Assembly (NCBI RefSeq): GCF_013839425.1
Contig: NZ_JACDNP010000004.1
Coordinates: 186,001-250,000 of the forward strand
From: Halorhabdus salina
GTDB lineage: Archaea; Halobacteriota; Halobacteria; Halobacteriales; Haloarculaceae
Length of the DNA stretch: 64,000 nucleotides
Direction: 5' to 3'
The notes beneath the pieces are model-generated. The model did not search any database. It was not told the DNA's origin and worked only from the letters and a program-made list of their open reading frames with translations. This document shows, in pieces, positions 1 through 64,000 of the stretch. The position numbers and the translations under genes were made by a program. Position 1 is the stretch's first letter, and each line of letters opens with the position of its first letter.

Positions 1-456
1 TCGCATCCGGAAGACGTTGGGCCGCTGGCGGTTGATATCGGTCGACCCCATGAAGATCTCACAGGGCATGTCCAGGTGGGCCGCGGCCATCGCGGTCGCG
101 GTGCCGTGCTGGCCGGCCCCGGTCTCGGCGATGATCCGCTCTTTGCCCATGTACTTCGCCAGCAGGACCTGCCCGAGGGCGTTGTTGAGCTTATGCGCGC
201 CGCCGTGTAGCAAGTCCTCCCGTTTGAGATAGACCTCGGTGTCATAGCGGTCGCTCAACTGGTCGGCACGCTGGAGTGGCGTGGGGCGACCGCCAAAGTC
301 CGCCAGGCGCTTCCGGAACTCGTCCATAAAGCCGTCCTCGTTGTCGAGGACGTATCGTTCGTAGGCGTCGCGCAATTCCTCGATCGCTGGCATCAGCGCC
401 TCGGGGACGTACTGGCCGCCGTAAGCGCCGAACTTGCCGTCAGTGTGGCTGCTCAT
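1..456 (-). CDS. trpB: Tryptophan synthase beta subunit, N-terminal part (cut by window edge)
   Basis: The enzyme condenses indole with L-serine to give tryptophan (PLP-dependent). About 152 residues are visible, starting [19 protein letters not shown], with the typical FGGRPTPL segment. The [13 protein letters not shown] segment carries the PLP-binding lysine, and the ETGAGQHG stretch follows. The ATG overlaps the trpC stop as ATGA, so translation is probably coupled and the genes form a trpCB(A) operon running leftward. The C-terminal part lies outside the window. Confidence 0.95.
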
Positions 457-1238
457 GTGTCAGGTGTCTCCGTTAGTGTGGTAAGCCGTTCCGTGTTCGC
501 TCGCACGTCACCATCCATAATCGCCGAACCGATCAGCTGGCCGTCCGCGCCAGCCTCCTGCATCCGGGTCACGTCGGCTCGCGTCTCGATCCCGCTCTCG
601 GCGATCAGCGTCACATCATCGGGAACCGCCGGCGCGACCGACTCGAAGGTCGAGAGATCCAGTTCCAGTTCGGCGAGATCGCGGTTGTTCACACCGATGA
701 TTTCTGCACCCGCATCGATCGCCCGTCGGACCTCTTCGCGGGAGTGGGTCTCGACAAGCACCTGAAATCCCCGGTCGCGAGCGGCCTCGAGCATGGCGTC
801 GAGATCGTCCGTCCCGTCCGCTTCGAGAAATCGGACGATGAGGAGGACGATGTCCGCCTCGATCACGTCGAGTTGCTCCTCATAGAGCAGGAAGTCCTTC
901 CGGAGGATCGGCACGTCGACGGCCTCCCGCACTTGGCGAAGCGTTTCGGCTGACCCACCGAAATGCTCGGGTTCAGTCAGCACCGACAGTGCGGCCGCAC
1001 CGCCCGCGACCATCTGCTCGGCGAGTTCGACCGGATCGTCCACGCGGGTTCCGTCAGTCGTCGGACTCGTCGGCTTGACTTCGGCAATCGTCGGAACCCG
1101 TCCGGCGCGTTCGGCCCGCTCGAACGCGTCGGGTAACGATCGCGGCTGCACGTCGACCCGCCCGTCGGCCTCGCTTCGGTCGCGGGCAGCCTCGATGATC
1201 GACCGTACCGCCGGCGCTATCCCCTCACCATCGTCCAT
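453..1238 (-). CDS. trpC: Indole-3-glycerol phosphate synthase
   Basis: This is a 261-residue TIM-barrel enzyme that closes the indole ring in tryptophan synthesis. Visible family motifs are [10 protein letters not shown] near residue 52 (the substrate-binding lysine of the usual EIKxxSP), [23 protein letters not shown] (catalytic Lys in RKDF), GVNNRDL and IAESGI. Length is normal. It is the first gene of the leftward trp operon and overlaps trpB by 4 nt. The ATG sits about 28 bp downstream of a TATA-like box, so the message is probably leaderless. Confidence 0.95.
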
Positions 1239-1275
1239 TACCGTACACTAACGTACAGACATGATCATAAGACTT
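1239..1275 (-). promoter_or_regulatory. trp operon promoter with tandem TGTACG boxes
   Basis: Read on the minus strand, a TATA-like element (TCTTATGATC, 1263-1272) lies about 28 bp before the trpC ATG. Two TGTACG hexamers (1252-1257 and 1242-1247) are spaced exactly 10 bp between TATA and ATG. They resemble the TGTACA 'TRP box' bound by TrpY in methanogens, and their position at the start site would suit repression. The regulator is inferred. Confidence 0.5.
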
Positions 1276-1335
1276 GCGACACAGAGCCGTCCCTAGACAG
1301 AAGCGAGAGCGGAGAACCCCCAGTTGCCAGTCCGT

Positions 1336-1581
1336 TCAGAACGTGTACCCCTCGTCGGGGTCATCGTCGTGGATCGCGGGGTCCTGCTGGTCTTCGACGG
1401 TCTGGGAGAACAGATCGTCTTCGGCCAGGTCGGTCGATTCTTCGGTCGTCTCGTAGGCCGAGACGCCCATCGTCAGGAGTTCTTCGACGGCCTGGTCGCG
1501 GTTGACGAACTCACCTTGCTCGACAAGTCGGTCGATATCGCTTTCGATGCGGTCAGCCAGCGAGATCGAAATTTTCGGCAT
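1336..1581 (-). CDS. Small ribbon-helix-helix (CopG-like, DUF7120-type) protein
   Basis: The N-terminus MPKISISLADRIESDIDRLVEQ is a ribbon (beta strand) followed by helices, as in RHH DNA-binding proteins, then GEFVNRDQAVEELL. The C-terminal half is very acidic and probably disordered. This matches a small conserved haloarchaeal family of unknown target (DUF7120 by recollection). An upstream in-frame ATG at 1602 would add seven residues; the inner ATG fits the RHH start better. It is a monocistronic gene behind the trp promoter. Confidence 0.75.
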   Translation of the reverse strand: MPKISISLADRIESDIDRLVEQGEFVNRDQAVEELLTMGVSAYETTEESTDLAEDDLFSQTVEDQQDPAIHDDDPDEGYTF

Positions 1582-1774
1582 ATCCGACGGTGGGTGTTGC
1601 ATCCGGATGAATCTATCCCTCGTGTCCGGCCACCCGAGACGGGCCTCAAGCGTAACGCCACTCTCGCGGTGGTCCGATCACGGACTGGAAGCGGAACTAA
1701 TTGCTATCCGGCCGTTCCCATTATTTTAGGCTAGCCAAAACACTCATACGTACCAGGTCACCTACGAGAGAGTA

Positions 1775-1924
1775 ATGGCCCGCTCCGACAATGTTGACAG
1801 TGATCGCGACGAGGAGGTCGCTGTGCAGTCCTTCGAGTCATCGCCCGACCGGACAGTGTTTTCCGAGGACGGCAACCCCGACGGGTGGATCGCGACCGAT
1901 CTGACCGTCGAGCCGGTGCGCTGA
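1775..1924 (+). CDS. Small conserved haloarchaeal protein, unknown function
   Basis: This 49-residue ORF (MARSDNVDSDRDEE...) ends in a short strand-rich motif, NPDGWIATDLTVEPVR. That ending resembles the small acidic haloarchaeal family whose C-terminus reads 'PxAWIxSDxAVxL' (DUF7331-like). Codon use is GC-rich at third positions like its neighbours. It lies upstream of pepF in the same direction, with its own spacing. Function is unknown. Confidence 0.5.
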   Translation: MARSDNVDSDRDEEVAVQSFESSPDRTVFSEDGNPDGWIATDLTVEPVR

Positions 1925-1980
1925 GGATCTGGCCGGTCACGTCAGAACGTTTTAGCGCACGCCAGACGTAGGCCGTCCGA

Positions 1981-3771
1981 ATGAGTTCCGTACCTGAACG
2001 AAGCGAGATCGACGAAGAGTACAAGTGGGCTCTGGAGTCGCTGTACGCGGATGTCGAGGCGTGGGAAGACGCCTACGAAGACGCCGAAGAGTTGATCGAA
2101 GTCGTTGCCAGTTACGAGGGGCAGGCGACGGATGACGCCGAAACATTGCTGTCGGTCCTCGAAGACTATGAGCAGTTGATGCGTACCGTCTCGAACGTCA
2201 GCTCGTATGCGCGAATGCGCCGCGATGAGGACACCCGCGACGACGACGCCCAGGCGCTTTCGACTCGCGCCCAGTCACTCTCGGCACAGGCCTCCAGTGC
2301 CGCGAGTTTCCTGGAACCCGAAATTCAGTCCCTGGACCGCGACGAGGTGGACGCGCTGATCGAAGCCGAACCCGCCCTCGAAGAGTACGATCACTACTTC
2401 GACGACGTCCTGCGGATGAAACCGCACACGCGCTCGACGGAAGTCGAGTCGCTACTGGCCGATCTGGGCGAAGTCATGGGCGCGCCGGGGGAGGTCTACG
2501 ACATGCTGACCAACGCTGATATCACCTTCCCGACGGTGGAGGACTCCGACGGCGAGGCCGTCGAGATTACGCTCAACAACTTCACGACCCTCCAGCAACG
2601 CCACGATCGCGAGTTCCGTCAGGACGTTTACGAGGCGTTCTACGACGAGTGGGATACAGTCCACAACGCCGTGAGCACGGCCTACAAGAACACGGTCAAG
2701 ACGGGCTCGAAGGTGGCGACAGCCCGGAACTACGACACCGCCCGGAAGGCCTCCCTGGACGGGCCGAACATCCCCGTCGAGGTCTACGACACGCTGATCG
2801 AGACCGTCCGGGACAACCTCGGCCCGCTACACCGCCACGCCGAACTCAAGCGCGAGCACACCGACGGCGACGATCTCCAGATGTGGGACCTCTACGTCCC
2901 GCTGACCGAAACCGAGAGCCCCGAAATCGAGTACGAACAGGCATGTGAGTACGTCGTCGAGGCCCTCGCGCCGCTGGGGGAGGACTATCAGTCCCGCGTC
3001 GCTGAGGGCCTGGAGTCGCGGTGGGTCGACGTCTACGAGACCCGGGGCAAACAGGCCGGTGCCTATTCGGGCGGGACCTACGACTCTCAGCCGTTCATTC
3101 TGATGAACTACCAGGACGATGTCGAGTCGATGTACACGCTTGCCCACGAGCTTGGCCACTCGTTACACAGCGAGTACACCAGCGAGACCCAGCCCTACGT
3201 CTACTCGAGCTACGAGATCTTCGTCGCCGAGGTCGCCTCGACAGTCAACGAGGCGCTGTTGACTCGCCACCTCTTGGAGACCGTCGAGGACGACCACCTG
3301 CGCCGACACGTCCTCAACCAGTACCTCGAACGCTTCCGGTCGACGCTGTTCCGCCAGACCATGTTCGCGGAGTTCGAACACCGCGCTCACGAGCTGAGCG
3401 AGGCCGGCGAACCGCTGACGCCCGACCGGCTGAACGACCTCTACCGGGAACTCAAGAGCGACTACTACGAACCGGCCGAGATCGACGACCGGATTGCCCG
3501 GGAGTGGATGCGGATCCCGCACTTCTATCGGTCCTTTTACGTCTTCCAGTATTCGACCGGGATCTCGGCGGCCGTTGCGCTGGCCCGGGCCATCGACGAG
3601 GAGGGCGCGGACGCAGCCGAGCGCTATCGGGAGTTCCTCGCAACCGGGTCCAGCGACTACCCGCTAGAGCTGCTCCGGACCGCGGGGGTCGACATGTCCG
3701 AGTCCAGCCCGATCGAGGACGCCATCGCCGAGTACGACGACAACCTCGATCGAATGGCGGAGCTCCTCTGA
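1981..3771 (+). CDS. pepF: Oligoendopeptidase F (M3 family zinc metallopeptidase)
   Basis: This is a 596-residue cytoplasmic peptidase that cuts oligopeptides. The zinc motif HELGH is near residues 389-393 (LAHELGHSLHSEY). The third ligand region, EIFVAEVASTVNE, follows about 25 residues later, as in M3 peptidases. The N-terminal helical PepF domain (about residues 15-200) and C-terminal FQYSTGISAAVALA are typical. Length is normal. A GTTTTAGC TATA-like element about 30 bp before the ATG suggests a leaderless message. Confidence 0.95.
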   Translation: MSSVPERSEIDEEYKWALESLYADVEAWEDAYEDAEELIEVVASYEGQATDDAETLLSVLEDYEQLMRTVSNVSSYARMRRDEDTRDDDAQALSTRAQSLSAQASSAASFLEPEIQSLDRDEVDALIEAEPALEEYDHYFDDVLRMKPHTRSTEVESLLADLGEVMGAPGEVYDMLTNADITFPTVEDSDGEAVEITLNNFTTLQQRHDREFRQDVYEAFYDEWDTVHNAVSTAYKNTVKTGSKVATARNYDTARKASLDGPNIPVEVYDTLIETVRDNLGPLHRHAELKREHTDGDDLQMWDLYVPLTETESPEIEYEQACEYVVEALAPLGEDYQSRVAEGLESRWVDVYETRGKQAGAYSGGTYDSQPFILMNYQDDVESMYTLAHELGHSLHSEYTSETQPYVYSSYEIFVAEVASTVNEALLTRHLLETVEDDHLRRHVLNQYLERFRSTLFRQTMFAEFEHRAHELSEAGEPLTPDRLNDLYRELKSDYYEPAEIDDRIAREWMRIPHFYRSFYVFQYSTGISAAVALARAIDEEGADAAERYREFLATGSSDYPLELLRTAGVDMSESSPIEDAIAEYDDNLDRMAELL

Positions 3772-3885
3772 GAGAGGCAGCGACAACCGGACGGGGAGCC
3801 TAACCCGTCGGTGACGTGTCGAGCACGCGGGCAAAGCCGCGACCCAAAGGCACTTTTTCTCCGACCGACTACGTTCATACGTTAG

Positions 3886-5112
3886 ATGTCCCGCAGTCCC
3901 TCGCTGCCGGATCGTCCCACGCTGGACCTCGATCCCGAGATGCCTACCTCCGAACGACTCGCCGCGCTGGAAGACCACTACGCCGACGTCGTTCGGGTCA
4001 ACGAGGAGTTGCACGACCAACTCGCGGCCGTCCGACAACGGCAGCGCTCGCTCGCCGAAGAAGTCGACACGCTCGAACGCGAGAATCAAGCACTGAAGAC
4101 CTCGTCGCTGTACATCGGTACTGTCGAAGAGATTGCCGGCGACAGCGTTATCGTCAAACAGCACGGCAACAACCAGGAAGTGTTGACAGACCTGCCGACC
4201 AGCCTGGAAGACGAGATCGAGGCTGGCGAGCGCGTCGCGATCAACGACTCGTTCAACGTCAAATCGACACTGGAGGCCGAGACCGACGCCCGCGCCCAGG
4301 CGATGGAAGTCGCAGAATCGCCCGGCGTCTCCTACGACGACATCGGTGGACTCGAGAGCCAGATCCAGGAAGTCCGGGAAGCCGTCGAACAGCCACTGAT
4401 CAACGCCGACCAGTTCCGCGAAGTCGGGATCGACCCGCCAAGCGGCGTCCTGCTGCACGGCCCGCCGGGAACGGGCAAGACGATGCTGGCCAAAGCCGTC
4501 GCCAACGAGACCGACGCCACCTTCATCAAGATGGCCGGCTCGGAGCTCGTCCGGAAGTTCATCGGCGAAGGTGCCAAACTCGTCCGTGATCTGTTCGAAC
4601 TCGCCGAGGAACGGGAGCCGGCGATCATCTTTATCGACGAGATCGACGCGTTGGCATCCGAACGGACCGACTCGAAGACCTCCGGGGACGCCGAAGTCCA
4701 GCGAACGATGATGCAACTGCTGTCAGAGATGGACGGCTTCGACGATCGTGGGGAGATCCGCATCATCGCCGCCACCAACCGATTCGACATGCTCGACCGC
4801 GCCATCCTCCGGCCCGGTCGCTTCGACCGACTCATCGAAGTGCCCGAACCCGATCAGGACGGCCGCGAACGCATCCTGGAGATCCACACCCAGGAGATGA
4901 ATCTCGCCGACGAGGTCGATCTCGCCGCCGTCGCGACTGAGACCGAGGGCCTGACTGGCGCGGAACTGGAGAGCCTGACCACCGAGGCCGGCATGTTCGC
5001 AATCCGGGACAGTCACACCGAGGTCCATCGCGAGGACTTCATGGACGCCATCGAGAAAATTCAGGAAGACGGCCCCGAGGACAGCGTCGGGACGCCGGTC
5101 ATGTTCTACTGA
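3886..5112 (+). CDS. pan: Proteasome-activating nucleotidase (AAA+ ATPase)
   Basis: This 408-residue hexameric unfoldase opens and feeds the 20S proteasome. An N-terminal coiled coil (about 20-75) is followed by an OB domain (about 75-130). The AAA module has Walker A GPPGTGKT (192-199), Walker B IIFIDEID (about 246-253), the second-region sensor AATNRFD and arginine fingers in RPGRFDR. The C-terminus is VMFY, so the usual hydrophobic-Tyr-X gate-opening tail is replaced by hydrophobic-Phe-Tyr. Haloarchaea often carry two PANs; this copy cannot be assigned as A or B from sequence alone. Confidence 0.95.
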   Translation: MSRSPSLPDRPTLDLDPEMPTSERLAALEDHYADVVRVNEELHDQLAAVRQRQRSLAEEVDTLERENQALKTSSLYIGTVEEIAGDSVIVKQHGNNQEVLTDLPTSLEDEIEAGERVAINDSFNVKSTLEAETDARAQAMEVAESPGVSYDDIGGLESQIQEVREAVEQPLINADQFREVGIDPPSGVLLHGPPGTGKTMLAKAVANETDATFIKMAGSELVRKFIGEGAKLVRDLFELAEEREPAIIFIDEIDALASERTDSKTSGDAEVQRTMMQLLSEMDGFDDRGEIRIIAATNRFDMLDRAILRPGRFDRLIEVPEPDQDGRERILEIHTQEMNLADEVDLAAVATETEGLTGAELESLTTEAGMFAIRDSHTEVHREDFMDAIEKIQEDGPEDSVGTPVMFY

Positions 5113-5136
5113 AGGCGATCGACCGATACCGCTCTG

Positions 5137-5808
5137 TCACTCGAACAGGCCAGAGACGTCTTCTTCCCGGGATTGTCGTCGACTGACGTGTTCAGAGAGC
5201 CGCTGGGTCACGATGCCCCGCGCCTGTGGTTCCCGCACGTAATCGAACAGGAACGTGACAAACTCGCTTCCTTCGTCGCCGGCCTCAAGATCGGCCCTGG
5301 CATACTCGATGGCCTGTTCGATCAATGCTTCCTCGCTCTCTCCCTCGCTTTCGGCGATTGCGTCCGCCGCCAGTATCGTCCCGTCGAAGTCCAGGTCGTC
5401 GAGTGCCACCGCCTCGCCGTGGCGAGTCAGCGTCGGCGGATCGCGACGTTCGAGGACTGTGGGGTCCTCTCTGATCGCGGCGAGATAGCTCCTGACGGGT
5501 TCGAGGTCGACGCCAGCGAACGAATCGTTGTATCCGTCGAGATAGGTGGGAGCCTTCTGGGCCAGGCTCAGTGCGCCCGCGTCGTTTTCAGTTGTTGCGT
5601 GGTGAATCGCGACGGTGAACTGGATCAACCCCTGGAGGAAGTCCTTGCGTTCGTCGGCCTCACTCATCCCGATCCAGGCGTGCTCCCAGGCGTCGTGAGC
5701 GGTCCGATAGCGGCCAGCGTTGTACAGCGCGATGCCCGCCCGTAGCTCAGCGTCCATGCCATGGGCTTCTCGATCGCCGGGCAAAACGGCATCGACACGG
5801 CGAGTCAT
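5137..5808 (-). CDS. DUF309 family protein
   Basis: The N-terminal core (RAGIALYNAGRYRTAHDAWEHAW, with the conserved His-Asp-x-x-Glu) is the DUF309 signature, a helical TPR-like domain of unknown function. The C-terminal half is acidic and ends near the stop with SGLFE. I chose ATG 5808 because a TATA-like ATGATAACC lies about 40 bp upstream; an internal ATG at 5757 gives the shorter form MDAELRAG, which is close to where the domain starts. The gene is convergent with pan and divergent from the transporter gene. Confidence 0.75.
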   Translation of the reverse strand: MTRRVDAVLPGDREAHGMDAELRAGIALYNAGRYRTAHDAWEHAWIGMSEADERKDFLQGLIQFTVAIHHATTENDAGALSLAQKAPTYLDGYNDSFAGVDLEPVRSYLAAIREDPTVLERRDPPTLTRHGEAVALDDLDFDGTILAADAIAESEGESEEALIEQAIEYARADLEAGDEGSEFVTFLFDYVREPQARGIVTQRLSEHVSRRQSREEDVSGLFE

Positions 5809-5874
5809 CAGTCCGTCGCCCGCCAGACTACCGCATCCGGCAGGGTTATCATTCGCAAGTGATACCACTCGGAT

Positions 5875-7200
5875 ATGAGCGAAGCGACGATGGATGTGAC
5901 TGCAGTGTCGGGTGGCACAGTCACCCGGTATCTCCGGGAGATGGGGCCGTCGTGGGTCGCCGGCGCGATCGCCGCCGGCCCCGCGTCGATGGCGAGTCTG
6001 ATCACCGCCGGCGCGAGTTACGACTACGCGTTGCTGTGGGTAGTCGTGCTGTCGGCAATGGCGGGCGCATTGACGCAATATCTCGCGATGCGGCTGGGGC
6101 TGCTCACCGAGCGGGGAATCGTTGGCGTCGTCGAGGACCACCTCGGCGAGTCCTGGGCGTGGATCCTGGTCGCCGACGCGGTGATCGCTGCAGGCGTCGC
6201 CCAACTGGTCATCATGAAGACCGTCGCCACCGTCTCAGCGTCGATCACGGGCGTCGACGCCGGAGTGTGGGGGATCGTCTGGGCAGTGGTCCTGGCAGCG
6301 GGGCTTGCCGGCCGGGGCTATCGCTTCATCGAACTCGTTGCGAAGGTGCTGGTGTCGGCCGTCGTCGTCGCGTTCGTCGCCTCGCTCGTCGTCGTACCGG
6401 TCGATCCGGGCGCCGCGGCCAGCGGCATCGTGCCATCGCTGCCTGGCGGCAGCGCCCTCGTGGCGGCAGGAATTCTCGGCGGTGCGGTCCACATCACGCT
6501 CATCACGATGCACTCTTACACGATGCGCGCTCGTGAGTGGACCGCCGAGGACTACGATCTGGCGACGTTCGACGTCGGCGCGTCGATGCTGGTCGCCTTT
6601 GGGATCTACAGCGTCGCGATCTTCCTGGTGGCCGCGAGCGTCCTCAGCGACGCGAGCCTCTCGACGGTCGGGGCGGCCACGGCGCTGGGCCCGCTGGTCG
6701 GCGAGAGCGCCGAGTGGCTGTTCCTGCTGGGGTTGGGTGGTGCGGCCATCTCGACACTCGGCGGGAACACGATCGTCCCGCCGTTCCTGCTCGCGGACAA
6801 ACTCGGCTGGGGGACGACGGTCGCCGATTCGCGCTACCGGGCGCTGCTGGCCGGCTTCGCCCTGCTGTCGGCTCCTGGTGCGTTCATCGGCGGTGAGGTC
6901 CTCGGGCAACTCGTGCTCGTGTTGGCCCTGGGGACCGTCGGGACGCCGTTCGCGATCGCCGTGGTGCTGTATCTGCTGAACTCCGGGGCCGTCCCGGAAG
7001 CCAACTCCACACTCGCGAACGTGGGCGGGGTTGCCCTATTGCTCGTCTCGGGGACCCTGGCAGCGAACTTCGTCCGCGAACAGATCGCCGCCGGGGTCGA
7101 TCCGCTTTCAGGGGCCGTGCTGGCGTTTGCCGTCGTTCTCGGGGCGGCAACGGTCGCCCTGCTCGGCAAATACGCACTTGAACGCCCGAGCCCGGCATGA
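5875..7200 (+). CDS. Divergent Nramp-family membrane transporter
   Basis: This 441-residue protein has about 11 hydrophobic segments and overall Nramp spacing. TM1 reads GPASMASLITAGASYDYALLW where metal-transporting Nramps have DPGN followed by an AG-x-x-(F/Y)GY-x-LLW pattern. The TM6 motif MPHN is replaced by HITLITMHSYTMR. The Asp, Asn and Met that bind Mn2+/Fe2+ are therefore absent, so the substrate is probably not the usual transition metal. The stop overlaps the next start (ATGA), so it is co-translated with the P-loop gene that follows. Confidence 0.8.
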   Translation: MSEATMDVTAVSGGTVTRYLREMGPSWVAGAIAAGPASMASLITAGASYDYALLWVVVLSAMAGALTQYLAMRLGLLTERGIVGVVEDHLGESWAWILVADAVIAAGVAQLVIMKTVATVSASITGVDAGVWGIVWAVVLAAGLAGRGYRFIELVAKVLVSAVVVAFVASLVVVPVDPGAAASGIVPSLPGGSALVAAGILGGAVHITLITMHSYTMRAREWTAEDYDLATFDVGASMLVAFGIYSVAIFLVAASVLSDASLSTVGAATALGPLVGESAEWLFLLGLGGAAISTLGGNTIVPPFLLADKLGWGTTVADSRYRALLAGFALLSAPGAFIGGEVLGQLVLVLALGTVGTPFAIAVVLYLLNSGAVPEANSTLANVGGVALLLVSGTLAANFVREQIAAGVDPLSGAVLAFAVVLGAATVALLGKYALERPSPA

Positions 7201-7748
7201 GCGAGGCTCCCGTCCCGCTTTCGGGCACGACGCTGTTGGCCGGGCCATCCCAGACCGGCAAGACCCGTCGGACGGCACAGACCCTGGACGCGTGGCTCGA
7301 TCGACACGGGAGCGAGGACGTGGTCGTCTTCGAGTTCGCTCCCGAGGTCGAGCGGGACGGCCGGCTTCTCGGCGGGCGTCTCGATCAGTTCACCACCGTG
7401 CCGGACGACGTTTGGCACGGCGTCCTCGATGCCCACGCACCGCGGACCGACGCCAGCACGGAGGCCGAAGCGATCGCGCTGGCCCGTGACAATGCCGAGC
7501 GCGCGGGGACGATCCTTGACGCGGCACCGAAACCGGAGGCTCTGTTCGTCAACGACGCCACGATCCCGTTCCAGCACGAGCGTGGCGAGGTTTCGGCGCT
7601 CCTCGATCACGTGGCCGACGCGACGTGTGCCGTTCTCAATGCCTTCGAAAGCGACGAACTCGGGACCGAAAATCCGGTCTCACGCCGAGAACGAGCTGTC
7701 CTGAAAACCCTTCGTGACCAGGTCGATCGGACGATCGATCTGGCATGA
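7197..7748 (+). CDS. P-loop protein translationally coupled to the Nramp-like transporter
   Basis: This 183-residue protein has a clear Walker A GPSQTGKT at residues 16-23 and a plausible Walker B strand EALFVNDATI near residue 117. The rest is acidic, with no further domain I recognise. Residues after Walker A (RRTAQTLDAWLD) fit the helix of RecA/AAA-like NTPases. It starts inside the transporter stop codon, so the two are made together; a regulatory ATPase or GTPase for the transporter is a guess from context only. Confidence 0.7.
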   Translation: MSEAPVPLSGTTLLAGPSQTGKTRRTAQTLDAWLDRHGSEDVVVFEFAPEVERDGRLLGGRLDQFTTVPDDVWHGVLDAHAPRTDASTEAEAIALARDNAERAGTILDAAPKPEALFVNDATIPFQHERGEVSALLDHVADATCAVLNAFESDELGTENPVSRRERAVLKTLRDQVDRTIDLA

Positions 7749-8087
7749 GTGGTCTCTGAATCTGGTCAGTTCTCGCCAAACACATCGTTATATTGATACC
7801 AGCGATTCGACGGACTGCGAACGAATTGGGTTGGACTGGTGACCGCCAACGAGAGTGTTGCCAGTCACAGGTAGGACATCAAACGGACGGCCAGTGAAGA
7901 CAGTGGTACCCGCTTCGCTGCGCGTTCCTCGTCTGCTCAGATCTCCTGATCGAGTTTCTGCCGACGCGGTCGCCTCGCTATCGCTCGGCGATTTGCGTCG
8001 GCAGGAAACGTCCGGACGGAGTCCAGCCCGAGCGAAGCGAGTGCTGGGCACGTCCGGGCGTGACTGAACGACTGAAAGGAGTGAAGG
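7749..8087. other. Non-coding stretch 3' of tRNA-Arg with tRNA-derived repeat
   Basis: No convincing gene. The segment is GC-rich with short internal repeats such as GCGAAGCGAG. It holds a 15-bp copy of the end of tRNA-Arg at 8007-8021, separated from the real one by about 66 bp. It looks like the scar of an integration event. Confidence 0.5.
8007..8021. repeat. Direct repeat of the tRNA-Arg 3' end (att-like)
   Basis: AACGTCCGGACGGAG is identical to 8088-8102, which covers the 3' acceptor end of tRNA-Arg, its discriminator and two bases beyond. A duplicated tRNA 3' end is the usual mark of tyrosine-recombinase integration. Only about 66 bp lie between the copies, so any element is gone or this is a local duplication. 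Confidence 0.55.
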
Positions 8088-8089
8088 AA

Positions 8090-8162
8090 CGTCCGGACGG
8101 AGATTTGAACTCCGGTCCCTGGCTCCGCAAGCCAAGAGGATAGTCCACTACCCTACCCGGAC
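8090..8162 (-). tRNA. tRNA-Arg (anticodon GCG)
   Basis: A 73-nt cloverleaf reads on the minus strand. The 7-bp acceptor GTCCGGG/TCCGGAC has one G-U pair. The anticodon arm TTGGC-TTGCGGA-GCCAG places GCG at positions 34-36. The T-arm is CGGAG-TTCAAAT-CTCCG and the discriminator is G. No intron is present and CCA is not encoded. Confidence 0.95.
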
Positions 8163-8278
8163 TCGACTCATTCTTTCGCAGTGCCGGATAAAGGGGTTAC
8201 GGTTCACCGAGGGCGACGGAACAAAGGCTCGTTTGAACCTACGGAAGGCCCTTTTTCAACCCTGCCAATCATTCAACC

Positions 8279-8953
8279 ATGGAACGACGCCGATTCCTCA
8301 AGACAGCAGGCGCGCTGGGCGCGATCGGACTTACGGCTGGCTGCATGAACAGCGGCGCTGAAACGGACCAGCCAGGCGAAAAAGACACCGACGAGCCAAC
8401 GGACACCGATTCCGGAACGCCGACCGACCACGCCACGTCGACAGAACCCGACAGCACAGATACGACTGAAGACCGACGGACCACGACCGACGACGGACAG
8501 CTCGGGGACTCAACGACGACAGAACCGGACACCTCCAGCAGCGTTGGCTGGGCAAGCGGCGGACGGATGGACGGGGTCGCCTTCGAATTTTCGTCCGGAC
8601 CGCCGGAATGTGGCAAGGGGACCGACGAGACCGACATCGAATTCGACACCGACGCTGGCGAAATCCTCGTGAACGGAATAATCAGCGGCAGCGATCTCTG
8701 TCAGCGCGCCCAGCTCGCTGACATCACCCACGACAGCGAGGAGAGCGCGGTCTCGATCGCAATCGAATCAGTCGACCGCGAGGACTGTGACGTGGGTGCC
8801 CAGTGCATCGCCGACATTGCCTACGAGGCGCGACTCACCTTCGAAGAGGAGTTACCGGAAAGTGCGTCGGTCAGTCACGACGGCCAAGGTCTCGCGAGCG
8901 CGGCCCACGGGTCTACAAGTGCCGGCCCGCCGGCCGAGACGACCACGGAGTAG
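8279..8953 (+). CDS. Secreted Tat lipoprotein, unknown function
   Basis: The N-terminus MERRRFLKTAGALGAIGLTAGC has a twin-arginine motif and an LTAGC lipobox, so the protein is exported folded and anchored outside the membrane through Cys 22. Residues about 25-90 are a Thr/Asp/Glu/Pro-rich linker, typical of haloarchaeal surface proteins. The C-terminal half (about 95-205) has four to six cysteines, for example in SSGPPECGKG, GSDLCQRA and EDCDVGAQCIAD, which may form disulfides. No catalytic family recognised. Confidence 0.75.
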   Translation: MERRRFLKTAGALGAIGLTAGCMNSGAETDQPGEKDTDEPTDTDSGTPTDHATSTEPDSTDTTEDRRTTTDDGQLGDSTTTEPDTSSSVGWASGGRMDGVAFEFSSGPPECGKGTDETDIEFDTDAGEILVNGIISGSDLCQRAQLADITHDSEESAVSIAIESVDREDCDVGAQCIADIAYEARLTFEEELPESASVSHDGQGLASAAHGSTSAGPPAETTTE

Positions 8954-9036
8954 CGAGCGAAAACCGCACGCAAGCACCGCCACGGAGACCGACGACAACG
9001 CTTAAACGGACCGCTACCGTGCCCATCGGTAGACAG

Positions 9037-10464
9037 ATGGGCGCGATCGAGGACGTATACGCGGATCTCGATGCTGATATTTCCGAAGAGGAGTTCCGCG
9101 AAGCAGTCGAGGAGAAAGTCGAACAGATGGGGGGGCTGGCGGACGAGGAGACGGCGGCGATGCTTATCGCCCACGAACTCACCGAGAACGAGGTCGAGAC
9201 CGTCTCAGACATCGAGGCCGGGATGGAGGAAGTGCAGTTCATCGCGAAAGCGCTCTCGGTCGGCGAATTGCGGACCTTCGAACGGGACGGCGAGGACACC
9301 GAAGACGGCCGCGTGATCAACGTCGAGGCGGCCGACGAAACGGGGACCGTCCGGCTGGCCTTCTGGGACCAAGAGGCGGCAGCCATCGACGATGGCGCAC
9401 TCGAAGTCGGGGATGTCCTCCGGATCCAGGGACGCCCCCAAGATGGCTACAACGGGCTGGAGGTCAGTGTGGATAAGGCCGAACCGGACGACGAAACAAC
9501 GATCGACGTCGAACCGGGCGACGGCGACACCATCGACTCGCTGTCGCTCGGCCAGTCCAGCGTCACCGTTCGCGGTGTCGTGCTCGATACCGAACCCGTC
9601 CGAACCTTCGAGCGTGATGATGGCTCGGAAGGACGAGTCGCAAACGTCGCGATCGGTGACGAAACAGGTCGCGTTCGCGTGACGCTCTGGGATGAACAGG
9701 CGGATCGCGCCGAAGCTGTCGCGCCAGACGAGGCCGTCGAGGTCGTCGACGGGTACGTCCGCGAGCGTGACGGCGACCTCGAAGTCCACCTCGGCGATGA
9801 GAGTGCCCTGGAGACAATCGAGGACGCCGACGTGGAATACGCCCCGGAGACGACACCGATCGACGACGTCGAGATGGACGCAACCGTCGATATCGGCGGT
9901 GTCGTTCGCTCGACCGATCCAAAACGCACCTTCGACCGAGACGACGGCTCGGAGGGGCAGGTCAAGAACATCCGCATCCAGGACGACAGCGGCGACATCC
10001 GCGTCGCGCTGTGGGGCGAGAAAGCCGACCGCGACCTCACGCCGGGCGACGAAGTCGTCTGTGCCGACGTCGAAATCCAGGACGGCTACCAGGACGATCT
10101 GGAAGCCTCGGCCGGTTGGCAGTCGACGGTCGTCGTGCTGGAAGACGGCGCATCGATGGCTCCAGCGGCTGAGAAGGGCCCCAACGACGCAGGAAGCGAC
10201 GGGGGACACACCGGCCTCTCCGATTTTGCCGAGGAAGGTGCAAGCGATGAAAATGGGTCGAGGGGCGACGAGAGCGGCGAGCAGGGGGACGGCGAATCCA
10301 TCGAGTTTACGGGCACGGTCGTCCAGACCGGTGATCCCGTCATTATCGACGATGGCGAGGAGACGATCAGCCTTGAGACGAACGAGTCAGTGCGGCTCGG
10401 TGAGGAACTGACGGTACGAGGGAAGCGCCACGACGGACGGATCGACGTCGAGGAACTGTTCTGA
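9037..10464 (+). CDS. rpa: Single-stranded DNA-binding protein RPA (multi-OB-fold, RpaC-like)
   Basis: This 475-residue protein has an N-terminal helical region (residues 1-60, MGAIEDVYADLDAD...) and then three tandem OB folds. Each contains the repeated pattern (R)TF-x-R-DDGSEGxV-x-N-V/I plus R-V/A-LWDE/GEKAD, near residues 80-150, 180-250 and 285-360. A short C-terminal OB-like strand set follows (about 425-475). This layout matches the stand-alone haloarchaeal RpaC. I chose ATG 9037 because the RPA homology starts there and a CTTAAAC TATA-like box is about 30 bp upstream. It leads the histone-deacetylase group. Confidence 0.85.
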   Translation: MGAIEDVYADLDADISEEEFREAVEEKVEQMGGLADEETAAMLIAHELTENEVETVSDIEAGMEEVQFIAKALSVGELRTFERDGEDTEDGRVINVEAADETGTVRLAFWDQEAAAIDDGALEVGDVLRIQGRPQDGYNGLEVSVDKAEPDDETTIDVEPGDGDTIDSLSLGQSSVTVRGVVLDTEPVRTFERDDGSEGRVANVAIGDETGRVRVTLWDEQADRAEAVAPDEAVEVVDGYVRERDGDLEVHLGDESALETIEDADVEYAPETTPIDDVEMDATVDIGGVVRSTDPKRTFDRDDGSEGQVKNIRIQDDSGDIRVALWGEKADRDLTPGDEVVCADVEIQDGYQDDLEASAGWQSTVVVLEDGASMAPAAEKGPNDAGSDGGHTGLSDFAEEGASDENGSRGDESGEQGDGESIEFTGTVVQTGDPVIIDDGEETISLETNESVRLGEELTVRGKRHDGRIDVEELF

Positions 10465-10525
10465 GAACGGGAAGGTCCGGCAGCGGGTGGAAACCCTTAA
10501 GACCCAAACCGCCCCCGTGTGGCGT

Positions 10526-10966
10526 ATGAGCGTCGAGCTACCGTTCGCCCCCGTCGATTCGATCATCCGGCGCAACGCCGGTGGGCTACGGGTGAGCGCC
10601 GAGGCGACCGAGGAACTCACTCGCCGGATCCAATCCCGCGGGGCGGAGTTGGCCGTCGACGCCGCTGCACAGGCCGACAACGACGGACGAAAGACGCTGA
10701 TGGCGGCCGATTTCGGCGTCGAGAACGTCCCTGAAAAAGACGCGCTCGAAGTGCCGATCGCACCGGTCGATCGGATTGCCCGTCTCGAGATCGACGACCG
10801 GTACCGGGTCGCAATGGACGCCCGGATCGCGCTGGCATCGATTCTAGAAGACGAAGGCGACGACATCGCCGCCGCCGCGGCGTCGCTGGCCAAACACGCC
10901 GGCCGCCGAACGATTAAGGCAGCGGACGTCGAAGTCTACTTTCAACTCCAGCAATACGTTGAATGA
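10526..10966 (+). CDS. hstA: Archaeal doublet histone
   Basis: This 146-residue protein has two histone folds in tandem. Fold 1 (3-66) starts LPFAPVDSIIRRNAG and ends GRKTLMAADFGV; fold 2 (75-142) starts VPIAPVDRIARLEI and ends GRRTIKAADVEVYF. Fused doublets are typical of haloarchaea, where one chain makes a pseudo-dimer. The start is at a CCCTTAAGA TATA-like box about 28 bp upstream. Its TGA overlaps the ATG of the deacetylase gene, a strong coupling signal. Confidence 0.93.
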   Translation: MSVELPFAPVDSIIRRNAGGLRVSAEATEELTRRIQSRGAELAVDAAAQADNDGRKTLMAADFGVENVPEKDALEVPIAPVDRIARLEIDDRYRVAMDARIALASILEDEGDDIAAAAASLAKHAGRRTIKAADVEVYFQLQQYVE

Positions 10967-11973
10967 AATTCGGGTACCGCGAGATCTGCCTCGATCACGA
11001 CACCGGCAGCCGTCATCCGGAGAGCCCGGACCGGCTGCGGGCCATCAGGCAGAATCTCGAAGACGCTGATGACGTCACCTACGTGGCGGCCGACGCCGCG
11101 AGCAAAGCGGAGGTTCAGGACGTCCACGACGAGACGTATATCCAGTCAGTCCGGCAGTTCTGCGCGAACGGCGGTGGCAACTGGGACGCCGATACCGTCG
11201 CTGTCGAGGAAACCTGGGACGCGGCGATGGCAAGTGCCGGCCTGGCCGCCTGGGCAGCCGAGGCCGCACTCGACGGTGCCGACGGGGCTGAGACGCCCTT
11301 CGCACTCGGTCGGCCGCCCGGTCACCACGCAGTCGGCGACGACGCTATGGGCTTTTGTTTCGTCAACAACGTGGCGGTGGCTGCCCAACGGGCGCTGTCT
11401 GAGCGGGATGTCGATCGCGTGGCGATCCTCGACTGGGACGTCCATCACGGGAACGGGACCCAGGACATCTTCTACGACCGCGGTGATGTCTACTACGCCT
11501 CTTTCCACGAGGAAGGGCTCTATCCCGGGACCGGCGACATCAGCGAGTCCGGGGAGGACGCGGGAGAGGGGACGACATTGAACGTCCCATTTCCGCCGGG
11601 CTGTGGCGACGCGGATTACCTCGCGATATACGATACCGTCGTCAAGCCCGAATTCGAGGCGTTCGATCCGGATCTCCTGTTGGTGAGTGCCGGGTTCGAC
11701 GCCCACGAGCAGGATCCGATCTCGCGGATGCTCGTCTCCACAGGCGGATACGGGATGCTCGCCGATCGACTGGTAACCCTGGCCGACCGCATCGATGCGC
11801 CGCTGGCGTTCGTGTTGGAAGGGGGCTACGGGTTAGAGACGCTCTCTGCCGGGGTTCGGGAAGTTCACGACGTGCTCAGTGGCAAGGATCCCGAACCAGT
11901 CGAGAGTAATCCGAGCGAGGACGGTCGCAACGTCCGGGACGCACTCCGTCATCAGGGCTTTGGAGCGCAGTAA
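10963..11973 (+). CDS. Class II histone deacetylase / acetylpolyamine amidohydrolase family protein
   Basis: This 336-residue zinc amidohydrolase shows GRPPGHHA (active-site His pair), FCFVNNVAVAA, LDWDVHHGNGTQ (zinc ligands Asp and His), SFHEEGLYPGTG, SAGFDAHEQDP (zinc Asp) and LEGGYG (catalytic Tyr). Length and motifs match full class II enzymes. Translational coupling to the histone suggests a role on protein acetyl groups linked to chromatin; the substrate is inferred. Its 3' end overlaps the convergent cca gene by 22 bp. Confidence 0.9.
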   Translation: MKFGYREICLDHDTGSRHPESPDRLRAIRQNLEDADDVTYVAADAASKAEVQDVHDETYIQSVRQFCANGGGNWDADTVAVEETWDAAMASAGLAAWAAEAALDGADGAETPFALGRPPGHHAVGDDAMGFCFVNNVAVAAQRALSERDVDRVAILDWDVHHGNGTQDIFYDRGDVYYASFHEEGLYPGTGDISESGEDAGEGTTLNVPFPPGCGDADYLAIYDTVVKPEFEAFDPDLLLVSAGFDAHEQDPISRMLVSTGGYGMLADRLVTLADRIDAPLAFVLEGGYGLETLSAGVREVHDVLSGKDPEPVESNPSEDGRNVRDALRHQGFGAQ

Positions 11974-13304
11974 GCGGCCAATTCCTGACCGAAGTCAGTT
12001 GCAAGATTGGCGACATCCGAACCGACAAGGATGTCGTATCCGTCTTCGAGTGCCCGCTCGATCGACGTTCCGAGTGCAACCTCGAAGAGTGCCTCGCTCC
12101 GGAGCAATGCGTCGGCGTGGCGGTAGTCGCGCTCGCGTTCGACCACGTATCGATCGCCGTGGATGAACGGCCCGTACGCATCGGTATCGTGATACGATTC
12201 GTAGAACCCTTCGGCATGGTCACGCACGTGAACGGGTGGCCCGACGTGACGCTCGACGGCGGGCCGCTCGGCGACGGCCAGTTCGGCCAGCAGAACGACA
12301 CGCTCGCCGGCAAACGCCTCGGAACGAAGCACGTCGAATCCACGACGGTCGAGCAATCCGACGATACCTTCGAGGGATTTTTCGAGTTGCGGGTAGAGAT
12401 CGTCCTCGACGAGATCGGGTGTCGGCAGCGTGATCGCGATCGGCGTCGTCCCACGACGGTCGAAGAAATATCGGACGTCGGCGGGCGAGATTGGTTCGGG
12501 ATCGGCCGACTCGAATAGCGACTCGCGGGGGTCAGCTAGAAGCTCGCGAGCGTAGTGTTGGAACGTCGCGACGTTGGCTTTGGCGAGTGCGGCCCCAACG
12601 TTGCGCTCGGGATCGGTCGGGTCGATTACCACGAGCGGATCGTCGAACGTCGCCTGGCCGTGGGCCTCCGGGTCGAAGCGAACGGGCGGGTGCCAGTCGG
12701 CCGCCGCCTCGACGAGCGGCCGAAAGCCGCCGTATTCCAGGACCAGTAGTTCAGTCAAATAGCCGGAAAAGCCCCGCGTCCGCAAGTCGCTCCCGTAGAC
12801 GCCGATGCCCTTGAGAAAGGCCTTGCAGAGCCGGACGTCAGCCGCGAGGTCGTCGGTGAGGCGAGACTGGAGATACTGCGTGTGGAAGGGGGTTCGATCG
12901 ACGGCCGACTGGATGTCGGTTGCAGCCTCGACAGCGTAACAGGGGACGAGATCTACGTCGTAGCCGTCGACCTCGCCGACGACGTAGGGGTGTTCGGCGT
13001 ATTCCTCGTGGCCGTTCGGAAGGACTTCGTGTCCGATTTCGAGGCCAAGCGTTTCGAGTCGCTCCCGGTCGGTTTCGGGTGGAAAGCAAACGAAGACGTC
13101 GATATCGCGGTCGCCGGCGATCCAGGTGTCCCGGGCGGTCGAGCCGACGAGCATCACGTCCGCCGCGAGGTCGTGGCTCTCGATAGCACTTTCGGCCCGT
13201 TCGATGACCGTCTCGGCGACGTGCTGGAGTTGCCGGCGCTCCTCGGCGTCGGGATCGACGCGTTCACGGACGGTATCGAGGACAGCCGTGACCTCGTCGC
13301 TCAT
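11952..13304 (-). CDS. cca: Archaeal class I CCA-adding tRNA nucleotidyltransferase
   Basis: This 450-residue enzyme adds or repairs the 3' CCA of tRNAs, needed here because the tRNA genes in the window do not encode CCA. The nucleotidyltransferase signature GSTARDTWIAGDRDIDVFV is near residues 52-70; a third acidic residue lies in YDVDLVPCYAV. The YLQSRLTDDLAADVRLCKAFLKG helix and the GVYGSDLRTRGFSGYL signature of archaeal Cca follow. Full length. Confidence 0.93.
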   Translation of the reverse strand: MSDEVTAVLDTVRERVDPDAEERRQLQHVAETVIERAESAIESHDLAADVMLVGSTARDTWIAGDRDIDVFVCFPPETDRERLETLGLEIGHEVLPNGHEEYAEHPYVVGEVDGYDVDLVPCYAVEAATDIQSAVDRTPFHTQYLQSRLTDDLAADVRLCKAFLKGIGVYGSDLRTRGFSGYLTELLVLEYGGFRPLVEAAADWHPPVRFDPEAHGQATFDDPLVVIDPTDPERNVGAALAKANVATFQHYARELLADPRESLFESADPEPISPADVRYFFDRRGTTPIAITLPTPDLVEDDLYPQLEKSLEGIVGLLDRRGFDVLRSEAFAGERVVLLAELAVAERPAVERHVGPPVHVRDHAEGFYESYHDTDAYGPFIHGDRYVVERERDYRHADALLRSEALFEVALGTSIERALEDGYDILVGSDVANLATDFGQELAAYCAPKP

Positions 13305-13419
13305 GAGTGGGAAGATTCGACAGGGACGGGAAAGCGTATCGGTGCGGCCGCGACCGCCGGCCGGCGGCGCACTCGAAACGAAAGCCCTATCAAATAACTC
13401 CGATTACCTCACGGTGTCT

Positions 13420-13492
13420 GCCGCCGTAGCTCAGATGGTAGAGCACCACGCTGTTAACGTGGTTGTCCCAGGTTCGAGTCCTGGCGGCGGCG
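13420..13492 (+). tRNA. tRNA-Asn (anticodon GTT)
   Basis: A 73-nt cloverleaf: acceptor GCCGCCG pairs with CGGCGGC, D-arm GCTCAGATGGTAGAGC, anticodon arm CCACG-CTGTTAA-CGTGG (GTT), T-arm CCAGG-TTCGAGT-CCTGG, discriminator G. CCA is not encoded. Confidence 0.95.
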
Positions 13493-13851
13493 CTTTCGAT
13501 TCTCTCGCGAGGCGTTTCATCGCCGAGCGATAGCGATATCGAAATGCGCCGAAATCCGGGACTCGAGCAGACGAGTCGCAGCCCCGGAACGGCTGAACGA
13601 AGTGAAGCCGCATGCCCGGAACGTCTCGGCGAGTTCGAGTCCTGGCAGCGATCGGAAGACTCGGTCTTCCGAGTCAATCAGCAATATTTGATTTCTGATG
13701 ACGGCGTGAATTCTCGAAGAGAATTCAGGGCACATCAGAGCAAGCTCTGACGGCGGCGTCCTTTTGCCGGCGACACCCCGCGAGAGGTGACAGACCCATC
13801 CTGGCGAAGACGGTACAATTTTGGTGGCCGACGGGAAATGGCAGGGTGAGG
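13493..13851. other. Non-coding stretch between two tRNA genes with a tRNA-Asn 3' copy
   Basis: No gene is visible. A second copy of the tRNA-Asn T-arm (GTTCGAGTCCTGGC, 13633-13646, identical to 13472-13485) lies about 160 bp downstream. Inverted GAATTC-like stretches occur around 13710-13727. The segment resembles the remnant next to tRNA-Arg and is probably a relic of integration. Confidence 0.45.
13633..13646. repeat. Direct repeat of the tRNA-Asn T-arm / 3' end
   Basis: This 14-bp segment is identical to the T-loop and 3' T-stem of tRNA-Asn at 13472-13485. After it the sequence diverges (AGCG versus GGCG). It is consistent with an att core left by an excised or decayed element. Confidence 0.45.
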
Positions 13852-13924
13852 GCCCGTATCTCAGTCTGGTTAGAGAGAGCGGCTCATAACCGCTTCGTCC
13901 TTGGTTCAAATCCGAGCGGGCCCA
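13852..13924 (+). tRNA. tRNA with CAT anticodon (elongator Met, or Ile2)
   Basis: Acceptor GGGCCCG pairs with CGGGCCC, anticodon arm AGCGG-CTCATAA-CCGCT (CAT), T-arm CTTGG-TTCAAAT-CCGAG, discriminator A. The G1-C72 pair argues against initiator tRNA, which in archaea has A1-U72. A CAU anticodon read as Ile through agmatidine cannot be excluded from sequence alone. Confidence 0.88.
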
Positions 13925-14006
13925 TGCAAGCACTCGGTAATCTGTAGCCGACAAGCCTGCTGTTTTCACCCTAGTCCTTATTGGTCGGGGTTCAGAAGCC
14001 CAGACA

Positions 14007-14927
14007 ATGCCGACCCACGCGCCCGATCCGGGGAGTGCAGATCCGCTCGGTCTCCACGGCGTTATCCCACCAACACTCACGGCGTTCGACGAGAACGAGG
14101 CCGTCGATTACGACGCGACCGCCGCGCAGGCGGAATTCGTCGTCGAGCAGGGTGCCCACGGGGTCTTTCCACTGGGGACCAACGGTGAGTTCCCGTTGCT
14201 GTCGGCCGACGAGCGCGAAGAGGTTGTGACGACAGTCGTCGATGCTGTCGGCGACGATGTTCCGGTGATCGCCGGGGTCGGTGCACCGGGTACTCGAGAG
14301 ACGGTACAGAGCGCCGAGCGGGCCGTCGACGCCGGGGCTGACGGACTCGTCGTCATCACGCCGTTTTACTACCCGCTGGATCGTGCAGGTGCTGTCGACC
14401 ACTATCGCCAGGTAGCAGCAGCCGTCGAGAAGCCGATTTACGTCTATCACATCCCACAGCTGACGGGCAATCGGCTCCCGCTATCGACCCTCAGCGAGAT
14501 CGCGACGATCGATGGCATCGCGGGACTGAAAGACACCAGCGAGGACGTCCCCTGGCTCGGTCGCGTGCTCACCGATAACCCCGATCTGACCGTGCTGGCC
14601 GGATCGAACGCCCTGCTGTATACCGGGCTCGAGATGGGCTGTGCGGGAGTGGTGAGTTCCGTCGCCAACGCGTTTCCGGAACTGGTCGTCAAGTTGTACG
14701 ACGCCTTCGACGCAGGCGACCCGGATCGGGCCCAGCGACTCCAGGAACGGATTGACGACGTCATCGCCGCCTTCGATCGCGGACCGTTCATGGCGAGCGT
14801 CAAGACTGGGCTGGCACTCCGAGACGTGGGTGTCGAACCCGGGCCGCTTCGACGGCCGCTCCGAAGACTCGACGACGAGAGGCAGGCTGCCCTCGCGGCT
14901 GATCTGCGTGAATTGGACCTGTTATAG
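14007..14927 (+). CDS. DapA/NAL-family aldolase, probably 2-keto-3-deoxygluconate-type
   Basis: This 306-residue class I aldolase barrel has GTNGEFPLL (the GTTGE-type substrate loop), YVYHIP (catalytic Tyr of the YxxP motif) and GLKDTSED (Schiff-base Lys). In archaea this family includes both dihydrodipicolinate synthase and KDG/KDPG aldolase. Clustering with KDG kinase, a sugar-acid dehydratase and an Eda-type aldolase favours 2-keto-3-deoxy sugar acids, but DapA activity is not excluded. Confidence 0.8.
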   Translation: MPTHAPDPGSADPLGLHGVIPPTLTAFDENEAVDYDATAAQAEFVVEQGAHGVFPLGTNGEFPLLSADEREEVVTTVVDAVGDDVPVIAGVGAPGTRETVQSAERAVDAGADGLVVITPFYYPLDRAGAVDHYRQVAAAVEKPIYVYHIPQLTGNRLPLSTLSEIATIDGIAGLKDTSEDVPWLGRVLTDNPDLTVLAGSNALLYTGLEMGCAGVVSSVANAFPELVVKLYDAFDAGDPDRAQRLQERIDDVIAAFDRGPFMASVKTGLALRDVGVEPGPLRRPLRRLDDERQAALAADLRELDLL

Positions 14928-14952
14928 GCCACGAGGGAGCAGAGACGCCACG

Positions 14953-15324
14953 TCAGGCTTCGTCTTCGTCCTCGGATCGACCCTGTGCTTCCCAGATTTC
15001 GCGCATCTTCTCGGCGAAGGCCACCGTTCGTTTGGGCTTGCCGGACCGGCCAGTGTCGTCGATCGAGATCTCGGCAAGCTCACTGACGAAGTCGTCGTTG
15101 AAATCCATATCCGTGATGGTCTCCGTCACGTCAAAGGTGAGCGTGTTGTCTTCCAGTTCGCTCTCGAGCCACGGGACTTTCGACTGGGCGTCGTCGTACG
15201 TGATCTCGTAGGTATCCCCGCCGAGCAGGTCACGGATCGTCGCCATCGAGCCGAGTTCGAGCCACCCACCGTCCCATTCGACATACAACGTCTTGTCTTC
15301 AAGTTTCGTATCGTATCGCTCCAT
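14953..15324 (-). CDS. Hypothetical acidic protein
   Basis: This 123-residue protein starts MERYDTKLEDKTLYVEWDGG and is rich in short beta strands in its first 90 residues, with a helical, basic-then-acidic tail (GKPKRTVAFAEKMREIWEAQG). No family recognised with confidence. Codon use is typical of the chromosome. It lies convergent with the aldolase gene and divergent from kdgK. Confidence 0.6.
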   Translation of the reverse strand: MERYDTKLEDKTLYVEWDGGWLELGSMATIRDLLGGDTYEITYDDAQSKVPWLESELEDNTLTFDVTETITDMDFNDDFVSELAEISIDDTGRSGKPKRTVAFAEKMREIWEAQGRSEDEDEA

Positions 15325-15444
15325 GCGTCGTTCGAAAAGAGATACACCGGGATTGTATAATATCCCCACGAAGCACGTTCGTCGATAGATCAATATACAG
15401 ACAGGAGAGTGTCCGTTAAGCGTGAGCCGCTGGCCCCCTGATTT

Positions 15445-16431
15445 ATGCACACGCTCAGCACAACGTCGAACGTGACTCCGCCACATCTCAGTACGTTCGG
15501 TGAATCGCTGCTCAGGCTGTCGACGCCGATCGACAAACCGATCGAGACCACCGATGCTTTCGACGTCCACATCGGCGGGGCGGAAGGGAATGTGGCAGTA
15601 GCAGCAAAGCGGCTGGGACTCGATGCAACCTACGTGACGAAACTCCCGCAGACACCACTCGGGGAGAAAGTGACGACGGCCTATCGCACCCACGGGGTCG
15701 ACACCGCCGTCGCCTGGAGTGGTCAGGGTCGCGTGGGCACCTACTACCTCGAACGCGGCGGCCAGCCCCGTGGGTCGACGGTCGTCTACGATCGGGCGGA
15801 CTCGGCGATCACGACCGCAACGTTCGAGGAGATCCCGACCGAGCCATTCACCGCTGCGGACGCCGTCCACGTTACCGGAATCACACCGGCACTCTCGGCG
15901 ACGCTGGCGAATACGTCCCGGGAGATTCTCGACCTCGCGGCCAATAGCGGCGCGACGACCGTCTTCGACGTGAACTACCGATCGAATCTCTGGGAGTCGA
16001 TGGCGGCCGCCGAGACGATCGAAACCCTGCGGCCACTCGTCGACGTGCTGTTCGTGGCCCAGCGGGACGCCGAGAACGTGCTGGGCTACGACGGAGAGGC
16101 CGAGGATGTCGCCAGGGACCTCTTCGCGAGTGGCGATCACGAACTGGTCGTGCTGACGCGGGAAGAGAAAGGCGCGCTGGCGTTCGACGGCGAGCAGACG
16201 GTGGCCCAGCCCGTCATCGAGACCGAAACCGCCGACGCGGTCGGGACGGGCGATGCCTTCGTCGGTGGCTTCCTGGCGGCGTGGCTCGACGACGAGGACC
16301 TCACGACGGCCCTGGAGTGGGGCGCGGCAACCGCAGCACTGAAACGAACGATCGCGGGTGATATGGCCGTCGTGCGCCGGGAATCCGTCGAATCGATCCT
16401 CGAGGGGGACACGACAACGATTTCGCGTTGA
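15445..16431 (+). CDS. kdgK: 2-keto-3-deoxygluconate kinase (PfkB/ribokinase family)
   Basis: This 328-residue sugar kinase has N-terminal FGESLLRLS, the GGAEGNVAVAAKRLG signature and the C-terminal PfkB signature DAVGTGDAFVGGFL near residues 264-277, where the first Asp of GTGD is the catalytic base. The family phosphorylates KDG to KDPG in the semi-phosphorylative Entner-Doudoroff pathway. Placement directly upstream of the dehydratase gene supports this over other PfkB substrates. Confidence 0.88.
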   Translation: MHTLSTTSNVTPPHLSTFGESLLRLSTPIDKPIETTDAFDVHIGGAEGNVAVAAKRLGLDATYVTKLPQTPLGEKVTTAYRTHGVDTAVAWSGQGRVGTYYLERGGQPRGSTVVYDRADSAITTATFEEIPTEPFTAADAVHVTGITPALSATLANTSREILDLAANSGATTVFDVNYRSNLWESMAAAETIETLRPLVDVLFVAQRDAENVLGYDGEAEDVARDLFASGDHELVVLTREEKGALAFDGEQTVAQPVIETETADAVGTGDAFVGGFLAAWLDDEDLTTALEWGAATAALKRTIAGDMAVVRRESVESILEGDTTTISR

Positions 16432-16472
16432 GGGCCAGCGAGGCCGGAAAGCTATACCCGCTGGCCCCCGAC

Positions 16473-17723
16473 ATGCCGGGCGTGCCTGTAGACTACACCC
16501 GTCTCAGCGATCCGAACGCAGAATACACGATGCGGGACCTCTCGGCGGAGACAATGGGCGTCACGGCCGAACGCGGTGGCGGTCGCGACGTCGAGATCAC
16601 GGACGTTCAGACGACGCTGGTCGAGGGGACCTATCCCTGGACACTCGTGCGGATCTATACCGACGCGGGCGTCGTTGGGACGGGCGAGGCGTACTGGGGT
16701 GGCGCCGTCCCGGAACTCATCGATCGGATGCAACCGTTCCTCGTCGGCGAGAACCCGCTCGACGTCGATCGACTCTACGAACACCTCGTCCAGAAGATGT
16801 CCGGCGAGGGCTCGATCGGCGGGACGACGATCCACGCCATCTCGGGCATCGAGATCGCGCTGAACGATCTCGCGGGCAAGATACTGGACGTGCCCGCCTA
16901 CCAGTTGCTCGGTGGCAAATACCGCGACGAGGTGCGAGTCTACTGTGACCTTCACACCGAAGATGAAGCGGATCCGCAGGCCTGTGCCGCCGAAGCCGAC
17001 CGCGTCGTCTCCGAGCTGGGCTACGACGCGATCAAGTTCGATCTAGACGTACCAAGCGGTCATGAGAAAGATCACGCCAACCGCCACCTGACCGAACCCG
17101 AGATCGACCACAAAGCAGAGATCGTCCGGGCGACGACCGAGCGTGTCGGCGACCGAGCCGATGTCGCCTTCGACTGCCACTGGACGTACACCGGCGGGAG
17201 CGCCAAGCGCCTGTCCGAGGCCGTCGAACCGTACGATATCTGGTGGCTCGAAGATCCGGTCCCGCCGGAGAACCACGACGTTCAGCGCGAAGTCACGCAG
17301 TCGACGGCAACACCGATCGCGGTCGGCGAGAACGTCTACCGCAAGCACGGCCAGCGCCGACTCCTGGAAGAACAGGCCGTCGACATCATCGCCCCGGACG
17401 TCCCGAAAGTCGGCGGAATGCGCGAGGGGCGGAAGATCGCCGATCTGGCCGATCTCTATTACATCCCGGTCGCGATGCACAACGTCGCCTCACCGATCGG
17501 GACGATGGCCTCTGCACAGGTCGGCGCGGCCATCCCCAACGCCCTCGCGGTCGAATACCACTCCTACGAACTCGGCTGGTGGGAAGATCTGGTCGAAGAG
17601 GACGGCCTCATCGAGGATGGATCGATGGCAATCCCCGAGAAGCCGGGCCTGGGGCTGACGCTCGACATGGACGTCGTCGCCGAGCATATGGTCGACGGCG
17701 AGACAGTATTCGATCCGGCTTGA
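16473..17723 (+). CDS. gad: Sugar-acid dehydratase, enolase superfamily (gluconate dehydratase-like)
   Basis: This 416-residue mandelate-racemase-type enzyme removes water from an aldonate to give a 2-keto-3-deoxy acid. Metal ligands of the barrel are visible in DVAFDCHW, WWLEDPVPPEN and VGENVYR; the C-terminal acid/base region is AMHNVASPIGTMA. The start at ATG 16473 (MPGVPVDYTRLSDP) is preferred; a TTG at 16428 would overlap kdgK. It lies about 40 bp behind kdgK in the same direction. Galactonate or xylonate activity is possible. Confidence 0.8.
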   Translation: MPGVPVDYTRLSDPNAEYTMRDLSAETMGVTAERGGGRDVEITDVQTTLVEGTYPWTLVRIYTDAGVVGTGEAYWGGAVPELIDRMQPFLVGENPLDVDRLYEHLVQKMSGEGSIGGTTIHAISGIEIALNDLAGKILDVPAYQLLGGKYRDEVRVYCDLHTEDEADPQACAAEADRVVSELGYDAIKFDLDVPSGHEKDHANRHLTEPEIDHKAEIVRATTERVGDRADVAFDCHWTYTGGSAKRLSEAVEPYDIWWLEDPVPPENHDVQREVTQSTATPIAVGENVYRKHGQRRLLEEQAVDIIAPDVPKVGGMREGRKIADLADLYYIPVAMHNVASPIGTMASAQVGAAIPNALAVEYHSYELGWWEDLVEEDGLIEDGSMAIPEKPGLGLTLDMDVVAEHMVDGETVFDPA

Positions 17724-17786
17724 CATCCACCCCGCGCTGAAGCGCGAGGCTTTCTCCTCGCAGTTCCGTAAGAACATTGAGATTAG
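17722..17786 (-). mobile_element. Remnant of an IS200/IS605 (TnpB-type) right end
   Basis: Read on the minus strand, the segment runs GCGAGGAGAAAGCCTCGCGC-TTC-AGCGCGGGG-TGGATGTCA. This is the hairpin-rich, 'GGATGTCA'-ending right end seen after tnpB genes of haloarchaeal IS200/IS605 elements. No transposase gene adjoins it. In intact elements this segment forms the guide RNA scaffold. The call rests on recollection of those ends. Confidence 0.4.
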
Positions 17787-17836
17787 GGCGTCGATGGTGT
17801 CTTCGCCCCACCACGGGAGAGACGTTTCCCCCCGGC

Positions 17837-18478
17837 TCACTCACGTGCGCGTTCGACGGCATCGACGAACGCCGTTGCCCGCTGTTCAACGGTCGCGAAG
17901 TCGTCTCGCTTGATTGCCTCGTAATCGATCAGTGCGCTACCCGCACCCACCACGGTCGCTCCGGCGTCGAAGAAGGCGGCGACGTTGTCGCTGTCGATTC
18001 CGCCAGTCGGCATCAGCGGTAGGTCGCCCAGCGGCCCCTGGATAGCCCGCAGATGGTCTGGGCCGACCGTCGAGGCAGGGAAGACCTTGATGAGGTCGGC
18101 CCCGGCCTCGGCGGCACGGAGTGCTTCGGTCGGGGTCATCACGCCCGGTGCGACCGCCACGTCGTAGCGGTTGGCCGTCTCGATCACCTCCGGTTCGAGG
18201 GTCGGCCCGACGACGAACTCGGCCCCGGCGTCGATGGCCGCCTGGGCGGCGGGGGCGTCCAAGACCGTTCCGGCACCGACGACAGCAACCTCGTCGTCGA
18301 ATTCGTCAGCGACAGCGGAGACGAGAGCTGTTGCATCTCGCGCGTCGACGGTCACCTCGAAGGCCGTCACGCCGCCCGCACGGAGCGCCCGGACGGTATC
18401 GAGCATGGCGTCGGCGTCGATATCACGGAGAACGGCGACGACATCGCTGTCGAGCAATCGCTCGTGCGTCTCGGTCAT
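17837..18478 (-). CDS. eda: KDPG / 2-dehydro-3-deoxy-phosphogluconate aldolase (bacterial Eda type)
   Basis: This 213-residue barrel has VVAVLRDIDADAM at the N-terminus, the catalytic Glu in TAFEVTVDA, GAGTVLD, GAEFVVGPTLEPEV, the Schiff-base lysine in DLIKVFPAS, and PTGGIDSDN. It cleaves KDPG to pyruvate and glyceraldehyde 3-phosphate. It lies convergent with the kdgK-dehydratase pair, giving a local semi-phosphorylative ED set. Confidence 0.88.
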   Translation of the reverse strand: MTETHERLLDSDVVAVLRDIDADAMLDTVRALRAGGVTAFEVTVDARDATALVSAVADEFDDEVAVVGAGTVLDAPAAQAAIDAGAEFVVGPTLEPEVIETANRYDVAVAPGVMTPTEALRAAEAGADLIKVFPASTVGPDHLRAIQGPLGDLPLMPTGGIDSDNVAAFFDAGATVVGAGSALIDYEAIKRDDFATVEQRATAFVDAVERARE

Positions 18479-18804
18479 GCGCCTGACTGTCGGGAGGTGC
18501 GGATATAAGGGTCCCGACGACCGGGAGCGGTCGAAACACTGACGAGCGACAGTCGTCGTCCCATCTACGCGCGAGCGGCCTACCGAACACCCGACGCGAG
18601 TAGTGCAAGGTCACCTTCGAAAGATCTGTGCGTGTGCCCGAGTGCGGTGTAGAACGAGCGTCCGTCGTCATGGTGTCTCAGACGGCACTTCGGGTTCTCC
18701 CAGTGTCGAGCAACTGCCGGACGATCGTCGCGACGGCACAACCCCGGTCTCCGGGAACACAGGCGGGCAGCGTGTCCGAATGGCCGCCAAGCAAAGACGG
18801 ATGA
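18479..18804. other. Intergenic region with a decayed ThuA-like fragment
   Basis: No intact gene. A short minus-strand reading frame (see the pseudogene entry) is the only coding trace. The remainder shows no repeat or RNA signal I can support. Confidence 0.4.
18580..18687 (-). pseudogene. Fragment of a ThuA-like (trehalose-utilisation) domain protein
   Basis: The minus strand reads HHDDGRSFYTALGHTHRSFE and then GDLALLASGV before a TAG at 18580-18582. GR(S/V)FYTALGHT is the hallmark near the C-terminus of ThuA-like proteins. No upstream part of the domain remains in any frame, so this is a decayed relic. Confidence 0.4.
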
Positions 18805-19497
18805 CTACCACTTGCCGGCGTCGACACGATCGAGGGCATCGAGAAAGCCGTCGGCGAAGGCCGCGTCAGTGACGTGATCGGCGGCTTCGATCGCCGCCTC
18901 GTCAGCGTTCGCGACGGCGATTGCGGTCCCCGCTCGCTCGAACGTCGAGACATCGTTTTGGGAGTCACCGATCGCCACGAAGTCGTCGGTGTCGGAGCCG
19001 AGTCTCGGCGCGATCGACTGGAGTGCGTTGCCTTTGCTCATGTCTGGCGCCTTGACGTGATAGGCATACTGGGTATCGACGACTTCGAGCCCGTATTCGG
19101 CGGCGATCGCTTCGAGTGGTTCGACGGGAACGTCGTGGGCGAGGGCGATTTCCGTCTCCCGCCAGCGGTTGACCAGATCGGCCGTTCCCCACCCGAGATC
19201 GTAGCCCGCCTCGACGTAGGCGTCGGCGACTTTCTGGGCCGCCTTCCGGTCGCCGTGAAGGCGAACCTCGTCGTCGCTCTCGACGAATGAGACGCCGCCG
19301 TTCTCGGCGATAACGTTGCGTTGCAGTCCCAGATAGTTACAGAGCGCAATCGGAAAGGGGAGGACCTTCCCCGTGGCGAGGACGACTGGTCCGTTCCAGG
19401 CCCGCAATGCCGTCCCGACGCGGGGATCGAGGATCATCTCGTCGTTCGTCAACGTCCCGTCGATGTCTGTCACCAGCGGCACCGAGGCGGCGGACAT
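18805..19497 (-). CDS. pgp: Phosphoglycolate phosphatase (archaeal HAD type)
   Basis: This 230-residue HAD-superfamily phosphatase has motif I DIDGTLTND at residue about 10, motif II VLATGK, and motif III/IV KGNALQ with GDSQNDVSTF. The C2-type cap lies between. Archaeal homologues (TA0175 family) remove phosphate from 2-phosphoglycolate. Start MSAASVPLVTD fits the family; frames upstream run into a low-quality N-terminal extension. Confidence 0.88.
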   Translation of the reverse strand: MSAASVPLVTDIDGTLTNDEMILDPRVGTALRAWNGPVVLATGKVLPFPIALCNYLGLQRNVIAENGGVSFVESDDEVRLHGDRKAAQKVADAYVEAGYDLGWGTADLVNRWRETEIALAHDVPVEPLEAIAAEYGLEVVDTQYAYHVKAPDMSKGNALQSIAPRLGSDTDDFVAIGDSQNDVSTFERAGTAIAVANADEAAIEAADHVTDAAFADGFLDALDRVDAGKW

Positions 19498-19543
19498 ACA
19501 TCCACGAACGCGGGTGGCCGGCATGCCGGTTGCGTTTTCGCCG

Positions 19544-20119
19544 TCACTCTTTGAGCGTCTCGTAGGCCTCCTGGACGCGTTTGAACTGATCGGTGTCCCC
19601 GTCGTCCGCATCCGGGTGGACCGCCTTGACGCGGTCACGGTAGGCCGCCCGGATCGTCGCCTGATCAGCGTTCGAAGCGACGGCGAGTATGTCGCGGGCG
19701 TCGCTGGGGGCCATCGACGGTCCGGTCCCCGGCTCTGGGCCAGGCGTCTCACGGAAGCGACTGGCGCCGCCACCGGCTTCCCGGCGATCCGCACTCCGAG
19801 AAGCGGTTCGGCGGCCACCGCCGTTGGTTGCCCGTCGACGCGTGTGCTCAGCACTTGCCCGATCGCGGCCGTCCGAACGATCCCCTGGCTGTCGGAACCC
19901 AGCGCGCCCGCCGTTGACCGCGGCCCGGCCTTCGACGCCGCGGTAGATACGAGCCGCGAGCCGTCCGGTTCCGTGGGCCCACAGGATGTACGTCACGGTC
20001 CCGAACAGCGCCGCCGGCGCGAGAATCGCGAGATTGTACAGGATGCCAGCTACGGCTAGGGCGATGGTCATGAACGCGAAGGCGGCGGCCAGCCCCACGA
20101 GCAACCGCGATCGATGCAC
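19544..20119 (-). CDS. Membrane-anchored J-domain protein
   Basis: This 191-residue protein has two adjacent hydrophobic segments (about 6-27 and 30-47) at the N-terminus, an Arg/Gly-rich disordered linker (60-130), and a C-terminal J domain. The domain reads ARDILAVASNADQATIRAAYRDR, with the HPD tripeptide in KAVHPDADDGD, then FKRVQEAYETLKE. It probably recruits DnaK to the membrane. No zinc-finger DnaJ core is present. Confidence 0.85.
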   Translation of the reverse strand: MHRSRLLVGLAAAFAFMTIALAVAGILYNLAILAPAALFGTVTYILWAHGTGRLAARIYRGVEGRAAVNGGRAGFRQPGDRSDGRDRASAEHTRRRATNGGGRRTASRSADRREAGGGASRFRETPGPEPGTGPSMAPSDARDILAVASNADQATIRAAYRDRVKAVHPDADDGDTDQFKRVQEAYETLKE

Positions 20120-20309
20120 ATCCTCACTTGTGGTGGTACTCCCGTAAGCCTCCCGCCCCGATCGCCCCTGCAGTCAGTGCAAGCGTTCCCCGGCCGTGAT
20201 CAACTGCTTGCCTGCCGATTCCGCGATCGTCTTCGGCGCAAATCGCCTTACCCGGTAGCGCTGAGCCGGCTGCACGATCCTTTTTGGTCTCCGTGCCCAA
20301 CCGATAGCC

Positions 20310-21578
20310 ATGCTCGTCTATCATCTCGTCTTTGTTGCCTTGATGGTCGGGACCGAGACGTTTTTCACCGCGCTCACCACACTAAACCTGCGACACGCCG
20401 AGCAGACTGTCGGCGAGGAAACCGAATGGGTGGAGGACCGACTCGATATCGAAGACCCACGGAAGCTACTGGACTATAACCGACTCAGCACGGGACTGGG
20501 ACAGCTCCAGACGTGGGTAACGCTGCTCGTCGTCTTCCTCGTGCTGTACTCGGGGGTGTACGCCGACGCCGTCGCGGCCCTGGAAGCGACTGGGTGGCCC
20601 CTCGTCGTTCGCGGGACTGTCTTCGTCCTCGGGGCCGTTGTCGCCCTCCAGGCGATCGCACTCCCCTTCGACATCGTCGACACCTTCGTCGTCGAAGAGC
20701 AGTTCGGCTTCAACCAGCAGACGCTGGGTCTATGGCTCCGTGATCTGGTCGTCTCGCTGGTCGTGATGGTCGCCATCGGTGGGGTGCTCGCGGCAGTGCT
20801 GTTTGCGGCCATCGATGCCATCGGTGGCCTGTGGTGGGTGGCTGCCTGGCTACTCTTCGTCGGGTTCACACTTCTGATGCAGGTACTGTACCCGCGCGTC
20901 ATCGCACCGCTGTTCAACGACTTCGACCCGATCGAGGGGGGCGACCTCGCAGACGCCGTGAGCGAGGTGTTCGACCGCGCCGGGTTCGCCTGCTCGCAAC
21001 TGTACGAGATGGACGCCAGCCGCCGGTCGAGTCACTCCAACGCCTACTTCATCGGGTTCGGCCGGACGAAGCGTGTGGTCCTGTTCGACACACTCATTGA
21101 CCAGCTCTCGACGCCGTCACTGCAGGCGGTACTGGCCCACGAACTCGCCCACTATCAGCGGGGGCACATCTGGAAACAGCTGGCCGCCGGGACCGTCCAG
21201 ATCGGGGCATTACTGTTCGCCGCCTCGCTCCTGGTCGAGGCTCCCTGGCTGTACGATATGTTCGGGGTTGCGGGACAGCCGATCTACGCCGGACTGGGAC
21301 TGGCCGTGCTCTGGCTCGAACCAGTCGCTCGACTGTCCTCGCCGCTGACGAACCGACTGTCCCTGGCCCACGAGCGGGAAGCCGACGCCTTCGCTGTCGA
21401 GATCATGGACGCCGAGCCCATGGTCGAGGCTCTGGCCGGACTGACCAGCGAGAACCTCTCGAACCCCTTCCCACACCCCTGGTACGCGACCTTCCACTAC
21501 GACCATCCGCCGATCCCGGACCGAATCAAACACATTCGGGAGACAGCGGGCGAAAACGAAGAGACAGACTCGGCCTGA
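20310..21578 (+). CDS. M48 family zinc metalloprotease (Ste24/CAAX protease-like)
   Basis: This 422-residue multi-spanning membrane protease has an N-terminal domain with four to five hydrophobic segments and EEQFGFNQQT, close to the Ste24 signature. The zinc motif HELAH occurs in VLAHELAHYQRGH near residue 278, and the third-ligand region EREADAFA follows after two more hydrophobic segments. Length fits Ste24. Its substrate in archaea is unknown. Confidence 0.88.
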   Translation: MLVYHLVFVALMVGTETFFTALTTLNLRHAEQTVGEETEWVEDRLDIEDPRKLLDYNRLSTGLGQLQTWVTLLVVFLVLYSGVYADAVAALEATGWPLVVRGTVFVLGAVVALQAIALPFDIVDTFVVEEQFGFNQQTLGLWLRDLVVSLVVMVAIGGVLAAVLFAAIDAIGGLWWVAAWLLFVGFTLLMQVLYPRVIAPLFNDFDPIEGGDLADAVSEVFDRAGFACSQLYEMDASRRSSHSNAYFIGFGRTKRVVLFDTLIDQLSTPSLQAVLAHELAHYQRGHIWKQLAAGTVQIGALLFAASLLVEAPWLYDMFGVAGQPIYAGLGLAVLWLEPVARLSSPLTNRLSLAHEREADAFAVEIMDAEPMVEALAGLTSENLSNPFPHPWYATFHYDHPPIPDRIKHIRETAGENEETDSA

Positions 21579-21606
21579 TCCAGCACGCCCAACGCCGACG
21601 ATCGGG

Positions 21607-23172
21607 CTAGCTCAACTCGACGACTTCGACGTCAGTGACTCGATCGTCGGCCTCCATGGTGTCGACGACCGCATCGCTGACGGGGTCGTCGAGGTTGTAG
21701 ACGGACATTGCCTCGCCGTCGATGGCCTCGCGGGCGTTGGCCATCCCGGCGATATTGATGTCGTACTCGCCGAGAATCGACCCGAGCGAGCCGATCACGC
21801 CCGGTTCGTCGTTGTTATACGAGACGAGCATCGTCCCGTGCGGGATCGCATCGACCCGGAACCCATCGATTTCGACGATCCGGGGCTCGTTGTCGCCAAA
21901 CAGCGTGCCGCTGACGCTCAGTTCCTGCTCGCCGTCACAGACGGTGATCGACACCAGGTTCTGGTAGTCTTCGGTCTCGCGGCGGCGACTCTCGACGACC
22001 TGAATCCCGCGCTGCTCGGCGATCCGTGTCGGCGCGTCGACGACGACATCCTGCCAGCCGAAGGGATTGAACACGGCTGCCGTGATCAGGTCGACCTCCT
22101 CGTCGGCCAACTCGCCGGCGTACTCGATCTCGATTGACTGGACGCGGCCGTCGAACAGTCGAAGCGCGAGCTTGCTGGCCGTCTCGGCAACATCGACGTA
22201 GGCTCGCGTTTCGGGATCTGAACTCGCTTCCGTCGAGGGGATATTCAGTGCGTTCTGGACTTCCTCACCCTCCAAGCCGGAGATGATACTGTTTGCGGCG
22301 GTGACGGCGACATTGACCTGTGCGTTGTAGGTCTTGGCACCCAGGTGGGGCGTGACGACAACGTCGTCGGCCGCGAGTAGCGGGTTGTCATCGGCCGGCG
22401 GCTCGGTCGAGAAGACGTCGACGCCGGCGGCCTCGATATCGCCGCTCTCGACGGCGTCGGCGAGTGCCTGCTCGTCGATGATGCCGCCTCGGGAACTCAA
22501 CACGACCAGATCGCCACCGAAGCGCTTGATCTCCTCGGGACCGATCAGGCCCCGCGTCTCGTCGGTCAGGCGAGCCTGTACCGAGAGGAGGTCGACACGT
22601 TCGAGCAATTCGTCGAGGTCGACGAGTTCGATCCCCATCTGGCGGGCGCGGGCCTCCCCGAGGTAGGGGTCGTAGGCCAGCAGATCCATCCCGAGGTTGT
22701 CAAAGCGCCAGGCGACTTCCTGGCCCAGGCGACCGAGGCCGACGATCCCGGCAGTCATCCCACCGAGTTCCAGCCCCTCGAAGTCCTCGCCGTTCCAGCC
22801 GCCGGCCTGGACCTGCATGTGGCCCTGCGGAATGTGCTTTCCGGCGTTGAATGCCAGGCCGATCGTGTGCTCGGCGGCCGCATAGACGTTCCCGCGGGGG
22901 GCGTTGGCAACGATGACGCCGTGGTCGGTCGCCGCCGGGATGTCGATGTTGTCGACGCCGATCCCCGCCCGCGAGACGACCTTGAGGTTGGGTGCGTTCT
23001 CGAAGACTTCGCGGGTAATCTCCGTCCCGCGGATCAACATTGCGTCGATGTCTTCGACGATCTCGAGGACGCCCTCGGTATCGATGTCGACGTCCTCGAC
23101 GATGTCGAGACCGGCGCTCCGGAGGCGTGCCAGCCCCGCGTCGTCGATCGGGTCCGTGACCAGTACCTTCAT
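21607..23172 (-). CDS. serA: D-3-phosphoglycerate dehydrogenase
   Basis: This 521-residue long-form enzyme of serine synthesis has the NAD-binding motif GIVGLGRLGQEVA near residue 147, catalytic Arg in LSSRGGIID, Glu in the VDVFSTEPP region and His in VVTPHLGAKT. An intervening domain (about 320-445) and a C-terminal ACT domain (MLVSYNNDEPGVIG...) complete it. Start MKVLVTDPIDD is standard; an extra ATG eight codons upstream is less likely. Confidence 0.95.
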   Translation of the reverse strand: MKVLVTDPIDDAGLARLRSAGLDIVEDVDIDTEGVLEIVEDIDAMLIRGTEITREVFENAPNLKVVSRAGIGVDNIDIPAATDHGVIVANAPRGNVYAAAEHTIGLAFNAGKHIPQGHMQVQAGGWNGEDFEGLELGGMTAGIVGLGRLGQEVAWRFDNLGMDLLAYDPYLGEARARQMGIELVDLDELLERVDLLSVQARLTDETRGLIGPEEIKRFGGDLVVLSSRGGIIDEQALADAVESGDIEAAGVDVFSTEPPADDNPLLAADDVVVTPHLGAKTYNAQVNVAVTAANSIISGLEGEEVQNALNIPSTEASSDPETRAYVDVAETASKLALRLFDGRVQSIEIEYAGELADEEVDLITAAVFNPFGWQDVVVDAPTRIAEQRGIQVVESRRRETEDYQNLVSITVCDGEQELSVSGTLFGDNEPRIVEIDGFRVDAIPHGTMLVSYNNDEPGVIGSLGSILGEYDINIAGMANAREAIDGEAMSVYNLDDPVSDAVVDTMEADDRVTDVEVVELS

Positions 23173-23278
23173 GCCCGGAGGGAATTCCCCCACCACATTA
23201 ACCTTTTAGAGTTCGGCGCGACGCGCGGGTCCGATCCGCCGAGAAAACAAGCGTTCACTGAACGGTACTTCGGGCTCT

Positions 23279-24586
23279 TCAGACCGGTTCGCCGAGCATT
23301 TCGGCGAGATCGTCTTCGGGGTTGCCGATCGGCTGCAGGCCGAATTCGTCGTTGAGGAGTTCGACCACGTCGTCGGTGAGCCACTCGGGGATCGTCGGAC
23401 CGACGCGAACGTCCTGAATGCCCAGGTCGAACAGGCCAAGCAGGACCGCGACGGCCTTCTGCTCGAACCACGAGAGAACGATGCTTACGGGCAGATCGTT
23501 GACGCCACAGTCGAAGGCTTCGGCCAGCGCCTGGGCGATCTTGACTGTCGAAATGGAGTTGTTACACTGGCCCAGGTCGATGAACCGGGGGATGTCCGTG
23601 CCGGGGACGGTCCCGTATTCGAGGTCGTTGAAGCGGAACTTGCCACAGCCCGTGGTCAGGACGACGCAGTCATCGGGCACCGACTTCGCGAGTTCACGGT
23701 AGTATTCTCGGCCGTCTGTCGGGGCGTCACAGCCCGCGATGACGAAGAAATGCCGGAGGTCGCCGTTCTCGACGGCCTCGACGATCTGCGGCGCGATGTC
23801 GAGGACGGTCTCGTGGTAGAACCCCGTCGAGAGCGTCCCGTCGCTGTTCCATTCATCTTCAGCAGGCGCGGGCAGTTCCTTAGCGTGCTCGATGACCGGC
23901 GCAAAGTCGCCGTCCTCGATGTGGGTCGCGCCCTCTAGGCCGGCGACGGTCGTCGTGTAGAACCGGTCGGCGTAGTCGTCGACCGGCGGCATCAGACAGT
24001 TCGAGGTCCCGACGATCGCGCCGGGGAACTGCTCGAAGAGATCGCGCTGGTCGAACCACGCCTCGCCGACGTTACCCTTGAGGTGGTCGTATTTTGCGAG
24101 TTCGGGATAGCCGTGAGCGGGCAGCATCTCCGAGTGCGTGTAGACGTTGATGCCCTCGCCCTCGGTCTGTTCGAGCAGTTCCTTCAGCGCGTAGAGGTCG
24201 TGCCCGGTGACGACGATCGACTTGCCATCCACCTGGTTTTCGGGGACTTCGGCCGGTTCGGGTTTGCCCAGTGTGTCGACGTGGGCCTGATCGAGCAGTT
24301 CCATGGCGTCGATCGCGGCCGACCCCAGATCCAGGGCCTGCCCGATCGTTTCGTCCATGTCGAAGTTGACGTTCGTCAGCGTGTGAAACAGCGTCTCGTG
24401 GACGGTCGCATCGACCCCTTCGTCGACGTACCCCATCTCGCGGGCGTGGTGAGCGTAGGCGGAGACGCCTTTCGCGCCCAGGATCATCGTCTCCTGTAAA
24501 CTGTCTAAGTTCGGGTCCTTGCCACAGACGCCCTGGACGGTACAGCCACCGTCGAGCGTTTGCTCACACTGCAGGCAGTCCATCAT
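23279..24586 (-). CDS. hcp: Hydroxylamine reductase / hybrid cluster protein
   Basis: This 435-residue protein carries an N-terminal [4Fe-4S] motif C-x2-C-x7-C-x5-C (CLQCEQTLDGGCTVQGVC). It is short because the N-terminal helical domain is reduced, as in archaeal and anaerobe class forms. Hybrid-cluster ligands occur in TSNCLMPP, CDAPTDGREY, TGCGKFRFND and QCNNSIS. Hcp acts in NO and hydroxylamine stress. Start MMDCLQCEQ follows a TATA-like GGTTTATGAG about 28 bp upstream. Confidence 0.93.
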   Translation of the reverse strand: MMDCLQCEQTLDGGCTVQGVCGKDPNLDSLQETMILGAKGVSAYAHHAREMGYVDEGVDATVHETLFHTLTNVNFDMDETIGQALDLGSAAIDAMELLDQAHVDTLGKPEPAEVPENQVDGKSIVVTGHDLYALKELLEQTEGEGINVYTHSEMLPAHGYPELAKYDHLKGNVGEAWFDQRDLFEQFPGAIVGTSNCLMPPVDDYADRFYTTTVAGLEGATHIEDGDFAPVIEHAKELPAPAEDEWNSDGTLSTGFYHETVLDIAPQIVEAVENGDLRHFFVIAGCDAPTDGREYYRELAKSVPDDCVVLTTGCGKFRFNDLEYGTVPGTDIPRFIDLGQCNNSISTVKIAQALAEAFDCGVNDLPVSIVLSWFEQKAVAVLLGLFDLGIQDVRVGPTIPEWLTDDVVELLNDEFGLQPIGNPEDDLAEMLGEPV

Positions 24587-24653
24587 ACAGGTCACCGTCC
24601 GGACCCCTCTCATAAACCTCGTCCACCGCCTCCCCGTCTCCCGGGAACGCGAT

Positions 24654-24701
24654 CGAACGTGTTCGCTCGACGTTTTTATATATGGTATTCGAACGTCGAA
24701 T
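24654..24701 (-). promoter_or_regulatory. Palindromic operator-like sites upstream of hcp
   Basis: CGAAC-GT-GTTCG (24654-24665) and ATTCGA-ACG-TCGAAT (24687-24701) flank an AT-rich TTTTTATATATGG stretch (24673-24685), 70-115 bp before the hcp ATG. Further CGAAC half-sites follow to about 24726. These look like binding sites for a dimeric regulator, or a second promoter; the regulator is unknown. Confidence 0.4.
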
Positions 24702-24771
24702 TTCCTCGCTCGAACAGATCCGAACGTACAGAACTATGAATGATTATGTAAAATAATGCTATTTCTGTGGG

Positions 24772-25767
24772 TCAGGCGATGTCGGCGGGTGGTCCGCCGG
24801 GCAGGTCGTCGCGGCCGTGGAGTGCGGAAAAGTCCGGATCTGGCCCTTTCGGGACGATTCGCTTGGGACTCACATCGGGATGGGTCGTGTAGTAGTGTTC
24901 CGTGATGTGATCCATGTTGACCGTCTCGGAAATATGTCCAGTCTGGTAAATATCCCGCAGGTACGGCCAGAGGTGGTCGTACTCCCGGATGAGCCTGTGG
25001 TTGCACATGAAGTGGGTGTGATAGACTTCGTCGAAGCGGACGAGGGTGGTGAACATCGCGATATCGGCCTCTGTCAGGCGATCACCCGCGAGATAGCGCT
25101 GCTCGGCAAGCACGGAGTCCCAATGATCGAGCGCGTCGAACAGTTCCGCGACGGCCGCGTCGTAGGCCTCCTGAGAATCGGCGAACCCGGCTTTGTAGAC
25201 GCCGTTGTTGATCGGTTCGTAGATCTTCTCGATGATCCGATCGATTTCCTCGCGGTACCCCTCCGGGTAGAGGTCCACGTCGTTCTCGGCCACGTCGTCG
25301 AACTCGGTATCGAGCATGCGCATGATTTCGGCGGACTCGTTGTTGACAATGGTGTCTTCCTGTTTGTCCCAGAGGACCGGTACCGTCACGCGACCCGTCA
25401 TGTCGGGATCGGCTTCCACATAGACCTCTCGAAGGTAGTCAGCACCGTTGACGGTGTCGGTCGTACAGCCGTCTTTCTCGGGGGTGAACTGCCAGCCATC
25501 GTCACCACGGTAGGGATCGACGTAGTCGACGGTGATCGCATCTTCGAGGCCTTTCAGTGTCCGCATGATGAGCGTCCGGTGTGCCCACGGGCAGGCCCGG
25601 CAAACGTAGAGATGGTACCGGCCGGCCTCGGGCGGAAAGCGGGCGTCGGGATCAGCCGCGATTCGATCACGAAAGTTCGTTGTTTGGCGCTCGAATGCGC
25701 CGTCCTCGTTGGTCGTCTGGTAGGCGTCAGTGCGCCACTCGCCGTCGACGAGCATGTTCATACCCAT
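24772..25767 (-). CDS. Xi-class glutathione S-transferase-like reductase
   Basis: This 331-residue protein of the YqjG/ECM4 group has the catalytic Cys in CRACPWAHRT near residue 52, the VTVPVLWDK cis-Pro loop and NNESAEIMRM, then the all-helical C-terminal domain (AGDRLTEADIAMFTTLVRFD). These enzymes reduce glutathionyl-hydroquinones; haloarchaea use gamma-glutamylcysteine as thiol, so the physiological donor is uncertain. Three near starts (25767, 25761, 25755) are possible. Confidence 0.88.
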   Translation of the reverse strand: MGMNMLVDGEWRTDAYQTTNEDGAFERQTTNFRDRIAADPDARFPPEAGRYHLYVCRACPWAHRTLIMRTLKGLEDAITVDYVDPYRGDDGWQFTPEKDGCTTDTVNGADYLREVYVEADPDMTGRVTVPVLWDKQEDTIVNNESAEIMRMLDTEFDDVAENDVDLYPEGYREEIDRIIEKIYEPINNGVYKAGFADSQEAYDAAVAELFDALDHWDSVLAEQRYLAGDRLTEADIAMFTTLVRFDEVYHTHFMCNHRLIREYDHLWPYLRDIYQTGHISETVNMDHITEHYYTTHPDVSPKRIVPKGPDPDFSALHGRDDLPGGPPADIA

Positions 25768-25810
25768 ATCCAGGGATGCCAGCCTCAAAAACGCGGCAGT
25801 GACATCGGTG

Positions 25811-26653
25811 TTACTGGCTTGATACCGAGAGGGATTCGAGCTGTTCAACCCGCCGGTCCGTCGAGGGGTGCGTCGAGAAGAGGGTAGCGAGGAGGCCGCG
25901 ATCCTGTGGCGCGATACAAAGCGCACTGACGTGAGCGGCGGTCGCGTTTTCGGGCGGGTGTTCCGCAATATGAGTATCGATCTTTCGCAGTGCCTCGGCA
26001 AGCGGTTGGGCTTCGCCAGTCGTCCGGGCGGCGTCCCGATCGGCGGCAAATTCCCGGTATCGGGAGAGTGCGAGCACGAAGATCATCACGAAGAGCTTTG
26101 CTATCGTTCCCAGGATCCATGCGAAGATACTCACGATGAGGCTGTCACTGAGGGCTCCCAAGAGGAACACCCCCCAGCCGACGATCGAAGAGATGCTCTC
26201 GCCGACGACCATTATCACCGAATCCCGGTTCTTCAGGTGGGCCAGTTCGTGTGCCACGACACCGATCGCCTCGTCGAAGTCAAGCAGTTCGAGCAACGCT
26301 GGCGAGACGACGACCGTGCCGTTCCCTTTTCGGCCGACAGCGAAGGCATTTGGCGCGTCCATCTCCGCGACGAGCAATCGCGGCGGCTCGTCGAACCCCA
26401 TCTCCTCGCTGATCCGCTCGTACTCCGCGTGGAACGCAGCGAACTCGTCTCTGGGCAAGGGCTTTGCGCCGACTTGGTAGAGTACGCTCCACTTGCCGAC
26501 GACGTACTGGATTCCGATGAAGACGCCGAGTCCGGCGATGATGACTGGCAGTCCCAGACCGGCGGACAGTCCGATCCAGGCCAACAACAGATAGAAGCCG
26601 AACAGCACGGTGCTCACGAACGCCATTCGTACCACGAGTCCACGGTCGTTCAT
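25811..26653 (-). CDS. htpX: HtpX-like M48 membrane protease
   Basis: This 280-residue protease has two N-terminal hydrophobic segments (about 10-50), zinc motif HELAH in VVAHELAHLKNRDS near residue 138, two more hydrophobic segments (about 155-200), and the third-ligand motif SRYREFAADRDAA. It ends in the typical LFSTHPSTDRRVEQLE. It takes part in membrane protein quality control. Start MNDRGLVVRM is favoured over an ATG four codons upstream. Confidence 0.9.
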   Translation of the reverse strand: MNDRGLVVRMAFVSTVLFGFYLLLAWIGLSAGLGLPVIIAGLGVFIGIQYVVGKWSVLYQVGAKPLPRDEFAAFHAEYERISEEMGFDEPPRLLVAEMDAPNAFAVGRKGNGTVVVSPALLELLDFDEAIGVVAHELAHLKNRDSVIMVVGESISSIVGWGVFLLGALSDSLIVSIFAWILGTIAKLFVMIFVLALSRYREFAADRDAARTTGEAQPLAEALRKIDTHIAEHPPENATAAHVSALCIAPQDRGLLATLFSTHPSTDRRVEQLESLSVSSQ

Positions 26654-26757
26654 ACTCGGGCGCACTACTGAACACTACTTATTTCTTTTCGGACTGTTTC
26701 GCGGTAGCTCCAATTCAATGAGTGGATTTAATACCTGGCAAGTGGATCGGGATACTT

Positions 26758-27183
26758 ATGCAGAACGCCTGCTTCAGGTGCCGGGAACCGATCCCGTCCG
26801 GCGGGACGTTCTGCCGGGATTGCCAGTCGAAAGTGTCGTTGTCCGGGGCGGCGGTCGACGATGTGTCGGGCTGGTGGCTTGCTGTCGCCGGCGGATCCAT
26901 CGGGTTCGTCGTCGCTATTGCGCTCACCGTGGTCGCGGTGGCTGTCTCGCTCACTGCGATCACCATGATCGCGACGATTGTCATGGTCCTCTCGATCGGC
27001 GGCTTCTTTATAGGGCTGTACGCCGACATGCGGTTCATCCAGCGCCGGAACGACCTGGAGTGGTCCCCCTCGGACTGGTATCTCACCGTGCTCCTGTTCT
27101 GTTCGCTGTTCCTGCTTACAATCCCGTTCGTGAGCGTGTACTATCTCTATCGCCGTCGGCAGCGTATCGGCCTCCCACGATGA
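26758..27183 (+). CDS. Zinc-ribbon membrane protein, unknown function
   Basis: The N-terminus MQNACFRCREPIPSGGTFCRDC carries two CxxC knuckles, a small zinc ribbon. Three hydrophobic segments follow (about 41-65, 67-90 and 108-130). The start at 26758 lies about 26 bp after the TATA-like TTTAATACC, so it is probably leaderless. No known function; many haloarchaeal genomes carry such zinc-ribbon membrane proteins. Confidence 0.75.
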   Translation: MQNACFRCREPIPSGGTFCRDCQSKVSLSGAAVDDVSGWWLAVAGGSIGFVVAIALTVVAVAVSLTAITMIATIVMVLSIGGFFIGLYADMRFIQRRNDLEWSPSDWYLTVLLFCSLFLLTIPFVSVYYLYRRRQRIGLPR

Positions 27184-27243
27184 GGGCGGCCCGCTTCGAA
27201 GCCCTTATTTGAACGCTTTCCCTCTTTTCGGTCAAGAGAACAT

Positions 27244-27774
27244 ATGTCCGAGAAACCTGCCTCGATGTACCGGGACATCGACAAGCCGTCGTACACCCGG
27301 CGCGAATACATCACCGGCATCCCCGGTTCGAAGATTGCACAGCACCAGATGGGCGACGCTGACACCGAATCAGAAGACTATCCGGTCCAGATCTCCCTGA
27401 TCGTCGGAGAGACTGTCCAGCTCCGTCACGGCTCGATGGAGGCCTCGCGCCTCTCGGCCAACCGCCACCTGATCAAGGAACTCGGCGAGGGCAACTACAA
27501 GATGGTCCTTCGGAAGTTCCCCCACCAAGTCATCCGGGAGAACAAGCAGGCGACCGGCGCGGGTGCCGACCGTGTCTCGGACGGGATGCGCCAGTCCTTC
27601 GGCAAGATCGTCGGCACGGCTGCCCGCGTCCAGAAGGGCGAGCAGCTGTTCACGGCCTACTGTGACGTTGATCAGGCCGACGCCGTCAAGGAAGCGTTCC
27701 GTCGCGCCTACAACAAGATCACGCCGCCCTGCCGAATCAACGTCGAGCGTGGCGAAGAGTTGCTGGTCGCCTAA
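27244..27774 (+). CDS. rpl10e: Large subunit ribosomal protein L10e (uL16)
   Basis: This 176-residue protein is the archaeal/eukaryal L10e, binding 23S rRNA near the peptidyl transferase centre. The family start [20 protein letters not shown], the region [13 protein letters not shown] and [10 protein letters not shown] are clear. A TATA-like CTTATTT lies about 40 bp upstream. It stands alone as a single-gene transcript. Confidence 0.97.
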
Positions 27775-27844
27775 CTCCAGATATCCCTGCTTTTGTCGTC
27801 GTCGGTTTTTGACGGCCTAGTCTTGTCGGCGTCGTTCCTCATGT

Positions 27845-28216
27845 CTAGTCGGCGATCCCACCGCCCGCGAAGCCACCCAGCCCACCAAGTGTGGCACCAT
27901 AGGCAGCGACGAACAGCAGCGCACGGACCATCGCAGTGACGACGACGATTCACACCCTCTCTTCTCCAATCGCTCCAAAGCCACTGTACAGACCGGTGCC
28001 AAACGTGAGAATCGCCAGGGCGGGCACCATAGCGAGGAATCCGGCGACGCCACCGGCGCTGACCGATCGACCTGACTCGGGCTGTTCGAGATAGCCTACG
28101 AGTCCGCCTCCGACGACTACCGAGAACGGAATGAACGACAAGACTGCGGTGGCGACGCTACCGAAAACTGCGTTCGCGGGATAGGTCCCCGACACGTTCG
28201 CCATCAGCGAGGTCAC
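27845..28216 (-). pseudogene. DUF5518-like small membrane protein interrupted by a stop codon
   Basis: The frame reads MANVSGTYPANAVFGSVATA..., with hydrophobic segments and a GGGLVGYLEQ loop typical of haloarchaeal DUF5518 proteins. It is cut by TGA at 27950-27952, after GAIGEERV. The same frame continues for 34 residues of matching character (IVVVTAMVRALLFVAAYG, then a Gly-rich segment) to TAG at 27845. A single nonsense change is the simplest explanation; the 88-residue truncated form may still be made. Confidence 0.6.
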
Positions 28217-28228
28217 GACGAGCCCGCC

Positions 28229-28921
28229 CTATCCGTCGTATGAAATACCCAGTTCGTCGAGGAACGTCCGTGCGCCTGCCGCCGAGGAACCAGGTCCACG
28301 CGCAGTTACGAGATCGCCATCGACAGTGACACTAGTCTCGGAATCGAGTTCTGCATCCCAGTCGGCGCCAACGGCTTTGACCTCGTCCTCAACCCAGTAC
28401 GGGAGTTTCCGGCCGTCAGGCATGCGGTCGTGATCGTCGACAATGCCAGCTTCCCACTCGTTTGGGAAGCCAGTTATCGATCGCCCGTCGACGAGATATC
28501 CTCCGTCGCTGTCGCGCGTGAACGCTAAAATCCCGACCGTATGACAGACGACAAGCGCTTTGGCATCGTCGCCTTCGACGGCTTCTCGGAGGGCTGCGCG
28601 TGCGTGCGTATCTTGATTGACGTCCCAGTCAGCCCCGTGTCCACCAGGAAAGACAATTGCATCGAACGATGCCGGGTCGAGGGCCGCAAGCGGTTCCGGA
28701 TCGTTCAGTCGCTCGTCGTTCTCGTGGATTTCTCGGACGCGTTCGGCAGTTTCCTTGCCGACCTCTTCGGGATCGACCGAGCGCTCGTCCAAAACTGCAG
28801 GGCCGCCAGACGGCGTCGCGACAGTAATTTCGACGCCCGCATCGTCGAAGGTCGTTAGCGGTTCAATACATTCTTCGCCCCAATAGCCATGTTCACTGAC
28901 AATAAATAGTGCAGTCGACAT
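28229..28921 (-). CDS. DJ-1/PfpI family protein (type 1 glutamine amidotransferase-like, Hsp31 type)
   Basis: This 230-residue protein has the nucleophile elbow ALVVCHTVGILAF (Cys near residue 121), VFPGGHGADWD with its Glu/Asp loop, and the C-terminal DGDLVTARGPGSSA segment. This composition suits Hsp31/YhbO-like chaperone-deglycases rather than PfpI proteases. It is the last clear core gene before the mobile region. Confidence 0.88.
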   Translation of the reverse strand: MSTALFIVSEHGYWGEECIEPLTTFDDAGVEITVATPSGGPAVLDERSVDPEEVGKETAERVREIHENDERLNDPEPLAALDPASFDAIVFPGGHGADWDVNQDTHARAALREAVEGDDAKALVVCHTVGILAFTRDSDGGYLVDGRSITGFPNEWEAGIVDDHDRMPDGRKLPYWVEDEVKAVGADWDAELDSETSVTVDGDLVTARGPGSSAAGARTFLDELGISYDG

Positions 28922-29641
28922 CGATGGGAAGTAATGGACCGACAGTAAAATACTGATTGGCTACGGCAACCCTCCGAGAAGCGCATGATCGATCGATCTA
29001 ATCAGGAGATAGTTCTCCAAAGCGCCCAAATTGTTGCCCCCGTTGTGCCCTCGATTAGGTGGTATGGGCCCTTGTCAGCCCGAAGAGAGTATCGGATTAT
29101 TTCGACACTCTCGTCGATATCGACCGTCGGTATTGATCGATACTCGAACACACACCATCGAACACACAGCGAGGAATCGGTGTACGCTGTCGTCCGCCGA
29201 CGAGGGAGCCCGTCCCCCAAGATCGCACTCTGTTCGGACTGCGTGGTGTTCTCGCCAGTCGGGTGGTTATTTGCGACCTCCCACAACCGTAACCAGGGCG
29301 TCGCGAGAGTGACTGTGAGCGCAGTCAGACGCCGTTCTAATATCGCCGCTGGTCCTGACCACTGAGCCCGGTCCTGAAAAGGGCCAAACCACCCTCACCT
29401 GCCTTCTGTTCTGATTGGGTTTGTCCCCTCGTTTCAGATCGATCGAGAACGACCACCGCTCAAGGGGTGCTTCGCCGCTGGTCGTGCTCCGGCTTGAGCG
29501 CTGCTTGAGCCTGCTCTACCGGGTGTCTTCGGTCGTCCTGATCAGAAGCACCCTCTCAGGCCCCTTTTTACCCCCTGCTCGTTGTGCCCGTCTTGAATCC
29601 ACTATGCCAATCTCGATCCCTCGAATTCGCGATTCACTACT
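28922..29641. other. Non-coding or decayed region left of the integrase relic
   Basis: I see no supported gene in about 720 bp. A 94-codon minus-strand frame (29002-29286) lacks recognisable motifs and has atypical codon use. An inverted repeat ACGACCA...TGGTCGT lies around 29451-29489. The area is probably an old insertion scar. Confidence 0.4.
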
Positions 29642-30108
29642 TCAGCTGTTAGCGCATTCAGAGACGGTTCCACCGCCGAGAACGACGACCACCCCCGACT
29701 TCCACACCACGCGGAGGTTCATCCGCTCGCGAACCAACAACGACTGGGCGTAGTAGCGCCGGAGATCGTGACTCGACACTTTCTGCCAGTCGGAGTCCCC
29801 GGTTTCTTCGCCAACGCGCTCGGCGGTCGCCTTGACCCGCCGCTGCACGGAGCGCTCGCTCAGATCAACGATCGGTTCGTCTCGATCGATATCCTCGACG
29901 TTTGCGTAGCGGAGTCGCTCACTCTCGACCTGCTCGGGATGGTAGGCGTCGCGAGGCTTCCCGCCGCTTCCTTCGACGTCCTTCCCTTTGGAACGCGAAG
30001 CCTGGCGTGGCCGTCGACGTGCTTGATGTGCTCCGGGTGGATCTGCGGGATTTCGAACGAACGGAATGCGACGTCACCACCGAGCTGGATGATCAGGGAG
30101 TCGCGGTT
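29642..30108 (-). pseudogene. Decayed tyrosine recombinase (integrase) C-terminal part
   Basis: The minus strand first reads LIIQLGGDVAFRSFEIPQ (the Arg-I region of haloarchaeal integrases), then HIKHVDGHARLRVPKG. After a frameshift at about 29981-29990 it continues KDVEGSGGKPRDAY...SVQRRVKATAERVGEE and SSHDLRRYYAQSL (HxxR box). The end that should carry GGW and the catalytic Tyr is scrambled (WKSGVVVVLGG). The N-terminus is gone behind a stop at 30109-30111. It lies outside the left repeat of the present element, so it belonged to an earlier one. Confidence 0.75.
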
Positions 30109-30211
30109 TCACCGGACGCGACTGAAGGGAGCGTCCGGCAGTTTTTCCCCAAGTTTTTGCAAGGAGTGGTAGCCGAGCGTAGCGAGGCTACCCGACGAAG
30201 CAAAAAGTGGA

Positions 30212-30229
30212 ATGCCGCCTCCCAGATTT
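30212..30229. repeat. Left attachment site (attL), copy of tRNA-Phe 3' end
   Basis: ATGCCGCCTCCCAGATTT matches 60249-60266 (ATGCCGCCTCCCGGATTT) at 17 of 18 positions. The right copy spans the discriminator, 3' acceptor strand and T-stem of tRNA-Phe. Homology fades just after (CGACC versus GAACC). Confidence 0.85.
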
Positions 30230-30274
30230 CGACCGACAGTTCATATGCCCTGTGTTAGAACCCCTTACTCGAAC

Positions 30275-31549
30275 ATGACTGATTCGGTTGAAAGGATCGA
30301 TGCACTTCGAGAGCGGATCCAGACCTCGAACCGGATTTCTGAGGAGGATAAGAACGCTCTCATGACTTTTTCCAAGGAGATGGAGTTTCTCGATGCCCGG
30401 TACTCCGATGGGCGGCATATCAAGCTCCTCCAGCACTGTATCGTCCTCGCAGGCGATTCTCAGAAGTACAGTCGTGACGAGTTGCCAGACGTATCGCTTG
30501 TTACCACCTTCGATGATGAAGCAGCTGTCAAAGAAGTCGGTCGCTGGATCAAACGGAACTTCGATAATGAAGAGACGAAGCGTGACTATCGGGTCGCAGT
30601 TCGGATGTTCGGCGAGCATGCGGGAGAGGGTCAGGATATCCCAGCTCCAATCCAGCGACTCTCGGCGGGAACACCCCGAAACTATGACCCGAAACCAGAT
30701 CCAGCAAAGATGCTGTGGTGGAATGACCACATCCAGCCGATGATCGAGAGTGCAAACAGTCTTCGAGATAAGGCTGCTATCGCAGCTGCGTGGGATTCTG
30801 GTGCTCGAAGTGAGGAGTTTTGCTCCCTCAGAGTCGGAGACATCTCGGACCACAAGCACGGGATGAAGATTTCTGTCGACGGAAAACGAGGAGAGCGGTC
30901 TGTGCTCCTCGTTCCAAGTGTCACTCATATGCGTCAATGGCTGAATGTCCATCCCGCTGGGAACGACCCGACAGCACCTCTCTGGAGTAAGCTCAACTCG
31001 CCGGAAGAGATCTCGTATAAGATGAAACTCAAGATGCTGAAGAAGCCTGCCCGTCGAGCAGGCGTCGATCACACCGATATTACTTTTCGCCGGATGCGCA
31101 AGAGTAGTGCGTCCTACTTGGCGAACCAGAACGTCAACCAGACCCATCTTGAGAAGCACCACGGATGGACTCGCGGTTCCGATATCGCCTCCCGATATAT
31201 CGCTGTTTTCGGGGAAGCAAACGATCGAGAGATCGCCCGGGCTCACGGGGCGGACGTACAAGAAGAAGAGCACGAAAGAATCGCTCCGGTTTCCTGCCCA
31301 CGATGTCAGCGTGACACACCCAGAGATGAACCCCTCTGTGTTTGGTGCGGACAGGCGATGGAACAAGGCGTCGTAGAGGACTTGGAAACGGAACAGAGAC
31401 AGGCTAGGACCGAATTGCTCGCCATGGCTCAAGAGAACCCTGGACTGCTGGACGATATCGAGCGGCTGGAAAAAGTGATGGACTTCGTCGATTCTAACCC
31501 CAGTGTCATGCGGGATGCTCGCTCCTTCGTTGAAGCCACAAACGACTGA
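30275..31549 (+). CDS. Tyrosine recombinase / integrase of the element
   Basis: This 424-residue protein has a catalytic core at about 165-315: Arg-I in DSGARSEEF (Arg178), a possible Lys in SVDGKRGERS, the second Arg in TFRRMRK, HHGW (His box), and the tyrosine in IASRYIAVFG (Tyr308). The usual first His of HxxR appears replaced (ITFR). A zinc ribbon with two CxxC pairs (about 341-362) and a helical tail follow, as in integrases of haloarchaeal proviruses. ATG 30275 is chosen because upstream codons lie in the att region. Adjacent to attL. Confidence 0.85.
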   Translation: MTDSVERIDALRERIQTSNRISEEDKNALMTFSKEMEFLDARYSDGRHIKLLQHCIVLAGDSQKYSRDELPDVSLVTTFDDEAAVKEVGRWIKRNFDNEETKRDYRVAVRMFGEHAGEGQDIPAPIQRLSAGTPRNYDPKPDPAKMLWWNDHIQPMIESANSLRDKAAIAAAWDSGARSEEFCSLRVGDISDHKHGMKISVDGKRGERSVLLVPSVTHMRQWLNVHPAGNDPTAPLWSKLNSPEEISYKMKLKMLKKPARRAGVDHTDITFRRMRKSSASYLANQNVNQTHLEKHHGWTRGSDIASRYIAVFGEANDREIARAHGADVQEEEHERIAPVSCPRCQRDTPRDEPLCVWCGQAMEQGVVEDLETEQRQARTELLAMAQENPGLLDDIERLEKVMDFVDSNPSVMRDARSFVEATND

Positions 31550-31551
31550 GC

Positions 31552-31755
31552 TCACTCTACGACACCACCATTTGTCTCTCTAGCCCTTCGTAACGCCCTC
31601 TCAACGTCATCAAGGAGAGGCTCAGAACCATATTCTATCAGCGCAGATAGTACAAGTCCCCGAATGAACTCGTCGTCACTGTGTTTCAGGATCCGGATGA
31701 ACGTTTCTTGATTATGTTGAACAAACTGCTCCGGATCCCCGTCATATCCGTGCAT
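31552..31755 (-). CDS. Small acidic protein next to the integrase
   Basis: This 67-residue helical protein (MHGYDGDPEQFVQHNQETFI...) has no recognised domain. Its ATG overlaps the upstream stop by one base (TAATG), so it is co-translated with the zinc-finger protein before it. The pair is convergent with the integrase. By position and size it resembles the two small accessory proteins of SNJ2-type integrase modules; this is inference. Confidence 0.6.
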   Translation of the reverse strand: MHGYDGDPEQFVQHNQETFIRILKHSDDEFIRGLVLSALIEYGSEPLLDDVERALRRARETNGGVVE

Positions 31756-31904
31756 TAGTATCTCTCCTCCTCTTTCATAGATTTCCCAACGTCGTCAGGA
31801 TCATGAGAGGCAAGGTGGAGCGCAGGTGAACTTTCACGGAGGTTAGCTCCACAAAGCGGACACTCAACCAACCGGAGACGATGGAACGGGCGTCGCTCAA
31901 TCAT
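31755..31904 (-). CDS. Small zinc-finger protein (C2H2-like)
   Basis: This 49-residue protein contains VECPLCGANLRESSPALHLASHD, that is C-x2-C-x11-H-x3-H spacing, a minimal C2H2 zinc finger likely to bind DNA. The start at ATG 31904 (MIERRPFHRL) gives the compact finger; the frame remains open upstream with low coding quality. It forms a two-gene unit with the following small protein and may be a directionality or accessory factor for the recombinase. Confidence 0.6.
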   Translation of the reverse strand: MIERRPFHRLRLVECPLCGANLRESSPALHLASHDPDDVGKSMKEEERY

Positions 31905-32447
31905 TGTGCTCCACACCCCGGAATCGTTGGAGCGGATCGATTGCAAAGCCAAAGGGGCTGTCGTACGAGTGATGCGATTTCGTTTTTGATTTCGTTCGGT
32001 TGCATTGGGGCGATATGGCGATATCTTGCCAAGGCTCACAGAGCAACCAAATAGGGCGAGGAGAAACGCTTTATTGGCACGCTACCTAGCGTTCACTTGG
32101 AGCCCAATTCGAGTTGCTCCATGCGGTACGGTTCGATGCCATGAGGGACCGGACAGGGTACCAAGGCCCCCATGTCATCGTTTCGTTCAACGTTTAGTCC
32201 TGAGTTCCAGGCGTGATATCGCCATGTTATCGCCGGGGAGCTCTCCGCCTATTGCCCGGAATCAGGTAGATTGGTAGTTCTATGGTGACCTGTGAACCAA
32301 TTCTTTGATTCGGATAAATAGGCTGTTACACCGCACCAATATATTTCTAACCCTGTTTCAGGATCGGTATTCCCACGGAATCATGGTGAATTATATGTAT
32401 GTTTTCATTTATCTGTAAAAAAGGTCCGGCAGGGGGCCGGGGGTTGG

Positions 32448-32545
32448 CCATGTAGCCACTCTTCCATTAATCACTAAGTATTTGAAATGTTGGTCGTGGT
32501 GGCGTGGAAGCCCCCAACCAAGAATGGCTGGGGGCGGCTACATGG
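32448..32545. repeat. Nested inverted repeats (two-hairpin structure)
   Basis: CCATGTAGCC (32448-32457) pairs with GGCTACATGG (32536-32545). The outer flanks GGGGTT and AACC/CCCC extend the stem with bulges. Inside, GCCCCCA (32510-32516) pairs with TGGGGGC (32529-32535), which abuts the outer right arm. No ORF explains this. Confidence 0.6.
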
Positions 32546-32607
32546 ACCAAAGCCCCGAACACGCCAATTTGACAATCAGCGTGCCCCTGACCGGGACCCT
32601 GGCAATG

Positions 32608-32642
32608 GGATACTCTCATCCTGATTTTGGATGGGAGTATCC
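32608..32642. repeat. Hairpin with 14-bp arms
   Basis: GGATACTCTCATCC (32608-32621) and GGATGGGAGTATCC (32629-32642) pair at 13 of 14 positions around a 7-nt loop TGATTTT. The mismatch is A-C when read on the plus strand and becomes G-U on the minus strand. Confidence 0.65.
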
Positions 32643-32793
32643 AGTACGTTGATCTAAGCCATAACATATCAATCATCCGCTTTCCCCGTCCGGGCATTCA
32701 CGGGGTTGCCAACTCAAGCAATCCCGAAAATAACCTAACTCCGGTCTGCCACGCCTACATTTAAACACATAGTCAGTCCAAAGAACGCCTACA

Positions 32794-33096
32794 ATGGCAC
32801 TCACGCGAGAGATGGAGTTACGAATCAAAGGACACCTTCACGAGATCAGACAGGCAAATGACCAAGCCATTGGTAGTCGGCAAGGCTTTCCACCTGCTAT
32901 TTCGGGTTATAGTCACACGCTTGAAAGTGTAGCAAAATGCGCGACCGCAGAGGAAGTTGATCAGATTGCTAAATTTATCAAGTCACGAATTAGGACAGAG
33001 AAGGAGCGACCGCGGAATAGGAAAGTTAGGCGAGAAGCTCGTTCAATCGTCTCTCAAAGTGGATACCCAGCAGACGAATTCTTGAATACAGCATAG
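32794..33096 (+). CDS. Hypothetical protein
   Basis: This 100-residue protein (MALTREMELRIKGHLHEIRQANDQ...) is predicted all-helical, with a basic middle (RIRTEKERPRNRKVRREA). A TATA-like ATTTAAAC lies about 33 bp upstream. No family recognised. It lies directly before the AGOG-like glycosylase gene (27 bp from stop to the chosen ATG), so the two may be co-transcribed. Confidence 0.55.
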   Translation: MALTREMELRIKGHLHEIRQANDQAIGSRQGFPPAISGYSHTLESVAKCATAEEVDQIAKFIKSRIRTEKERPRNRKVRREARSIVSQSGYPADEFLNTA

Positions 33097-33123
33097 GTGT
33101 TGATACGAACGAAGGGATCTCTC

Positions 33124-33960
33124 ATGAATCACGACCGAATTGATTCTGTGGCTACAGCTCTAGCTGGAATTGGATACGATGGAATCGTCGCTTTCGATCG
33201 AGCCGAGCCCGAGTTCGGCACGATCGAGAAATTGTTCGAAGAGTTCGATTCAGATGATTATGTTCAGTTGCTTGTCGTACTCGCGACGACACAAGACTAC
33301 CAACTCAATGGCGACGCGCAACGATTTTGGAACGAATTCGAACAAACGGCCCTTACATACGATACTCTGACGAGCAAACAAACCGTTCGCGAGATTCTCG
33401 GCGATTTCATGGATGCAGATGTCAACGCACGTCTGAACCAACAAAAGCGAGACCGGCTTCTTTGTCTGTTTGAATCTGATTTCGATGAGTGGTTCCTCGA
33501 TAATCACCAGCAGGCAACACCTGAGGTCGTCTGGAAAGAACTGGCCGACGGGCTCAACACCGACATGACAGCGAAGACTGTCGCTCTTTCGATGAAGGTG
33601 TACGATAACGCTCATCTCATCCAACACGGTGAATATCGGGAGTTTCCGCCAGACATCCCGATTCCATGTGACTTGCAAGTCAAACGGGTTTCAAGAACGT
33701 CGGGCGTTACCACCGACGACGACACCGAGCGAGTCCTTCAAGTCTGGAATGAGGTCATGGACGCGACGAGCGAGCAACTCGGTCGACACGTCTCCATCTT
33801 CCGGATCGACAGTATTGTTTGGCAAGCAGGCCAGATTATCGGCGAGCACGAACCGGACGCCCGAGCTGCAAGGAACGCTTTGGTCGAGCACTTTGAGGAT
33901 GTCGGACTTGCGAATAATGAGGCAAGCCCACTTGCACGTGAATTGACGGCGGAAATGTAG
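33124..33960 (+). CDS. AGOG-like DNA glycosylase/lyase (HhH, 8-oxoguanine type)
   Basis: This 278-residue protein resembles archaeal GO glycosylase in its core: AKTVALSMKVYDNA (Lys151) and DIPIPCDLQV (Asp183), then SRTSGV. The Lys-to-Asp distance of 32 residues equals that recalled for the catalytic Lys140/Asp172 of Pyrobaculum AGOG. AGOG removes 8-oxoguanine and nicks the strand. ATG 33124 is preferred; a GTG at 33097 touches the upstream stop. Sitting on a defence element and facing a nuclease/DUF6884 pair, it may act on modified bases of invaders rather than in repair. Confidence 0.7.
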   Translation: MNHDRIDSVATALAGIGYDGIVAFDRAEPEFGTIEKLFEEFDSDDYVQLLVVLATTQDYQLNGDAQRFWNEFEQTALTYDTLTSKQTVREILGDFMDADVNARLNQQKRDRLLCLFESDFDEWFLDNHQQATPEVVWKELADGLNTDMTAKTVALSMKVYDNAHLIQHGEYREFPPDIPIPCDLQVKRVSRTSGVTTDDDTERVLQVWNEVMDATSEQLGRHVSIFRIDSIVWQAGQIIGEHEPDARAARNALVEHFEDVGLANNEASPLARELTAEM

Positions 33961-33965
33961 CAGGT

Positions 33966-34394
33966 CTAACTCCGCTCGTTGTACCAGGACAGTTTCTCGC
34001 CGATTCGCATACCCTCCGTCGGGATTTCGACAGTCACGTCGGTATCTTCGAGCCGTGGGAGCAGTTCCCCGTAGTAATCCCGGCCTGCATGGATGACTAA
34101 TCGAACTCCGTCGGTCAGAACCCCCCGCTCGTCAAGTTCATTGAAGACGTTATCTGCCCACTCTCGCTTTTCCTCTATTGACGCGTTAGCGAGCGTTCGC
34201 TCGTAGGGCTCGATTGGATCTCCATCAGGCTCTATCAAGCCATGTTTCGCCGAGAGGATGTACCACCCATCATGATGTTGCTCGGCGTAGGACCGCATCT
34301 TCTCGAAATATGCCGACGTGTAGAGATCCTTCGGCACCGTCGATTCGTCTCGCTTGCTCTTGACGCAACTGACGAGTCCAATTTCCTGAGTCAT
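33966..34394 (-). CDS. DUF6884 domain protein
   Basis: This 142-residue protein starts IGLVSCVKSKRDE, with DLYTSAYFEKMRSYAE, WYILSAKHGLIEPD and a C-terminal RLVIHAGRDYYGELLP. This is the DUF6884 pattern: a small alpha/beta domain with a conserved Cys-Lys near the N-terminus and a SAKHGL motif. Function is not established; the domain is common beside restriction-type genes. Its start overlaps the stop of the nuclease gene (ATGA). Confidence 0.75.
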   Translation of the reverse strand: MTQEIGLVSCVKSKRDESTVPKDLYTSAYFEKMRSYAEQHHDGWYILSAKHGLIEPDGDPIEPYERTLANASIEEKREWADNVFNELDERGVLTDGVRLVIHAGRDYYGELLPRLEDTDVTVEIPTEGMRIGEKLSWYNERS

Positions 34395-34942
34395 TGATCG
34401 TTGGTTCTTTCGGAAGTGGTTTCTACGGATTCGGTCTCACTCGGGTATTGCCAGACAAAGAGCGGTAGTGAGAATTCAAAATAGTTCGATAATACCGCAC
34501 GAACATCGCTCCTCGTTCGTTCTAACGTCGGGAAGCTCACGTGCGAGGGGATTAGTAACACACCTACATCGATATCCTCGTGACCCGAAAATCCAGAGGG
34601 ATCACGGTACGCAGCTTCCATCTTCATGAGGTGCCAATTCGCCCGCATCTGTTCCCCGCGCTCATGCTCAACTAGGACCCCATCCTTGTACACGTCAAAG
34701 TTCCCTCGTCGGGAAATAGTGCCAGTCGAATCAGGCACCTCGAAAGTAGCCGTGACTCCCTGCTCCCAACCCAGCGGATCTAGCAATTCGCCTCGCGCAG
34801 CCATATTTTGGTTCCCACCACCGTGTTTATGATACGCAGTGGCAATCGTAGTTAACTCATTCAGTAGTCCCTTTTCTTTGAGAATTTGTCTACCACCTCG
34901 AAATGACCAGGTGTCTTGTGATTGGGGGTCTGTCGTCATCAT
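34391..34942 (-). CDS. BglII/BstYI-like restriction endonuclease (PD-(D/E)xK-type)
   Basis: This 183-residue protein has a strand-acid pattern NFDVYKDGVLVEHERGEQMRAN, with Asp about ten residues before E-H-E. This matches the D-x(8-9)-E-x-(Q/E) active site of the BglII family. A downstream strand DVGVLLIPSHV (about residue 133-143) completes the core. Length is close to BstYI/BglII. It is translationally coupled with DUF6884. There is no dedicated methyltransferase next to it; the nearest are 3-4 kb away. Confidence 0.65.
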   Translation of the reverse strand: MMTTDPQSQDTWSFRGGRQILKEKGLLNELTTIATAYHKHGGGNQNMAARGELLDPLGWEQGVTATFEVPDSTGTISRRGNFDVYKDGVLVEHERGEQMRANWHLMKMEAAYRDPSGFSGHEDIDVGVLLIPSHVSFPTLERTRSDVRAVLSNYFEFSLPLFVWQYPSETESVETTSERTNDQ

Positions 34943-35254
34943 CTCATAATTTTCCTCATTCTGGGATGTTATAATTTAGCTTAGAACCAATTACACCTGA
35001 TTTACTACGCTAAAGCCGGTAGTGAAATATCTAGATAGATATAGTCATAGAAGGTGATGCAATATACAGAGGGGTATATCCAGCACTTGACTCTGCACGT
35101 TCACGTCTGGGCCTGATATAGACGCCAGTGACGGCTGATGCTACCGATGACGGATTTCCTCTCATATGCCGATAAGAGGTGCTTATAGACCTTTTCCGGC
35201 AGTTCGGTCGGCCATCATCACCTTTTAACATCTCTGAGAGTGGGGTTGGTGGCA
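34943..35254. other. AT-rich intergenic region
   Basis: About 310 bp with many stops in all frames. It must hold the promoter of the nuclease/DUF6884 pair (leftward) and of the membrane protein (rightward; CTTTTAACA at 35222-35230 lies about 30 bp before ATG 35255). No repeat recognised. Confidence 0.5.
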
Positions 35255-36223
35255 ATGGGCTGTATTGATGGAATCGTTTGCGTTTCGGGTATTTCATCGA
35301 ATATTCTCTGGGTTCTATCTCTTCTTTCCATTGGGTCGATTCTCGGTATTGGATATCGTTTGTACCAAGACCGGACCATCATTCTGGACGCTGGTGCGGA
35401 ATTCTCAATGTCAACTTGGTGGCGATGGCGACGAGGGACCCTCCGACGTATGTACCGTCAATTCAAAAGCGCCTTGTTAGTGGGCAAAATCTCGTCCCAC
35501 ACCTTCCTCATAAAATCACTATTCACGCTTGGATTGATTGCTGCACTCGTAATAGCGATGCGCAAATCGTCATCTCCATCGTCACCTACGGGACTTGATC
35601 AGCAAATTCTCGTCGCAGCCACAGTGTTCTATGCGACAATGATTTACTTTGAAGGAAGGTTCGAATATGCTGCCCTCCGCCCTGAGGACGTAAATGTAAC
35701 CCTATTTAAAAATGAAGGGGCTATGCCCACCACGAATACGTCACTCGTCTTATTCAATGGTGGTGAGGTTACGGCAACCGACATTACAGCTCAAATGAAG
35801 ATAATTGACCCCGTTAGAAACACAAGCACGTTCACTCATGATGCTTTCACTCATCCAACAGCCGATACGGACGCCGGAGCAAGTGACGCATTAGAAAGTG
35901 GAAGGCGACGAAAGATTACGTTCCTATTCAATTCGCCAAAGAACGAGATTGAACGTACTAAAATGGAGGACGAATACGGAATTGACCCATGGGTGCAAAT
36001 TGAAATCGACTCACCCGACCAGCGAACGAGCACTTGGGTCTACAGATCCCTGAGAAACGTGGATCCAGTGGATAAGGATAATGTAGTGGGGGGTGCCAAG
36101 GCAACAGTCGAATCATATCGTATTCAACGGGACAAGGTTTTAGGCGAGCAAAACAGCGGAATCACCGGATTTGAAGAGAGTAAAGATGACGATGAGGATG
36201 TCCCTCCACGGGGAATCCGCTGA
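35255..36223 (+). CDS. Membrane protein of unknown function
   Basis: This 322-residue protein has hydrophobic segments near residues 8-36, 82-103 and 115-133, then a C-terminal soluble part. The latter has an immunoglobulin-like strand pattern (VNVTLFKNEGAMPTTNTSLVLFNGGE) and an acidic tail. A membrane-tethered sensor or effector is possible, but I recognise no family. Base composition is lower in GC than the chromosome. An upstream GTG at 35240 is a weaker start than ATG 35255. Confidence 0.6.
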   Translation: MGCIDGIVCVSGISSNILWVLSLLSIGSILGIGYRLYQDRTIILDAGAEFSMSTWWRWRRGTLRRMYRQFKSALLVGKISSHTFLIKSLFTLGLIAALVIAMRKSSSPSSPTGLDQQILVAATVFYATMIYFEGRFEYAALRPEDVNVTLFKNEGAMPTTNTSLVLFNGGEVTATDITAQMKIIDPVRNTSTFTHDAFTHPTADTDAGASDALESGRRRKITFLFNSPKNEIERTKMEDEYGIDPWVQIEIDSPDQRTSTWVYRSLRNVDPVDKDNVVGGAKATVESYRIQRDKVLGEQNSGITGFEESKDDDEDVPPRGIR

Positions 36224-36773
36224 GATACTAGCCTCTTAGCTCTTGAATTCATCCTGCAAATTGTTTATCCAGCAGTCGAAATTGTATTCGCGGTCTCGTT
36301 ACCGACACTGCGGAACGATAAGAGGTCTGTGAGTGGGGTCCCGACCACCAGTAGATAGTTGTGGGGAGTACTGTAGCAATCACCAAGAGTGGCTGAAATT
36401 CAATTACTGGGCACAGGGACTATTCATCCCAATACTCTCTAACTAGTTTTGCGTGCTCCTCTCCGAAGAGGGGGTGTTACTAATGTGATATAACGCCTCA
36501 AACTATCGATTCCAGCCAACCCATTTTACCACTGTACTATGCTGAAAATGCGCTCTATATCTCGCAAAAGAAAATTGACAAGACGCAGACAAACGGACCG
36601 TGCGGAGCTATCTATGACACGCCCCTATTCAGGAATACGTGGGCGGGTCCGAGCTTCCGGGCCCGAACTATGAGGAGACTAACAATGGGGAACCAATTAT
36701 TAGTCAGGGACCGTGGATTATCCCCAAGGAATTGGGCGGTTCTTAGGCTGGGTAGTGTTCTGGGTATTCAAGT
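36224..36773. other. AT-rich non-coding region with one coding scrap
   Basis: No intact gene in 550 bp. On the minus strand near 36423-36475 a short run reads PLFGEEHAKLVREYWDE and then stop, which looks like the last residues of a lost protein. Nothing else supported. Confidence 0.4.
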
Positions 36774-37037
36774 CTACCGCCACCGGCTTTCGATCGAAGT
36801 CCGGTATCGGAGCCCGACCACGGAAGTGTTGAATTGTTTGATGGTGGTCGGGTCCATTTCCTGTCGGGCGTCATCGAGGTTCTTTTGGGACTCAATCAGG
36901 TGTGTCAGAGCGGCATCGATCACATCAGAGTTCGGTGGGTCATCGGTTGGCCCGGCCGAGACAATCTCTTTAGCCTGTTCGAGTAATCGTTGCCGCTCGT
37001 CGGTCAGCCGAATTGTGGTTCGCTTTGTCGAACCCAT
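36774..37037 (-). CDS. Ribbon-helix-helix-like protein (DUF7386 type)
   Basis: This 87-residue protein begins MGSTKRTTIRLTDERQRLLEQAKEIV, a ribbon plus helix of RHH regulators, followed by NSDVIDAALTHLIESQ. Haloarchaeal mobile elements carry many such proteins (DUF7386 by recollection). The ATG at 37037 is the natural start. It may regulate genes of the element. Confidence 0.7.
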   Translation of the reverse strand: MGSTKRTTIRLTDERQRLLEQAKEIVSAGPTDDPPNSDVIDAALTHLIESQKNLDDARQEMDPTTIKQFNTSVVGLRYRTSIESRWR

Positions 37038-37539
37038 CGTACTCTCTCTTTGTGTTGGAGATCCTAGAGTGTTATCCCAAAAACGGCGTAGAATTGACCG
37101 AGGATTCCGGATCATCGGCGACATGTCTCCCCACCAAGTAGCCACGTTGCTCCTTTCTTAGCCTTTCCAGAAGCCGGCCAATTCCCCGTCCAACTCTCGA
37201 TAAGATCGAAGATCACGATGACCTTCGAGGGGGGGACTCTCGGGAGACGGAATGGCTCGCTTGCTCAACCAGTTGCTCTCGAATCAAAAAGAAATCTCAG
37301 TCGTCGACTCTGATTTATAAGCTGATGTATGCAGCTTGTCCGAATACCGTTCTACTCGGGTAACTGAAAGCAGGATTGGTAATAAGTGGTCGAATCACTC
37401 GGCCGATTCAATAAGACTCACCCGGCCAACAACGATAGAATATATGCACATCTCTGGGTCGCTGGTTCCCCGGAATGTGCATAGATCGAGGATTGTGAAT
37501 ACATCTACGTCTGACCCCGTGTTGAAAATCTACTACCGG
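37038..37539. other. Non-coding region with a 9-bp inverted repeat
   Basis: About 500 bp without a supported gene. TATGCACAT (37442-37450) and ATGTGCATA (37475-37483) form a perfect inverted repeat separated by 24 bp, just after the AT-rich ATAGAATATA. It could be a regulator site or hairpin downstream of the methyltransferase genes. Confidence 0.45.
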
Positions 37540-38808
37540 CTACTCTAAGAGATCTTCCTGGATACTCCATCCGATTACTTCAGCAAGTAACGGTGGAACA
37601 GCATTTCCCACGAGCCGGAAGTTATTAACGAGTGATGCTTTGAATCGATAGGTATCTGGGAAGGACTGGAGTCGCGCAGCCTCACGGACAGTAAGCGATC
37701 TGGCCTCACGAGGGTGGATGAACATGTGACCATCCTTTTCGAGATGTGCGATGATAGTGGACGCAGGTTCACGCGGGTTCTGTTTCTTGTACTTATCTGG
37801 GAATATGTCATCTCGGTATGGCTGGAGGTGTTGGCTAATTTCGTCGATGTTCCAGCCCGCCCCCTCTCCAAGGAGTTTGTAGATGGTGAGATCCAGCATA
37901 TTGTGTCCGCGACAGGTATGGTTATGAAGCGAAATCTCGCTCCAGTCATCGACACCGTCCCTGTTCCGGGCCCATTCCTGATACTCGGTCACGGGCGGAA
38001 TAGTGTAGTTATCAGCCGTTTTCGGGGGAGTTTCACCCTCCGGGCTTACAGGTGGTAGATCAAGAATTGCCTCACCGACAGTGATCCAGGGTTCTCGCCC
38101 CGAACGAGGATCCTCTTGCGCACCGCCACCATACTCAGACATCGTCGCCTGAGGCGTGGAACGGAAGGCAGAGGGATCGCGACGGACAGTCATCTCGGTT
38201 TCTGTCTCTCTCACCGGTTCCCGGTGAGTCGCTCGGTTCTCGAGATCAGGGTTTGGCTGGTCGAGCCGGTTACCGATGAAGAAAATGCGGTTCCGGTGCT
38301 GAGGAACGCCGTAATCTGCGGCATCCAAGTGGTAGACGGTCGTCTGATACCCGGCCTCCTTGCTCTGGCGTTTTATTTCCTCAATGATGCTCTCGCGAAG
38401 GGTACCCGAGGCAGATTCCATGTTCGCAACATTCTCCATCAGAAATACAGGGGGTTTGATCGACTGAACAAACCTGAAAAAGTCCTCAAACAGATAGTGC
38501 CGATCATCCGTCGCCACTGTCTGTCCATCCAGGGAATCAATCTTGCTTCGACCGATCCGGGAAAAGGTCGGACAGGGAGGACCACCAGCAATTAGATCAA
38601 TGTTATCTTGGTCGACGGGAGCGTCCTCCGAGTCAAGTTTGCGAATATCGGCGATATCGAGTTCGCCCGTGTGATTCTCAGAGTATGTCTCCTCGACGTC
38701 TGGGTCATTATCTACGGCCCAGAGAACATCGAACCCGGCCCACTCTAGACCGGTAGACAGGCCGCCAGCACCGGAAAAGAGGTCAATTGCCTTCGGCGTC
38801 TCGGTCAT
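37540..38808 (-). CDS. Cytosine-C5 DNA methyltransferase
   Basis: This 422-residue Dcm-type enzyme shows motif I AIDLFSGAGGLSTG, motif IV GGPPCPTFSRIGRS (catalytic Cys near residue 79), motif VI MENVANM, motif VIII PQHRNRIFFIG, and C-terminal motifs IX-X (REPASTIIAHLEKDG, RSLTVREAARLQSFPD, NAVPPLLAEVIG). A target-recognition region lies between about 190 and 320. It follows the fusion methyltransferase gene by 56 bp on the same strand, so the pair is probably one transcript. Confidence 0.93.
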   Translation of the reverse strand: MTETPKAIDLFSGAGGLSTGLEWAGFDVLWAVDNDPDVEETYSENHTGELDIADIRKLDSEDAPVDQDNIDLIAGGPPCPTFSRIGRSKIDSLDGQTVATDDRHYLFEDFFRFVQSIKPPVFLMENVANMESASGTLRESIIEEIKRQSKEAGYQTTVYHLDAADYGVPQHRNRIFFIGNRLDQPNPDLENRATHREPVRETETEMTVRRDPSAFRSTPQATMSEYGGGAQEDPRSGREPWITVGEAILDLPPVSPEGETPPKTADNYTIPPVTEYQEWARNRDGVDDWSEISLHNHTCRGHNMLDLTIYKLLGEGAGWNIDEISQHLQPYRDDIFPDKYKKQNPREPASTIIAHLEKDGHMFIHPREARSLTVREAARLQSFPDTYRFKASLVNNFRLVGNAVPPLLAEVIGWSIQEDLLE

Positions 38809-38864
38809 ACGATATCTAGGTTTGTGAGCGAGAAAGAAGTATCTCTACATCCCGCCAAGGTGTG

Positions 38865-41126
38865 TCAGTCGTCCGTACTTGCCCGACTTGCCCGGGCCTG
38901 AGTAGTCGCCATCTCTGAAATGCCTTTTTCGGCAAGATACTCTTGGACGGTGAGTGCGATGCGTTCCCCGAGATGGGGCGGAATCGCGTTTCCGATCTGG
39001 CGGAACCAGCTGGTAAAGGCGCCAAGGAAAATGTAGTCATCCGGGAATGACTGAATACGTGCCGCCTCTCGTGGAGTGATCCCCCGGTTTCGACGAGTAT
39101 CTGGCTCGCCGGAAGCCGTATCCACGTGTTCGTAATAGTCGGGAAGAACAAATCCGTTGGCGTCCTTCGCAAGATGGGCTACGATTGTCGGCGACGGCTC
39201 ATCCCAGCATAGCATACGGTACTTGTCCCTGAAGCGGGGGTTCTCCTCGGTTCCGACGTCATATTCAATCAAATTGCTATACTCGCCGTCCTTGTCGTAT
39301 TTCACGTCCCATCCCGTATCACCAGGCTCCAGTGCTTCGTCAAATAGCGTCTGGTCTTTTTGCATCGGGTGTTCCCGTGCCCGGTGGTTAAAGCAGAGAT
39401 CTGTTCCGTCATCGAGGTCAACCTGAGAGACATACTGACTTCGCGATCCAGGCGGGGTGCCAGTAACGACTCTCCCTCCTTCGCCTCGTTTGAGCCTAGG
39501 GAGACCAGAGAGTGCCTGCTGGAGGTCGTAGTTACCAGCCGGGAGAATATTGGAAAGACGGTCGAACATTTCATCAAGATCTGCGCGATCCGTTGCAAGG
39601 TCCTCTCGGACGCCAAGAATGATGACCCTCTCGCGTTTTTGTGGAATGCCAAAGTCGGAGCAATCAAGCAGCCTGTAATCACAGACGTAGCCCGAGTCAG
39701 CACCACCAATCGACTCCAACGAATCAAGAACTAAATCTCCGACTTTGATACCTGTGTCTTTGACCTCGTTAACCATGCCCTCGACGTTCTCCATTACCAG
39801 TACCTTGGGTCGTAACTCTTCGACAAACTTGACGTACTGGGTGTACAGGGACGTTCGAGCGTCCTCAAGGATGCTGTAATCGTCGTCATTGGCCCGACGA
39901 GTACGGTAGCCTGCTTGCGAGAGGGATTGACATGGCGGGCCACCTACGACAATGTCAGGAGTGCGTTCAAGATCCTCGACCGCTCCCGACCCGATGGCAT
40001 TTCGAATATCATCACAGACGATATTTTTGTGAGGGATTTCAGGGTGGTTAAGCCGATAGGTGTCCGTCGCATCTTGGTCGTTGTCAATCGCCCAGTCAAT
40101 ACTACAGCCGGCTCGATCGAATCCGAGTGAGATACCACCAGCACCAGAAAATAGGTCGATCACGACAGGACCATCCTGTTGTTGTGACTGCTTTCGAAGT
40201 CGATGTGAAAGCAGGAACTTCCTGATTTCGCAGTGTTCACCGCAGACATCTATGTCGCCCTTGATAGCGTGCCCTGCAAGAGCTCGATGAAGAGGTGCTA
40301 GCTGGCGATCGGTTAGCCGCCCCTCAAGTTTTGTTCGACGCTCAGCACTATCCTTGAATCGGCTCTGGTCCAGCAATCCTAGTGAGCAGAGTATACCATC
40401 AACAAACGGTCCAGCAGGCCAAACTGGCTTGTCGAAAGCAACGAGAAGAAGCCACCATGCATCTGAACGGGATACTCCGGGGAAACTGGTAAGCAAGTCA
40501 CGGAATGCGCTGTACTGCATTCCATGAATCCCCTCAAGGGTAACCCCATCCGTCTTTGAACAGTCCGCAACGGATTCGAGCAATGCCTCCAACCGGTCAA
40601 CTCGCTGCTCACCGATTCCCGGCCTCGTCGTCGCTTCTGCGAGTTCTCTTTCCAGATCATCCCTGGATAGAGCGGCAATTTCGTCCCAGGCTCCCATCAT
40701 GCGCTTTATTCGGGCAATCAATTCCCGTTCTTCATGGTCGAAGTAGCGCTGTCCGGGGGTTCTATTATCACGGGCTATTGCGACTGCGGCCACAGTATCA
40801 AGCGGATCATCGCTATCAGACAGTGGATCACCGCAATCACATGCAGAATCTGAGTCCGTCGACACACATGCAGTAGTGAGGTTTCGATAACGACAAGGGT
40901 ATTTCTCTCCCCCCCTCCGTCGTCGGGCAAGGCTCTCGGACGATGACGTCGGGCAGCCCGTGGGATGGTACCAGTGCTGGTGGTACTGTTCTGCCGTCAG
41001 AACGTCTATAAGAAAGTCAACATGACGAAATACAAATTCTCGGTGCAGTTCTAATTCGTCATCAGGTGCTTCCGACAACACCGCGGGAAGAGATAGTGAG
41101 TCAGTATCCGCACCCCGACCAGTCAT
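38865..41126 (-). CDS. Fusion: degenerate HhH-GPD (EndoIII-like) domain plus cytosine-C5 methyltransferase
   Basis: In this 753-residue protein, residues about 315-750 are a complete C5 methyltransferase: DLFSGAGGISLG, GGPPCQSLSQAG (Cys near 397), MENVEGM, PQKRERVIILG, and a NAIPPHLGERIA end. Residues about 135-310 resemble the EndoIII fold: helix-hairpin-helix FPGVSRSDAWWLLL (about 213-226), then PAGPFVDGILCSLGLL where EndoIII has VDTHVxRVxNRLGL. The catalytic Lys and Asp are replaced (Ser and Gly) and the iron-sulfur Cys set is incomplete. A Cys-rich segment precedes it (about 55-105). ATG 41126 is preferred: CTTTATG upstream fits a TATA box. Confidence 0.8.
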   Translation of the reverse strand: MTGRGADTDSLSLPAVLSEAPDDELELHREFVFRHVDFLIDVLTAEQYHQHWYHPTGCPTSSSESLARRRRGGEKYPCRYRNLTTACVSTDSDSACDCGDPLSDSDDPLDTVAAVAIARDNRTPGQRYFDHEERELIARIKRMMGAWDEIAALSRDDLERELAEATTRPGIGEQRVDRLEALLESVADCSKTDGVTLEGIHGMQYSAFRDLLTSFPGVSRSDAWWLLLVAFDKPVWPAGPFVDGILCSLGLLDQSRFKDSAERRTKLEGRLTDRQLAPLHRALAGHAIKGDIDVCGEHCEIRKFLLSHRLRKQSQQQDGPVVIDLFSGAGGISLGFDRAGCSIDWAIDNDQDATDTYRLNHPEIPHKNIVCDDIRNAIGSGAVEDLERTPDIVVGGPPCQSLSQAGYRTRRANDDDYSILEDARTSLYTQYVKFVEELRPKVLVMENVEGMVNEVKDTGIKVGDLVLDSLESIGGADSGYVCDYRLLDCSDFGIPQKRERVIILGVREDLATDRADLDEMFDRLSNILPAGNYDLQQALSGLPRLKRGEGGRVVTGTPPGSRSQYVSQVDLDDGTDLCFNHRAREHPMQKDQTLFDEALEPGDTGWDVKYDKDGEYSNLIEYDVGTEENPRFRDKYRMLCWDEPSPTIVAHLAKDANGFVLPDYYEHVDTASGEPDTRRNRGITPREAARIQSFPDDYIFLGAFTSWFRQIGNAIPPHLGERIALTVQEYLAEKGISEMATTQARASRASTDD

Positions 41127-41304
41127 GTCTCCCTGTAGGTAACCCAGCACATAAAGCCCCAGGACTTAGTCGTAACTGAATACCTTATTCACAGCTATGA
41201 GAGCGCGTATAGGGTATCTGGGAGTGATAATTGGCCTATTTCCTCGGCAACTTGGATAGCTACGGTACTCAGGATTATTACGCTAGCGCGTTGAGAACGG
41301 TACA

Positions 41305-42087
41305 GTGGGAAACGTGAAGCTGCCTTTCGGACGTACCCAGGTTTCGGCAGATGAAATTTCAGAGCTTGTCAGGGTTAACAGGGCGTCACAGCTGCTTCAC
41401 GAGAGCGGAAAAACAGACAGCGAAGACCAGATACGGTCGTTCATTCAGACTGTTCCAGACCTTCTCGGCTGGCTTGAACAACACGGCCGAGAATTCCCTT
41501 GGAGGTATACTACTGACCCCTGGCGTGTATATGTATCTGAGATATTGTTACAGCGGACTCGTGGTGATGCAGTAGCGGGTATCTACGACGAGTTCTTCAG
41601 CCAGTTCCCGGACCCAGAGACTCTGAATCGCGCAGACGAGAAGGATATTCATGACGCAGTATCGTCACTCGGGTTCGGGAATCAGCGAACACGAACGTTA
41701 CAGGAGGTCGCCGAACTTTGCCACTGTGAATATGGTGGAGATGTCCCAAAGGATCTTGAGGCACTCAAACAATCTTGGCGAGTCGGACCATACTCGGCTC
41801 GTGCCTGTCTACTGTTTGCTTGCGCTGAACCATACGCTCTCGTTGATGCTAATGTCGCACGGGTGATCGGGAGGGTCCTAGATTATGAAATGCCGACTCA
41901 GCCACACAAAAGCAAAACCGTGTATGAGCTCATGGAATGCCTAGTTCCAGACGACCCGGAAATCGCTCGGGCATTCAATCTGGCTTTCCTCGACCTTGGA
42001 GCATTGATCTGTACACCCGATGAGCCACAGTGCCCGTCCTGTCCGCTCGAAGACTGTTGTGCCTTTGCAGCTACCAGACTTGGATAG
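41305..42087 (+). CDS. MutY/Mig.Mth-like HhH-GPD G:T mismatch DNA glycosylase
   Basis: This 260-residue protein has FPWRYTTDPWRVYVSEILLQRT, HhH with VGPYSARACLL (Tyr163), the catalytic Asp in ALVDANVARVIGR (Asp181), and a C-terminal [4Fe-4S] set C236-x6-C243-x2-C246-x5-C252. The Tyr-Asp pair and LLQRT match the thymine-DNA glycosylase Mig.Mth, which accompanies a C5 methyltransferase on a methanogen plasmid. It starts at GTG 41305; no in-frame ATG exists near. Divergent from the fusion methyltransferase, 178 bp between starts. Confidence 0.85.
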   Translation: MGNVKLPFGRTQVSADEISELVRVNRASQLLHESGKTDSEDQIRSFIQTVPDLLGWLEQHGREFPWRYTTDPWRVYVSEILLQRTRGDAVAGIYDEFFSQFPDPETLNRADEKDIHDAVSSLGFGNQRTRTLQEVAELCHCEYGGDVPKDLEALKQSWRVGPYSARACLLFACAEPYALVDANVARVIGRVLDYEMPTQPHKSKTVYELMECLVPDDPEIARAFNLAFLDLGALICTPDEPQCPSCPLEDCCAFAATRLG

Positions 42088-42151
42088 AGGATGTCATACA
42101 ACGGTTCACATACCCGTTCTTCGCTCCCACGATTCACTCACTACAGGTGAA

Positions 42152-42412
42152 CTACTGAGCGTCTTCAACCGGTACCAAATCGTGGTGACGAAATGAAATT
42201 GGAAGATCTTCGCCTGTTTCTAGGTCTTGAAGGATGTACGAGTATCCATCTGTGGTTCGATCGGTTTCAGTACCAAGGTCGTCCGTTAGAACTTCAACAA
42301 TCTCACATACTACACCGTGGTACCGAGAATCAGGATCATCAGAACCAATGTAGATTTGCACCCGGTCACCGACCGAATATGAATCATTCGCCGGTTGCGG
42401 GATGTTGTCCAT
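42152..42412 (-). CDS. Small SH3/KOW-like beta-barrel protein
   Basis: In this 86-residue protein, DSYSVGDRVQIYIGSDDPDSRYHGVVCEIVEVL, followed by a YSYILQDLETGEDLPISFRHHDLVPV end, has the strand pattern of small SH3-like barrels frequent in haloarchaea. ATG 42412 is preferred over an in-frame TTG at 42433. Function unknown; convergent with the glycosylase gene. Confidence 0.6.
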   Translation of the reverse strand: MDNIPQPANDSYSVGDRVQIYIGSDDPDSRYHGVVCEIVEVLTDDLGTETDRTTDGYSYILQDLETGEDLPISFRHHDLVPVEDAQ

Positions 42413-42548
42413 TGATTCATTTTGAATCGGCAAACCCTATCAGTCCATCGTTACATCCGCACGCGTGCTGAGTAGGAAGATCCACCCCCTTTGGTATTGA
42501 ACCAACCGCCTTGTGAGCTGTTCTATGGCACCCTATTCGATAAGCAAG

Positions 42549-43490
42549 TTAGCCCATCCGAATCTCTTGCGAACCTGTGGACGCGAGGAGGAACTCGATA
42601 AGCTTCCGGAAATTGGTGACTTCGGGGCCCTTGATCAGGACTCCTGTTTCGAGATAATGCTCGAATCCGTAGTCGGTCACATTCGCACTGCCGACATAAA
42701 CCGAGGAATCGTCAAACGCCATCACTTTCGCGTGAAGGGTGAATGCTGGGTTGTCACCTTCCTGTTTTCGGGCCTCATCAGGCGTTTCTTCACTCCACCC
42801 AGTATAGTCGATTAAATGGAGGCTTTCGGTGCTTACACCGTCATCCTGCACGTTGTCAGCGAAGTCCGAAAGGACCTGCCGGTTGTAGGACTCTTGATCC
42901 CTGAGATACCGAGAGACGATTGTTACTTGGACGCCACGGTCTAGTGCAGCAATCAGAACATCCTGCAATCGTTCGAAACCTTCGCGTTCGAAGAAAGGCG
43001 AGAGCAGTACGATCGAGTCCGTGCAGCGTTTAATTTCTCGAGTGAGTGTGGGCATCAACCAAGACATCCCGAAATCAGAGGGACTGACCTCGCGAAAGCC
43101 GGGATCAGCGGGGAAGGTCACAAGTGGCCTAACAGTCGTTTCAGGAGGTCCTTGAGACTCAAAAACGGTGATGGCCTTTCCCGCGTGTCGAGCCGCTGTG
43201 AGCACTTCTCGACAGCGTTTGGCATCGACTGCATAGTGACTGTCTGCAATTGAGCCGCTGAATGAATCCCGATCAAGTACACCAGTTTGCTCAAGATGGC
43301 GAAACAGATCAGTGGCAGCCTCTTCGTCAATATCTGTCTCCCGTGCAAGTCCAACCGGAGAGAGCGTAGTATCCTTGCCCGCAGCAGCCAAGAGGATACC
43401 CTCAACCTGGGTGAGGAGTCCTGCATCACGGTTGACCAGATCAGCGATCGAGAGGGGCGTCCACATACCGTTAGCTGATTCAGACGTCAT
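42549..43490 (-). CDS. drmC: DISARM protein DrmC (phospholipase D-like)
   Basis: This 313-residue protein has a winged-helix-like N-terminal region (about 15-80) and a PLD nuclease/phosphodiesterase domain. One full HxK(x4)D(x6)GSxN motif is seen in HAKVMAFDDSSVYVGSANVT near residues 252-271. An earlier strand SIVLLSPFFEREG may stand in for the first half. Position directly after drmB and drmA identifies it. Known DISARM work found drmC dispensable in one class 2 system. Confidence 0.88.
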   Translation of the reverse strand: MTSESANGMWTPLSIADLVNRDAGLLTQVEGILLAAAGKDTTLSPVGLARETDIDEEAATDLFRHLEQTGVLDRDSFSGSIADSHYAVDAKRCREVLTAARHAGKAITVFESQGPPETTVRPLVTFPADPGFREVSPSDFGMSWLMPTLTREIKRCTDSIVLLSPFFEREGFERLQDVLIAALDRGVQVTIVSRYLRDQESYNRQVLSDFADNVQDDGVSTESLHLIDYTGWSEETPDEARKQEGDNPAFTLHAKVMAFDDSSVYVGSANVTDYGFEHYLETGVLIKGPEVTNFRKLIEFLLASTGSQEIRMG

Positions 43491-43541
43491 ATTGTTGTCC
43501 CAATGATATAATATCCATGTGCTGATTTGTTTCCCGTTACC

Positions 43542-45494
43542 CTATACTTTCCAGTAGCCAGTAATAGTACGGTCTGTGTTCGGCCGGCTGCCGAACAGAT
43601 AGTCCCGAGAGATCACCTGGTTGAAATACGAACAGCTAATCTCACTCACGTGTAGACACGACAGACAGGCCCCTCCTCGCTGTGAGCACACCGGGTCGTA
43701 AACACAATCGTTTCCATGAGATTCTGCCTGGCCAAGCAGATTGTCTAACTGTTGCTCGACCATGGTGGTCATGCCACCGATATTGAACTCTTCCCGGTTA
43801 TTGGCGTAGATGACCAGCGACAGTGCTCGCGGGAAAAGGAACTCGCTGAGGTTTGTTCGGTCGAAACCGCTGATAGTGCTGGCCTGCTTCAGCAGGATAT
43901 GACTCGTCGTGTGAAGTAATTTGAATACGTGCTCGGTTATCTGTCCCTCGACATCATCACCGGCGTCGGTTTCGAATCGCCCGTATCCTTCCACAGGCGC
44001 AAGGTGGCTAATGATGAATCCCCACTGCTCGTCTTGTGATAGCTGGCTAATATCGCTCCGGGCATGCTCAAGAGCAGCCTCATCAGTGCTATCAATCTGC
44101 GGCAGAGTGGTCGACCCGTTCACTTCATCTGGGTCGCTGGTCTCGGGGATGTTTAGCGCCAGCCAGAGCAATACACGTTCGGGGTCAAGATCAAACTGGA
44201 CAGCTTCGGTCTCAGATGTATCGACGAAGATGGGTGTCCCATCCCCATCACTTGCGTTCTGTGAGAATGCATTGATCTTGGCTTCATCCTCATCGCGGCC
44301 ACCACGGGTATATCCATAGACGAACGTCTGCACGGGGAAGTCTTCGATCACTCTGACATCTTGTATACCAAGACGATCGAGGTCGTCCTGGTAGGTGCTA
44401 ATACGGTCAGCCTTTTCCGTGAATCCACGGGTACGCGACTGCTGTTCCAGATCGGACAGGGAGTCCGTCGTCAGGTCCTCCCTGCTGAGGACATACTGCA
44501 GGATCTCGTCACCAGCGTCGGTCAGTTCCGACTGGTCGCCATCACTTTCGAGGGAGATTACCTCAGCAAGACGTTCTCGAACGGTCTGACTGTCAATTTC
44601 TCCACGTTCTTTCAGGTGTTCTCGGGCCTCATCGAGGCTCGTAATATTATCATTCGCCTGGAAAACCTCGACGACCTTCGCGTCGTCCACCTCGACCTCA
44701 CCGACTCGCTCACGGAGGGTAACCTCTTCTACGGATTCAGCGTCGGACAGACCGAAGTGCTGGGCGAACGCTTTTCTCGCCCCATCCTCGCTCTGTCTGA
44801 GATGGCCAATTCCTGCCGAATGAAGATTGACGGTGGTGATGTAGTGCGGGTAGTAGACACTCCCCGCCCGGTGAACAGTCGTGTACATCCCGTCGTTCTC
44901 ATCGCCAGCGGGCGGAGTATACTCACACCCGCAGTTCTGAAAATTCCGCATCGGCGTTTCCCAGCCACAGCCATCGACCTCGCAGCTCCAGTGGAAATTC
45001 CGAACTCGCTGGCTATCCCGCCGGTCGAGAACGACATGTCTGTCGCCGTGGTTGGGACATGACTGAGGATAGAGACGTCTGATCTCTCCGCAGCTGTGAA
45101 CGCTCACAAACTGGTACTGCTTGAGGTCACCACCACACCGATCGCAGGTCAGGTCAGGATTCTGGCTTTCCAGATCGTCCGCCGAGTAGTATCCGTGCGC
45201 TTTCTCGCAGTTCTGGCACTCGAAGGTCGTTGGGAACGGCTGTGACCGAACGCCCTTCGGCTCACCGAAGTGGTAGTGGTCGGGATTCGATGACGCGAAC
45301 CCTGCCTGGCCCCCTTCCCAGTTTCGTACTCGTGCAAGTACCCGGGAAAGGATGTAATCACGGCTAATTTGACCACTGACGTCGCTCGTTTCAAGTCGAG
45401 TCACCTGCCAGATTCCGCGCTGATCGCTGTAGTCGAACGTGTTTTCTGGCAGGAACTGATACAGTACCTGTGACCGACTTCGTTCCATTGACAT
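43542..45494 (-). CDS. drmB: DISARM protein DrmB (DUF1998)
   Basis: This 650-residue protein has N-terminal zinc-binding CxxC pairs (CQNCEKAH, CDRCGGDL), further Cys pairs around 150-190, and the DUF1998 C-terminal region. The latter has SHILLKQASTISGFD, LVIYANNREEFNIGGM, and a Cys cluster VCSQRGGACLSCLHVSEISC near residues 600-622. It starts 2 bp after drmA ends. DrmA and DrmB form the DNA-loading complex of DISARM. Confidence 0.9.
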   Translation of the reverse strand: MSMERSRSQVLYQFLPENTFDYSDQRGIWQVTRLETSDVSGQISRDYILSRVLARVRNWEGGQAGFASSNPDHYHFGEPKGVRSQPFPTTFECQNCEKAHGYYSADDLESQNPDLTCDRCGGDLKQYQFVSVHSCGEIRRLYPQSCPNHGDRHVVLDRRDSQRVRNFHWSCEVDGCGWETPMRNFQNCGCEYTPPAGDENDGMYTTVHRAGSVYYPHYITTVNLHSAGIGHLRQSEDGARKAFAQHFGLSDAESVEEVTLRERVGEVEVDDAKVVEVFQANDNITSLDEAREHLKERGEIDSQTVRERLAEVISLESDGDQSELTDAGDEILQYVLSREDLTTDSLSDLEQQSRTRGFTEKADRISTYQDDLDRLGIQDVRVIEDFPVQTFVYGYTRGGRDEDEAKINAFSQNASDGDGTPIFVDTSETEAVQFDLDPERVLLWLALNIPETSDPDEVNGSTTLPQIDSTDEAALEHARSDISQLSQDEQWGFIISHLAPVEGYGRFETDAGDDVEGQITEHVFKLLHTTSHILLKQASTISGFDRTNLSEFLFPRALSLVIYANNREEFNIGGMTTMVEQQLDNLLGQAESHGNDCVYDPVCSQRGGACLSCLHVSEISCSYFNQVISRDYLFGSRPNTDRTITGYWKV

Positions 45495-45496
45495 TG

Positions 45497-48400
45497 TTAT
45501 GACTGGTTCTCAAGGGTATCGAGGAGGTCCCGGTACTTGTACTCCGATCGGATGGGTAGCTGTTCATCGACGTCACGAAGGCTACGCATAGCACCCCGTG
45601 GAAGTCGATTACTGGCCCACTGCTGATCGTCAAGCTGGATCTGTGAAATTGATAGGTTGGTTAGCTCTTTGGCATCGTGACTGAACTCTTCGGGTACCTC
45701 ATCACCGCCATACATGCGGGTGATCAGGTCTTCCAGTTCTTGGTCATCGACTTCTGCGAGGAAGTCTTCGGCGCTATCGCCAAAGAACAGTTTCTCTGAA
45801 CCGTCACGGTACATGTAGTGGTTCAGAAGCAGACTCATGAACAGCCCCGGGTGAGTACGCTGAACGCCGTTTTTCGCCCATCGATTGACCGATACTGGTT
45901 CGACGAGGCGATCGAGGAACTGGTGGTACTTCTCGAAGAAGTGGTAGTGGCTCAAGTCGCGTTCACGGATTGGATGGAAGACGTTGAACACTAGTCCCGG
46001 GTGAAAGCGCCCTGCCCGTGAGCTGGACTGGATATACTCAGCAGTCTGACGTGGCATTCCGAAGAACACCATCATGTTAAACCGCTCGACGTCGACGCCG
46101 TGGCTGATCATGCTCGTCGCAGTGATGGTGTTGAGACGACTCGCGAGCAGCCAGGCAAGACCCTCTCGAACGGCTTCGTCAGCCTGTCTGAGGGCGACAC
46201 GGAACTCATCGCTCTCGACGTCGGACGCGTCGTCGAGACTGGCTTCTAGGGTGTCTCGCAAGTCCATGATCGCATCCTGTGTTTCGGGTGGAAGGACGTC
46301 GTCGTCGACCAGAGATTGCAGGATGCCTCTGTCTTCATCCTCTTGCCAGGGATTGTCCAGTAGGTCAAGGATGTCCTGGACCTTCTCGAAAGGGGTCCCG
46401 CCAGTCATTCGCTCAGACGCGAGCGGCGGTCGATCGTCACGTCGCAGATACGCGTTGAGCTGACTGACAATGGACTGGTCAAGGCGATCGCCGTCTTTCT
46501 TTGAGAGCAGGTACGTCAGGCTTGTACTGTAGAGGGTGAGCGTTTGTAGAACCTCGTCGATGGAGTTGGCGTTCAGCGGTGCACTGGTATCTGTTCCTTC
46601 GAGTGCGACACCAGTAAGAAGGTCTTCCGGTGACTCCATCGCCGTCGTCATCAGGTCTTGCACCTCCTTGTGAAAATAGAATAGAATGTCGATGATCGAG
46701 TTAATATGCGTCTTGCCGTGCGGTATGAGGCCGATGTAATATCGCTGGCTCTCTGCCTGCTCCTGTGCGTAGAAGTTCTCGCGTAGATACGGGCCCGGTG
46801 CTGGGAACCGTTCAGCTGGTCGCAGGAACAGGTGATAGACCTGATCCTCGTAAGCGGTAATCGTCGCCGTCGGAGCGATGATCTTTGTCTGACCAGCGTC
46901 GACGAGTTCTTGCAGGGTATCGATGCCGGTTTCGTAGTGACCATCGAAGCTACCAACACTCTCCTCAAGCAGGTGAAGCTCGTCGGGGACCATCAACGAG
47001 GGGGCAGGATCGTAGACCTCGATGGGAGAGGCCATCAACTCGAACTCGTCCCTGTCGATGTCACACCCGTATTTCTCGGTGCACTCGCCGAGACTGGCGA
47101 ACCCGTGAATCGGGCATTCGTATTCCATCTCGCCCGTGAGGATGTGCGCCATCTTCCGCTGGTAGCCGATGGCAGTGATCTTGTCGATGGTTCCCGCGAG
47201 GATGGTTGGCGCGTATCGGTAGAGTTCGTTATCGACGACGTGTACGGGAAGTTCGTCTTCAGCGTACGTCTCATCGGCTGTCGTCTCCCGGCTTTGCCAG
47301 TCACAGTCGAAGGGATTGCCAGTACAGACGTGTGCGAGTCGAATATCGTCAGTAACTCGCATCTCGATGTCTGACCCACAGGCCGGACAGGATGGAATGA
47401 CCTTGGCGTCCTCTCGCAGTTTGGGGTCGTCCTGATACCGGCTGAAGTTATCATTATCGTATCCGGTCAGTGCGTTCGGTGTGTTGGCCTTGCCGACAAG
47501 GAAGCCGACGCTGAACGGCCTCGATGGACGGGACCCGATCTCGGGTTGTTCGCGGCGTACGACATCGGCGTACACCACAGTCTCCGACATGCGCTGAAGC
47601 TGCTGGAGAGAGAGTAGCCGTAGCGGGAAGCGAGTCCACGCGGCCACGCCGAAGTGCTTGCCCCGAATCCTGTCGAAGAACATGTTCCAGACTGCGACGC
47701 CGAGGAATGCTTCGGTTTTGCCACCACCGGTGGGGAACCAGAGCACGTCGACGACGTCGAGAGCCCCATCTGCGTCTTGGAACCGTTCGGTCATCTCATC
47801 GCCATCCCGCCAGCTGATGTCCTCCCAGCCCTCGTGCTCGCGACTGGCAATGTCAGGGACCAGCATCACGATGAAGACCAGCTGGAAAAGCCTCCAAGAG
47901 TCGAAGCCGTGCATCCGGTCCATCGTCTCGTTCATCAGCTCGAATGCTCGGCCGACGCTCTCAGGGTGGTCGCGAAGACAGCGAATACCGCGTTCGAATC
48001 GCCGAATTTCTCGGAGGAACGCCTTGCGGTCCTCCATGAAGTCCTGCTCATCGCGCCCGTCAGCGTCCCAGTCTTCACGTTCTCGGTACTGCTCGAGCGC
48101 AGTATCGTAGGCCTCCTGGTGATAGTCGCGCATCGCCTGTGCGACGGCATCCAGTACCTCGAACCCGCCGTCGTCGAGACTGGACAGTTCGTTGAAAGAG
48201 GTCTCGACGTCGCGATCGGCCGATTCGTAGACGAGCTGCCGGTGCTCGGGGATGAACTGTGTCTGCAAGTGGTTAGCAGTCGGGTTAGCCTGGGGCGCTC
48301 GCCGTCCAGGCGTCCGACCATTTCGTATCGTTTCCTCCTGACCGGGGACGCGGATCGTGCAGTTGCGACCGTGGCCCCAGAGATCTCGGTTATATCGGAA

Positions 48401-49336
48401 GTCTTCGGGGAGTGGATCGAACGTGAAGGGGACGAATTCGACGTCCCCCTCCGTCCGGAGGTCCAGCTGGACCTCGAAGAAAGTAGGGTCACGAATGGTG
48501 TATATCGCATCCCGCTTGGAGTGATCAGCAGTATTCTCGAATTCGACGTCGACGATGAGCTGGTCGTCGCGGTCGGATTCGCGGTCCAGCGAGGTGGTTA
48601 GTTCAAGAGAGCCGTTCCAGTGAGGAATGGCCGGTTCACCTTCTCGCTCTTCGAGATAGTCCTCGTAGGCCTCTTCGTCCGCAAGGGCGCTGTGGGGGAC
48701 ATCGTCGTCAGGATGTTCGTCACCGGGGTCGAGGTAGATGTCCTCGCGGGCCTGTGCTTGGGCCTGTACGTCCTCGAACGCCTCGGTCAGCGCTTCCGTG
48801 GCTCGCTCACGAACTACTTCGGGAGTTTCGCGGGCCGGGCCCGAAAGAGCCTCGTAGGGGATCTTGACAGGAGGAACGTCGAGATTGAACCGCTCGAAAA
48901 CGGGCAGGAGGTCAGTTTCAGCCTCCTCTTCTTCCTCGCGATCGCCGAGAGTGACGAAATTGTCACGGTTATTCATCTCCTCGTAGGTCGGGTTGACCCG
49001 AACCCAGACGCTCCCGCTAATTTCGACGACGAGCTCGTCTCCAGGGCCACCACCACGAACCTTGACGGTTGAACCAACGGCGTTTGGTTCCATCTTTGAC
49101 TGGAGGTCGTCATCTGTGGTTTCCAGTTGGTTCTCGCTCCTAGGAGAAAGTGCACCAGCAAAGAACCGATCACTGGGGAAATCCCGTTTCACGCGGTCAT
49201 CTTCGCCGGCTCGTCGGCCACTCACACGGTCAAGAATCCGTTTTCGGAGATGTCGTGCTATTCGCTCGTCATCGTCTGGAGGTCCTGTCCCACCCGATAT
49301 TGCGTCCCCCGCGGGCTGTGGTTGCTGACCTGACAT
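45497..49336 (-). CDS. drmA: DISARM helicase DrmA
   Basis: This 1279-residue protein has an acidic N-terminal region (1-480), SF2 helicase Walker A LWFPTGGGKTEAFLG near residues 530-541, and a Cys4 insertion (CPACGSD...CTGNPFDC). The DExH box variant PDELHLLEE is near 783, and motif VI-like SSSRAGRFHPGLVF near 1110. Length and order fit DrmA of class 1 DISARM. First gene of the leftward drmABC unit; its start region lies in a divergent promoter shared with drmMI. Confidence 0.92.
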   Translation of the reverse strand: MSGQQPQPAGDAISGGTGPPDDDERIARHLRKRILDRVSGRRAGEDDRVKRDFPSDRFFAGALSPRSENQLETTDDDLQSKMEPNAVGSTVKVRGGGPGDELVVEISGSVWVRVNPTYEEMNNRDNFVTLGDREEEEEAETDLLPVFERFNLDVPPVKIPYEALSGPARETPEVVRERATEALTEAFEDVQAQAQAREDIYLDPGDEHPDDDVPHSALADEEAYEDYLEEREGEPAIPHWNGSLELTTSLDRESDRDDQLIVDVEFENTADHSKRDAIYTIRDPTFFEVQLDLRTEGDVEFVPFTFDPLPEDFRYNRDLWGHGRNCTIRVPGQEETIRNGRTPGRRAPQANPTANHLQTQFIPEHRQLVYESADRDVETSFNELSSLDDGGFEVLDAVAQAMRDYHQEAYDTALEQYREREDWDADGRDEQDFMEDRKAFLREIRRFERGIRCLRDHPESVGRAFELMNETMDRMHGFDSWRLFQLVFIVMLVPDIASREHEGWEDISWRDGDEMTERFQDADGALDVVDVLWFPTGGGKTEAFLGVAVWNMFFDRIRGKHFGVAAWTRFPLRLLSLQQLQRMSETVVYADVVRREQPEIGSRPSRPFSVGFLVGKANTPNALTGYDNDNFSRYQDDPKLREDAKVIPSCPACGSDIEMRVTDDIRLAHVCTGNPFDCDWQSRETTADETYAEDELPVHVVDNELYRYAPTILAGTIDKITAIGYQRKMAHILTGEMEYECPIHGFASLGECTEKYGCDIDRDEFELMASPIEVYDPAPSLMVPDELHLLEESVGSFDGHYETGIDTLQELVDAGQTKIIAPTATITAYEDQVYHLFLRPAERFPAPGPYLRENFYAQEQAESQRYYIGLIPHGKTHINSIIDILFYFHKEVQDLMTTAMESPEDLLTGVALEGTDTSAPLNANSIDEVLQTLTLYSTSLTYLLSKKDGDRLDQSIVSQLNAYLRRDDRPPLASERMTGGTPFEKVQDILDLLDNPWQEDEDRGILQSLVDDDVLPPETQDAIMDLRDTLEASLDDASDVESDEFRVALRQADEAVREGLAWLLASRLNTITATSMISHGVDVERFNMMVFFGMPRQTAEYIQSSSRAGRFHPGLVFNVFHPIRERDLSHYHFFEKYHQFLDRLVEPVSVNRWAKNGVQRTHPGLFMSLLLNHYMYRDGSEKLFFGDSAEDFLAEVDDQELEDLITRMYGGDEVPEEFSHDAKELTNLSISQIQLDDQQWASNRLPRGAMRSLRDVDEQLPIRSEYKYRDLLDTLENQS

Positions 49337-49563
49337 CGACGTGACCAGACCAACGCCCTTATTTTATAAAAATGTTGTCGGGCGTTGGTCTGGCTGGTCA
49401 TTCGCGCGGGTGAGCGCATGGTCACGCTCGCCCGCGTTCGCGAGCACGAACGCGTGAGGCGGATGTTCGTCCACAAACCATTATATGATGGGGGTGGTTC
49501 AGGGAAACATATCAACGGACGGAGCCACTTTGCCCCCAGGCACCGACCACTTACGTTCAAATC
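49337..49563. promoter_or_regulatory. Divergent DISARM promoter with three palindromes
   Basis: The 227-bp gap between drmA and drmMI holds CCAGACCAACGCCC (49345-49358) and its perfect complement (49380-49393) around an ATTTTATAAAAA box. It also holds CGCGGGTGAGCG/CGCTCGCCCGCG (49405-49436, one mismatch) and CGCGTTCG/CGAACGCG (49433-49454), which shares bases with the previous arm. A TATA-like ATTATATGATG (49488-49498) lies about 70 bp before the drmMI ATG. The palindromes are operator candidates or hairpins. Confidence 0.75.
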
Positions 49564-52500
49564 ATGACTCAGAATGCCTTCCCATACCGTACGAACCGGG
49601 ATTTGTTCTCTAACCACTACCTGACCGACCATCTACGCGACACAGAACCCTGGAACGAGGTCGACGACGCTGAAGTCCGGGATGTCTACGACGAGATACG
49701 CGACCTCTATGAGAAGAAGCGACACCGATTCAACGACGAAGACTACAACGAGGCGCAGCTCGAACGGAACTTCATTCGGCCAATCTTCGAGATTCTCGAT
49801 GTCTCCTACGAGATCGAGGAAACGGTCGAGCGGAACGCACGACGGCCGGACTACGGCTTCTTCGAGACGGACGAGGCCGCCGACGCAGCCTTCGACCGGA
49901 ACAACTTCTACGAGGAAGCAATTGCGGTCGCCGACGCCAAACGCTGGGGACGGAAGCTCGACACCCGTGGTGAGGAGAAGCGGGACTTCGAGAACCCGAG
50001 CTACCAGATCCACGCCTACCTTCAGGACACACCGACGACCTGGGCAGTCCTGACGAACGGACAGAAGTGGCGACTTTACTACGGCCCCACGAGTCACCGG
50101 CTCGACTCCTACTACGAAATCGACCTGCCGACCCTGCTCCAGCACGTCGAAGACAGCGGCAGTCTGGAAGACTTCAAAGACTTCTACCTCTTCTTCCGCA
50201 AGGAGGCTTTCGTCGAGGACACCACGGGAAGCGCGTTCCTCGACGACGTCTACGAGGAATCGAGCGTCTTTGCCGAGGCTCTGGGCGAAGACCTCCAGGA
50301 CAACATCTACGAGGCGATTCGCGTCCTCGCAGAGGGGTTCCTCGACACGAACGAGGAGCTCGACGAGGACGATCTCGAACGGATTCACGACAGTTCACTC
50401 ATCTACCTGTATCGGCTGATCTTCGTCCTCTACGCAGAAAGTGAGGGTCGAAACCTGCTACCCACGGATAACCCGATTTACCGCGAGAGCTACAGCCTGA
50501 ACGCCCTCAAACAGACGGTTGCCGAAAACCGGGACGAGACCCAGCAGCACTATCAGTCGTGGCAGACTAATCTCTGGGACCGTCTTGAGGAGCTGTTTGT
50601 CCTTATCGATCAGGGAAGCCACGGGAAGGGCATCCCGAAGGACGACCTGTATATCCCCGCGTACAACGGTGGTCTGTTTCGGACTGACCCCGAGCCAGAC
50701 GACAGTGAGGAAGCCCGGTTCCTCGCGAATTACGAAGCAGGCGATGCGTACCTGGCTGAAGTCCTAGATCTGCTTGCGCGTCGGGAGGCTGACGACGGCG
50801 AAGGTCAAGTGTTCGTCGACTACTCGTCGCTCGATGAACGCCACCTCGGGTCGATTTACGAAGGGCTGCTTGAATACAAGCTTGATGTCGCTGATGAGCC
50901 CCTTACTGTCGATGATGGCGAATATTCCCCGGCTGGTGATGGTGACGATATTGAGGTGTCGCAAGGCGACGTGTATCTTCGAACAGATGCTGGTGAGCGC
51001 AAGGCTACCGGTTCGTACTACACGCCCGAGTACGTCGTTGAGTACATCGTCGATGAGACACTTGAGCCACTTATTGACGACATTCAGAAGGACCTCATGG
51101 CACAGGATCCATTCGATAAAGAAGGCGGCGGTCAGTTCGCAGAGGATTTCGCCGACCGCGTTTTCGACCTGAAGGTTCTTGACCCAGCGATGGGCAGTGG
51201 CCACTTCCTTGTAAACGCTGTAGACTATCTCGCGAGAGAAATTATTGATGCACAAGAGCGGCAGGATCAGCAAGCGGTCAAGGCGGGTAACGAAGAGGCT
51301 ATAAGCGATCCCCGGACTAAAGAAGGCGAACTTCGTGACATTAATTGGGCACGTCGTAAGGTCGCTCAACGTTGTATTTATGGAGTTGATCTAAACCCTC
51401 TAGCGACAGAGCTCGCCAAGGTATCGCTCTGGTTACGTACTCTCGCCGCGGAGCAACCGCTGGCTTTCCTTGACCACCATCTCAAGACAGGGAACTCACT
51501 GATTGGCAGTGATATTGCTGATGTCTTGGAAAACGGTGGGAACGCCACCGAAGAGGGCCAACTTACTCTACAGCAGTCGTTTGCTCGTATGCGTCAAGAG
51601 GCCCTAGAACACGTTATGGGCCGATTCCAAGACTTGTTCTCGATTAATAACGAGACACTTGAGGACATCAAGGAGATGGAGGAGGTGTATGAAGAGGTGA
51701 GAGAGGACTCGCTATACCAGCATCTTCTCTCCATGGCCAATGTCCACACTGCGAAGGAGCTCGGGCTGGATGTACCCGCCGATGCCCATGAGCGGATGGC
51801 CGAGGCTTTACGCGATGATTCCTGGGAGGGCGTAGAAGATCAAGAGTGGTTCCAAGCTGCTCAGGCGATGGCTAGTGATGAGAAGTTCTTCCACTGGGCT
51901 TTAGAATTCCCAGTCGCATTCTACGATACAGACGGAGAGCGTCGAAGCGAGGCGGGATTCGATGCTGTGATCGGGAACCCCCCGTATGTCCCAACGGAAC
52001 AGCTTCCAGAACCGCATCGAGAATACCTCACGGACGTATTCGAGGAAGTCCTCCATAGAAAATATGATAGTTCTGTAGCGTTCTTACAACAAAGTTTCCG
52101 CCTCTGTCTCAAGGATAAAGGGCAGGTTGGAATGATTACCCCTGTTGCTTGGGAGACTGGAGAAAATTACGAGCGCTTCCGAGAGCATAACTTTGTTTCA
52201 GGCGATGTCGGTCTCAAGACGATTGTAAATCTACCGTTCGATGTGTTTGAGGATGCATATGTAGATACCAACATTGTGATATTTAGTCCGGGTAGAGAAC
52301 TCGAAACATTCAGTGCAAAAGAATTCGAAAAGAGGGAGAAAGTGGAGAGTAGTGCTGCAATCGGCAGGAATCACACTGAGATTCCGATTGACTACTTATC
52401 TAGTGATCCCGGCTACAAGATTTACTTTGATAAAGAATACTATGAATTGCTTCAGCGCTTCAATGAAGATCGATTCGGCCGGCTTGGCGACTACACTGAT

Positions 52501-53703
52501 GCATGCCAAGGAATTGTAGCGTCGTTCTACGATTATGCAGACGAACAGCTGTCTGAGAACTATCTACGCTATCGTGAGTGCGACGTATACCGGTATGAAT
52601 GTACAACTACGGAAGAACGGTATATCGACTTCAGTGATGAGGATTCACTAGAGAAATATTACACACAGCCCCGTATATTAGTCAGAAGACTTGTTAATCG
52701 AGATGACCGTCTAATGGCGACATACGCTGAAGATGACTTCGTGACCAAGAAGGACCTCAACCCATTTATCAAGACTGTTGACGAGTATTCACTTAAGTAT
52801 CTCTTAGCGTCATTAAACAGCGCTCTCCACTCGTACCTCTACATAAAATCCTCCGCACTGGCAACAAAGGACGACTTCCGACAAACCACGCTCGCGGAAT
52901 TGAGGGCGCTTCCGGTTCGGCGAATTCCATTCGATACAGATGAAGAAGTACAGACCCAGCAGAAAGAAGAATTCATACACAGTTACGACGATTGGATTGA
53001 GGGAAGCAACGACCGGCCCCCAATTCCGAACTCACCTGCTGCGCTTCATGATTCAATATGTGCGTTAGTAGATTCAATCACTGAACTAAAACATCAACGC
53101 ACAAAATACAATCTCAACCTCCTCGATTATCTGGGGAATTACGCTGAGGGGCCAAACCTTCCAGATATAGGCCTCTTCCAGCCCTCTACTAGCCCCGGCT
53201 TACTTGAGTCAACTACAGAAGACTTTGAGAATCTTCGGGTCGGTACGGTGAAAACTGAACGTGCTAACGATCAGATCACGGTCTATGCTACTGTTCGGTA
53301 CAAACCTGAAAATCCTGAGGAATATGACACAGATCAGTGGGGGTATATAGAAACAGAACCCGAAGAAGCGTTCTCAGTTGCAAACCTGAGTGAGGAAGCA
53401 GCAGAACTGGTTGAGGAGTTTGTTCCTGTCGCTGTTGAGAAGGCAGATGGGTTTGCAGATTTCCGCGATAACGCAACTAAAAATAACTCGCCACTAGACC
53501 GTCTGAAGTCTGTCACTCTCCCAGACCCAGAAGGTGTTTCCGAGGATCTCCAGCGCTATATCGAGGCTAAAGAAAGCGCCAACGAGCTTGACGAGAAAAT
53601 CAAAAAGACTGACCAGCTCATTGATGAGATTATCTACAATCTCTATGACCTGAATGAAGGGGAGATCGAAACTGTTGAACAGGCAGTGAAAGGCGATGAC
53701 TGA
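49564..53703 (+). CDS. drmMI: DISARM class 1 adenine-specific DNA methyltransferase DrmMI
   Basis: This 1379-residue protein's N-terminal part (about 50-170) has RNFIRPIFEILDVSYE, RPDYGFF and VADAKRWG, resembling the PD-(D/E)xK-like N-terminus of Eco57I-type enzymes. Methyltransferase motifs: TGSYYTPEYVVEYIVDETL, motif I LDPAMGSGHFLVNA near 540, motif IV NPPY at about 804-807. A target-recognition region follows. GC content falls sharply in the second half, suggesting a mosaic gene. It overlaps drmD by 8 bp. Confidence 0.9.
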   Translation: MTQNAFPYRTNRDLFSNHYLTDHLRDTEPWNEVDDAEVRDVYDEIRDLYEKKRHRFNDEDYNEAQLERNFIRPIFEILDVSYEIEETVERNARRPDYGFFETDEAADAAFDRNNFYEEAIAVADAKRWGRKLDTRGEEKRDFENPSYQIHAYLQDTPTTWAVLTNGQKWRLYYGPTSHRLDSYYEIDLPTLLQHVEDSGSLEDFKDFYLFFRKEAFVEDTTGSAFLDDVYEESSVFAEALGEDLQDNIYEAIRVLAEGFLDTNEELDEDDLERIHDSSLIYLYRLIFVLYAESEGRNLLPTDNPIYRESYSLNALKQTVAENRDETQQHYQSWQTNLWDRLEELFVLIDQGSHGKGIPKDDLYIPAYNGGLFRTDPEPDDSEEARFLANYEAGDAYLAEVLDLLARREADDGEGQVFVDYSSLDERHLGSIYEGLLEYKLDVADEPLTVDDGEYSPAGDGDDIEVSQGDVYLRTDAGERKATGSYYTPEYVVEYIVDETLEPLIDDIQKDLMAQDPFDKEGGGQFAEDFADRVFDLKVLDPAMGSGHFLVNAVDYLAREIIDAQERQDQQAVKAGNEEAISDPRTKEGELRDINWARRKVAQRCIYGVDLNPLATELAKVSLWLRTLAAEQPLAFLDHHLKTGNSLIGSDIADVLENGGNATEEGQLTLQQSFARMRQEALEHVMGRFQDLFSINNETLEDIKEMEEVYEEVREDSLYQHLLSMANVHTAKELGLDVPADAHERMAEALRDDSWEGVEDQEWFQAAQAMASDEKFFHWALEFPVAFYDTDGERRSEAGFDAVIGNPPYVPTEQLPEPHREYLTDVFEEVLHRKYDSSVAFLQQSFRLCLKDKGQVGMITPVAWETGENYERFREHNFVSGDVGLKTIVNLPFDVFEDAYVDTNIVIFSPGRELETFSAKEFEKREKVESSAAIGRNHTEIPIDYLSSDPGYKIYFDKEYYELLQRFNEDRFGRLGDYTDACQGIVASFYDYADEQLSENYLRYRECDVYRYECTTTEERYIDFSDEDSLEKYYTQPRILVRRLVNRDDRLMATYAEDDFVTKKDLNPFIKTVDEYSLKYLLASLNSALHSYLYIKSSALATKDDFRQTTLAELRALPVRRIPFDTDEEVQTQQKEEFIHSYDDWIEGSNDRPPIPNSPAALHDSICALVDSITELKHQRTKYNLNLLDYLGNYAEGPNLPDIGLFQPSTSPGLLESTTEDFENLRVGTVKTERANDQITVYATVRYKPENPEEYDTDQWGYIETEPEEAFSVANLSEEAAELVEEFVPVAVEKADGFADFRDNATKNNSPLDRLKSVTLPDPEGVSEDLQRYIEAKESANELDEKIKKTDQLIDEIIYNLYDLNEGEIETVEQAVKGDD

Positions 53704-56641
53704 TTGCGACTGCGGCTTCGAAATTGACGACCGCGTAAGCTTCGCTGGTGGTGAGGGTGAGGTCCTCAAGATCACCCACCATGACAGCGGTGCTTGTCTC
53801 CTCCAGATCGGGACGGACGAGGGCAAGGTCGAGAAGCGCCCCAGCACGATGGTCGAAAAGCTGGACACCGGCAGCGATCTGCTCGCAAAGGGCGACTTCG
53901 ACGCCCCCGAACACTTCGACCTGCGCCTGAAGGCCGAGGAACTCAGCCTGGCACACCGTCAGGACCGGTTCGTCGCTCTCGAAGGGAGTCGAATCGACAT
54001 CGAGCCCTACCAGGTACAGGCCGCACACGAGATCCTCAGCTCTTACGACCACCGGTACCTCATCGGCGACGAGGTCGGGCTCGGGAAAACCATCGAGGCG
54101 GCCATCGTCATCGAGGAACTCGTCGCCCGCGGTCGGGCTGAACGGGTACTCATCGTCACGCCTGCACCACTGACCGTCCAGTGGCAGCAGGAGATGCAAG
54201 AGAAGTTCGACCGCGACTACATCATCTACGATCGCGACTACGTCGACGCCAAGCGCCAAGCGAGCCCCAATCAGAACGTCTGGAAGCAGGACGACCGGAT
54301 TATCACGTCCATCGACTTCGCCAAGCAAGACGACATGCTGGCCGCGCTGAAGAATCTTGACGAGGAGTGGGACGTCGCGGTCTTCGACGAGTCTCACCAC
54401 CTCACGGCGCGCCGGCGTAACGATAACGCAATCGAGAAGACCGATCGTTACCGCGCCGGGGATGCTGTTGCCACCAACAGCGATGGGCTGATTTTCCTCA
54501 CCGGAACACCGCACAAGGGGAAGACCGACCAGTTCTACTTCATGGTCTCGCTGCTCGACCCGTACCGCTTCAGGGATGAGTACGATATTACCCCTGACAA
54601 ACTGGACGACCTGATGATTCGTCGGCTGAAGGAGGATATGTACGAGGAGGACGGGACGCCCATGTTCCCGGAGAAAAACATCAAGACTCTCCCTGTCAAC
54701 TTCACCGAGGAAGAGACACAGCTCTACGATGACGTCACCGAGTACATCAGCGAATACTACAACCTCGCCTCCAGAGCAGACAACGACGCCGCCGGCTTCG
54801 CGATGGTAATCTACCAGAAGCGGCTGGTCTCCTCGATCCACGCGATTCGCAAGTCGCTGAAAAGCCGCATGGAGAGTATCCAAGCTGGTGGTGTCGATCC
54901 CGACGAACTCTCCTCGCTCGTCAAGAATCTCCTTCCCCAGTACCGGGAAGACCCTGACATGCTCACCGACGCGCAGCGTGAGCGGGTCGAAGAAGAGCTC
55001 GAAGGGCTCGCAGTGTCAAATGACCCCGAGAAGATTAAACAGGAGTACGAGATCGTCCAGGACCTGTACCAGCAGGCGAAACGGATCGACGTCGACTCCA
55101 AGGCCGAGGAACTCAGGGATTTCGTCGAGGGGATACTCGAGAAAGATCCAGAGGAGAAGATTCTCGTCTTCACGGAGTACACAGACACACTGGAGTATCT
55201 TCGGGACCGTGTATTCTCGAATCGCGACGTCGCCGAGGTTTATGGCGATCTGAGTCAGGAGAGGCGGCGGCGTGAACTCAAGAAATTCGAGAACGAGGCG
55301 AACATCATGCTGGCAACGGATGCCGCCCGGGAGGGGCTGAACCTCCAGTTTGCCCACATCATGGTCAACTACGATCTTCCATGGAACCCAACGCGCATCG
55401 ATCAGCGCATGGGACGACTCCACCGCTACGGGCAGGAGAACACAGTCGAGATCAGGAACCTCTTCGTCGACGACACCCGGGAGAGCGACATCCTCCAGCT
55501 GCTGATGGAGAAACTCGACGAAATCGAGAATACACTTGGAATGAGTTCGGACGTGCTTGGCCTCGTTCTCGACGACGTCGATCTCGAAGACCAGATCATG
55601 TCTGCGATCGCTGACGACAGTGAGGCAGACGTGGTAGCTGACCAGATCGACAGGACCATCGAGGAAAAAGAGGAGGCGCTCAGGCGCATCGAGAACGAGT
55701 TCCTCATCCGGGACCACTTCGATCTGGAGAACGAAGACCAGGAAATCCTCGACATTATCGAGGCGAGTCGCGAGGAAACAGTAAGTGAGGACGACGTCGA
55801 GTTCCTCGTTTGGACGTTCTGTAGTGAGTACGGGGGCCGGATCGTGAACGTTCGACGAGGGCCGGCCGAGGATGGTGGAGACGTCTTTGACCTCGTCGTG
55901 CCGGACGTGATCAATGGTGGTGATGTTCAGAATCGCTACGACGGAGCCACGTTCGACCGCAAGAATGCTATCGAAGACGACAACTTCGAATTCATCGCGC
56001 TGGACCACCCCGTGGTCCAGTCCATGATGCAGTTCTGTATGGACACAGAACGCGCCGGCGGACAGACTGCGATCAAAACAGGCGGACGCGATATGAATAC
56101 GCCAGGGCTCCTGTGTAACTTCCGTATCGGCTATCTCTCGGGTACCGGGGAGACGGTTACAGAACGCATGGTACAGGTGTATGTCCCTGTCGATGGGAGC
56201 CCAACTACCGAACAGATCGATATTACCGGCAGTCTCCCGCCATCCAGAGCGACCGAGTACAACAGTATAGAGCGGGTTATCCAGCAGTCAGAGAGCCTGC
56301 TGGGCGAAGCGGAGACAAAAGCCTGGCAGATGGTAGAAGACCTTGCTGAAGACGCTCGTGAGGACCGACAGCGAGAGGTAGGAATCAAGAGAGAACACGC
56401 GAAGCGGTACTTCGAGAGCCGTATCGAGGAAGTCAAAGAGCGTCTCGAACGTTTCGAGGCACGGGATCAAGAACCGGACTCCGACATGCGCGCTGCTATT
56501 GGGCAGGAACAGCGACGGCTGGAGGACCTCAGACAGGAGCGTGAGGAGGAACTGGCTCGGCTCGACGAAGATGAGCAGGTGGTCCCGGAAGAGCCTGACC
56601 TCGTGAATATGGCAGTAGTGATTGACGCATTTAGGGACTGA
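53696..56641 (+). CDS. drmD: DISARM class 1 SNF2-like helicase DrmD
   Basis: This 981-residue protein has an N-terminal SH3/KOW-like region (1-50), then an SF2/SNF2 helicase with Walker A GDEVGLGKTIEAA near 124, DESHH box near 231, SFTGTPHKGK-type motif III (FLTGTPHKGKTDQF), and C-lobe VNYDLPWNPTRIDQRMGRLHRYGQ. It ends in a long coiled-coil tail (about 860-975). High GC resumes here in contrast to the end of drmMI. It completes the class 1 set. Confidence 0.92.
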   Translation: MTDCDCGFEIDDRVSFAGGEGEVLKITHHDSGACLLQIGTDEGKVEKRPSTMVEKLDTGSDLLAKGDFDAPEHFDLRLKAEELSLAHRQDRFVALEGSRIDIEPYQVQAAHEILSSYDHRYLIGDEVGLGKTIEAAIVIEELVARGRAERVLIVTPAPLTVQWQQEMQEKFDRDYIIYDRDYVDAKRQASPNQNVWKQDDRIITSIDFAKQDDMLAALKNLDEEWDVAVFDESHHLTARRRNDNAIEKTDRYRAGDAVATNSDGLIFLTGTPHKGKTDQFYFMVSLLDPYRFRDEYDITPDKLDDLMIRRLKEDMYEEDGTPMFPEKNIKTLPVNFTEEETQLYDDVTEYISEYYNLASRADNDAAGFAMVIYQKRLVSSIHAIRKSLKSRMESIQAGGVDPDELSSLVKNLLPQYREDPDMLTDAQRERVEEELEGLAVSNDPEKIKQEYEIVQDLYQQAKRIDVDSKAEELRDFVEGILEKDPEEKILVFTEYTDTLEYLRDRVFSNRDVAEVYGDLSQERRRRELKKFENEANIMLATDAAREGLNLQFAHIMVNYDLPWNPTRIDQRMGRLHRYGQENTVEIRNLFVDDTRESDILQLLMEKLDEIENTLGMSSDVLGLVLDDVDLEDQIMSAIADDSEADVVADQIDRTIEEKEEALRRIENEFLIRDHFDLENEDQEILDIIEASREETVSEDDVEFLVWTFCSEYGGRIVNVRRGPAEDGGDVFDLVVPDVINGGDVQNRYDGATFDRKNAIEDDNFEFIALDHPVVQSMMQFCMDTERAGGQTAIKTGGRDMNTPGLLCNFRIGYLSGTGETVTERMVQVYVPVDGSPTTEQIDITGSLPPSRATEYNSIERVIQQSESLLGEAETKAWQMVEDLAEDAREDRQREVGIKREHAKRYFESRIEEVKERLERFEARDQEPDSDMRAAIGQEQRRLEDLRQEREEELARLDEDEQVVPEEPDLVNMAVVIDAFRD

Positions 56642-56659
56642 GGCTAGCAAGATAGCGAG

Positions 56660-57634
56660 TCAAAATGTCCCCTCACGTTCCAGTTCAGTGATGCCATATT
56701 TGTCCAGTCGGCGGGCGAGAAAATTGAAAAGACAAAGGATATCGATAGCATCGCGTTCGTCAATATCGTCGAGGAATCTGTTTCGATCTGGATTGCCACG
56801 TGGATGGCTTACTGGGTTCCGAAGAGCTTTGAAAACGCCAGAGTACAGGAACATCAGTCCTTTCTGCTCCCCGTCAGTGTACCCCCACCTGAACACGGGA
56901 TCACTCTCTCTGAATGCTCGATTGGCGAGGTCGCTTGTATTCTGGGCTTCTCTGACGAGGTCTTCAGGCGTCTCCTGTTTCAGAATTTCTTCTAGCGCCG
57001 TGCCAGCAGCCTGAATCACACCAGTATAATCCTCATTCTCCAGCCTCTCAACACACACTGACGGAATTGTTGAATGAAGATGTGCCTCGGGGTTAAGCAG
57101 GTATTTCGTGGTACGAATCACATCTTGCTTTTCCTCTTCAACACCCGCCAGAAATATCTCGAAGAGACTATACAGCCGTTCGAGGTGGTTAGACTCCCTG
57201 ACTTCATCACCGTTCACTCTGTCAGTAGAGGGAATGCGGGCCGCATTTTCGACTGGTTTACCGCCCGAGGAAAGCGCAAGAACTCGAAAACCTCTACTTG
57301 TGACCTTGACTTCCAGATGACGAACGTCCTGCTCACCGGAACTGTCTTCGTAGGTGCCCTCCACTGGGGAAGTCGTTAACTTTACTGTCTCACCACGATC
57401 TTCCTGAAGCCAGTCTCCGAGGCGGGACTGCATCAGTTTGACCGTCTTGAGCTCCATCCGACTTACTTCTATGCGGGTGATCTCCTCGGTCTTCTGATCA
57501 TCACCCATGTAGATCGTCTCAATTTCCAGCCCTACCTGACTGTCTTCCTTGTAGATGTGGAATTTGGACTCCTCTCTCCCCTTCCAGCTATTAGATTCGT
57601 AAAAGTCACACGAGATGGAGTCAGCAATTTCCAT
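56660..57634 (-). CDS. HEPN-like TIGR02391 (Ymh) domain protein
   Basis: In this 324-residue protein, residues about 1-190 form an unrecognised beta-rich N-terminal half. The C-terminal half matches the Ymh/TIGR02391 pattern: YTGVIQAAGTALEEILKQ, then LMFLYSGVFKALRNPVSHP, with R-x4-H as in HEPN domains, and DAIDILCLFNFLARRLD. HEPN proteins are often RNases in abortive infection. It is convergent with drmD, so it may be a separate defence gene. Confidence 0.7.
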   Translation of the reverse strand: MEIADSISCDFYESNSWKGREESKFHIYKEDSQVGLEIETIYMGDDQKTEEITRIEVSRMELKTVKLMQSRLGDWLQEDRGETVKLTTSPVEGTYEDSSGEQDVRHLEVKVTSRGFRVLALSSGGKPVENAARIPSTDRVNGDEVRESNHLERLYSLFEIFLAGVEEEKQDVIRTTKYLLNPEAHLHSTIPSVCVERLENEDYTGVIQAAGTALEEILKQETPEDLVREAQNTSDLANRAFRESDPVFRWGYTDGEQKGLMFLYSGVFKALRNPVSHPRGNPDRNRFLDDIDERDAIDILCLFNFLARRLDKYGITELEREGTF

Positions 57635-57813
57635 GATTCACGTGTACCTGTTACAAAACCAGTGTGGTCATTTCGAAATAATTGCTGGGGTGTAGGTTAT
57701 CCTTCCACAGCTGAACTTGTTCTCTATCGTTGTATCCATCTTTGCTCGTCACATTTACTTTTGAACGGTACAATATAAGGACAAGAGATTTTGCTTGTAG
57801 GCGTACCGAGCAC

Positions 57814-58056
57814 TCAGATCTCGGTTGGGTTAACAGTGAATGCTGTCCCTTGCACATATCGAACGGTGCCATCAAGTTCCTGTTTCCGCCGCAAAAATGG
57901 TGTCTCGGCCATTACGGAAAGGGTCTCACGAACGGTCCGAAGGGACGCATCTGTTTTTTCGACGACATCATCTTGTGTGATTGACTTTTCTTTCAGTGCA
58001 GTTGTAGTAAGAGCGTACCTCCAAATTTGATCTCTTGTTCGAACTGTCGGAGACAT
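57814..58056 (-). CDS. Small winged-helix-like protein
   Basis: This 80-residue protein (MSPTVRTRDQIWRYALTTTALKEKSITQDDVVEKTDASLRTVRETL..., in part) has a helix-turn-helix (ITQDDVVEKTDASLRTVRETL) and a wing-like end (FLRRKQELDGTVRYV). A TATA-like AATTTATTG lies about 26 bp upstream. It is probably a regulator of the element. Confidence 0.65.
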   Translation of the reverse strand: MSPTVRTRDQIWRYALTTTALKEKSITQDDVVEKTDASLRTVRETLSVMAETPFLRRKQELDGTVRYVQGTAFTVNPTEI

Positions 58057-58503
58057 GAATGCAATAAATTACATGCAGATGTAAATATTTGCCGGATATG
58101 AAATTCACCTCTTTCAGAGTCAGTCACCCATTTCGTGATGTCACGCCTTCACAGTCCCAAATCTGCTTCTAATGTATTATCGTCCATCATACATTTTCTC
58201 GGAGGTTCGCACTTTCTGCTTGTAGTATAAGAGATAGCCAATTTCGTAGCTTCAAGGCCCTTGGAGTCCAGAACAGGTCGCGAATGCGGCCTGTTCGTCA
58301 GCGCTCGCGAAGCGAGCGCACTGGCTGTTATACTTATCCTGCCCGCGCCGAGCCGCTGAGAGGGGGGAGGAGGCCAGCTGAGCGCCACGTCCGAGTGGAT
58401 CTCGCAATGATATTGAAGGGTTCAGTAGGAAATGGTGCGGAAAAAAGGCACGCGACTGTAGCAACGGCTACCGGACGGGGTGAATGCAAACCGCCGACGC
58501 CGA
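58057..58503. other. Non-coding region with stacked hairpins beside rep
   Basis: No gene in about 450 bp. GAACAGG (58271-58277) pairs with CCTGTTC (58290-58296), and GCGCTCGC (58301-58308) pairs with GCGAGCGC (58312-58319) around a GAA loop. Two adjacent hairpins next to an HUH Rep gene are a candidate double-strand origin, or a terminator of rep. Confidence 0.5.
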
Positions 58504-60123
58504 CTATCCTGCGCCAATCAAGTTTCCAGGTGAGCTAGTCCGCCAGGGATCCAGGTCGTCAGGCCACTCACGATTAATTTCACGTGCCTCGTCGACGTGA
58601 GCTGCATCGCGTACCCAATCCGGGTCGTCAAAGAGACCACGCTGGCGCGCCTCCTCAAGCGGAATCAGTGTTCCGCCACACTCCGGATTGCTATTGTCGT
58701 CGGTATTGTGGTCGTGCCCGCAGTCGCAGTCGACATCCTCGTCATCGCCAACGATTGCCTGTGCGATCGGTTCATCGGCACCGCTGTAGGAGTGGTCACT
58801 CGGTGCTTCCGGCAGATTCGATCCCCAGCCGCTGGGACCGATCGGCTCGCCGAACGCATCTTTGACCGTTACGTTGCCACCGCCCCCACTGGTCGTCGAG
58901 ATGTCAACCGAGAGATTACCCTCAGAAACGTGATACAGAAGAGTGTCGGGGTCGATGTCGCGGTGAGCTGGTCGTTCTTGTTGGGGATACAGCTCTTCAA
59001 TAATCTGGCGTGCGAGTTCGTCCGGGTCGTCGACGGGCGGAATCCGCGCGCCACAGTCGGTGGTCCCGCTCTGGAGACCGAGCGTATCGACCGCAGCGCG
59101 ACGAACGACTCGATCGGCCCACTCAAGATCAACCGGCGAAGGGGAAAATCGACTTGACGACTTGATCGGGTCACCCTCGAAACTACCGACCTCCCACACG
59201 GCGCTTCGGTTGTGTGAGTCTTCTCGGATTTGAATGTCACAGTGCGAGAGACAGTAGGTCATGGCACGAGCCATTGCGCCGTCTGACCCAAGAGAGATAC
59301 CGTTGTCATCGGCAATTCGATGGATTACCCAGCCAGTTTCTTTTTCGACGCGCTCCGTCAGCTCGCCACCTTCGAGCCAGTCAGAAGCGACGATACAGTG
59401 ATAGTGAGGCTTCCAGGCAAGTTCATTGCGAACATCGCCGTTCCACTTACGGCCTGAGTTCAGACGTTCTTTCCAGGCACCGCGATCGTCACTCTCGCTC
59501 TTGATTGACCCATCATCGTTCTTCCCGCGGAACGAATGACGGATGAGCACACCCTGGGCGCGCATTTCATCGAGAATCCTCTTGACTACCGTCTTCGTAA
59601 TCTTCTGGGCCTCTTCGAGAGTACGGCCACTGCTCGCGAGATCGAAGTACCATCCCAGATTGGGAGAGATCACTAGATGGTGGAGCTTTTGGAGTTCGCC
59701 CTCCGGCGTATGATAGTTTTTCTCCTTCCGAACCCGCCGGAGTTTTGCGCTCTTATTGATACTCAAATCGCGGGCCCAAGCGACTGCACACCGGGCACAG
59801 ATCGATTGACCACAGGTCCGCCCGAAATCAACGGTGTGCCCGCACGAATCACATACGAACGGATGAGGATCACCACAGTCATCGCGCGCGTTTTGGGCGT
59901 TGCCATTTTCTCCGAACCCGGGAAGAATCGGTTCGTTCGCCAGAAGGTTGTCGAAGCGCTTGCGTACCATGCTCCTATGCCGGGACTCGTTCCATTTGAG
60001 TGATCTGGGGTTGGCTACGTTCCTAGCGTTCACGTCGAACCGTTTCTGCTGATTCAATATCGCATCGATAACACCCTGTGCTGACGCTTGATGCCCCGAC
60101 TCCCCGGAATGGTCCGGGGTCAT
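58504..60123 (-). CDS. rep: Rolling-circle replication initiator (HUH Rep)
   Basis: This 539-residue protein has an N-terminal zinc site (CDSCGHTVDF, CGQSICARCAVAW), then HHLVISPN (motif I-like) and the HUH metal motif in AWKPHYHCIVASD near residues 238-244. A Tyr-containing helix GAMARAMTYCLSHC provides the catalytic Tyr candidate. The C-terminal 200 residues are acidic with CDCGHDH. This is the plan of Rep proteins of haloarchaeal plasmids and pleolipovirus-like elements. It is the last gene before attR. Confidence 0.85.
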   Translation of the reverse strand: MTPDHSGESGHQASAQGVIDAILNQQKRFDVNARNVANPRSLKWNESRHRSMVRKRFDNLLANEPILPGFGENGNAQNARDDCGDPHPFVCDSCGHTVDFGRTCGQSICARCAVAWARDLSINKSAKLRRVRKEKNYHTPEGELQKLHHLVISPNLGWYFDLASSGRTLEEAQKITKTVVKRILDEMRAQGVLIRHSFRGKNDDGSIKSESDDRGAWKERLNSGRKWNGDVRNELAWKPHYHCIVASDWLEGGELTERVEKETGWVIHRIADDNGISLGSDGAMARAMTYCLSHCDIQIREDSHNRSAVWEVGSFEGDPIKSSSRFSPSPVDLEWADRVVRRAAVDTLGLQSGTTDCGARIPPVDDPDELARQIIEELYPQQERPAHRDIDPDTLLYHVSEGNLSVDISTTSGGGGNVTVKDAFGEPIGPSGWGSNLPEAPSDHSYSGADEPIAQAIVGDDEDVDCDCGHDHNTDDNSNPECGGTLIPLEEARQRGLFDDPDWVRDAAHVDEAREINREWPDDLDPWRTSSPGNLIGAG

Positions 60124-60248
60124 GCGGGCACCTCCAGAGCCTCAATGGGCTCATCATACCCGAGGAAGAGTGAATTCGACAGTTGAGGGGGAGAGACATA
60201 ACTAGCCCTCCCGGTAAAGGTCGTACGAGAATGTGAACCGAGAAGGGG

Positions 60249-60266
60249 ATGCCGCCTCCCGGATTT
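60249..60266. repeat. Right attachment site (attR) inside tRNA-Phe
   Basis: ATGCCGCCTCCCGGATTT contains the 3' end of the intact tRNA-Phe and matches 30212-30229 at 17 of 18 positions. The tRNA stays functional because the element brought or kept the same 3' sequence. Confidence 0.85.
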
Positions 60267-60323
60267 GAACCGGGGACAGCTCGATCTTCAGTCGAGTGCT
60301 CTCCCAGTCTGAGCTAAGGCGGC
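60250..60323 (-). tRNA. tRNA-Phe (anticodon GAA)
   Basis: 74-nt cloverleaf on the minus strand: acceptor GCCGCCT/AGGCGGC, D-arm GCTCAGACTGGGAGAGC, anticodon arm CTCGA-CTGAAGA-TCGAG (GAA), T-arm CCCGG-TTCAAAT-CCGGG, discriminator A. It is the integration target of the 30-kb element. CCA is not encoded. Confidence 0.95.
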
Positions 60324-60381
60324 GCGCACTCAGAACGTCGGTGACCGTCACAAAAAGGATTTCGAAAGAAAGCGCCGGGGC

Positions 60382-60753
60382 TTACTGATCGGCAAGCCCC
60401 TCGATGAGGAACTCCGCCGAGGTGCGAGTCGTCGCCATCGGCGTGTCGTGGACGTCACAGATGCGCAACAGTGCCGAAATGTCGGGTTCGTGTGGCTGAG
60501 CGGTCAGTGGGTCGCGGAGGAAGACGATACCGTCAACGGCCTCGTCGGCGACTTCCGCTCCGATCTGGGTGTCGCCGCCGAGGGGTCCGGACTGTTTGCG
60601 CTCGACATCAAGATCAGTCTCCTCCATGATTCGCTTGCCGGTCGTGCCCGTACAGACAAGTTCGAGCTGCGAAAGGTCGTCCTCGTGGCTGCGAACGAAG
60701 TCAATCATTTCGGGCTTCTCGTCGTCGTGGGCGATTAGCGCGATCCGCGTCAT
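60382..60753 (-). CDS. mgsA: Methylglyoxal synthase
   Basis: This 123-residue enzyme converts dihydroxyacetone phosphate to methylglyoxal and phosphate. [23 protein letters not shown] (phosphate loop), [14 protein letters not shown] and the catalytic Asp in [14 protein letters not shown] are all present. Length is short-normal. It stands alone just outside the mobile element. Confidence 0.95.
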
Positions 60754-60824
60754 ACCTTTACCAGATAGGGCAGTGAATAAAGAAGTTGAGTATTTGGGGC
60801 CGGATGACGATCCGGGAGGCCGTC

Positions 60825-61103
60825 CTATGCGTCGTCGACGTCGATATCTCCCGAGCGGTGTAGGGTCACATCGTACTCCTCGACGGAAAAAGAGAGTTCG
60901 GTAGCGTCGTCAGTGTCATCGAAAAGCGACGTGAGAGCCGCCTGGTCAACGTATTCCGTGAGCGGATCGAATGCCTCAGGATCGTAATCGGTCGTCTCGG
61001 CGAGGGTATCGAAGACGAGCGCATCGATAGCACGGGGGTGAACCCAGGGTTCCCCATCCTCGTCCGCGCCGTCTGGGATGACGTAGATAGTACCCGGACA
61101 CAT
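60825..61103 (-). CDS. HalOD1 output-domain protein
   Basis: In this 92-residue protein, [25 protein letters not shown], followed by [11 protein letters not shown] and an [21 protein letters not shown] end, follows the HalOD1 pattern of small haloarchaeal output domains. Start at ATG 61103 ([12 protein letters not shown]); the frame is open further upstream but non-coding in character. Beside a Bat-type regulator, so a signalling role is plausible. Confidence 0.7.
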
Positions 61104-61233
61104 ATGACTGCGTGGAGGTACGTAGTACATAAAGCACCTCGCACGAGTTTCGCGCGCTGAAAGAACGTCGACAGCGACCGCCGTTCTTTCGGGCAGCACA
61201 GGAGACAGCAACAGGCCAGCCGTACCGAGTCGC

Positions 61234-61899
61234 TCAGGAGCCGTGACAGTTCGTGGCCGGCTCGCGTTCACAGACGGTGTTCGAGACAAGTTGCCACAGG
61301 CCACGGCGGAGGCGTTCAGAGGCCGCTTGCTGTGAGATGTCGAGGTCGGCCGCCAGATCGCCCAACGACGTCTCGCGTGGGACCGAAAAGTACCCGCGGT
61401 CCCAAGCGAGAGTCAGAATCTCTCGCTGGGATGGCGTCAGACCGAACCCGTACCGACTCATCTGGTCCTGATCTCGGATCGAGTTGACAGCCACGTCGAC
61501 ACCCAACTGGTGACACTGGTCGACAAACCCGGACAGTGCATCGCGGTCGGGCACGCGCATGCGGACGTCCCAGCCGTCACCGTCGCTGGTAGCCGCAAGG
61601 AGGACCGCATCGTGGGAAATAGCTGCGTTGTAGACGGCAGTCGTGGACATATCCGCGCTGTGAATGGATCGATAGAGGATCGCATCGTCCGTCGACGTGA
61701 GCCGTTCCGCATCGGCCACCGTCCGATCGGCCGCCAGGGCGCCATCGAGTGCTTTGGCGGTGGCCCCTCGTGCCCAAAACACCAGCCGTAGCGGGACGGA
61801 TTCCCCGCCATCCATGCCTTCAATTTCGATATACAAGTCTGGACACGTCGAAAACGTCGGTTCGAGAACCGGAGCAGCGAACGTACAACAAGCAATCAT
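61234..61899 (-). CDS. Bat-type (HTH_10) transcriptional regulator
   Basis: This 221-residue protein has an N-terminal GAF/Bat-associated-like region (1-150) and a C-terminal HTH_10: GLTPSQREILTLAWDRGYFSVPRETSLGDLAADLDISQQAASERLRRG (seen near 153-202, quoted here only to name the motif parts LTPSQREIL, YFSVPRE, LGISxQA-type). Such proteins are related to bacterio-opsin activator. Target unknown. Confidence 0.85.
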   Translation of the reverse strand: MIACCTFAAPVLEPTFSTCPDLYIEIEGMDGGESVPLRLVFWARGATAKALDGALAADRTVADAERLTSTDDAILYRSIHSADMSTTAVYNAAISHDAVLLAATSDGDGWDVRMRVPDRDALSGFVDQCHQLGVDVAVNSIRDQDQMSRYGFGLTPSQREILTLAWDRGYFSVPRETSLGDLAADLDISQQAASERLRRGLWQLVSNTVCEREPATNCHGS

Positions 61900-62213
61900 G
61901 GTCCGGTCGTCGTTGGTCGATGCTCAGTTCGGTGCCGTATAAACGTCGCGATCAACGTCTGTGAGCGACGAATGACCGGGTAGTGAGTGCGTTCGGAAAA
62001 CGGGACCGGATGGGGTACCCCCCCGATTCCGACCACGGTGCCGGCAAGCCCCGGAGCACAGAGATGTCAGAGGCACAGGCTCCGGAGACAAGCAAATACT
62101 GCCAACACCGTGGTCGAACATCTTACCCACGCAGAATAATAATAGCACCTGTATATTCATGCAGTATATAAGTGGTTGGGATCGAACGAACGAGTTGCGC
62201 ACGGAATGGGACG
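61900..62213. other. Intergenic region holding a structured-RNA candidate
   Basis: No supported protein gene. The region contains the 17-bp stem structure described separately and a strong TATA-like box (62162-62172, minus). A GGGGTACCCC hairpin followed by a T-run lies at about 62000-62023 on the minus-strand downstream side. Confidence 0.5.
62030..62116 (-). ncRNA. Candidate structured non-coding RNA
   Basis: On the minus strand, CGACCACGGTGTTGGCA (62116-62100) pairs with TGCCGGCACCGTGGTCG (62046-62030) over 17 bp, two of them U-G. An inner stem CCGGAGC/GCTCCGG (62085-62079 and 62057-62051) closes a 21-nt loop. The two wobbles become C-A mismatches on the plus strand, so the minus strand is the likely RNA. 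A CTTATATACTG TATA-like box (62162-62172) would start transcription near 62140. A GGGGTACCCC hairpin plus T-run follows. Confidence 0.5.
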
Positions 62214-62678
62214 TCAGGACAGATTTTCTCCTTGGTAGTCCCCGTCGTAGGTATCCTGGTGGGCAGCCCCAGCGAACACGAGTTGGGCGATTCGGGCACC
62301 GACTTCGAGTTCGATCTCGTGGTATACTTCGAGAAGTCCCTCGCCACGCCCTTCGTAGCCAGCGTCCCAGACCGCGGTGTCGAGCATGCAGGAGTTACGC
62401 AGTAACGACGACCGGGGCAACAGGAACCCGACATGACCGTCAGGGATCCGGACCGTTTCGGCGTATCGGACGACGTACCCCCCAGGAGCGAGTCGGAAGT
62501 AGTCGCCATTGGTCTCGACTGGATCGCGGTCGCCAATCTCCTTGCCGTCCCGGCCGATCCGTCCCGGCGAGACCTGTTCGAACACCGCATCGACGGTCAG
62601 ATCGACGCCGTTCGGTTGCACCTGGTCGTCCCGGAGGTCATCGAGCTGTGCAGCGACGAAGCGACCACTCTTGAACAT
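62214..62678 (-). CDS. dcd: dCTP deaminase / dUTPase-family protein
   Basis: This 154-residue trimeric enzyme supplies dUMP precursors. QVQPNGVDLTVDAVF, GFLLPRSSLLRNSCML (Arg-Ser substrate motif), TAVWDAGYEGRGEGLL (catalytic Glu region) and RIAQLVFAGA are present. It may be mono- or bifunctional. Start MFKSGRFVAAQL follows family practice; an ATG eight codons upstream is possible. Confidence 0.9.
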   Translation of the reverse strand: MFKSGRFVAAQLDDLRDDQVQPNGVDLTVDAVFEQVSPGRIGRDGKEIGDRDPVETNGDYFRLAPGGYVVRYAETVRIPDGHVGFLLPRSSLLRNSCMLDTAVWDAGYEGRGEGLLEVYHEIELEVGARIAQLVFAGAAHQDTYDGDYQGENLS

Positions 62679-62754
62679 TGACTTGGCTGTCTCGGGGTAC
62701 AAGCAAGAGCCTTCCGGCGGCCCGGGTGATCCGCCCCAGAGTTGAAGAAAACCA

Positions 62755-62772
62755 TCACAGAATATTTTACGT
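62755..62772 (+). promoter_or_regulatory. TATA-like box of the histidine kinase gene
   Basis: AGAATATTTTACG places an AT-rich core at 62760-62768, about 27 bp before the GTG at 62793. The spacing fits a leaderless transcript and supports the GTG as start. Confidence 0.5.
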
Positions 62773-62792
62773 CTGGTTCGGTAACATGGAAC

Positions 62793-64000
62793 GTGGAAGC
62801 AGCTCTACAGCCGGTCGCCCTCGCCTCATCCATCGGCCAGGGAGAGACATGGATGACGTTCTATCCGTTGGTTCTCTTCGTCACAGGCGTCCTAACAGCT
62901 ATTCTCGCTGCGATCGGCCACCGATTTCGCTCTGCCCCCGGAAGTAACTGGTTCACGGCGACGATGGTGTTGTCGACAGTCTGGACGGCGGGGACGCTGG
63001 TGGTCGTGTTCTCGGACGAGCTCACGACCCTCCTGATCACGGAGATTATCCTAATCGGGTGTAGTCTCACGACGCCCGTCACGTGGTTGCTCTTCGTCGT
63101 GTCCTACATCGGGTTCGAGCGACTGATTACGTGGAAGCGCCTCGGCGTTCTGTTCGCGCTGCCGGCCGCTGCGATCGTGGCGATGGCCGCTGCACCGGTG
63201 ACCGATCTCTATTTTGCCGACATCACCGAGGTCATCACTGCAGAGGGTATCAGTATCCTCAATACACGGCCTGGGCCGCTCGCGTACGTCATGTTACTGT
63301 ACGTCTTCGTCGTGATTGTCGTCGGCCTGGGATTGATCAGTTGGACGGTGTTCACGCACAAGACACTGTTTTCCGGGCAGGCACTGTGGTTGCTCGTCGG
63401 ATCGTTGCCACCGTTCGTGATGGCGATGCTCGAACCGGTCGGCATCATCGACGAACAGCACCTCCCGTTGACGCCGATCGGTTTCGGCCTCATGGGGCTC
63501 GCGTACGGATACGGACTGTTCCATCACCGACTGTTCGATCTCTCGCCCGGCACGTGGCGGATCGGCGCGGAGACGACCTTCGATGGGCTCTCTGAGAGTA
63601 TCGTGATCGTCGATCAGCACGGCGACGTCCTCGGGTGTAATCGAAGTGCTTGCGACCGTTTCGGGTGGGAGAAAGCCGAGGCGTTCGGTCGGGATATCGC
63701 GGAGCTGGACTCCCGACTGGCCGAAGCTCGCCACAGCGACCGGCCGTTCGAGTTCGCTGACGACAATCACCAGTACGAGGTTTCCGTGTCCGAGATCACT
63801 GATATGTGGGGAAGAGCGATCGGGGACGCCCTCGTTGTCCGGGAGGTGACCGAACGGTACGAGCAACGCCAGCAACTGGAAGTCCTCAACCGAGTCCTTA
63901 GACACAACCTTCGCAACGACACGATGGTGGTCGCCTCGCGGGGACGGGAACTGGCCGATCGATACGACGATCCGCTCGCCGAGACGATCGTCGAGACGGC
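62793..64000 (+). CDS. Histidine kinase with N-terminal 7TM region and PAS domain (cut by window end)
   Basis: An open frame of 402 codons runs off the window. Seven hydrophobic segments lie in residues about 20-245 (first TFYPLVLFVTGVLTAILA), the histidine-kinase N-terminal 7TM pattern. A PAS domain follows (about 260-360: SESIVIVDQHGDVLGCN, RFGWEKAEAFG), then VREVTERYEQRQQLEVLNR and the phospho-acceptor LRHNLRND. The GTG at 62793 is favoured by a TATA-like box 27 bp upstream; ATG 62853 is the alternative. The ATPase domain lies beyond the window. Confidence 0.88.
   Translation, partial: MEAALQPVALASSIGQGETWMTFYPLVLFVTGVLTAILAAIGHRFRSAPGSNWFTATMVLSTVWTAGTLVVVFSDELTTLLITEIILIGCSLTTPVTWLLFVVSYIGFERLITWKRLGVLFALPAAAIVAMAAAPVTDLYFADITEVITAEGISILNTRPGPLAYVMLLYVFVVIVVGLGLISWTVFTHKTLFSGQALWLLVGSLPPFVMAMLEPVGIIDEQHLPLTPIGFGLMGLAYGYGLFHHRLFDLSPGTWRIGAETTFDGLSESIVIVDQHGDVLGCNRSACDRFGWEKAEAFGRDIAELDSRLAEARHSDRPFEFADDNHQYEVSVSEITDMWGRAIGDALVVREVTERYEQRQQLEVLNRVLRHNLRNDTMVVASRGRELADRYDDPLAETIVET

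What the first reader, a model, noticed from the sequence alone, without database searches (positions are those of the whole stretch)
33124..34942. Possible new defence cassette: BglII-like nuclease, DUF6884 and AGOG-like glycosylase
Seen: a nuclease-like gene overlaps a DUF6884 gene (ATGA); the adjacent convergent gene has AGOG Lys151/Asp183 with the 32-residue spacing of the known pair. No cognate methyltransferase adjoins the nuclease. Known: glycosylases can serve in antiviral defence by removing modified bases. Inference: the glycosylase and nuclease act together on base-modified viral DNA.
Basis: partly seen in the sequence, partly recalled or inferred. Interest (0 to 1): 0.7.

Follow-up and report, generated by a model that had tools for sequence, protein, structure and literature searches.

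The report
Mobile archaeal glycosylase–DUF6884 defence cassette
A salt-loving archaeon carries, on a stretch of DNA rich in antiviral genes, an altered base-removing enzyme paired with a protein whose viral relatives often sit beside a gene for making modified guanines, so the pair may be a little-known defence that attacks viruses with modified DNA.

Summary
The three genes are real and placed as described. The named trio does not recur: among 391 haloarchaeal genomes the AGOG-like and BglII-like genes (10 and 13 genomes) meet only here. The glycosylase–DUF6884 pair does recur: DUF6884 lies within 3.5 kb of AGOG in 7 of 10 haloarchaeal genomes, overlaps or abuts it in another archaeal family, and is fused to it in two proteins. 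One haloarchaeon has an overlapping operon AGOG–PD-(D/E)XK-like–DUF6884, so the architecture (glycosylase, DUF6884, exchangeable nuclease) stands although the nuclease family changes. These AGOGs are patchy and not housekeeping copies. In 22 of 22 full non-canonical AGOGs aligned, the glutamine that reads guanine N7 is glutamate. A CARF regulator lies near 11 of 29. DUF6884 is PADLOC candidate PDC-M57A. In viruses, a DpdA-like 7-deazaguanine transglycosylase lies within 2 kb of it in 27 of 57 non-redundant loci. Best reading: a modular cassette against DNA with modified guanine, probably 7-deazaguanine. The pairing is firm, the defence role likely, the substrate inferred. The main rival is a mobile DNA-repair pair.

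The parts
33124..33960 (+). AGOG-like N-glycosylase/AP lyase (278 aa), E30 in place of the N7-reading glutamine; Lys151 and Asp183 kept
   Evidence: PF09171 over cut-off; pocket mapped on Pab-AGOG
33966..34394 (-). DUF6884 protein (142 aa), YaaA-like fold, CxxxK and LSAxxG motifs; PADLOC PDC-M57A
   Evidence: PF21818 E=5e-43; PDC-M57A 2.1e-36 and weak DpdC 3e-4; model pLDDT 96.8, YaaA 5caj Z 9.5
34391..34942 (-). BglII-like putative nuclease (183 aa), D83-x8-E92-x-E94; overlaps DUF6884 by 4 nt
   Evidence: family in 13 of 391 genomes
32794..33096 (+). small protein (100 aa) 27 nt upstream of AGOG, same strand; relatives found in two other loci, both with DUF6884 (L083, L124)
   Evidence: tblastn over 112 host loci including the window
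30212..31549 (+). tyrosine integrase near the likely edge of the island
   Evidence: PF00589 1.6e-13; G+C of 4-kb blocks falls to 50-57% from 60-64%

Best explanation
AGOG and DUF6884 form one functional unit, joined in this genome by a BglII-like nuclease. SHOWN: the pair recurs, overlaps and fuses; it is patchy among haloarchaea; the slot beside DUF6884 is filled by different putative nuclease families. INFERRED: it is a mobile defence cassette against foreign DNA carrying modified guanine, most likely 7-deazaguanine derivatives such as those of haloviruses. DUF6884 (YaaA-like fold, conserved Cys and Lys) would bind, flip or chemically process the modified guanine. The AGOG, with glutamate at the position that reads N7, would excise it and nick the strand by its lyase activity. 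The linked nuclease would turn nicks or AP sites into breaks. Related loci use a GIY-YIG-type or another PD-(D/E)XK-like protein instead, and many AGOG loci carry a CARF regulator that may switch the unit on during infection.
For: Pairing: DUF6884 within 3.5 kb of AGOG in 7 of 10 haloarchaeal genomes with a full AGOG (L123 dropped as a near-copy of L027), against 0 of 10 genomes fetched for the BglII-like gene outside the window (Fisher outside the window, 6/9 vs 0/10, P=0.003). In a second family, f15, 10 of 12 AGOG loci have DUF6884 and the other two are cut by contig ends. Fusions over both Pfam cut-offs: L269 and L277. Nuclease: L124 is AGOG, PD-(D/E)XK-like, DUF6884 with 4-nt overlaps. 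Of 57 further DUF6884 loci taken by score, 41 have one of the recurrent modules (putative nucleases, AGOG-like) within 300 nt. Not housekeeping: only AGOG in its genome, 10 of 391 genomes, 70 bits against an equivalog cut-off of 240. Pocket: E in 22 of 22 non-canonical rows, Q in the canonical L262; the glutamine reads N7-H (PMC9638937, passages). 7-deazaguanine: DpdA-like gene in 27 of 57 non-redundant viral DUF6884 loci, 17 hits within 300 nt, none at 2-5 kb; HRTV-29 and phiFN37; dpdC carries DUF6884 (PMC11888242, passages); HVTV-1 has about 30% of G as dPreQ1 (PMC6884629, passages). Regulation: CARF-wHTH in 11 of 29 AGOG loci against 1 of 57. Setting: DISARM-like genes in the same island.
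Against: No experiment. A glutamate could still accept the N7-H of 8-oxoguanine, so the change does not exclude ordinary repair. The glycosidic bond of 7-deazaguanines is hard to break (recalled), so excision may be chemically difficult. Pfam reports that a DUF6884 member, YfjM, was found among interactors of abasic and RNA-base lesions (PMC11701544, passages), which fits repair. 3 of 10 haloarchaeal AGOGs lack nearby DUF6884, as do L272, L275 and L276 of other families although they also have E. At genome level DUF6884 is not enriched with AGOG (8 of 10 genomes against 225 of 391, P=0.13); only the neighbourhood is. The trio with this nuclease is seen once. No CARF gene lies near the window AGOG. 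The AGOG tree is poorly resolved and shows little clear transfer between host families, so mobility rests on patchiness and the island. 5 of 7 phages whose neighbourhood I read had no DpdA beside DUF6884, by annotation or by tblastn with two DpdA queries.
Confidence: 0.5

Rival explanations
1. A mobile DNA-repair pair. AGOG removes an oxidised or otherwise damaged guanine and leaves an AP site; DUF6884 binds the lesion or AP site and helps processing. The island context is incidental.
For: Catalytic residues and most of the 8-oxoguanine pocket are kept. YaaA belongs to the oxidative-stress response, and YfjM is reported among interactors of abasic and RNA-base lesions (PMC11701544, passages).
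Against: Present in only 10 of 391 haloarchaeal genomes; DUF6884 partners are putative nucleases; DUF6884 is linked to DpdA in viruses; N7 reader changed in 22 of 22 non-canonical rows.
Confidence: 0.27
2. Two independent cargo modules placed side by side: a BglII-like nuclease-DUF6884 operon and an unrelated AGOG, brought together by island shuffling.
For: AGOG is convergent with DUF6884 here, and among 391 genomes the BglII-like family meets AGOG only here.
Against: AGOG-DUF6884 fusions and 4-nt overlaps and 7 of 10 haloarchaeal genomes show that the two belong together; only the nuclease is optional.
Confidence: 0.1
3. A self-modification system: DUF6884 modifies the host's own 7-deazaguanine marks and AGOG edits them, with the nuclease restricting unmarked DNA, as in dpd islands.
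For: dpdC carries DUF6884 (PMC11888242, passages); PADLOC gives the window DUF6884 a weak DpdC match.
Against: No DpdA-like gene in the AGOG loci scanned (home-made profile); DpdA-like genes lay near DUF6884 in 5 of 57 host loci, of a divergent DUF6884 subgroup.
Confidence: 0.08

Closest known systems
PADLOC candidate PDC-M57 (PDC-M57A + PDC-M57B)
   Same: The window DUF6884 matches PDC-M57A; the C4 partner, within 300 nt in 15 of 66 DUF6884 loci, matches PDC-M57B (one representative scanned).
   Different: No PDC-M57B-type gene found here; AGOG and a BglII-like protein stand in its place, and neither has a PADLOC match at E 0.01.
Brig1 (antiviral DNA glycosylase)
   Same: A DNA glycosylase in defence islands acting on modified viral bases (PMC11078745, passages read).
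   Different: Brig1 resembles uracil-DNA glycosylases, acts on alpha-glucosyl-hmC and has insignificant lyase activity; here the AGOG family, a guanine-reading pocket and the lyase lysine.
AGOG 8-oxoguanine glycosylases (Pae-AGOG, Pab-AGOG)
   Same: Family, catalytic Lys and Asp, most of the pocket.
   Different: N7-reading Gln replaced by Glu; far below equivalog cut-offs; patchy; paired or fused with DUF6884.
dpd islands, DpdC
   Same: DUF6884 domain and a link to 7-deazaguanine DNA (PMC11888242, passages).
   Different: No DpdA-like gene found beside the AGOG cassettes; other Dpd genes were not searched for.
Type IV (modification-dependent) restriction
   Same: Would work the same way if the model holds.
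   Different: Base excision plus an exchangeable nuclease rather than one nuclease with a modified-base reader; untested.

Membership tests
AGOG (PF09171) | Profile match over the curated cut-off | tested here: met
   96.8 bits against 26.1
AGOG (PF09171) | Catalytic Lys and Asp 32 residues apart | tested here: met
   K151/D183 aligned to solved AGOGs; invariant in the 10 aligned
Housekeeping 8-oxoguanine AGOG (NCBIfam equivalogs) | Equivalog score cut-off | tested here: not met
   70.3 against 240; 59.9 against 383; 55.7 against 368; 33.3 against 474
Housekeeping 8-oxoguanine AGOG (NCBIfam equivalogs) | Strictly conserved Gln reading N7-H | tested here: not met
   E30 in the window; E in 22 of 22 non-canonical rows, Q in L262; role from PMC9638937, passages
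Housekeeping 8-oxoguanine AGOG (NCBIfam equivalogs) | Removes 8-oxoguanine | not testable with these tools
   needs an assay
DUF6884 (PF21818) / PDC-M57A | Profile match; CxxxK and LSAxxG motifs | tested here: met
   146.9 bits; PDC-M57A 2.1e-36; the window has both motifs. C10, K14, S48, A49 in 38 of 38 aligned, 35 of them viral (the ILSA stretch was also used to fetch viral rows, C and K were not). In 65 called host proteins CxxxK in 59 and the exact LSAxxG in 28
YaaA-like fold | Structural match to YaaA | tested here: met
   5caj Z 9.5, rmsd 3.0 over 131 of 142 residues; next 2q07 Z 8.7; the rest 6.4 or lower; Foldseek alone gave no match at E 0.001
DpdC | Profile match and dpd operon context | tested here: inconclusive
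   weak DpdC matches E 3e-4 and 4e-4; no DpdA-like ORF in the window by a home-made profile
BglII endonuclease (PF09195) | Curated cut-off | tested here: not met
   15.3 against 26; 2 of 9 members match at E 0.1
BglII endonuclease (PF09195) | Active-site pattern D-x8-E-x-Q/E (pattern recalled) | tested here: met
   D83-x8-E92-x-E94 invariant in 9 of 9 aligned
PDC-M57 system | PDC-M57B beside PDC-M57A | tested here: not met
   no C4 (PDC-M57B-type) hit beside the window DUF6884; AGOG and nuclease have no PADLOC match

The most novel reading that the evidence does not exclude
A previously undescribed archaeal base-excision immunity against 7-deazaguanine DNA: an OGG-type glycosylase whose N7-reading glutamine has become glutamate, so that it can hold a positively charged 7-substituent (preQ1 or archaeosine), works with or is fused to a DUF6884 protein recruited from the 7-deazaguanine modification pathway. 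Exchangeable nucleases finish the job, and CARF regulators link the unit to cyclic-nucleotide signalling.
Probability: 0.28. Interest if true: 0.9.

Novelty: new variant of a known kind. Interest (0 to 1): 0.72.

Why it matters
HVTV-1 replaces about 30% of its guanines with dPreQ1, and its DNA resisted every restriction enzyme tested on it (PMC6884629, passages). If this cassette targets such DNA it would be a counter to that shield, and it would give DUF6884 a testable partner and substrate class. It would also show a repair glycosylase family turned to defence through a change in its base-reading pocket, and it predicts which residue to swap in the test.

Tried and rejected
Rejected: the trio as one family-for-family system. 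Rejected: AGOG as a housekeeping copy. Rejected: detectable homology of the BglII-like protein with the C11 nuclease-like family; profile comparison gives probability 0.2%.

Led nowhere: a single-sequence fold of the BglII-like protein, pLDDT 43.6; solved-structure searches with the BglII-like, C11 and C6 profiles; viral scans with AGOG, with the window DUF6884 alone and with the nuclease alone; AGOG in phage records, none; an att copy of the window's tRNA-Phe, none of 14 nt or more; literature on PDC-M57 (none) and on AGOG with CARF (none). The paper on ArcS gave no passage for the motif terms asked, so my recollection that AF0587 (2q07) is ArcS-like, and that ArcS has a PCx3K motif, stays recalled and carries no weight in the scores.

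Limits of counts: the gene caller is home-made (codon scores) and missed the BglII-like ORF, so presence of the main genes was also checked with tblastn or profiles. The module families were picked because they recurred in the first 40 of the 57 DUF6884 loci, so 41 of 57 is descriptive, not a test. Five window-type DUF6884 places beside AGOG were left out of the 57. Of 13 non-window BglII-like places I fetched 11 (G235 and G076 left out as weakest); its alignment leaves out L039 (short, with stops), L043 (fragment) and L044 (second copy in one genome). The C11 alignment leaves out the broken L141. In the phylum sample, four further weak AGOG-like places in f15 genomes (20-26 bits, fetched as L278-L281) gave no match to my AGOG profiles and no DUF6884, and two weak places with stops or short frames (G512, G562) were not fetched; none of the six is counted. 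The 36-aa AGOG relic of G048 was not followed. Rows too short at the N7 site (L268, L273, L274, L277) are not among the 22; the divergent C21 rows, also outside the 22, have E, E and T there. The viral set is the best 80 of 112. The DpdA and CARF profiles were built from loci of these same sets. GIY-YIG is supported by Pfam for C6 only (8 of 8 at E 0.5, best 5.4e-7; its representative is just under the cut-off); for C3 and C4 it is my reading of motifs, as is PD-(D/E)XK for C11 and C8.

Full report
WHAT IS THERE. The window is part of a haloarchaeal contig (G000:C20). A stretch of lower G+C (50-57% in 4-kb blocks from about 28 to 60 kb, against 60-64% outside) includes an integrase (30212-31549) and holds, in order, the AGOG-like gene, DUF6884, the BglII-like nuclease, two C5-cytosine methyltransferases, a MutY/Nth-like glycosylase and a DISARM-like set. 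The finding's coordinates and gene overlaps are correct. AGOG and DUF6884 converge with a 5-nt gap; DUF6884 and the nuclease overlap by 4 nt.

THE NAMED TRIO DOES NOT RECUR. In the same 391 haloarchaeal genomes, AGOG is found in 10 (8 over the Pfam cut-off) and the BglII-like protein in 13. Only the window genome has both; 0.33 were expected and P of at least one is 0.29. In 11 fetched BglII-like loci (10 genomes, of 13 places outside the window) none has DUF6884.

AGOG AND DUF6884 DO BELONG TOGETHER. Ten distinct haloarchaeal genomes carry a full AGOG of this type: the window, G264, G281, G246, G337, G058, G148, G408, G453 and Haladaptatus litoreus (the Natribaculum longum plasmid was dropped because it is 97% the same as G246). 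DUF6884 lies within 3.5 kb in 7 of the 10: directly beside AGOG in the window, G281, G337 and G453, one gene away in G408, 2.7 kb away in G264, and 1.9 kb away in H. litoreus, where it is a divergent member (28% identical). It is absent near AGOG in G246, G058 and G148; in G148 AGOG is instead convergent with a GIY-YIG-type protein on an 8-kb contig. On the class sample alone (4 of 7), chance is below 1e-7 for random placing and 2e-4 at an assumed 5% background. Mere presence in the genome is not enriched: 8 of 10 AGOG genomes have DUF6884 against 225 of 391 (P=0.13). A divergent AGOG-like family (C21) also adjoins DUF6884 in 2 of 4 loci, one of which (L080) was found through DUF6884. A 64-aa AGOG relic lies 31 nt from DUF6884 in L082.

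FUSIONS. A phylum-wide sample of 294 genomes adds AGOGs from three other families. In family f15, 10 of 12 loci with a profile-confirmed AGOG have DUF6884; in the other two (L270, L271) the contig ends beside the AGOG stop. Four have 4-nt overlaps (L264, L265, L267, L268). Two are fusions over both Pfam cut-offs: L269 is DUF7664 + AGOG + DUF6884 in 554 aa, and L277 is AGOG + DUF6884. L274 has AGOG plus a YaaA-like end just below cut-off; L273 is a broken copy. Three loci of families f16 and f21 have AGOG without DUF6884 (L272, L275, L276). The one canonical AGOG (L262, 253 bits) has no DUF6884. Four weak AGOG-like places in f15 genomes (L278-L281) did not match my AGOG profiles, have no DUF6884 and are not counted.

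A NUCLEASE SLOT. I fetched 57 loci with a window-type DUF6884 (123 bits or more) that do not lie beside an AGOG found. In 41 of 57, one of eight module families lies within 300 nt: GIY-YIG-type C3, C4 or C6 in 31, the putative nuclease C8 in 8, C11 in 7 (in each with a GIY-YIG-type gene), C21 and the AGOG relic in one each. The families were chosen because they recurred in part of this set, so this describes rather than tests. C4 is PADLOC PDC-M57B, and the window DUF6884 is PDC-M57A. C11 keeps D74-x12-E87-x-K89 in 7 of 7 aligned and overlaps DUF6884 upstream in 4 of the first 6 loci, just where the BglII-like gene sits in the window. In L124, AGOG, C11 and DUF6884 form a three-gene operon with 4-nt overlaps. 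C11 and the BglII-like family are not detectably related.

THE GLYCOSYLASE IS ALTERED. Mapped on Pab-AGOG (PMC9638937, passages read), the window keeps W62, K142, K149, P172, D174, D208 and W212 but has E30 at Q24, and leucine at F146 (3 of 7 haloarchaeal rows there keep F). Q24 reads the N7-H that distinguishes 8-oxoguanine, and the paper reports loss of activity in the Q31S mutant of Pae-AGOG. In 22 of 22 non-canonical AGOGs aligned in full the residue is E; L262 has Q; three of the 22 (L272, L275, L276) also have F at W62. By my reading of the alignments, the five solved sequences have Q. Three divergent C21 rows have E, E and T. The window protein scores 70.3 against a 240 equivalog cut-off. 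In the tree, haloarchaeal AGOGs form one group (95/96) and its inner forks are mostly unresolved: one f4 row lies among f1 rows, the f3 rows group together. A glutamate could still accept N7-H, so this marks a different lineage but does not prove a new substrate.

THE 7-DEAZAGUANINE LINK. In HRTV-29 the DUF6884 protein, 44% identical to the window's, overlaps DpdA; in Fusobacterium phage phiFN37 it lies between a queuine tRNA-ribosyltransferase and a queuosine-precursor transporter. Five other phages read had no DpdA beside it, by annotation or tblastn. In 80 viral loci (the best 80 of 112), 31 have a DpdA-like gene, the nearest one on the same strand and within 2 kb in each. After removing near-copies it is 27 of 57, with 17 hits within 300 nt, 8 at 300-1000, 3 at 1000-2000 and none in 260 kb of flank at 2-5 kb. 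The DpdA profile was seeded by these two phages and widened within the set. Published: dpdC carries DUF6884 (PMC11888242, passages); HRTV-29 is suggested to modify its DNA through DpdA (PMC8651126, passages); HVTV-1 has about 30% of G as dPreQ1 (PMC6884629, passages). The AGOG loci scanned have no DpdA-like gene; five host DUF6884 loci of a divergent subgroup do. The DUF6884 model (pLDDT 96.8) matches YaaA best (Z 9.5), in line with Pfam's statement that the two are related (PMC11701544, passages); Foldseek alone gave no match at E 0.001.

REGULATION. A CARF-wHTH protein (HFX_2341_N/DUF6293_C; PADLOC CARF3) lies within 4 kb of AGOG in 11 of 29 loci (duplicate L123 and canonical L262 left out), against 1 of 57 DUF6884 loci and 1 of 11 BglII-like loci (Fisher P=1.3e-5 for the first comparison). 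None is near the window AGOG. The CARF profile was built from five of the AGOG loci, and the loci differ in length.

MECHANISM AND STATUS. Shown: pairing, fusion, patchiness, exchangeable putative nucleases, viral DpdA linkage of DUF6884, altered N7 reader. Inferred: mobility, defence, and the substrate. The main rival is a mobile repair pair. Chemistry is a real doubt, since 7-deazaguanine glycosidic bonds are stable (recalled). DUF6884 occurs in 2 papers of the library, seen as passages, none of which speaks of AGOG; PDC-M57 occurs in none; AGOG with CARF in none; AGOG with archaea, phage and glycosylase in one, on trypanosomatids. A search for 7-deazaguanine with restriction, glycosylase, defense and excision gave 8 papers; in the one I opened, on base-excision restriction, AGOG does not occur (PMC10273834, passages). 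I found no description of this unit in those searches.

Noticed in passing
window 42549-56641: DISARM-like set: DrmC, DrmB, DrmA, DrmMI-like (type IIG-like) and an SNF2 helicase that scores higher as BrxHII/HmaA than as DrmD.
   Followed up: partly
window 37540-42087: Two C5-cytosine methyltransferases, the second with a long N-terminal part, next to a MutY/Nth-like glycosylase below its equivalog cut-offs; this recalls thymine-mismatch glycosylases kept beside cytosine methyltransferases (recalled).
   Followed up: no
window 56660-57634: Protein with weak PADLOC matches to PD-Lambda-3_B and Aga_HEPN.
   Followed up: no
L079: A C11-DUF6884-C4 cassette beside a DUF7386 gene 87% identical to the window's over 92 aa, a C5 methyltransferase hit and a DrmC-like hit (about 30% identity each): a parallel of the window's island order.
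   Followed up: partly
L034 9721-10221 and L040 9685-10170: BglII-like nuclease directly beside the same second gene (cluster C26, DUF429-like by my reading) in two genomes, a possible other partner.
   Followed up: no
L034 11665-12447 and L043 3-1022: DpdA-like ORFs in two BglII-like nuclease loci.
   Followed up: no
L263, L265, L268, L269, L273: A lipoprotein-like gene with a shared N-terminal pattern recurs near AGOG in family f15; one member scanned matches DUF4352.
   Followed up: no
L149 3174-4499: Rhodococcus plasmid DUF6884 in a 441-aa protein close to type I restriction genes.
   Followed up: no
L152 1620-3926: DUF262-HNH (GmrSD-like by recollection) gene directly upstream of DUF6884 in Halalkalicoccus.
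   Followed up: no

Follow-up and report, generated by a model that had tools for sequence, protein, structure and literature searches.

A gene on the minus strand of the window, the 64,000-nucleotide stretch of Halorhabdus salina DNA analyzed here, encodes a fusion protein (positions 38865 to 41126; supported by the ORF, Pfam, PADLOC, and NCBIfam) in which an N-terminal region with a predicted endonuclease III (EndoIII) fold precedes a C5-cytosine methyltransferase resembling DrmMII. The pairing of a pseudo-glycosylase with a C5 methyltransferase is conserved across salt-loving archaea. The reading that we favor, with a probability of about 0.5, is that the fusion is a DrmMII-like DISARM methyltransferase carrying a non-catalytic EndoIII-fold accessory module for positioning or docking. 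Full-text literature searches, with REBASE and subscription papers outside their scope, returned no report of an HhH-GPD domain fused to a C5 methyltransferase, in agreement with the sequence-only reading that had preceded this analysis and that knew of no described enzyme with this architecture. Three points were missing from that reading: the DISARM context of the gene, the retention of the catalytic Asp in its relatives, and the presence of an intact Mig/MutY-type glycosylase gene next door.

The reading frame is open from either a GTG at 41150 or an ATG at 41126, and its stop codon ends at 38865. The ATG, which the sequence-only reading had used as the start, agrees with the start Met conserved among the relatives; the GTG is an alternative start, and residue numbers are counted from it throughout. 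The product is one intact protein, with an N-terminal region of ~310 residues followed by a complete C5 methyltransferase, and a gene-fusion or frameshift artefact was ruled out by the 21 distinct intact ORFs found in the family. Pfam placed a C5 methylase at residues 330-735 (7.4e-61) and had zero matches in the first 320 residues. As delimited by Pfam, PADLOC, and the family alignment, the methyltransferase domain spans residues 329-745 (38916 to 40166, minus strand) and contains motifs I, IV (PCQ), VI (ENV), VIII, IX, and X, all intact and in order, together with a TRD. By motif criteria, the C-terminal part of the fusion is therefore a C5-cytosine DNA methyltransferase, and the full enzyme that had been proposed to follow the EndoIII-like part is indeed there.

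Evidence for an EndoIII fold in the N-terminal region was obtained from sequence profiles and from structure prediction. The NCBIfam model NF053634 (monofunctional DNA glycosylase DR2438) matched residues 138-261 of the fusion with an E value of 4.4e-7 and 29.7 bits, a score far below the equivalog cut-off of 400 bits, and 20 of the 21 family members matched the same model (best E value, 5e-8). When the fusion was used in a plain sequence search of the PDB, Deinococcus radiodurans EndoIII was found over the same stretch (138-261) at E values of 0.007-0.02, and a profile of the 21 N-terminal regions found D. radiodurans EndoIII-1 at 4e-5. HMM-HMM comparison with haloarchaeal EndoIII gave a probability of 98%, with a shallow template alignment. 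An AF2 model of residues 25-326, built from 19 sequences, was all-helical (pLDDT 81, pTM 0.83). Its top Foldseek match was DrEndoIII-1 (E value 8.6e-5, probability 1.00, target TM 0.53), the target TM for EcEndoIII was 0.60, and the 50 matches listed were exclusively HhH-GPD glycosylases. The HhH-GPD fold claimed in the sequence-only reading was thus borne out by the profile HMMs, the HMM-HMM comparison, and the AF2 model with Foldseek, which together confirm the prediction of a two-domain, all-helical fold of the HhH-GPD/EndoIII superfamily, with the domain itself lying at residues about 110-310 (40221 to 40823, minus strand). Chance resemblance to EndoIII was ruled out because the three kinds of search agree on the superfamily and because the family-wide alignment is also ungapped through the HhH-Asp block. 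An origin of the fused domain from the neighboring Mig-type gene was likewise ruled out, as its best matches are to EndoIII-1 and not to 1kea. The full-length two-domain AF2 model was of low confidence (pLDDT 68, pTM 0.67), too uncertain for us to make use of the arrangement of the two halves.

The residues on which EndoIII chemistry depends are largely replaced. Through the HhH-Asp block, the fused domain aligns to EndoIII without gaps, LPGVGRKTA becoming FPGVSRSDA and AVDTH becoming PAGPF. The degenerate helix-hairpin-helix FPGVSRSDAWW (40452 to 40484, minus strand; family alignment) has S229 at the EndoIII Lys120 position, as the sequence-only reading had noticed, and Lys is absent from all 20 relatives too, the column holding S, D, Q, G, N, E, A, R, T, or H across the 21 sequences. 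We did not favor K241 as a substitute catalytic Lys, since haloarchaeal EndoIII proteins with the normal Lys also have a Lys there (FGKP). In the family alignment, the position of the catalytic Asp (EndoIII Asp138) is G247 in the window copy (codon at 40410 to 40412, minus strand). The earlier claim that the Asp is replaced by Gly is accordingly right for this copy and wrong for the family: Asp is present in 18 of 20 relatives, that of Halomicrobium katesii among them, the other two having Asn (L054) and Ser (L055). The three copies without Asp represent three separate branches of the tree, and the domain stays intact in them. As judged from the alignment, loss of the Asp is particular to the window copy and is not a family property.

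The [4Fe-4S] motif of EndoIII (C-x6-C-x2-C-x5-C) is absent from the window copy and from the family, so the description of the Fe-S cysteines as incomplete was correct; C303 and C307, mostly conserved in the family, are the sole Cys near the C-terminal end of the fused domain. Four other Cys (C66, C86, C104, and C106), near-invariant in the 21 sequences, lie in an N-terminal Cys-rich segment (40833 to 40955, minus strand; model pLDDT about 46-72), and these two sets of Cys may bind metal in a different way. The residues with which EndoIII grips DNA have changed as well. The wedge-loop Gln column is variable across the family, the Gly-x-Gly hairpin has become mostly Gly-Ile-Glu/Ser/Asp (18 of 21 sequences have Glu, Ser, Asp, Gln, or Thr in place of the second Gly), Pro-x mostly stands where EndoIII has Thr-His after the Asp, and the net charge of the hairpin is negative in most members, compared to +2 in haloarchaeal EndoIII. 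Among the features by which an endonuclease III enzyme is recognized, the window copy lacks the catalytic Lys, the catalytic Asp, the Fe-S motif, and the wedge Gln loop/Gly-x-Gly hairpin. Monofunctional HhH-GPD enzymes such as MutY and Mig.MthI work without the Lys. Because these two lack the catalytic Lys (PMC2714593), its loss alone is weak proof of a dead enzyme, and the stronger case for inactivity is the family-wide loss of the wedge Gln, the Gly-x-Gly, the Thr-His, and the Fe-S motif. In both fold and sequence family, the nearest match to the fused domain is D. radiodurans EndoIII-1 (DR2438; NF053634; PDB 4unf, 8a5c), from which it differs in lacking the Lys, the wedge Gln/Arg, the Gly-x-Gly hairpin, the Fe-S motif, and, in the window copy, the Asp.

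Of 392 genomes searched across the class, 20 encode the complete N-terminal region, in each case within an open frame of 745-848 codons; much weaker matches to ordinary EndoIII genes were also found. Another sample of 392 genomes, drawn from the order, contained 19 fusion carriers, one of them new, and plasmid records yielded three haloarchaeal matches, two of which were distinct from the genome set. When 393 genomes of the phylum were searched with a profile, no fusion was found outside the order; outside Halobacteria there were weak EndoIII matches alone, and the plasmid matches were all haloarchaeal. A viral or phage origin was rejected, with zero relatives in IMG/VR or INPHARED. We aligned the window copy with 20 distinct relatives. 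Of the 302 columns that the N-terminal region occupies in this alignment of 21 sequences, 29 are invariant, and identity to the window copy is 35-58% for this region, versus 54-70% for the methyltransferase domain. The invariant polar residues of the N-terminal region include K241, E276, R282, R289, R317, and Q321; three Trp in or around the former pocket (W232, W233, and W244) are also invariant, as is the linker helix FLLxHRLRxQ. Since a single ORF encodes the fusion without interruption in the window and all 20 distinct relatives, selection probably maintains the N-terminal domain.

The genes around the fusion place it in a defense locus. Upstream on the minus strand lie drmC, with a PLD domain (42549 to 43490; Pfam, PADLOC, NCBIfam), drmB (43542 to 45494; PADLOC, NCBIfam), and the helicase gene drmA (45497 to 49336; Pfam, PADLOC, NCBIfam); on the plus strand are the Eco57I/TaqI-C adenine methyltransferase gene drmMI (49564 to 53703; Pfam, PADLOC) and the SNF2-like helicase gene drmD (53696 to 56641; NCBIfam). 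By its gene content, the 42.5-56.6 kb region is a haloarchaeal class-1-type DISARM locus to which the fusion gene belongs, and in relatives, too, the fusion sits among drm genes. DrmA was found in 19 of 20 fusion genomes, compared to 53 of 392 genomes overall (Fisher p 2e-17). Like DrmMII, the fusion has a methyltransferase domain that matches DrmMII profiles (to 2.6e-68) and stands beside drmA, drmB, drmC, drmMI, and drmD; unlike DrmMII, it is longer at the N-terminus by about 310 residues, which have the EndoIII fold, and the PADLOC profiles it matched (333-491 positions) align to the methyltransferase part alone. The fusions closest to that of the window (L039-L041, 57%) adjoin a DISARM backbone of another kind, with only about 30% identity in DrmA, which suggests that the fusion methyltransferase is exchanged as a module between DISARM backbones.

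Several other features of these loci were observed. A second, stand-alone C5 methyltransferase gene lies downstream of the fusion (37540 to 38808, minus strand; Pfam, PADLOC), and the same pair is present in L044, L055, L056, and L057; the two enzymes in tandem could each methylate one strand of an asymmetric site. The sole fusion genome with no DrmA match (G091, locus L044) carries the fusion and the second C5 methyltransferase, possibly as an orphaned methylation module. In some DISARM loci, a protein of 905-910 aa with no PADLOC match is encoded between drmA and the fusion (L036:12777-15509, L038:3085-5802). A gene for a Hypoth_Ymh domain protein (56660 to 57634, minus strand) adjoins drmD in the window, with weak matches to the PD-Lambda-3_B and Aga_HEPN defense models, and an AGOG-type 8-oxoguanine glycosylase is encoded a few kb from the DISARM locus (33097 to 33960, plus strand; PF09171, 1.9e-27).

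Divergent from the fusion is a separate gene for an intact HhH-GPD glycosylase of the Mig.MthI/MutY type (41305 to 42087, plus strand; Pfam, PADLOC, PDB alignment). Its product is closest to Mig.MthI (1kea, 5.8e-38) and the MutY core, with homology across the whole core; it has a Tyr in place of the Lys and retains the Asp (VDAN) and the Fe-S motif CX6CX2CX5C. We infer a specificity for T:G rather than A:8-oxoG, because the protein is without the MutY C-terminal domain and its gene adjoins C5 methyltransferases. A T:G mismatch glycosylase beside a C5 methyltransferase is a known arrangement that guards against deaminated 5-methylcytosine. In Methanothermobacter, Mig.MthI (PDB 1kea) is an HhH-GPD mismatch glycosylase paired with a C5 methyltransferase, the two being separate genes as they are for the 41305-42087 protein; the fused domain is instead of a degenerate EndoIII-1 type. 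Orthologues of this gene were found in 20 of 392 genomes, and in 17 of the 20 occurrences, inside and outside DISARM loci, a C5 methyltransferase of the fusion or second type lay beside it (scored within 1.5 kb of fetched flank). Half of the fusion genomes (10 of 20) have the Mig-type gene (Fisher p 1e-9), which is truncated or interrupted in L045 and G092. Since a dedicated Mig-type glycosylase can account for repair in genomes that have one, the fused domain would not be needed there for T:G repair, and of the two proteins of the locus, the 41305-42087 product is more likely to be the one that acts on mismatches.

In the reading we favor, the fusion would serve as the DrmMII-like C5-cytosine methyltransferase of a DISARM system, marking host DNA as self. 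Its N-terminal domain was most likely recruited from an EndoIII-type glycosylase and appears to have lost base excision. Packed against the methyltransferase via the linker helix, the module would help to place the enzyme, whether by an extra non-specific DNA contact, by target-site choice, or by docking to other DISARM proteins, and T:G repair from deaminated 5-methylcytosine would be left to the adjacent Mig/MutY-type glycosylase where present. The view of the pocket as dead is weakened by the Asp, which is kept in relatives more often than would be expected of a fully dead pocket, so that some chemistry or base binding could remain in most members. Most of the family might then still have a working monofunctional glycosylase as N-terminal domain, removing for example a T or U mispaired with G in or close to the methylated site, so that one polypeptide would combine the methyltransferase with its repair enzyme; the window copy would have lost this activity by its change from Asp to Gly. 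The best family match is, after all, to a model named for a monofunctional glycosylase, the Lys is dispensable in MutY and Mig.MthI, and about half of the fusion genomes have no separate Mig-type gene. We nonetheless consider continued glycosylase activity unlikely: the wedge Gln loop, Thr-His, and Fe-S motif are lost family-wide and the Gly-x-Gly in nearly all members, the Asp has been lost in three separate branches with the domain intact, and the window and nine other genomes have a dedicated mismatch glycosylase as well.

The sequence-only reading, noting that EndoIII-fold proteins flip bases, had proposed that the dead glycosylase recognizes bases or mismatches and in this way directs or licenses methylation; in such a model it would flip or probe bases and read mismatches or modified bases. 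The HhH-GPD fold, the Asp of most relatives, and the invariant Trp residues in or near the old pocket are in keeping with this proposal, and there is a precedent in DrEndoIII3, an EndoIII-fold protein with no detectable activity that binds damaged DNA most tightly and whose inactivity has been attributed, as a proposal, to the replaced Thr-His after the Asp (PMC9268735). The fused domain shares with DrEndoIII3 the fold and the replacement of Thr-His; DrEndoIII3 differs in keeping the Lys, the Asp, and the Fe-S cluster and in being a stand-alone protein. The fold called for by the proposal is predicted, but recognition of bases by it is undercut by the family-wide loss of the helix-wedging Gln loop and of the phosphate-gripping Gly-x-Gly/Lys hairpin, now acidic in most members. 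We therefore regard a base-flipping reader as doubtful, and there is only a modest chance that a non-catalytic reader senses mismatches, hemimethylation, or viral base modifications and so controls the place or timing of self-methylation. Quite improbable, finally, is a scaffold alone, concerned with folding, salt stability, or dimerization and touching neither DNA nor a partner. Such a role would suit a domain that evolves faster than the methyltransferase and has lost its known functional residues; it fits poorly with 29 invariant columns that include the six charged or polar residues listed above, and with the four near-invariant Cys.

The fused domain would be a conserved descendant of a base-flipping repair enzyme, so far seen in one archaeal class only, and an example of a glycosylase fold that has outlived its chemistry, with a dedicated working-type glycosylase in the same locus. 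It may also offer a handle on how DISARM methyltransferases choose their sites and avoid protecting incoming DNA.
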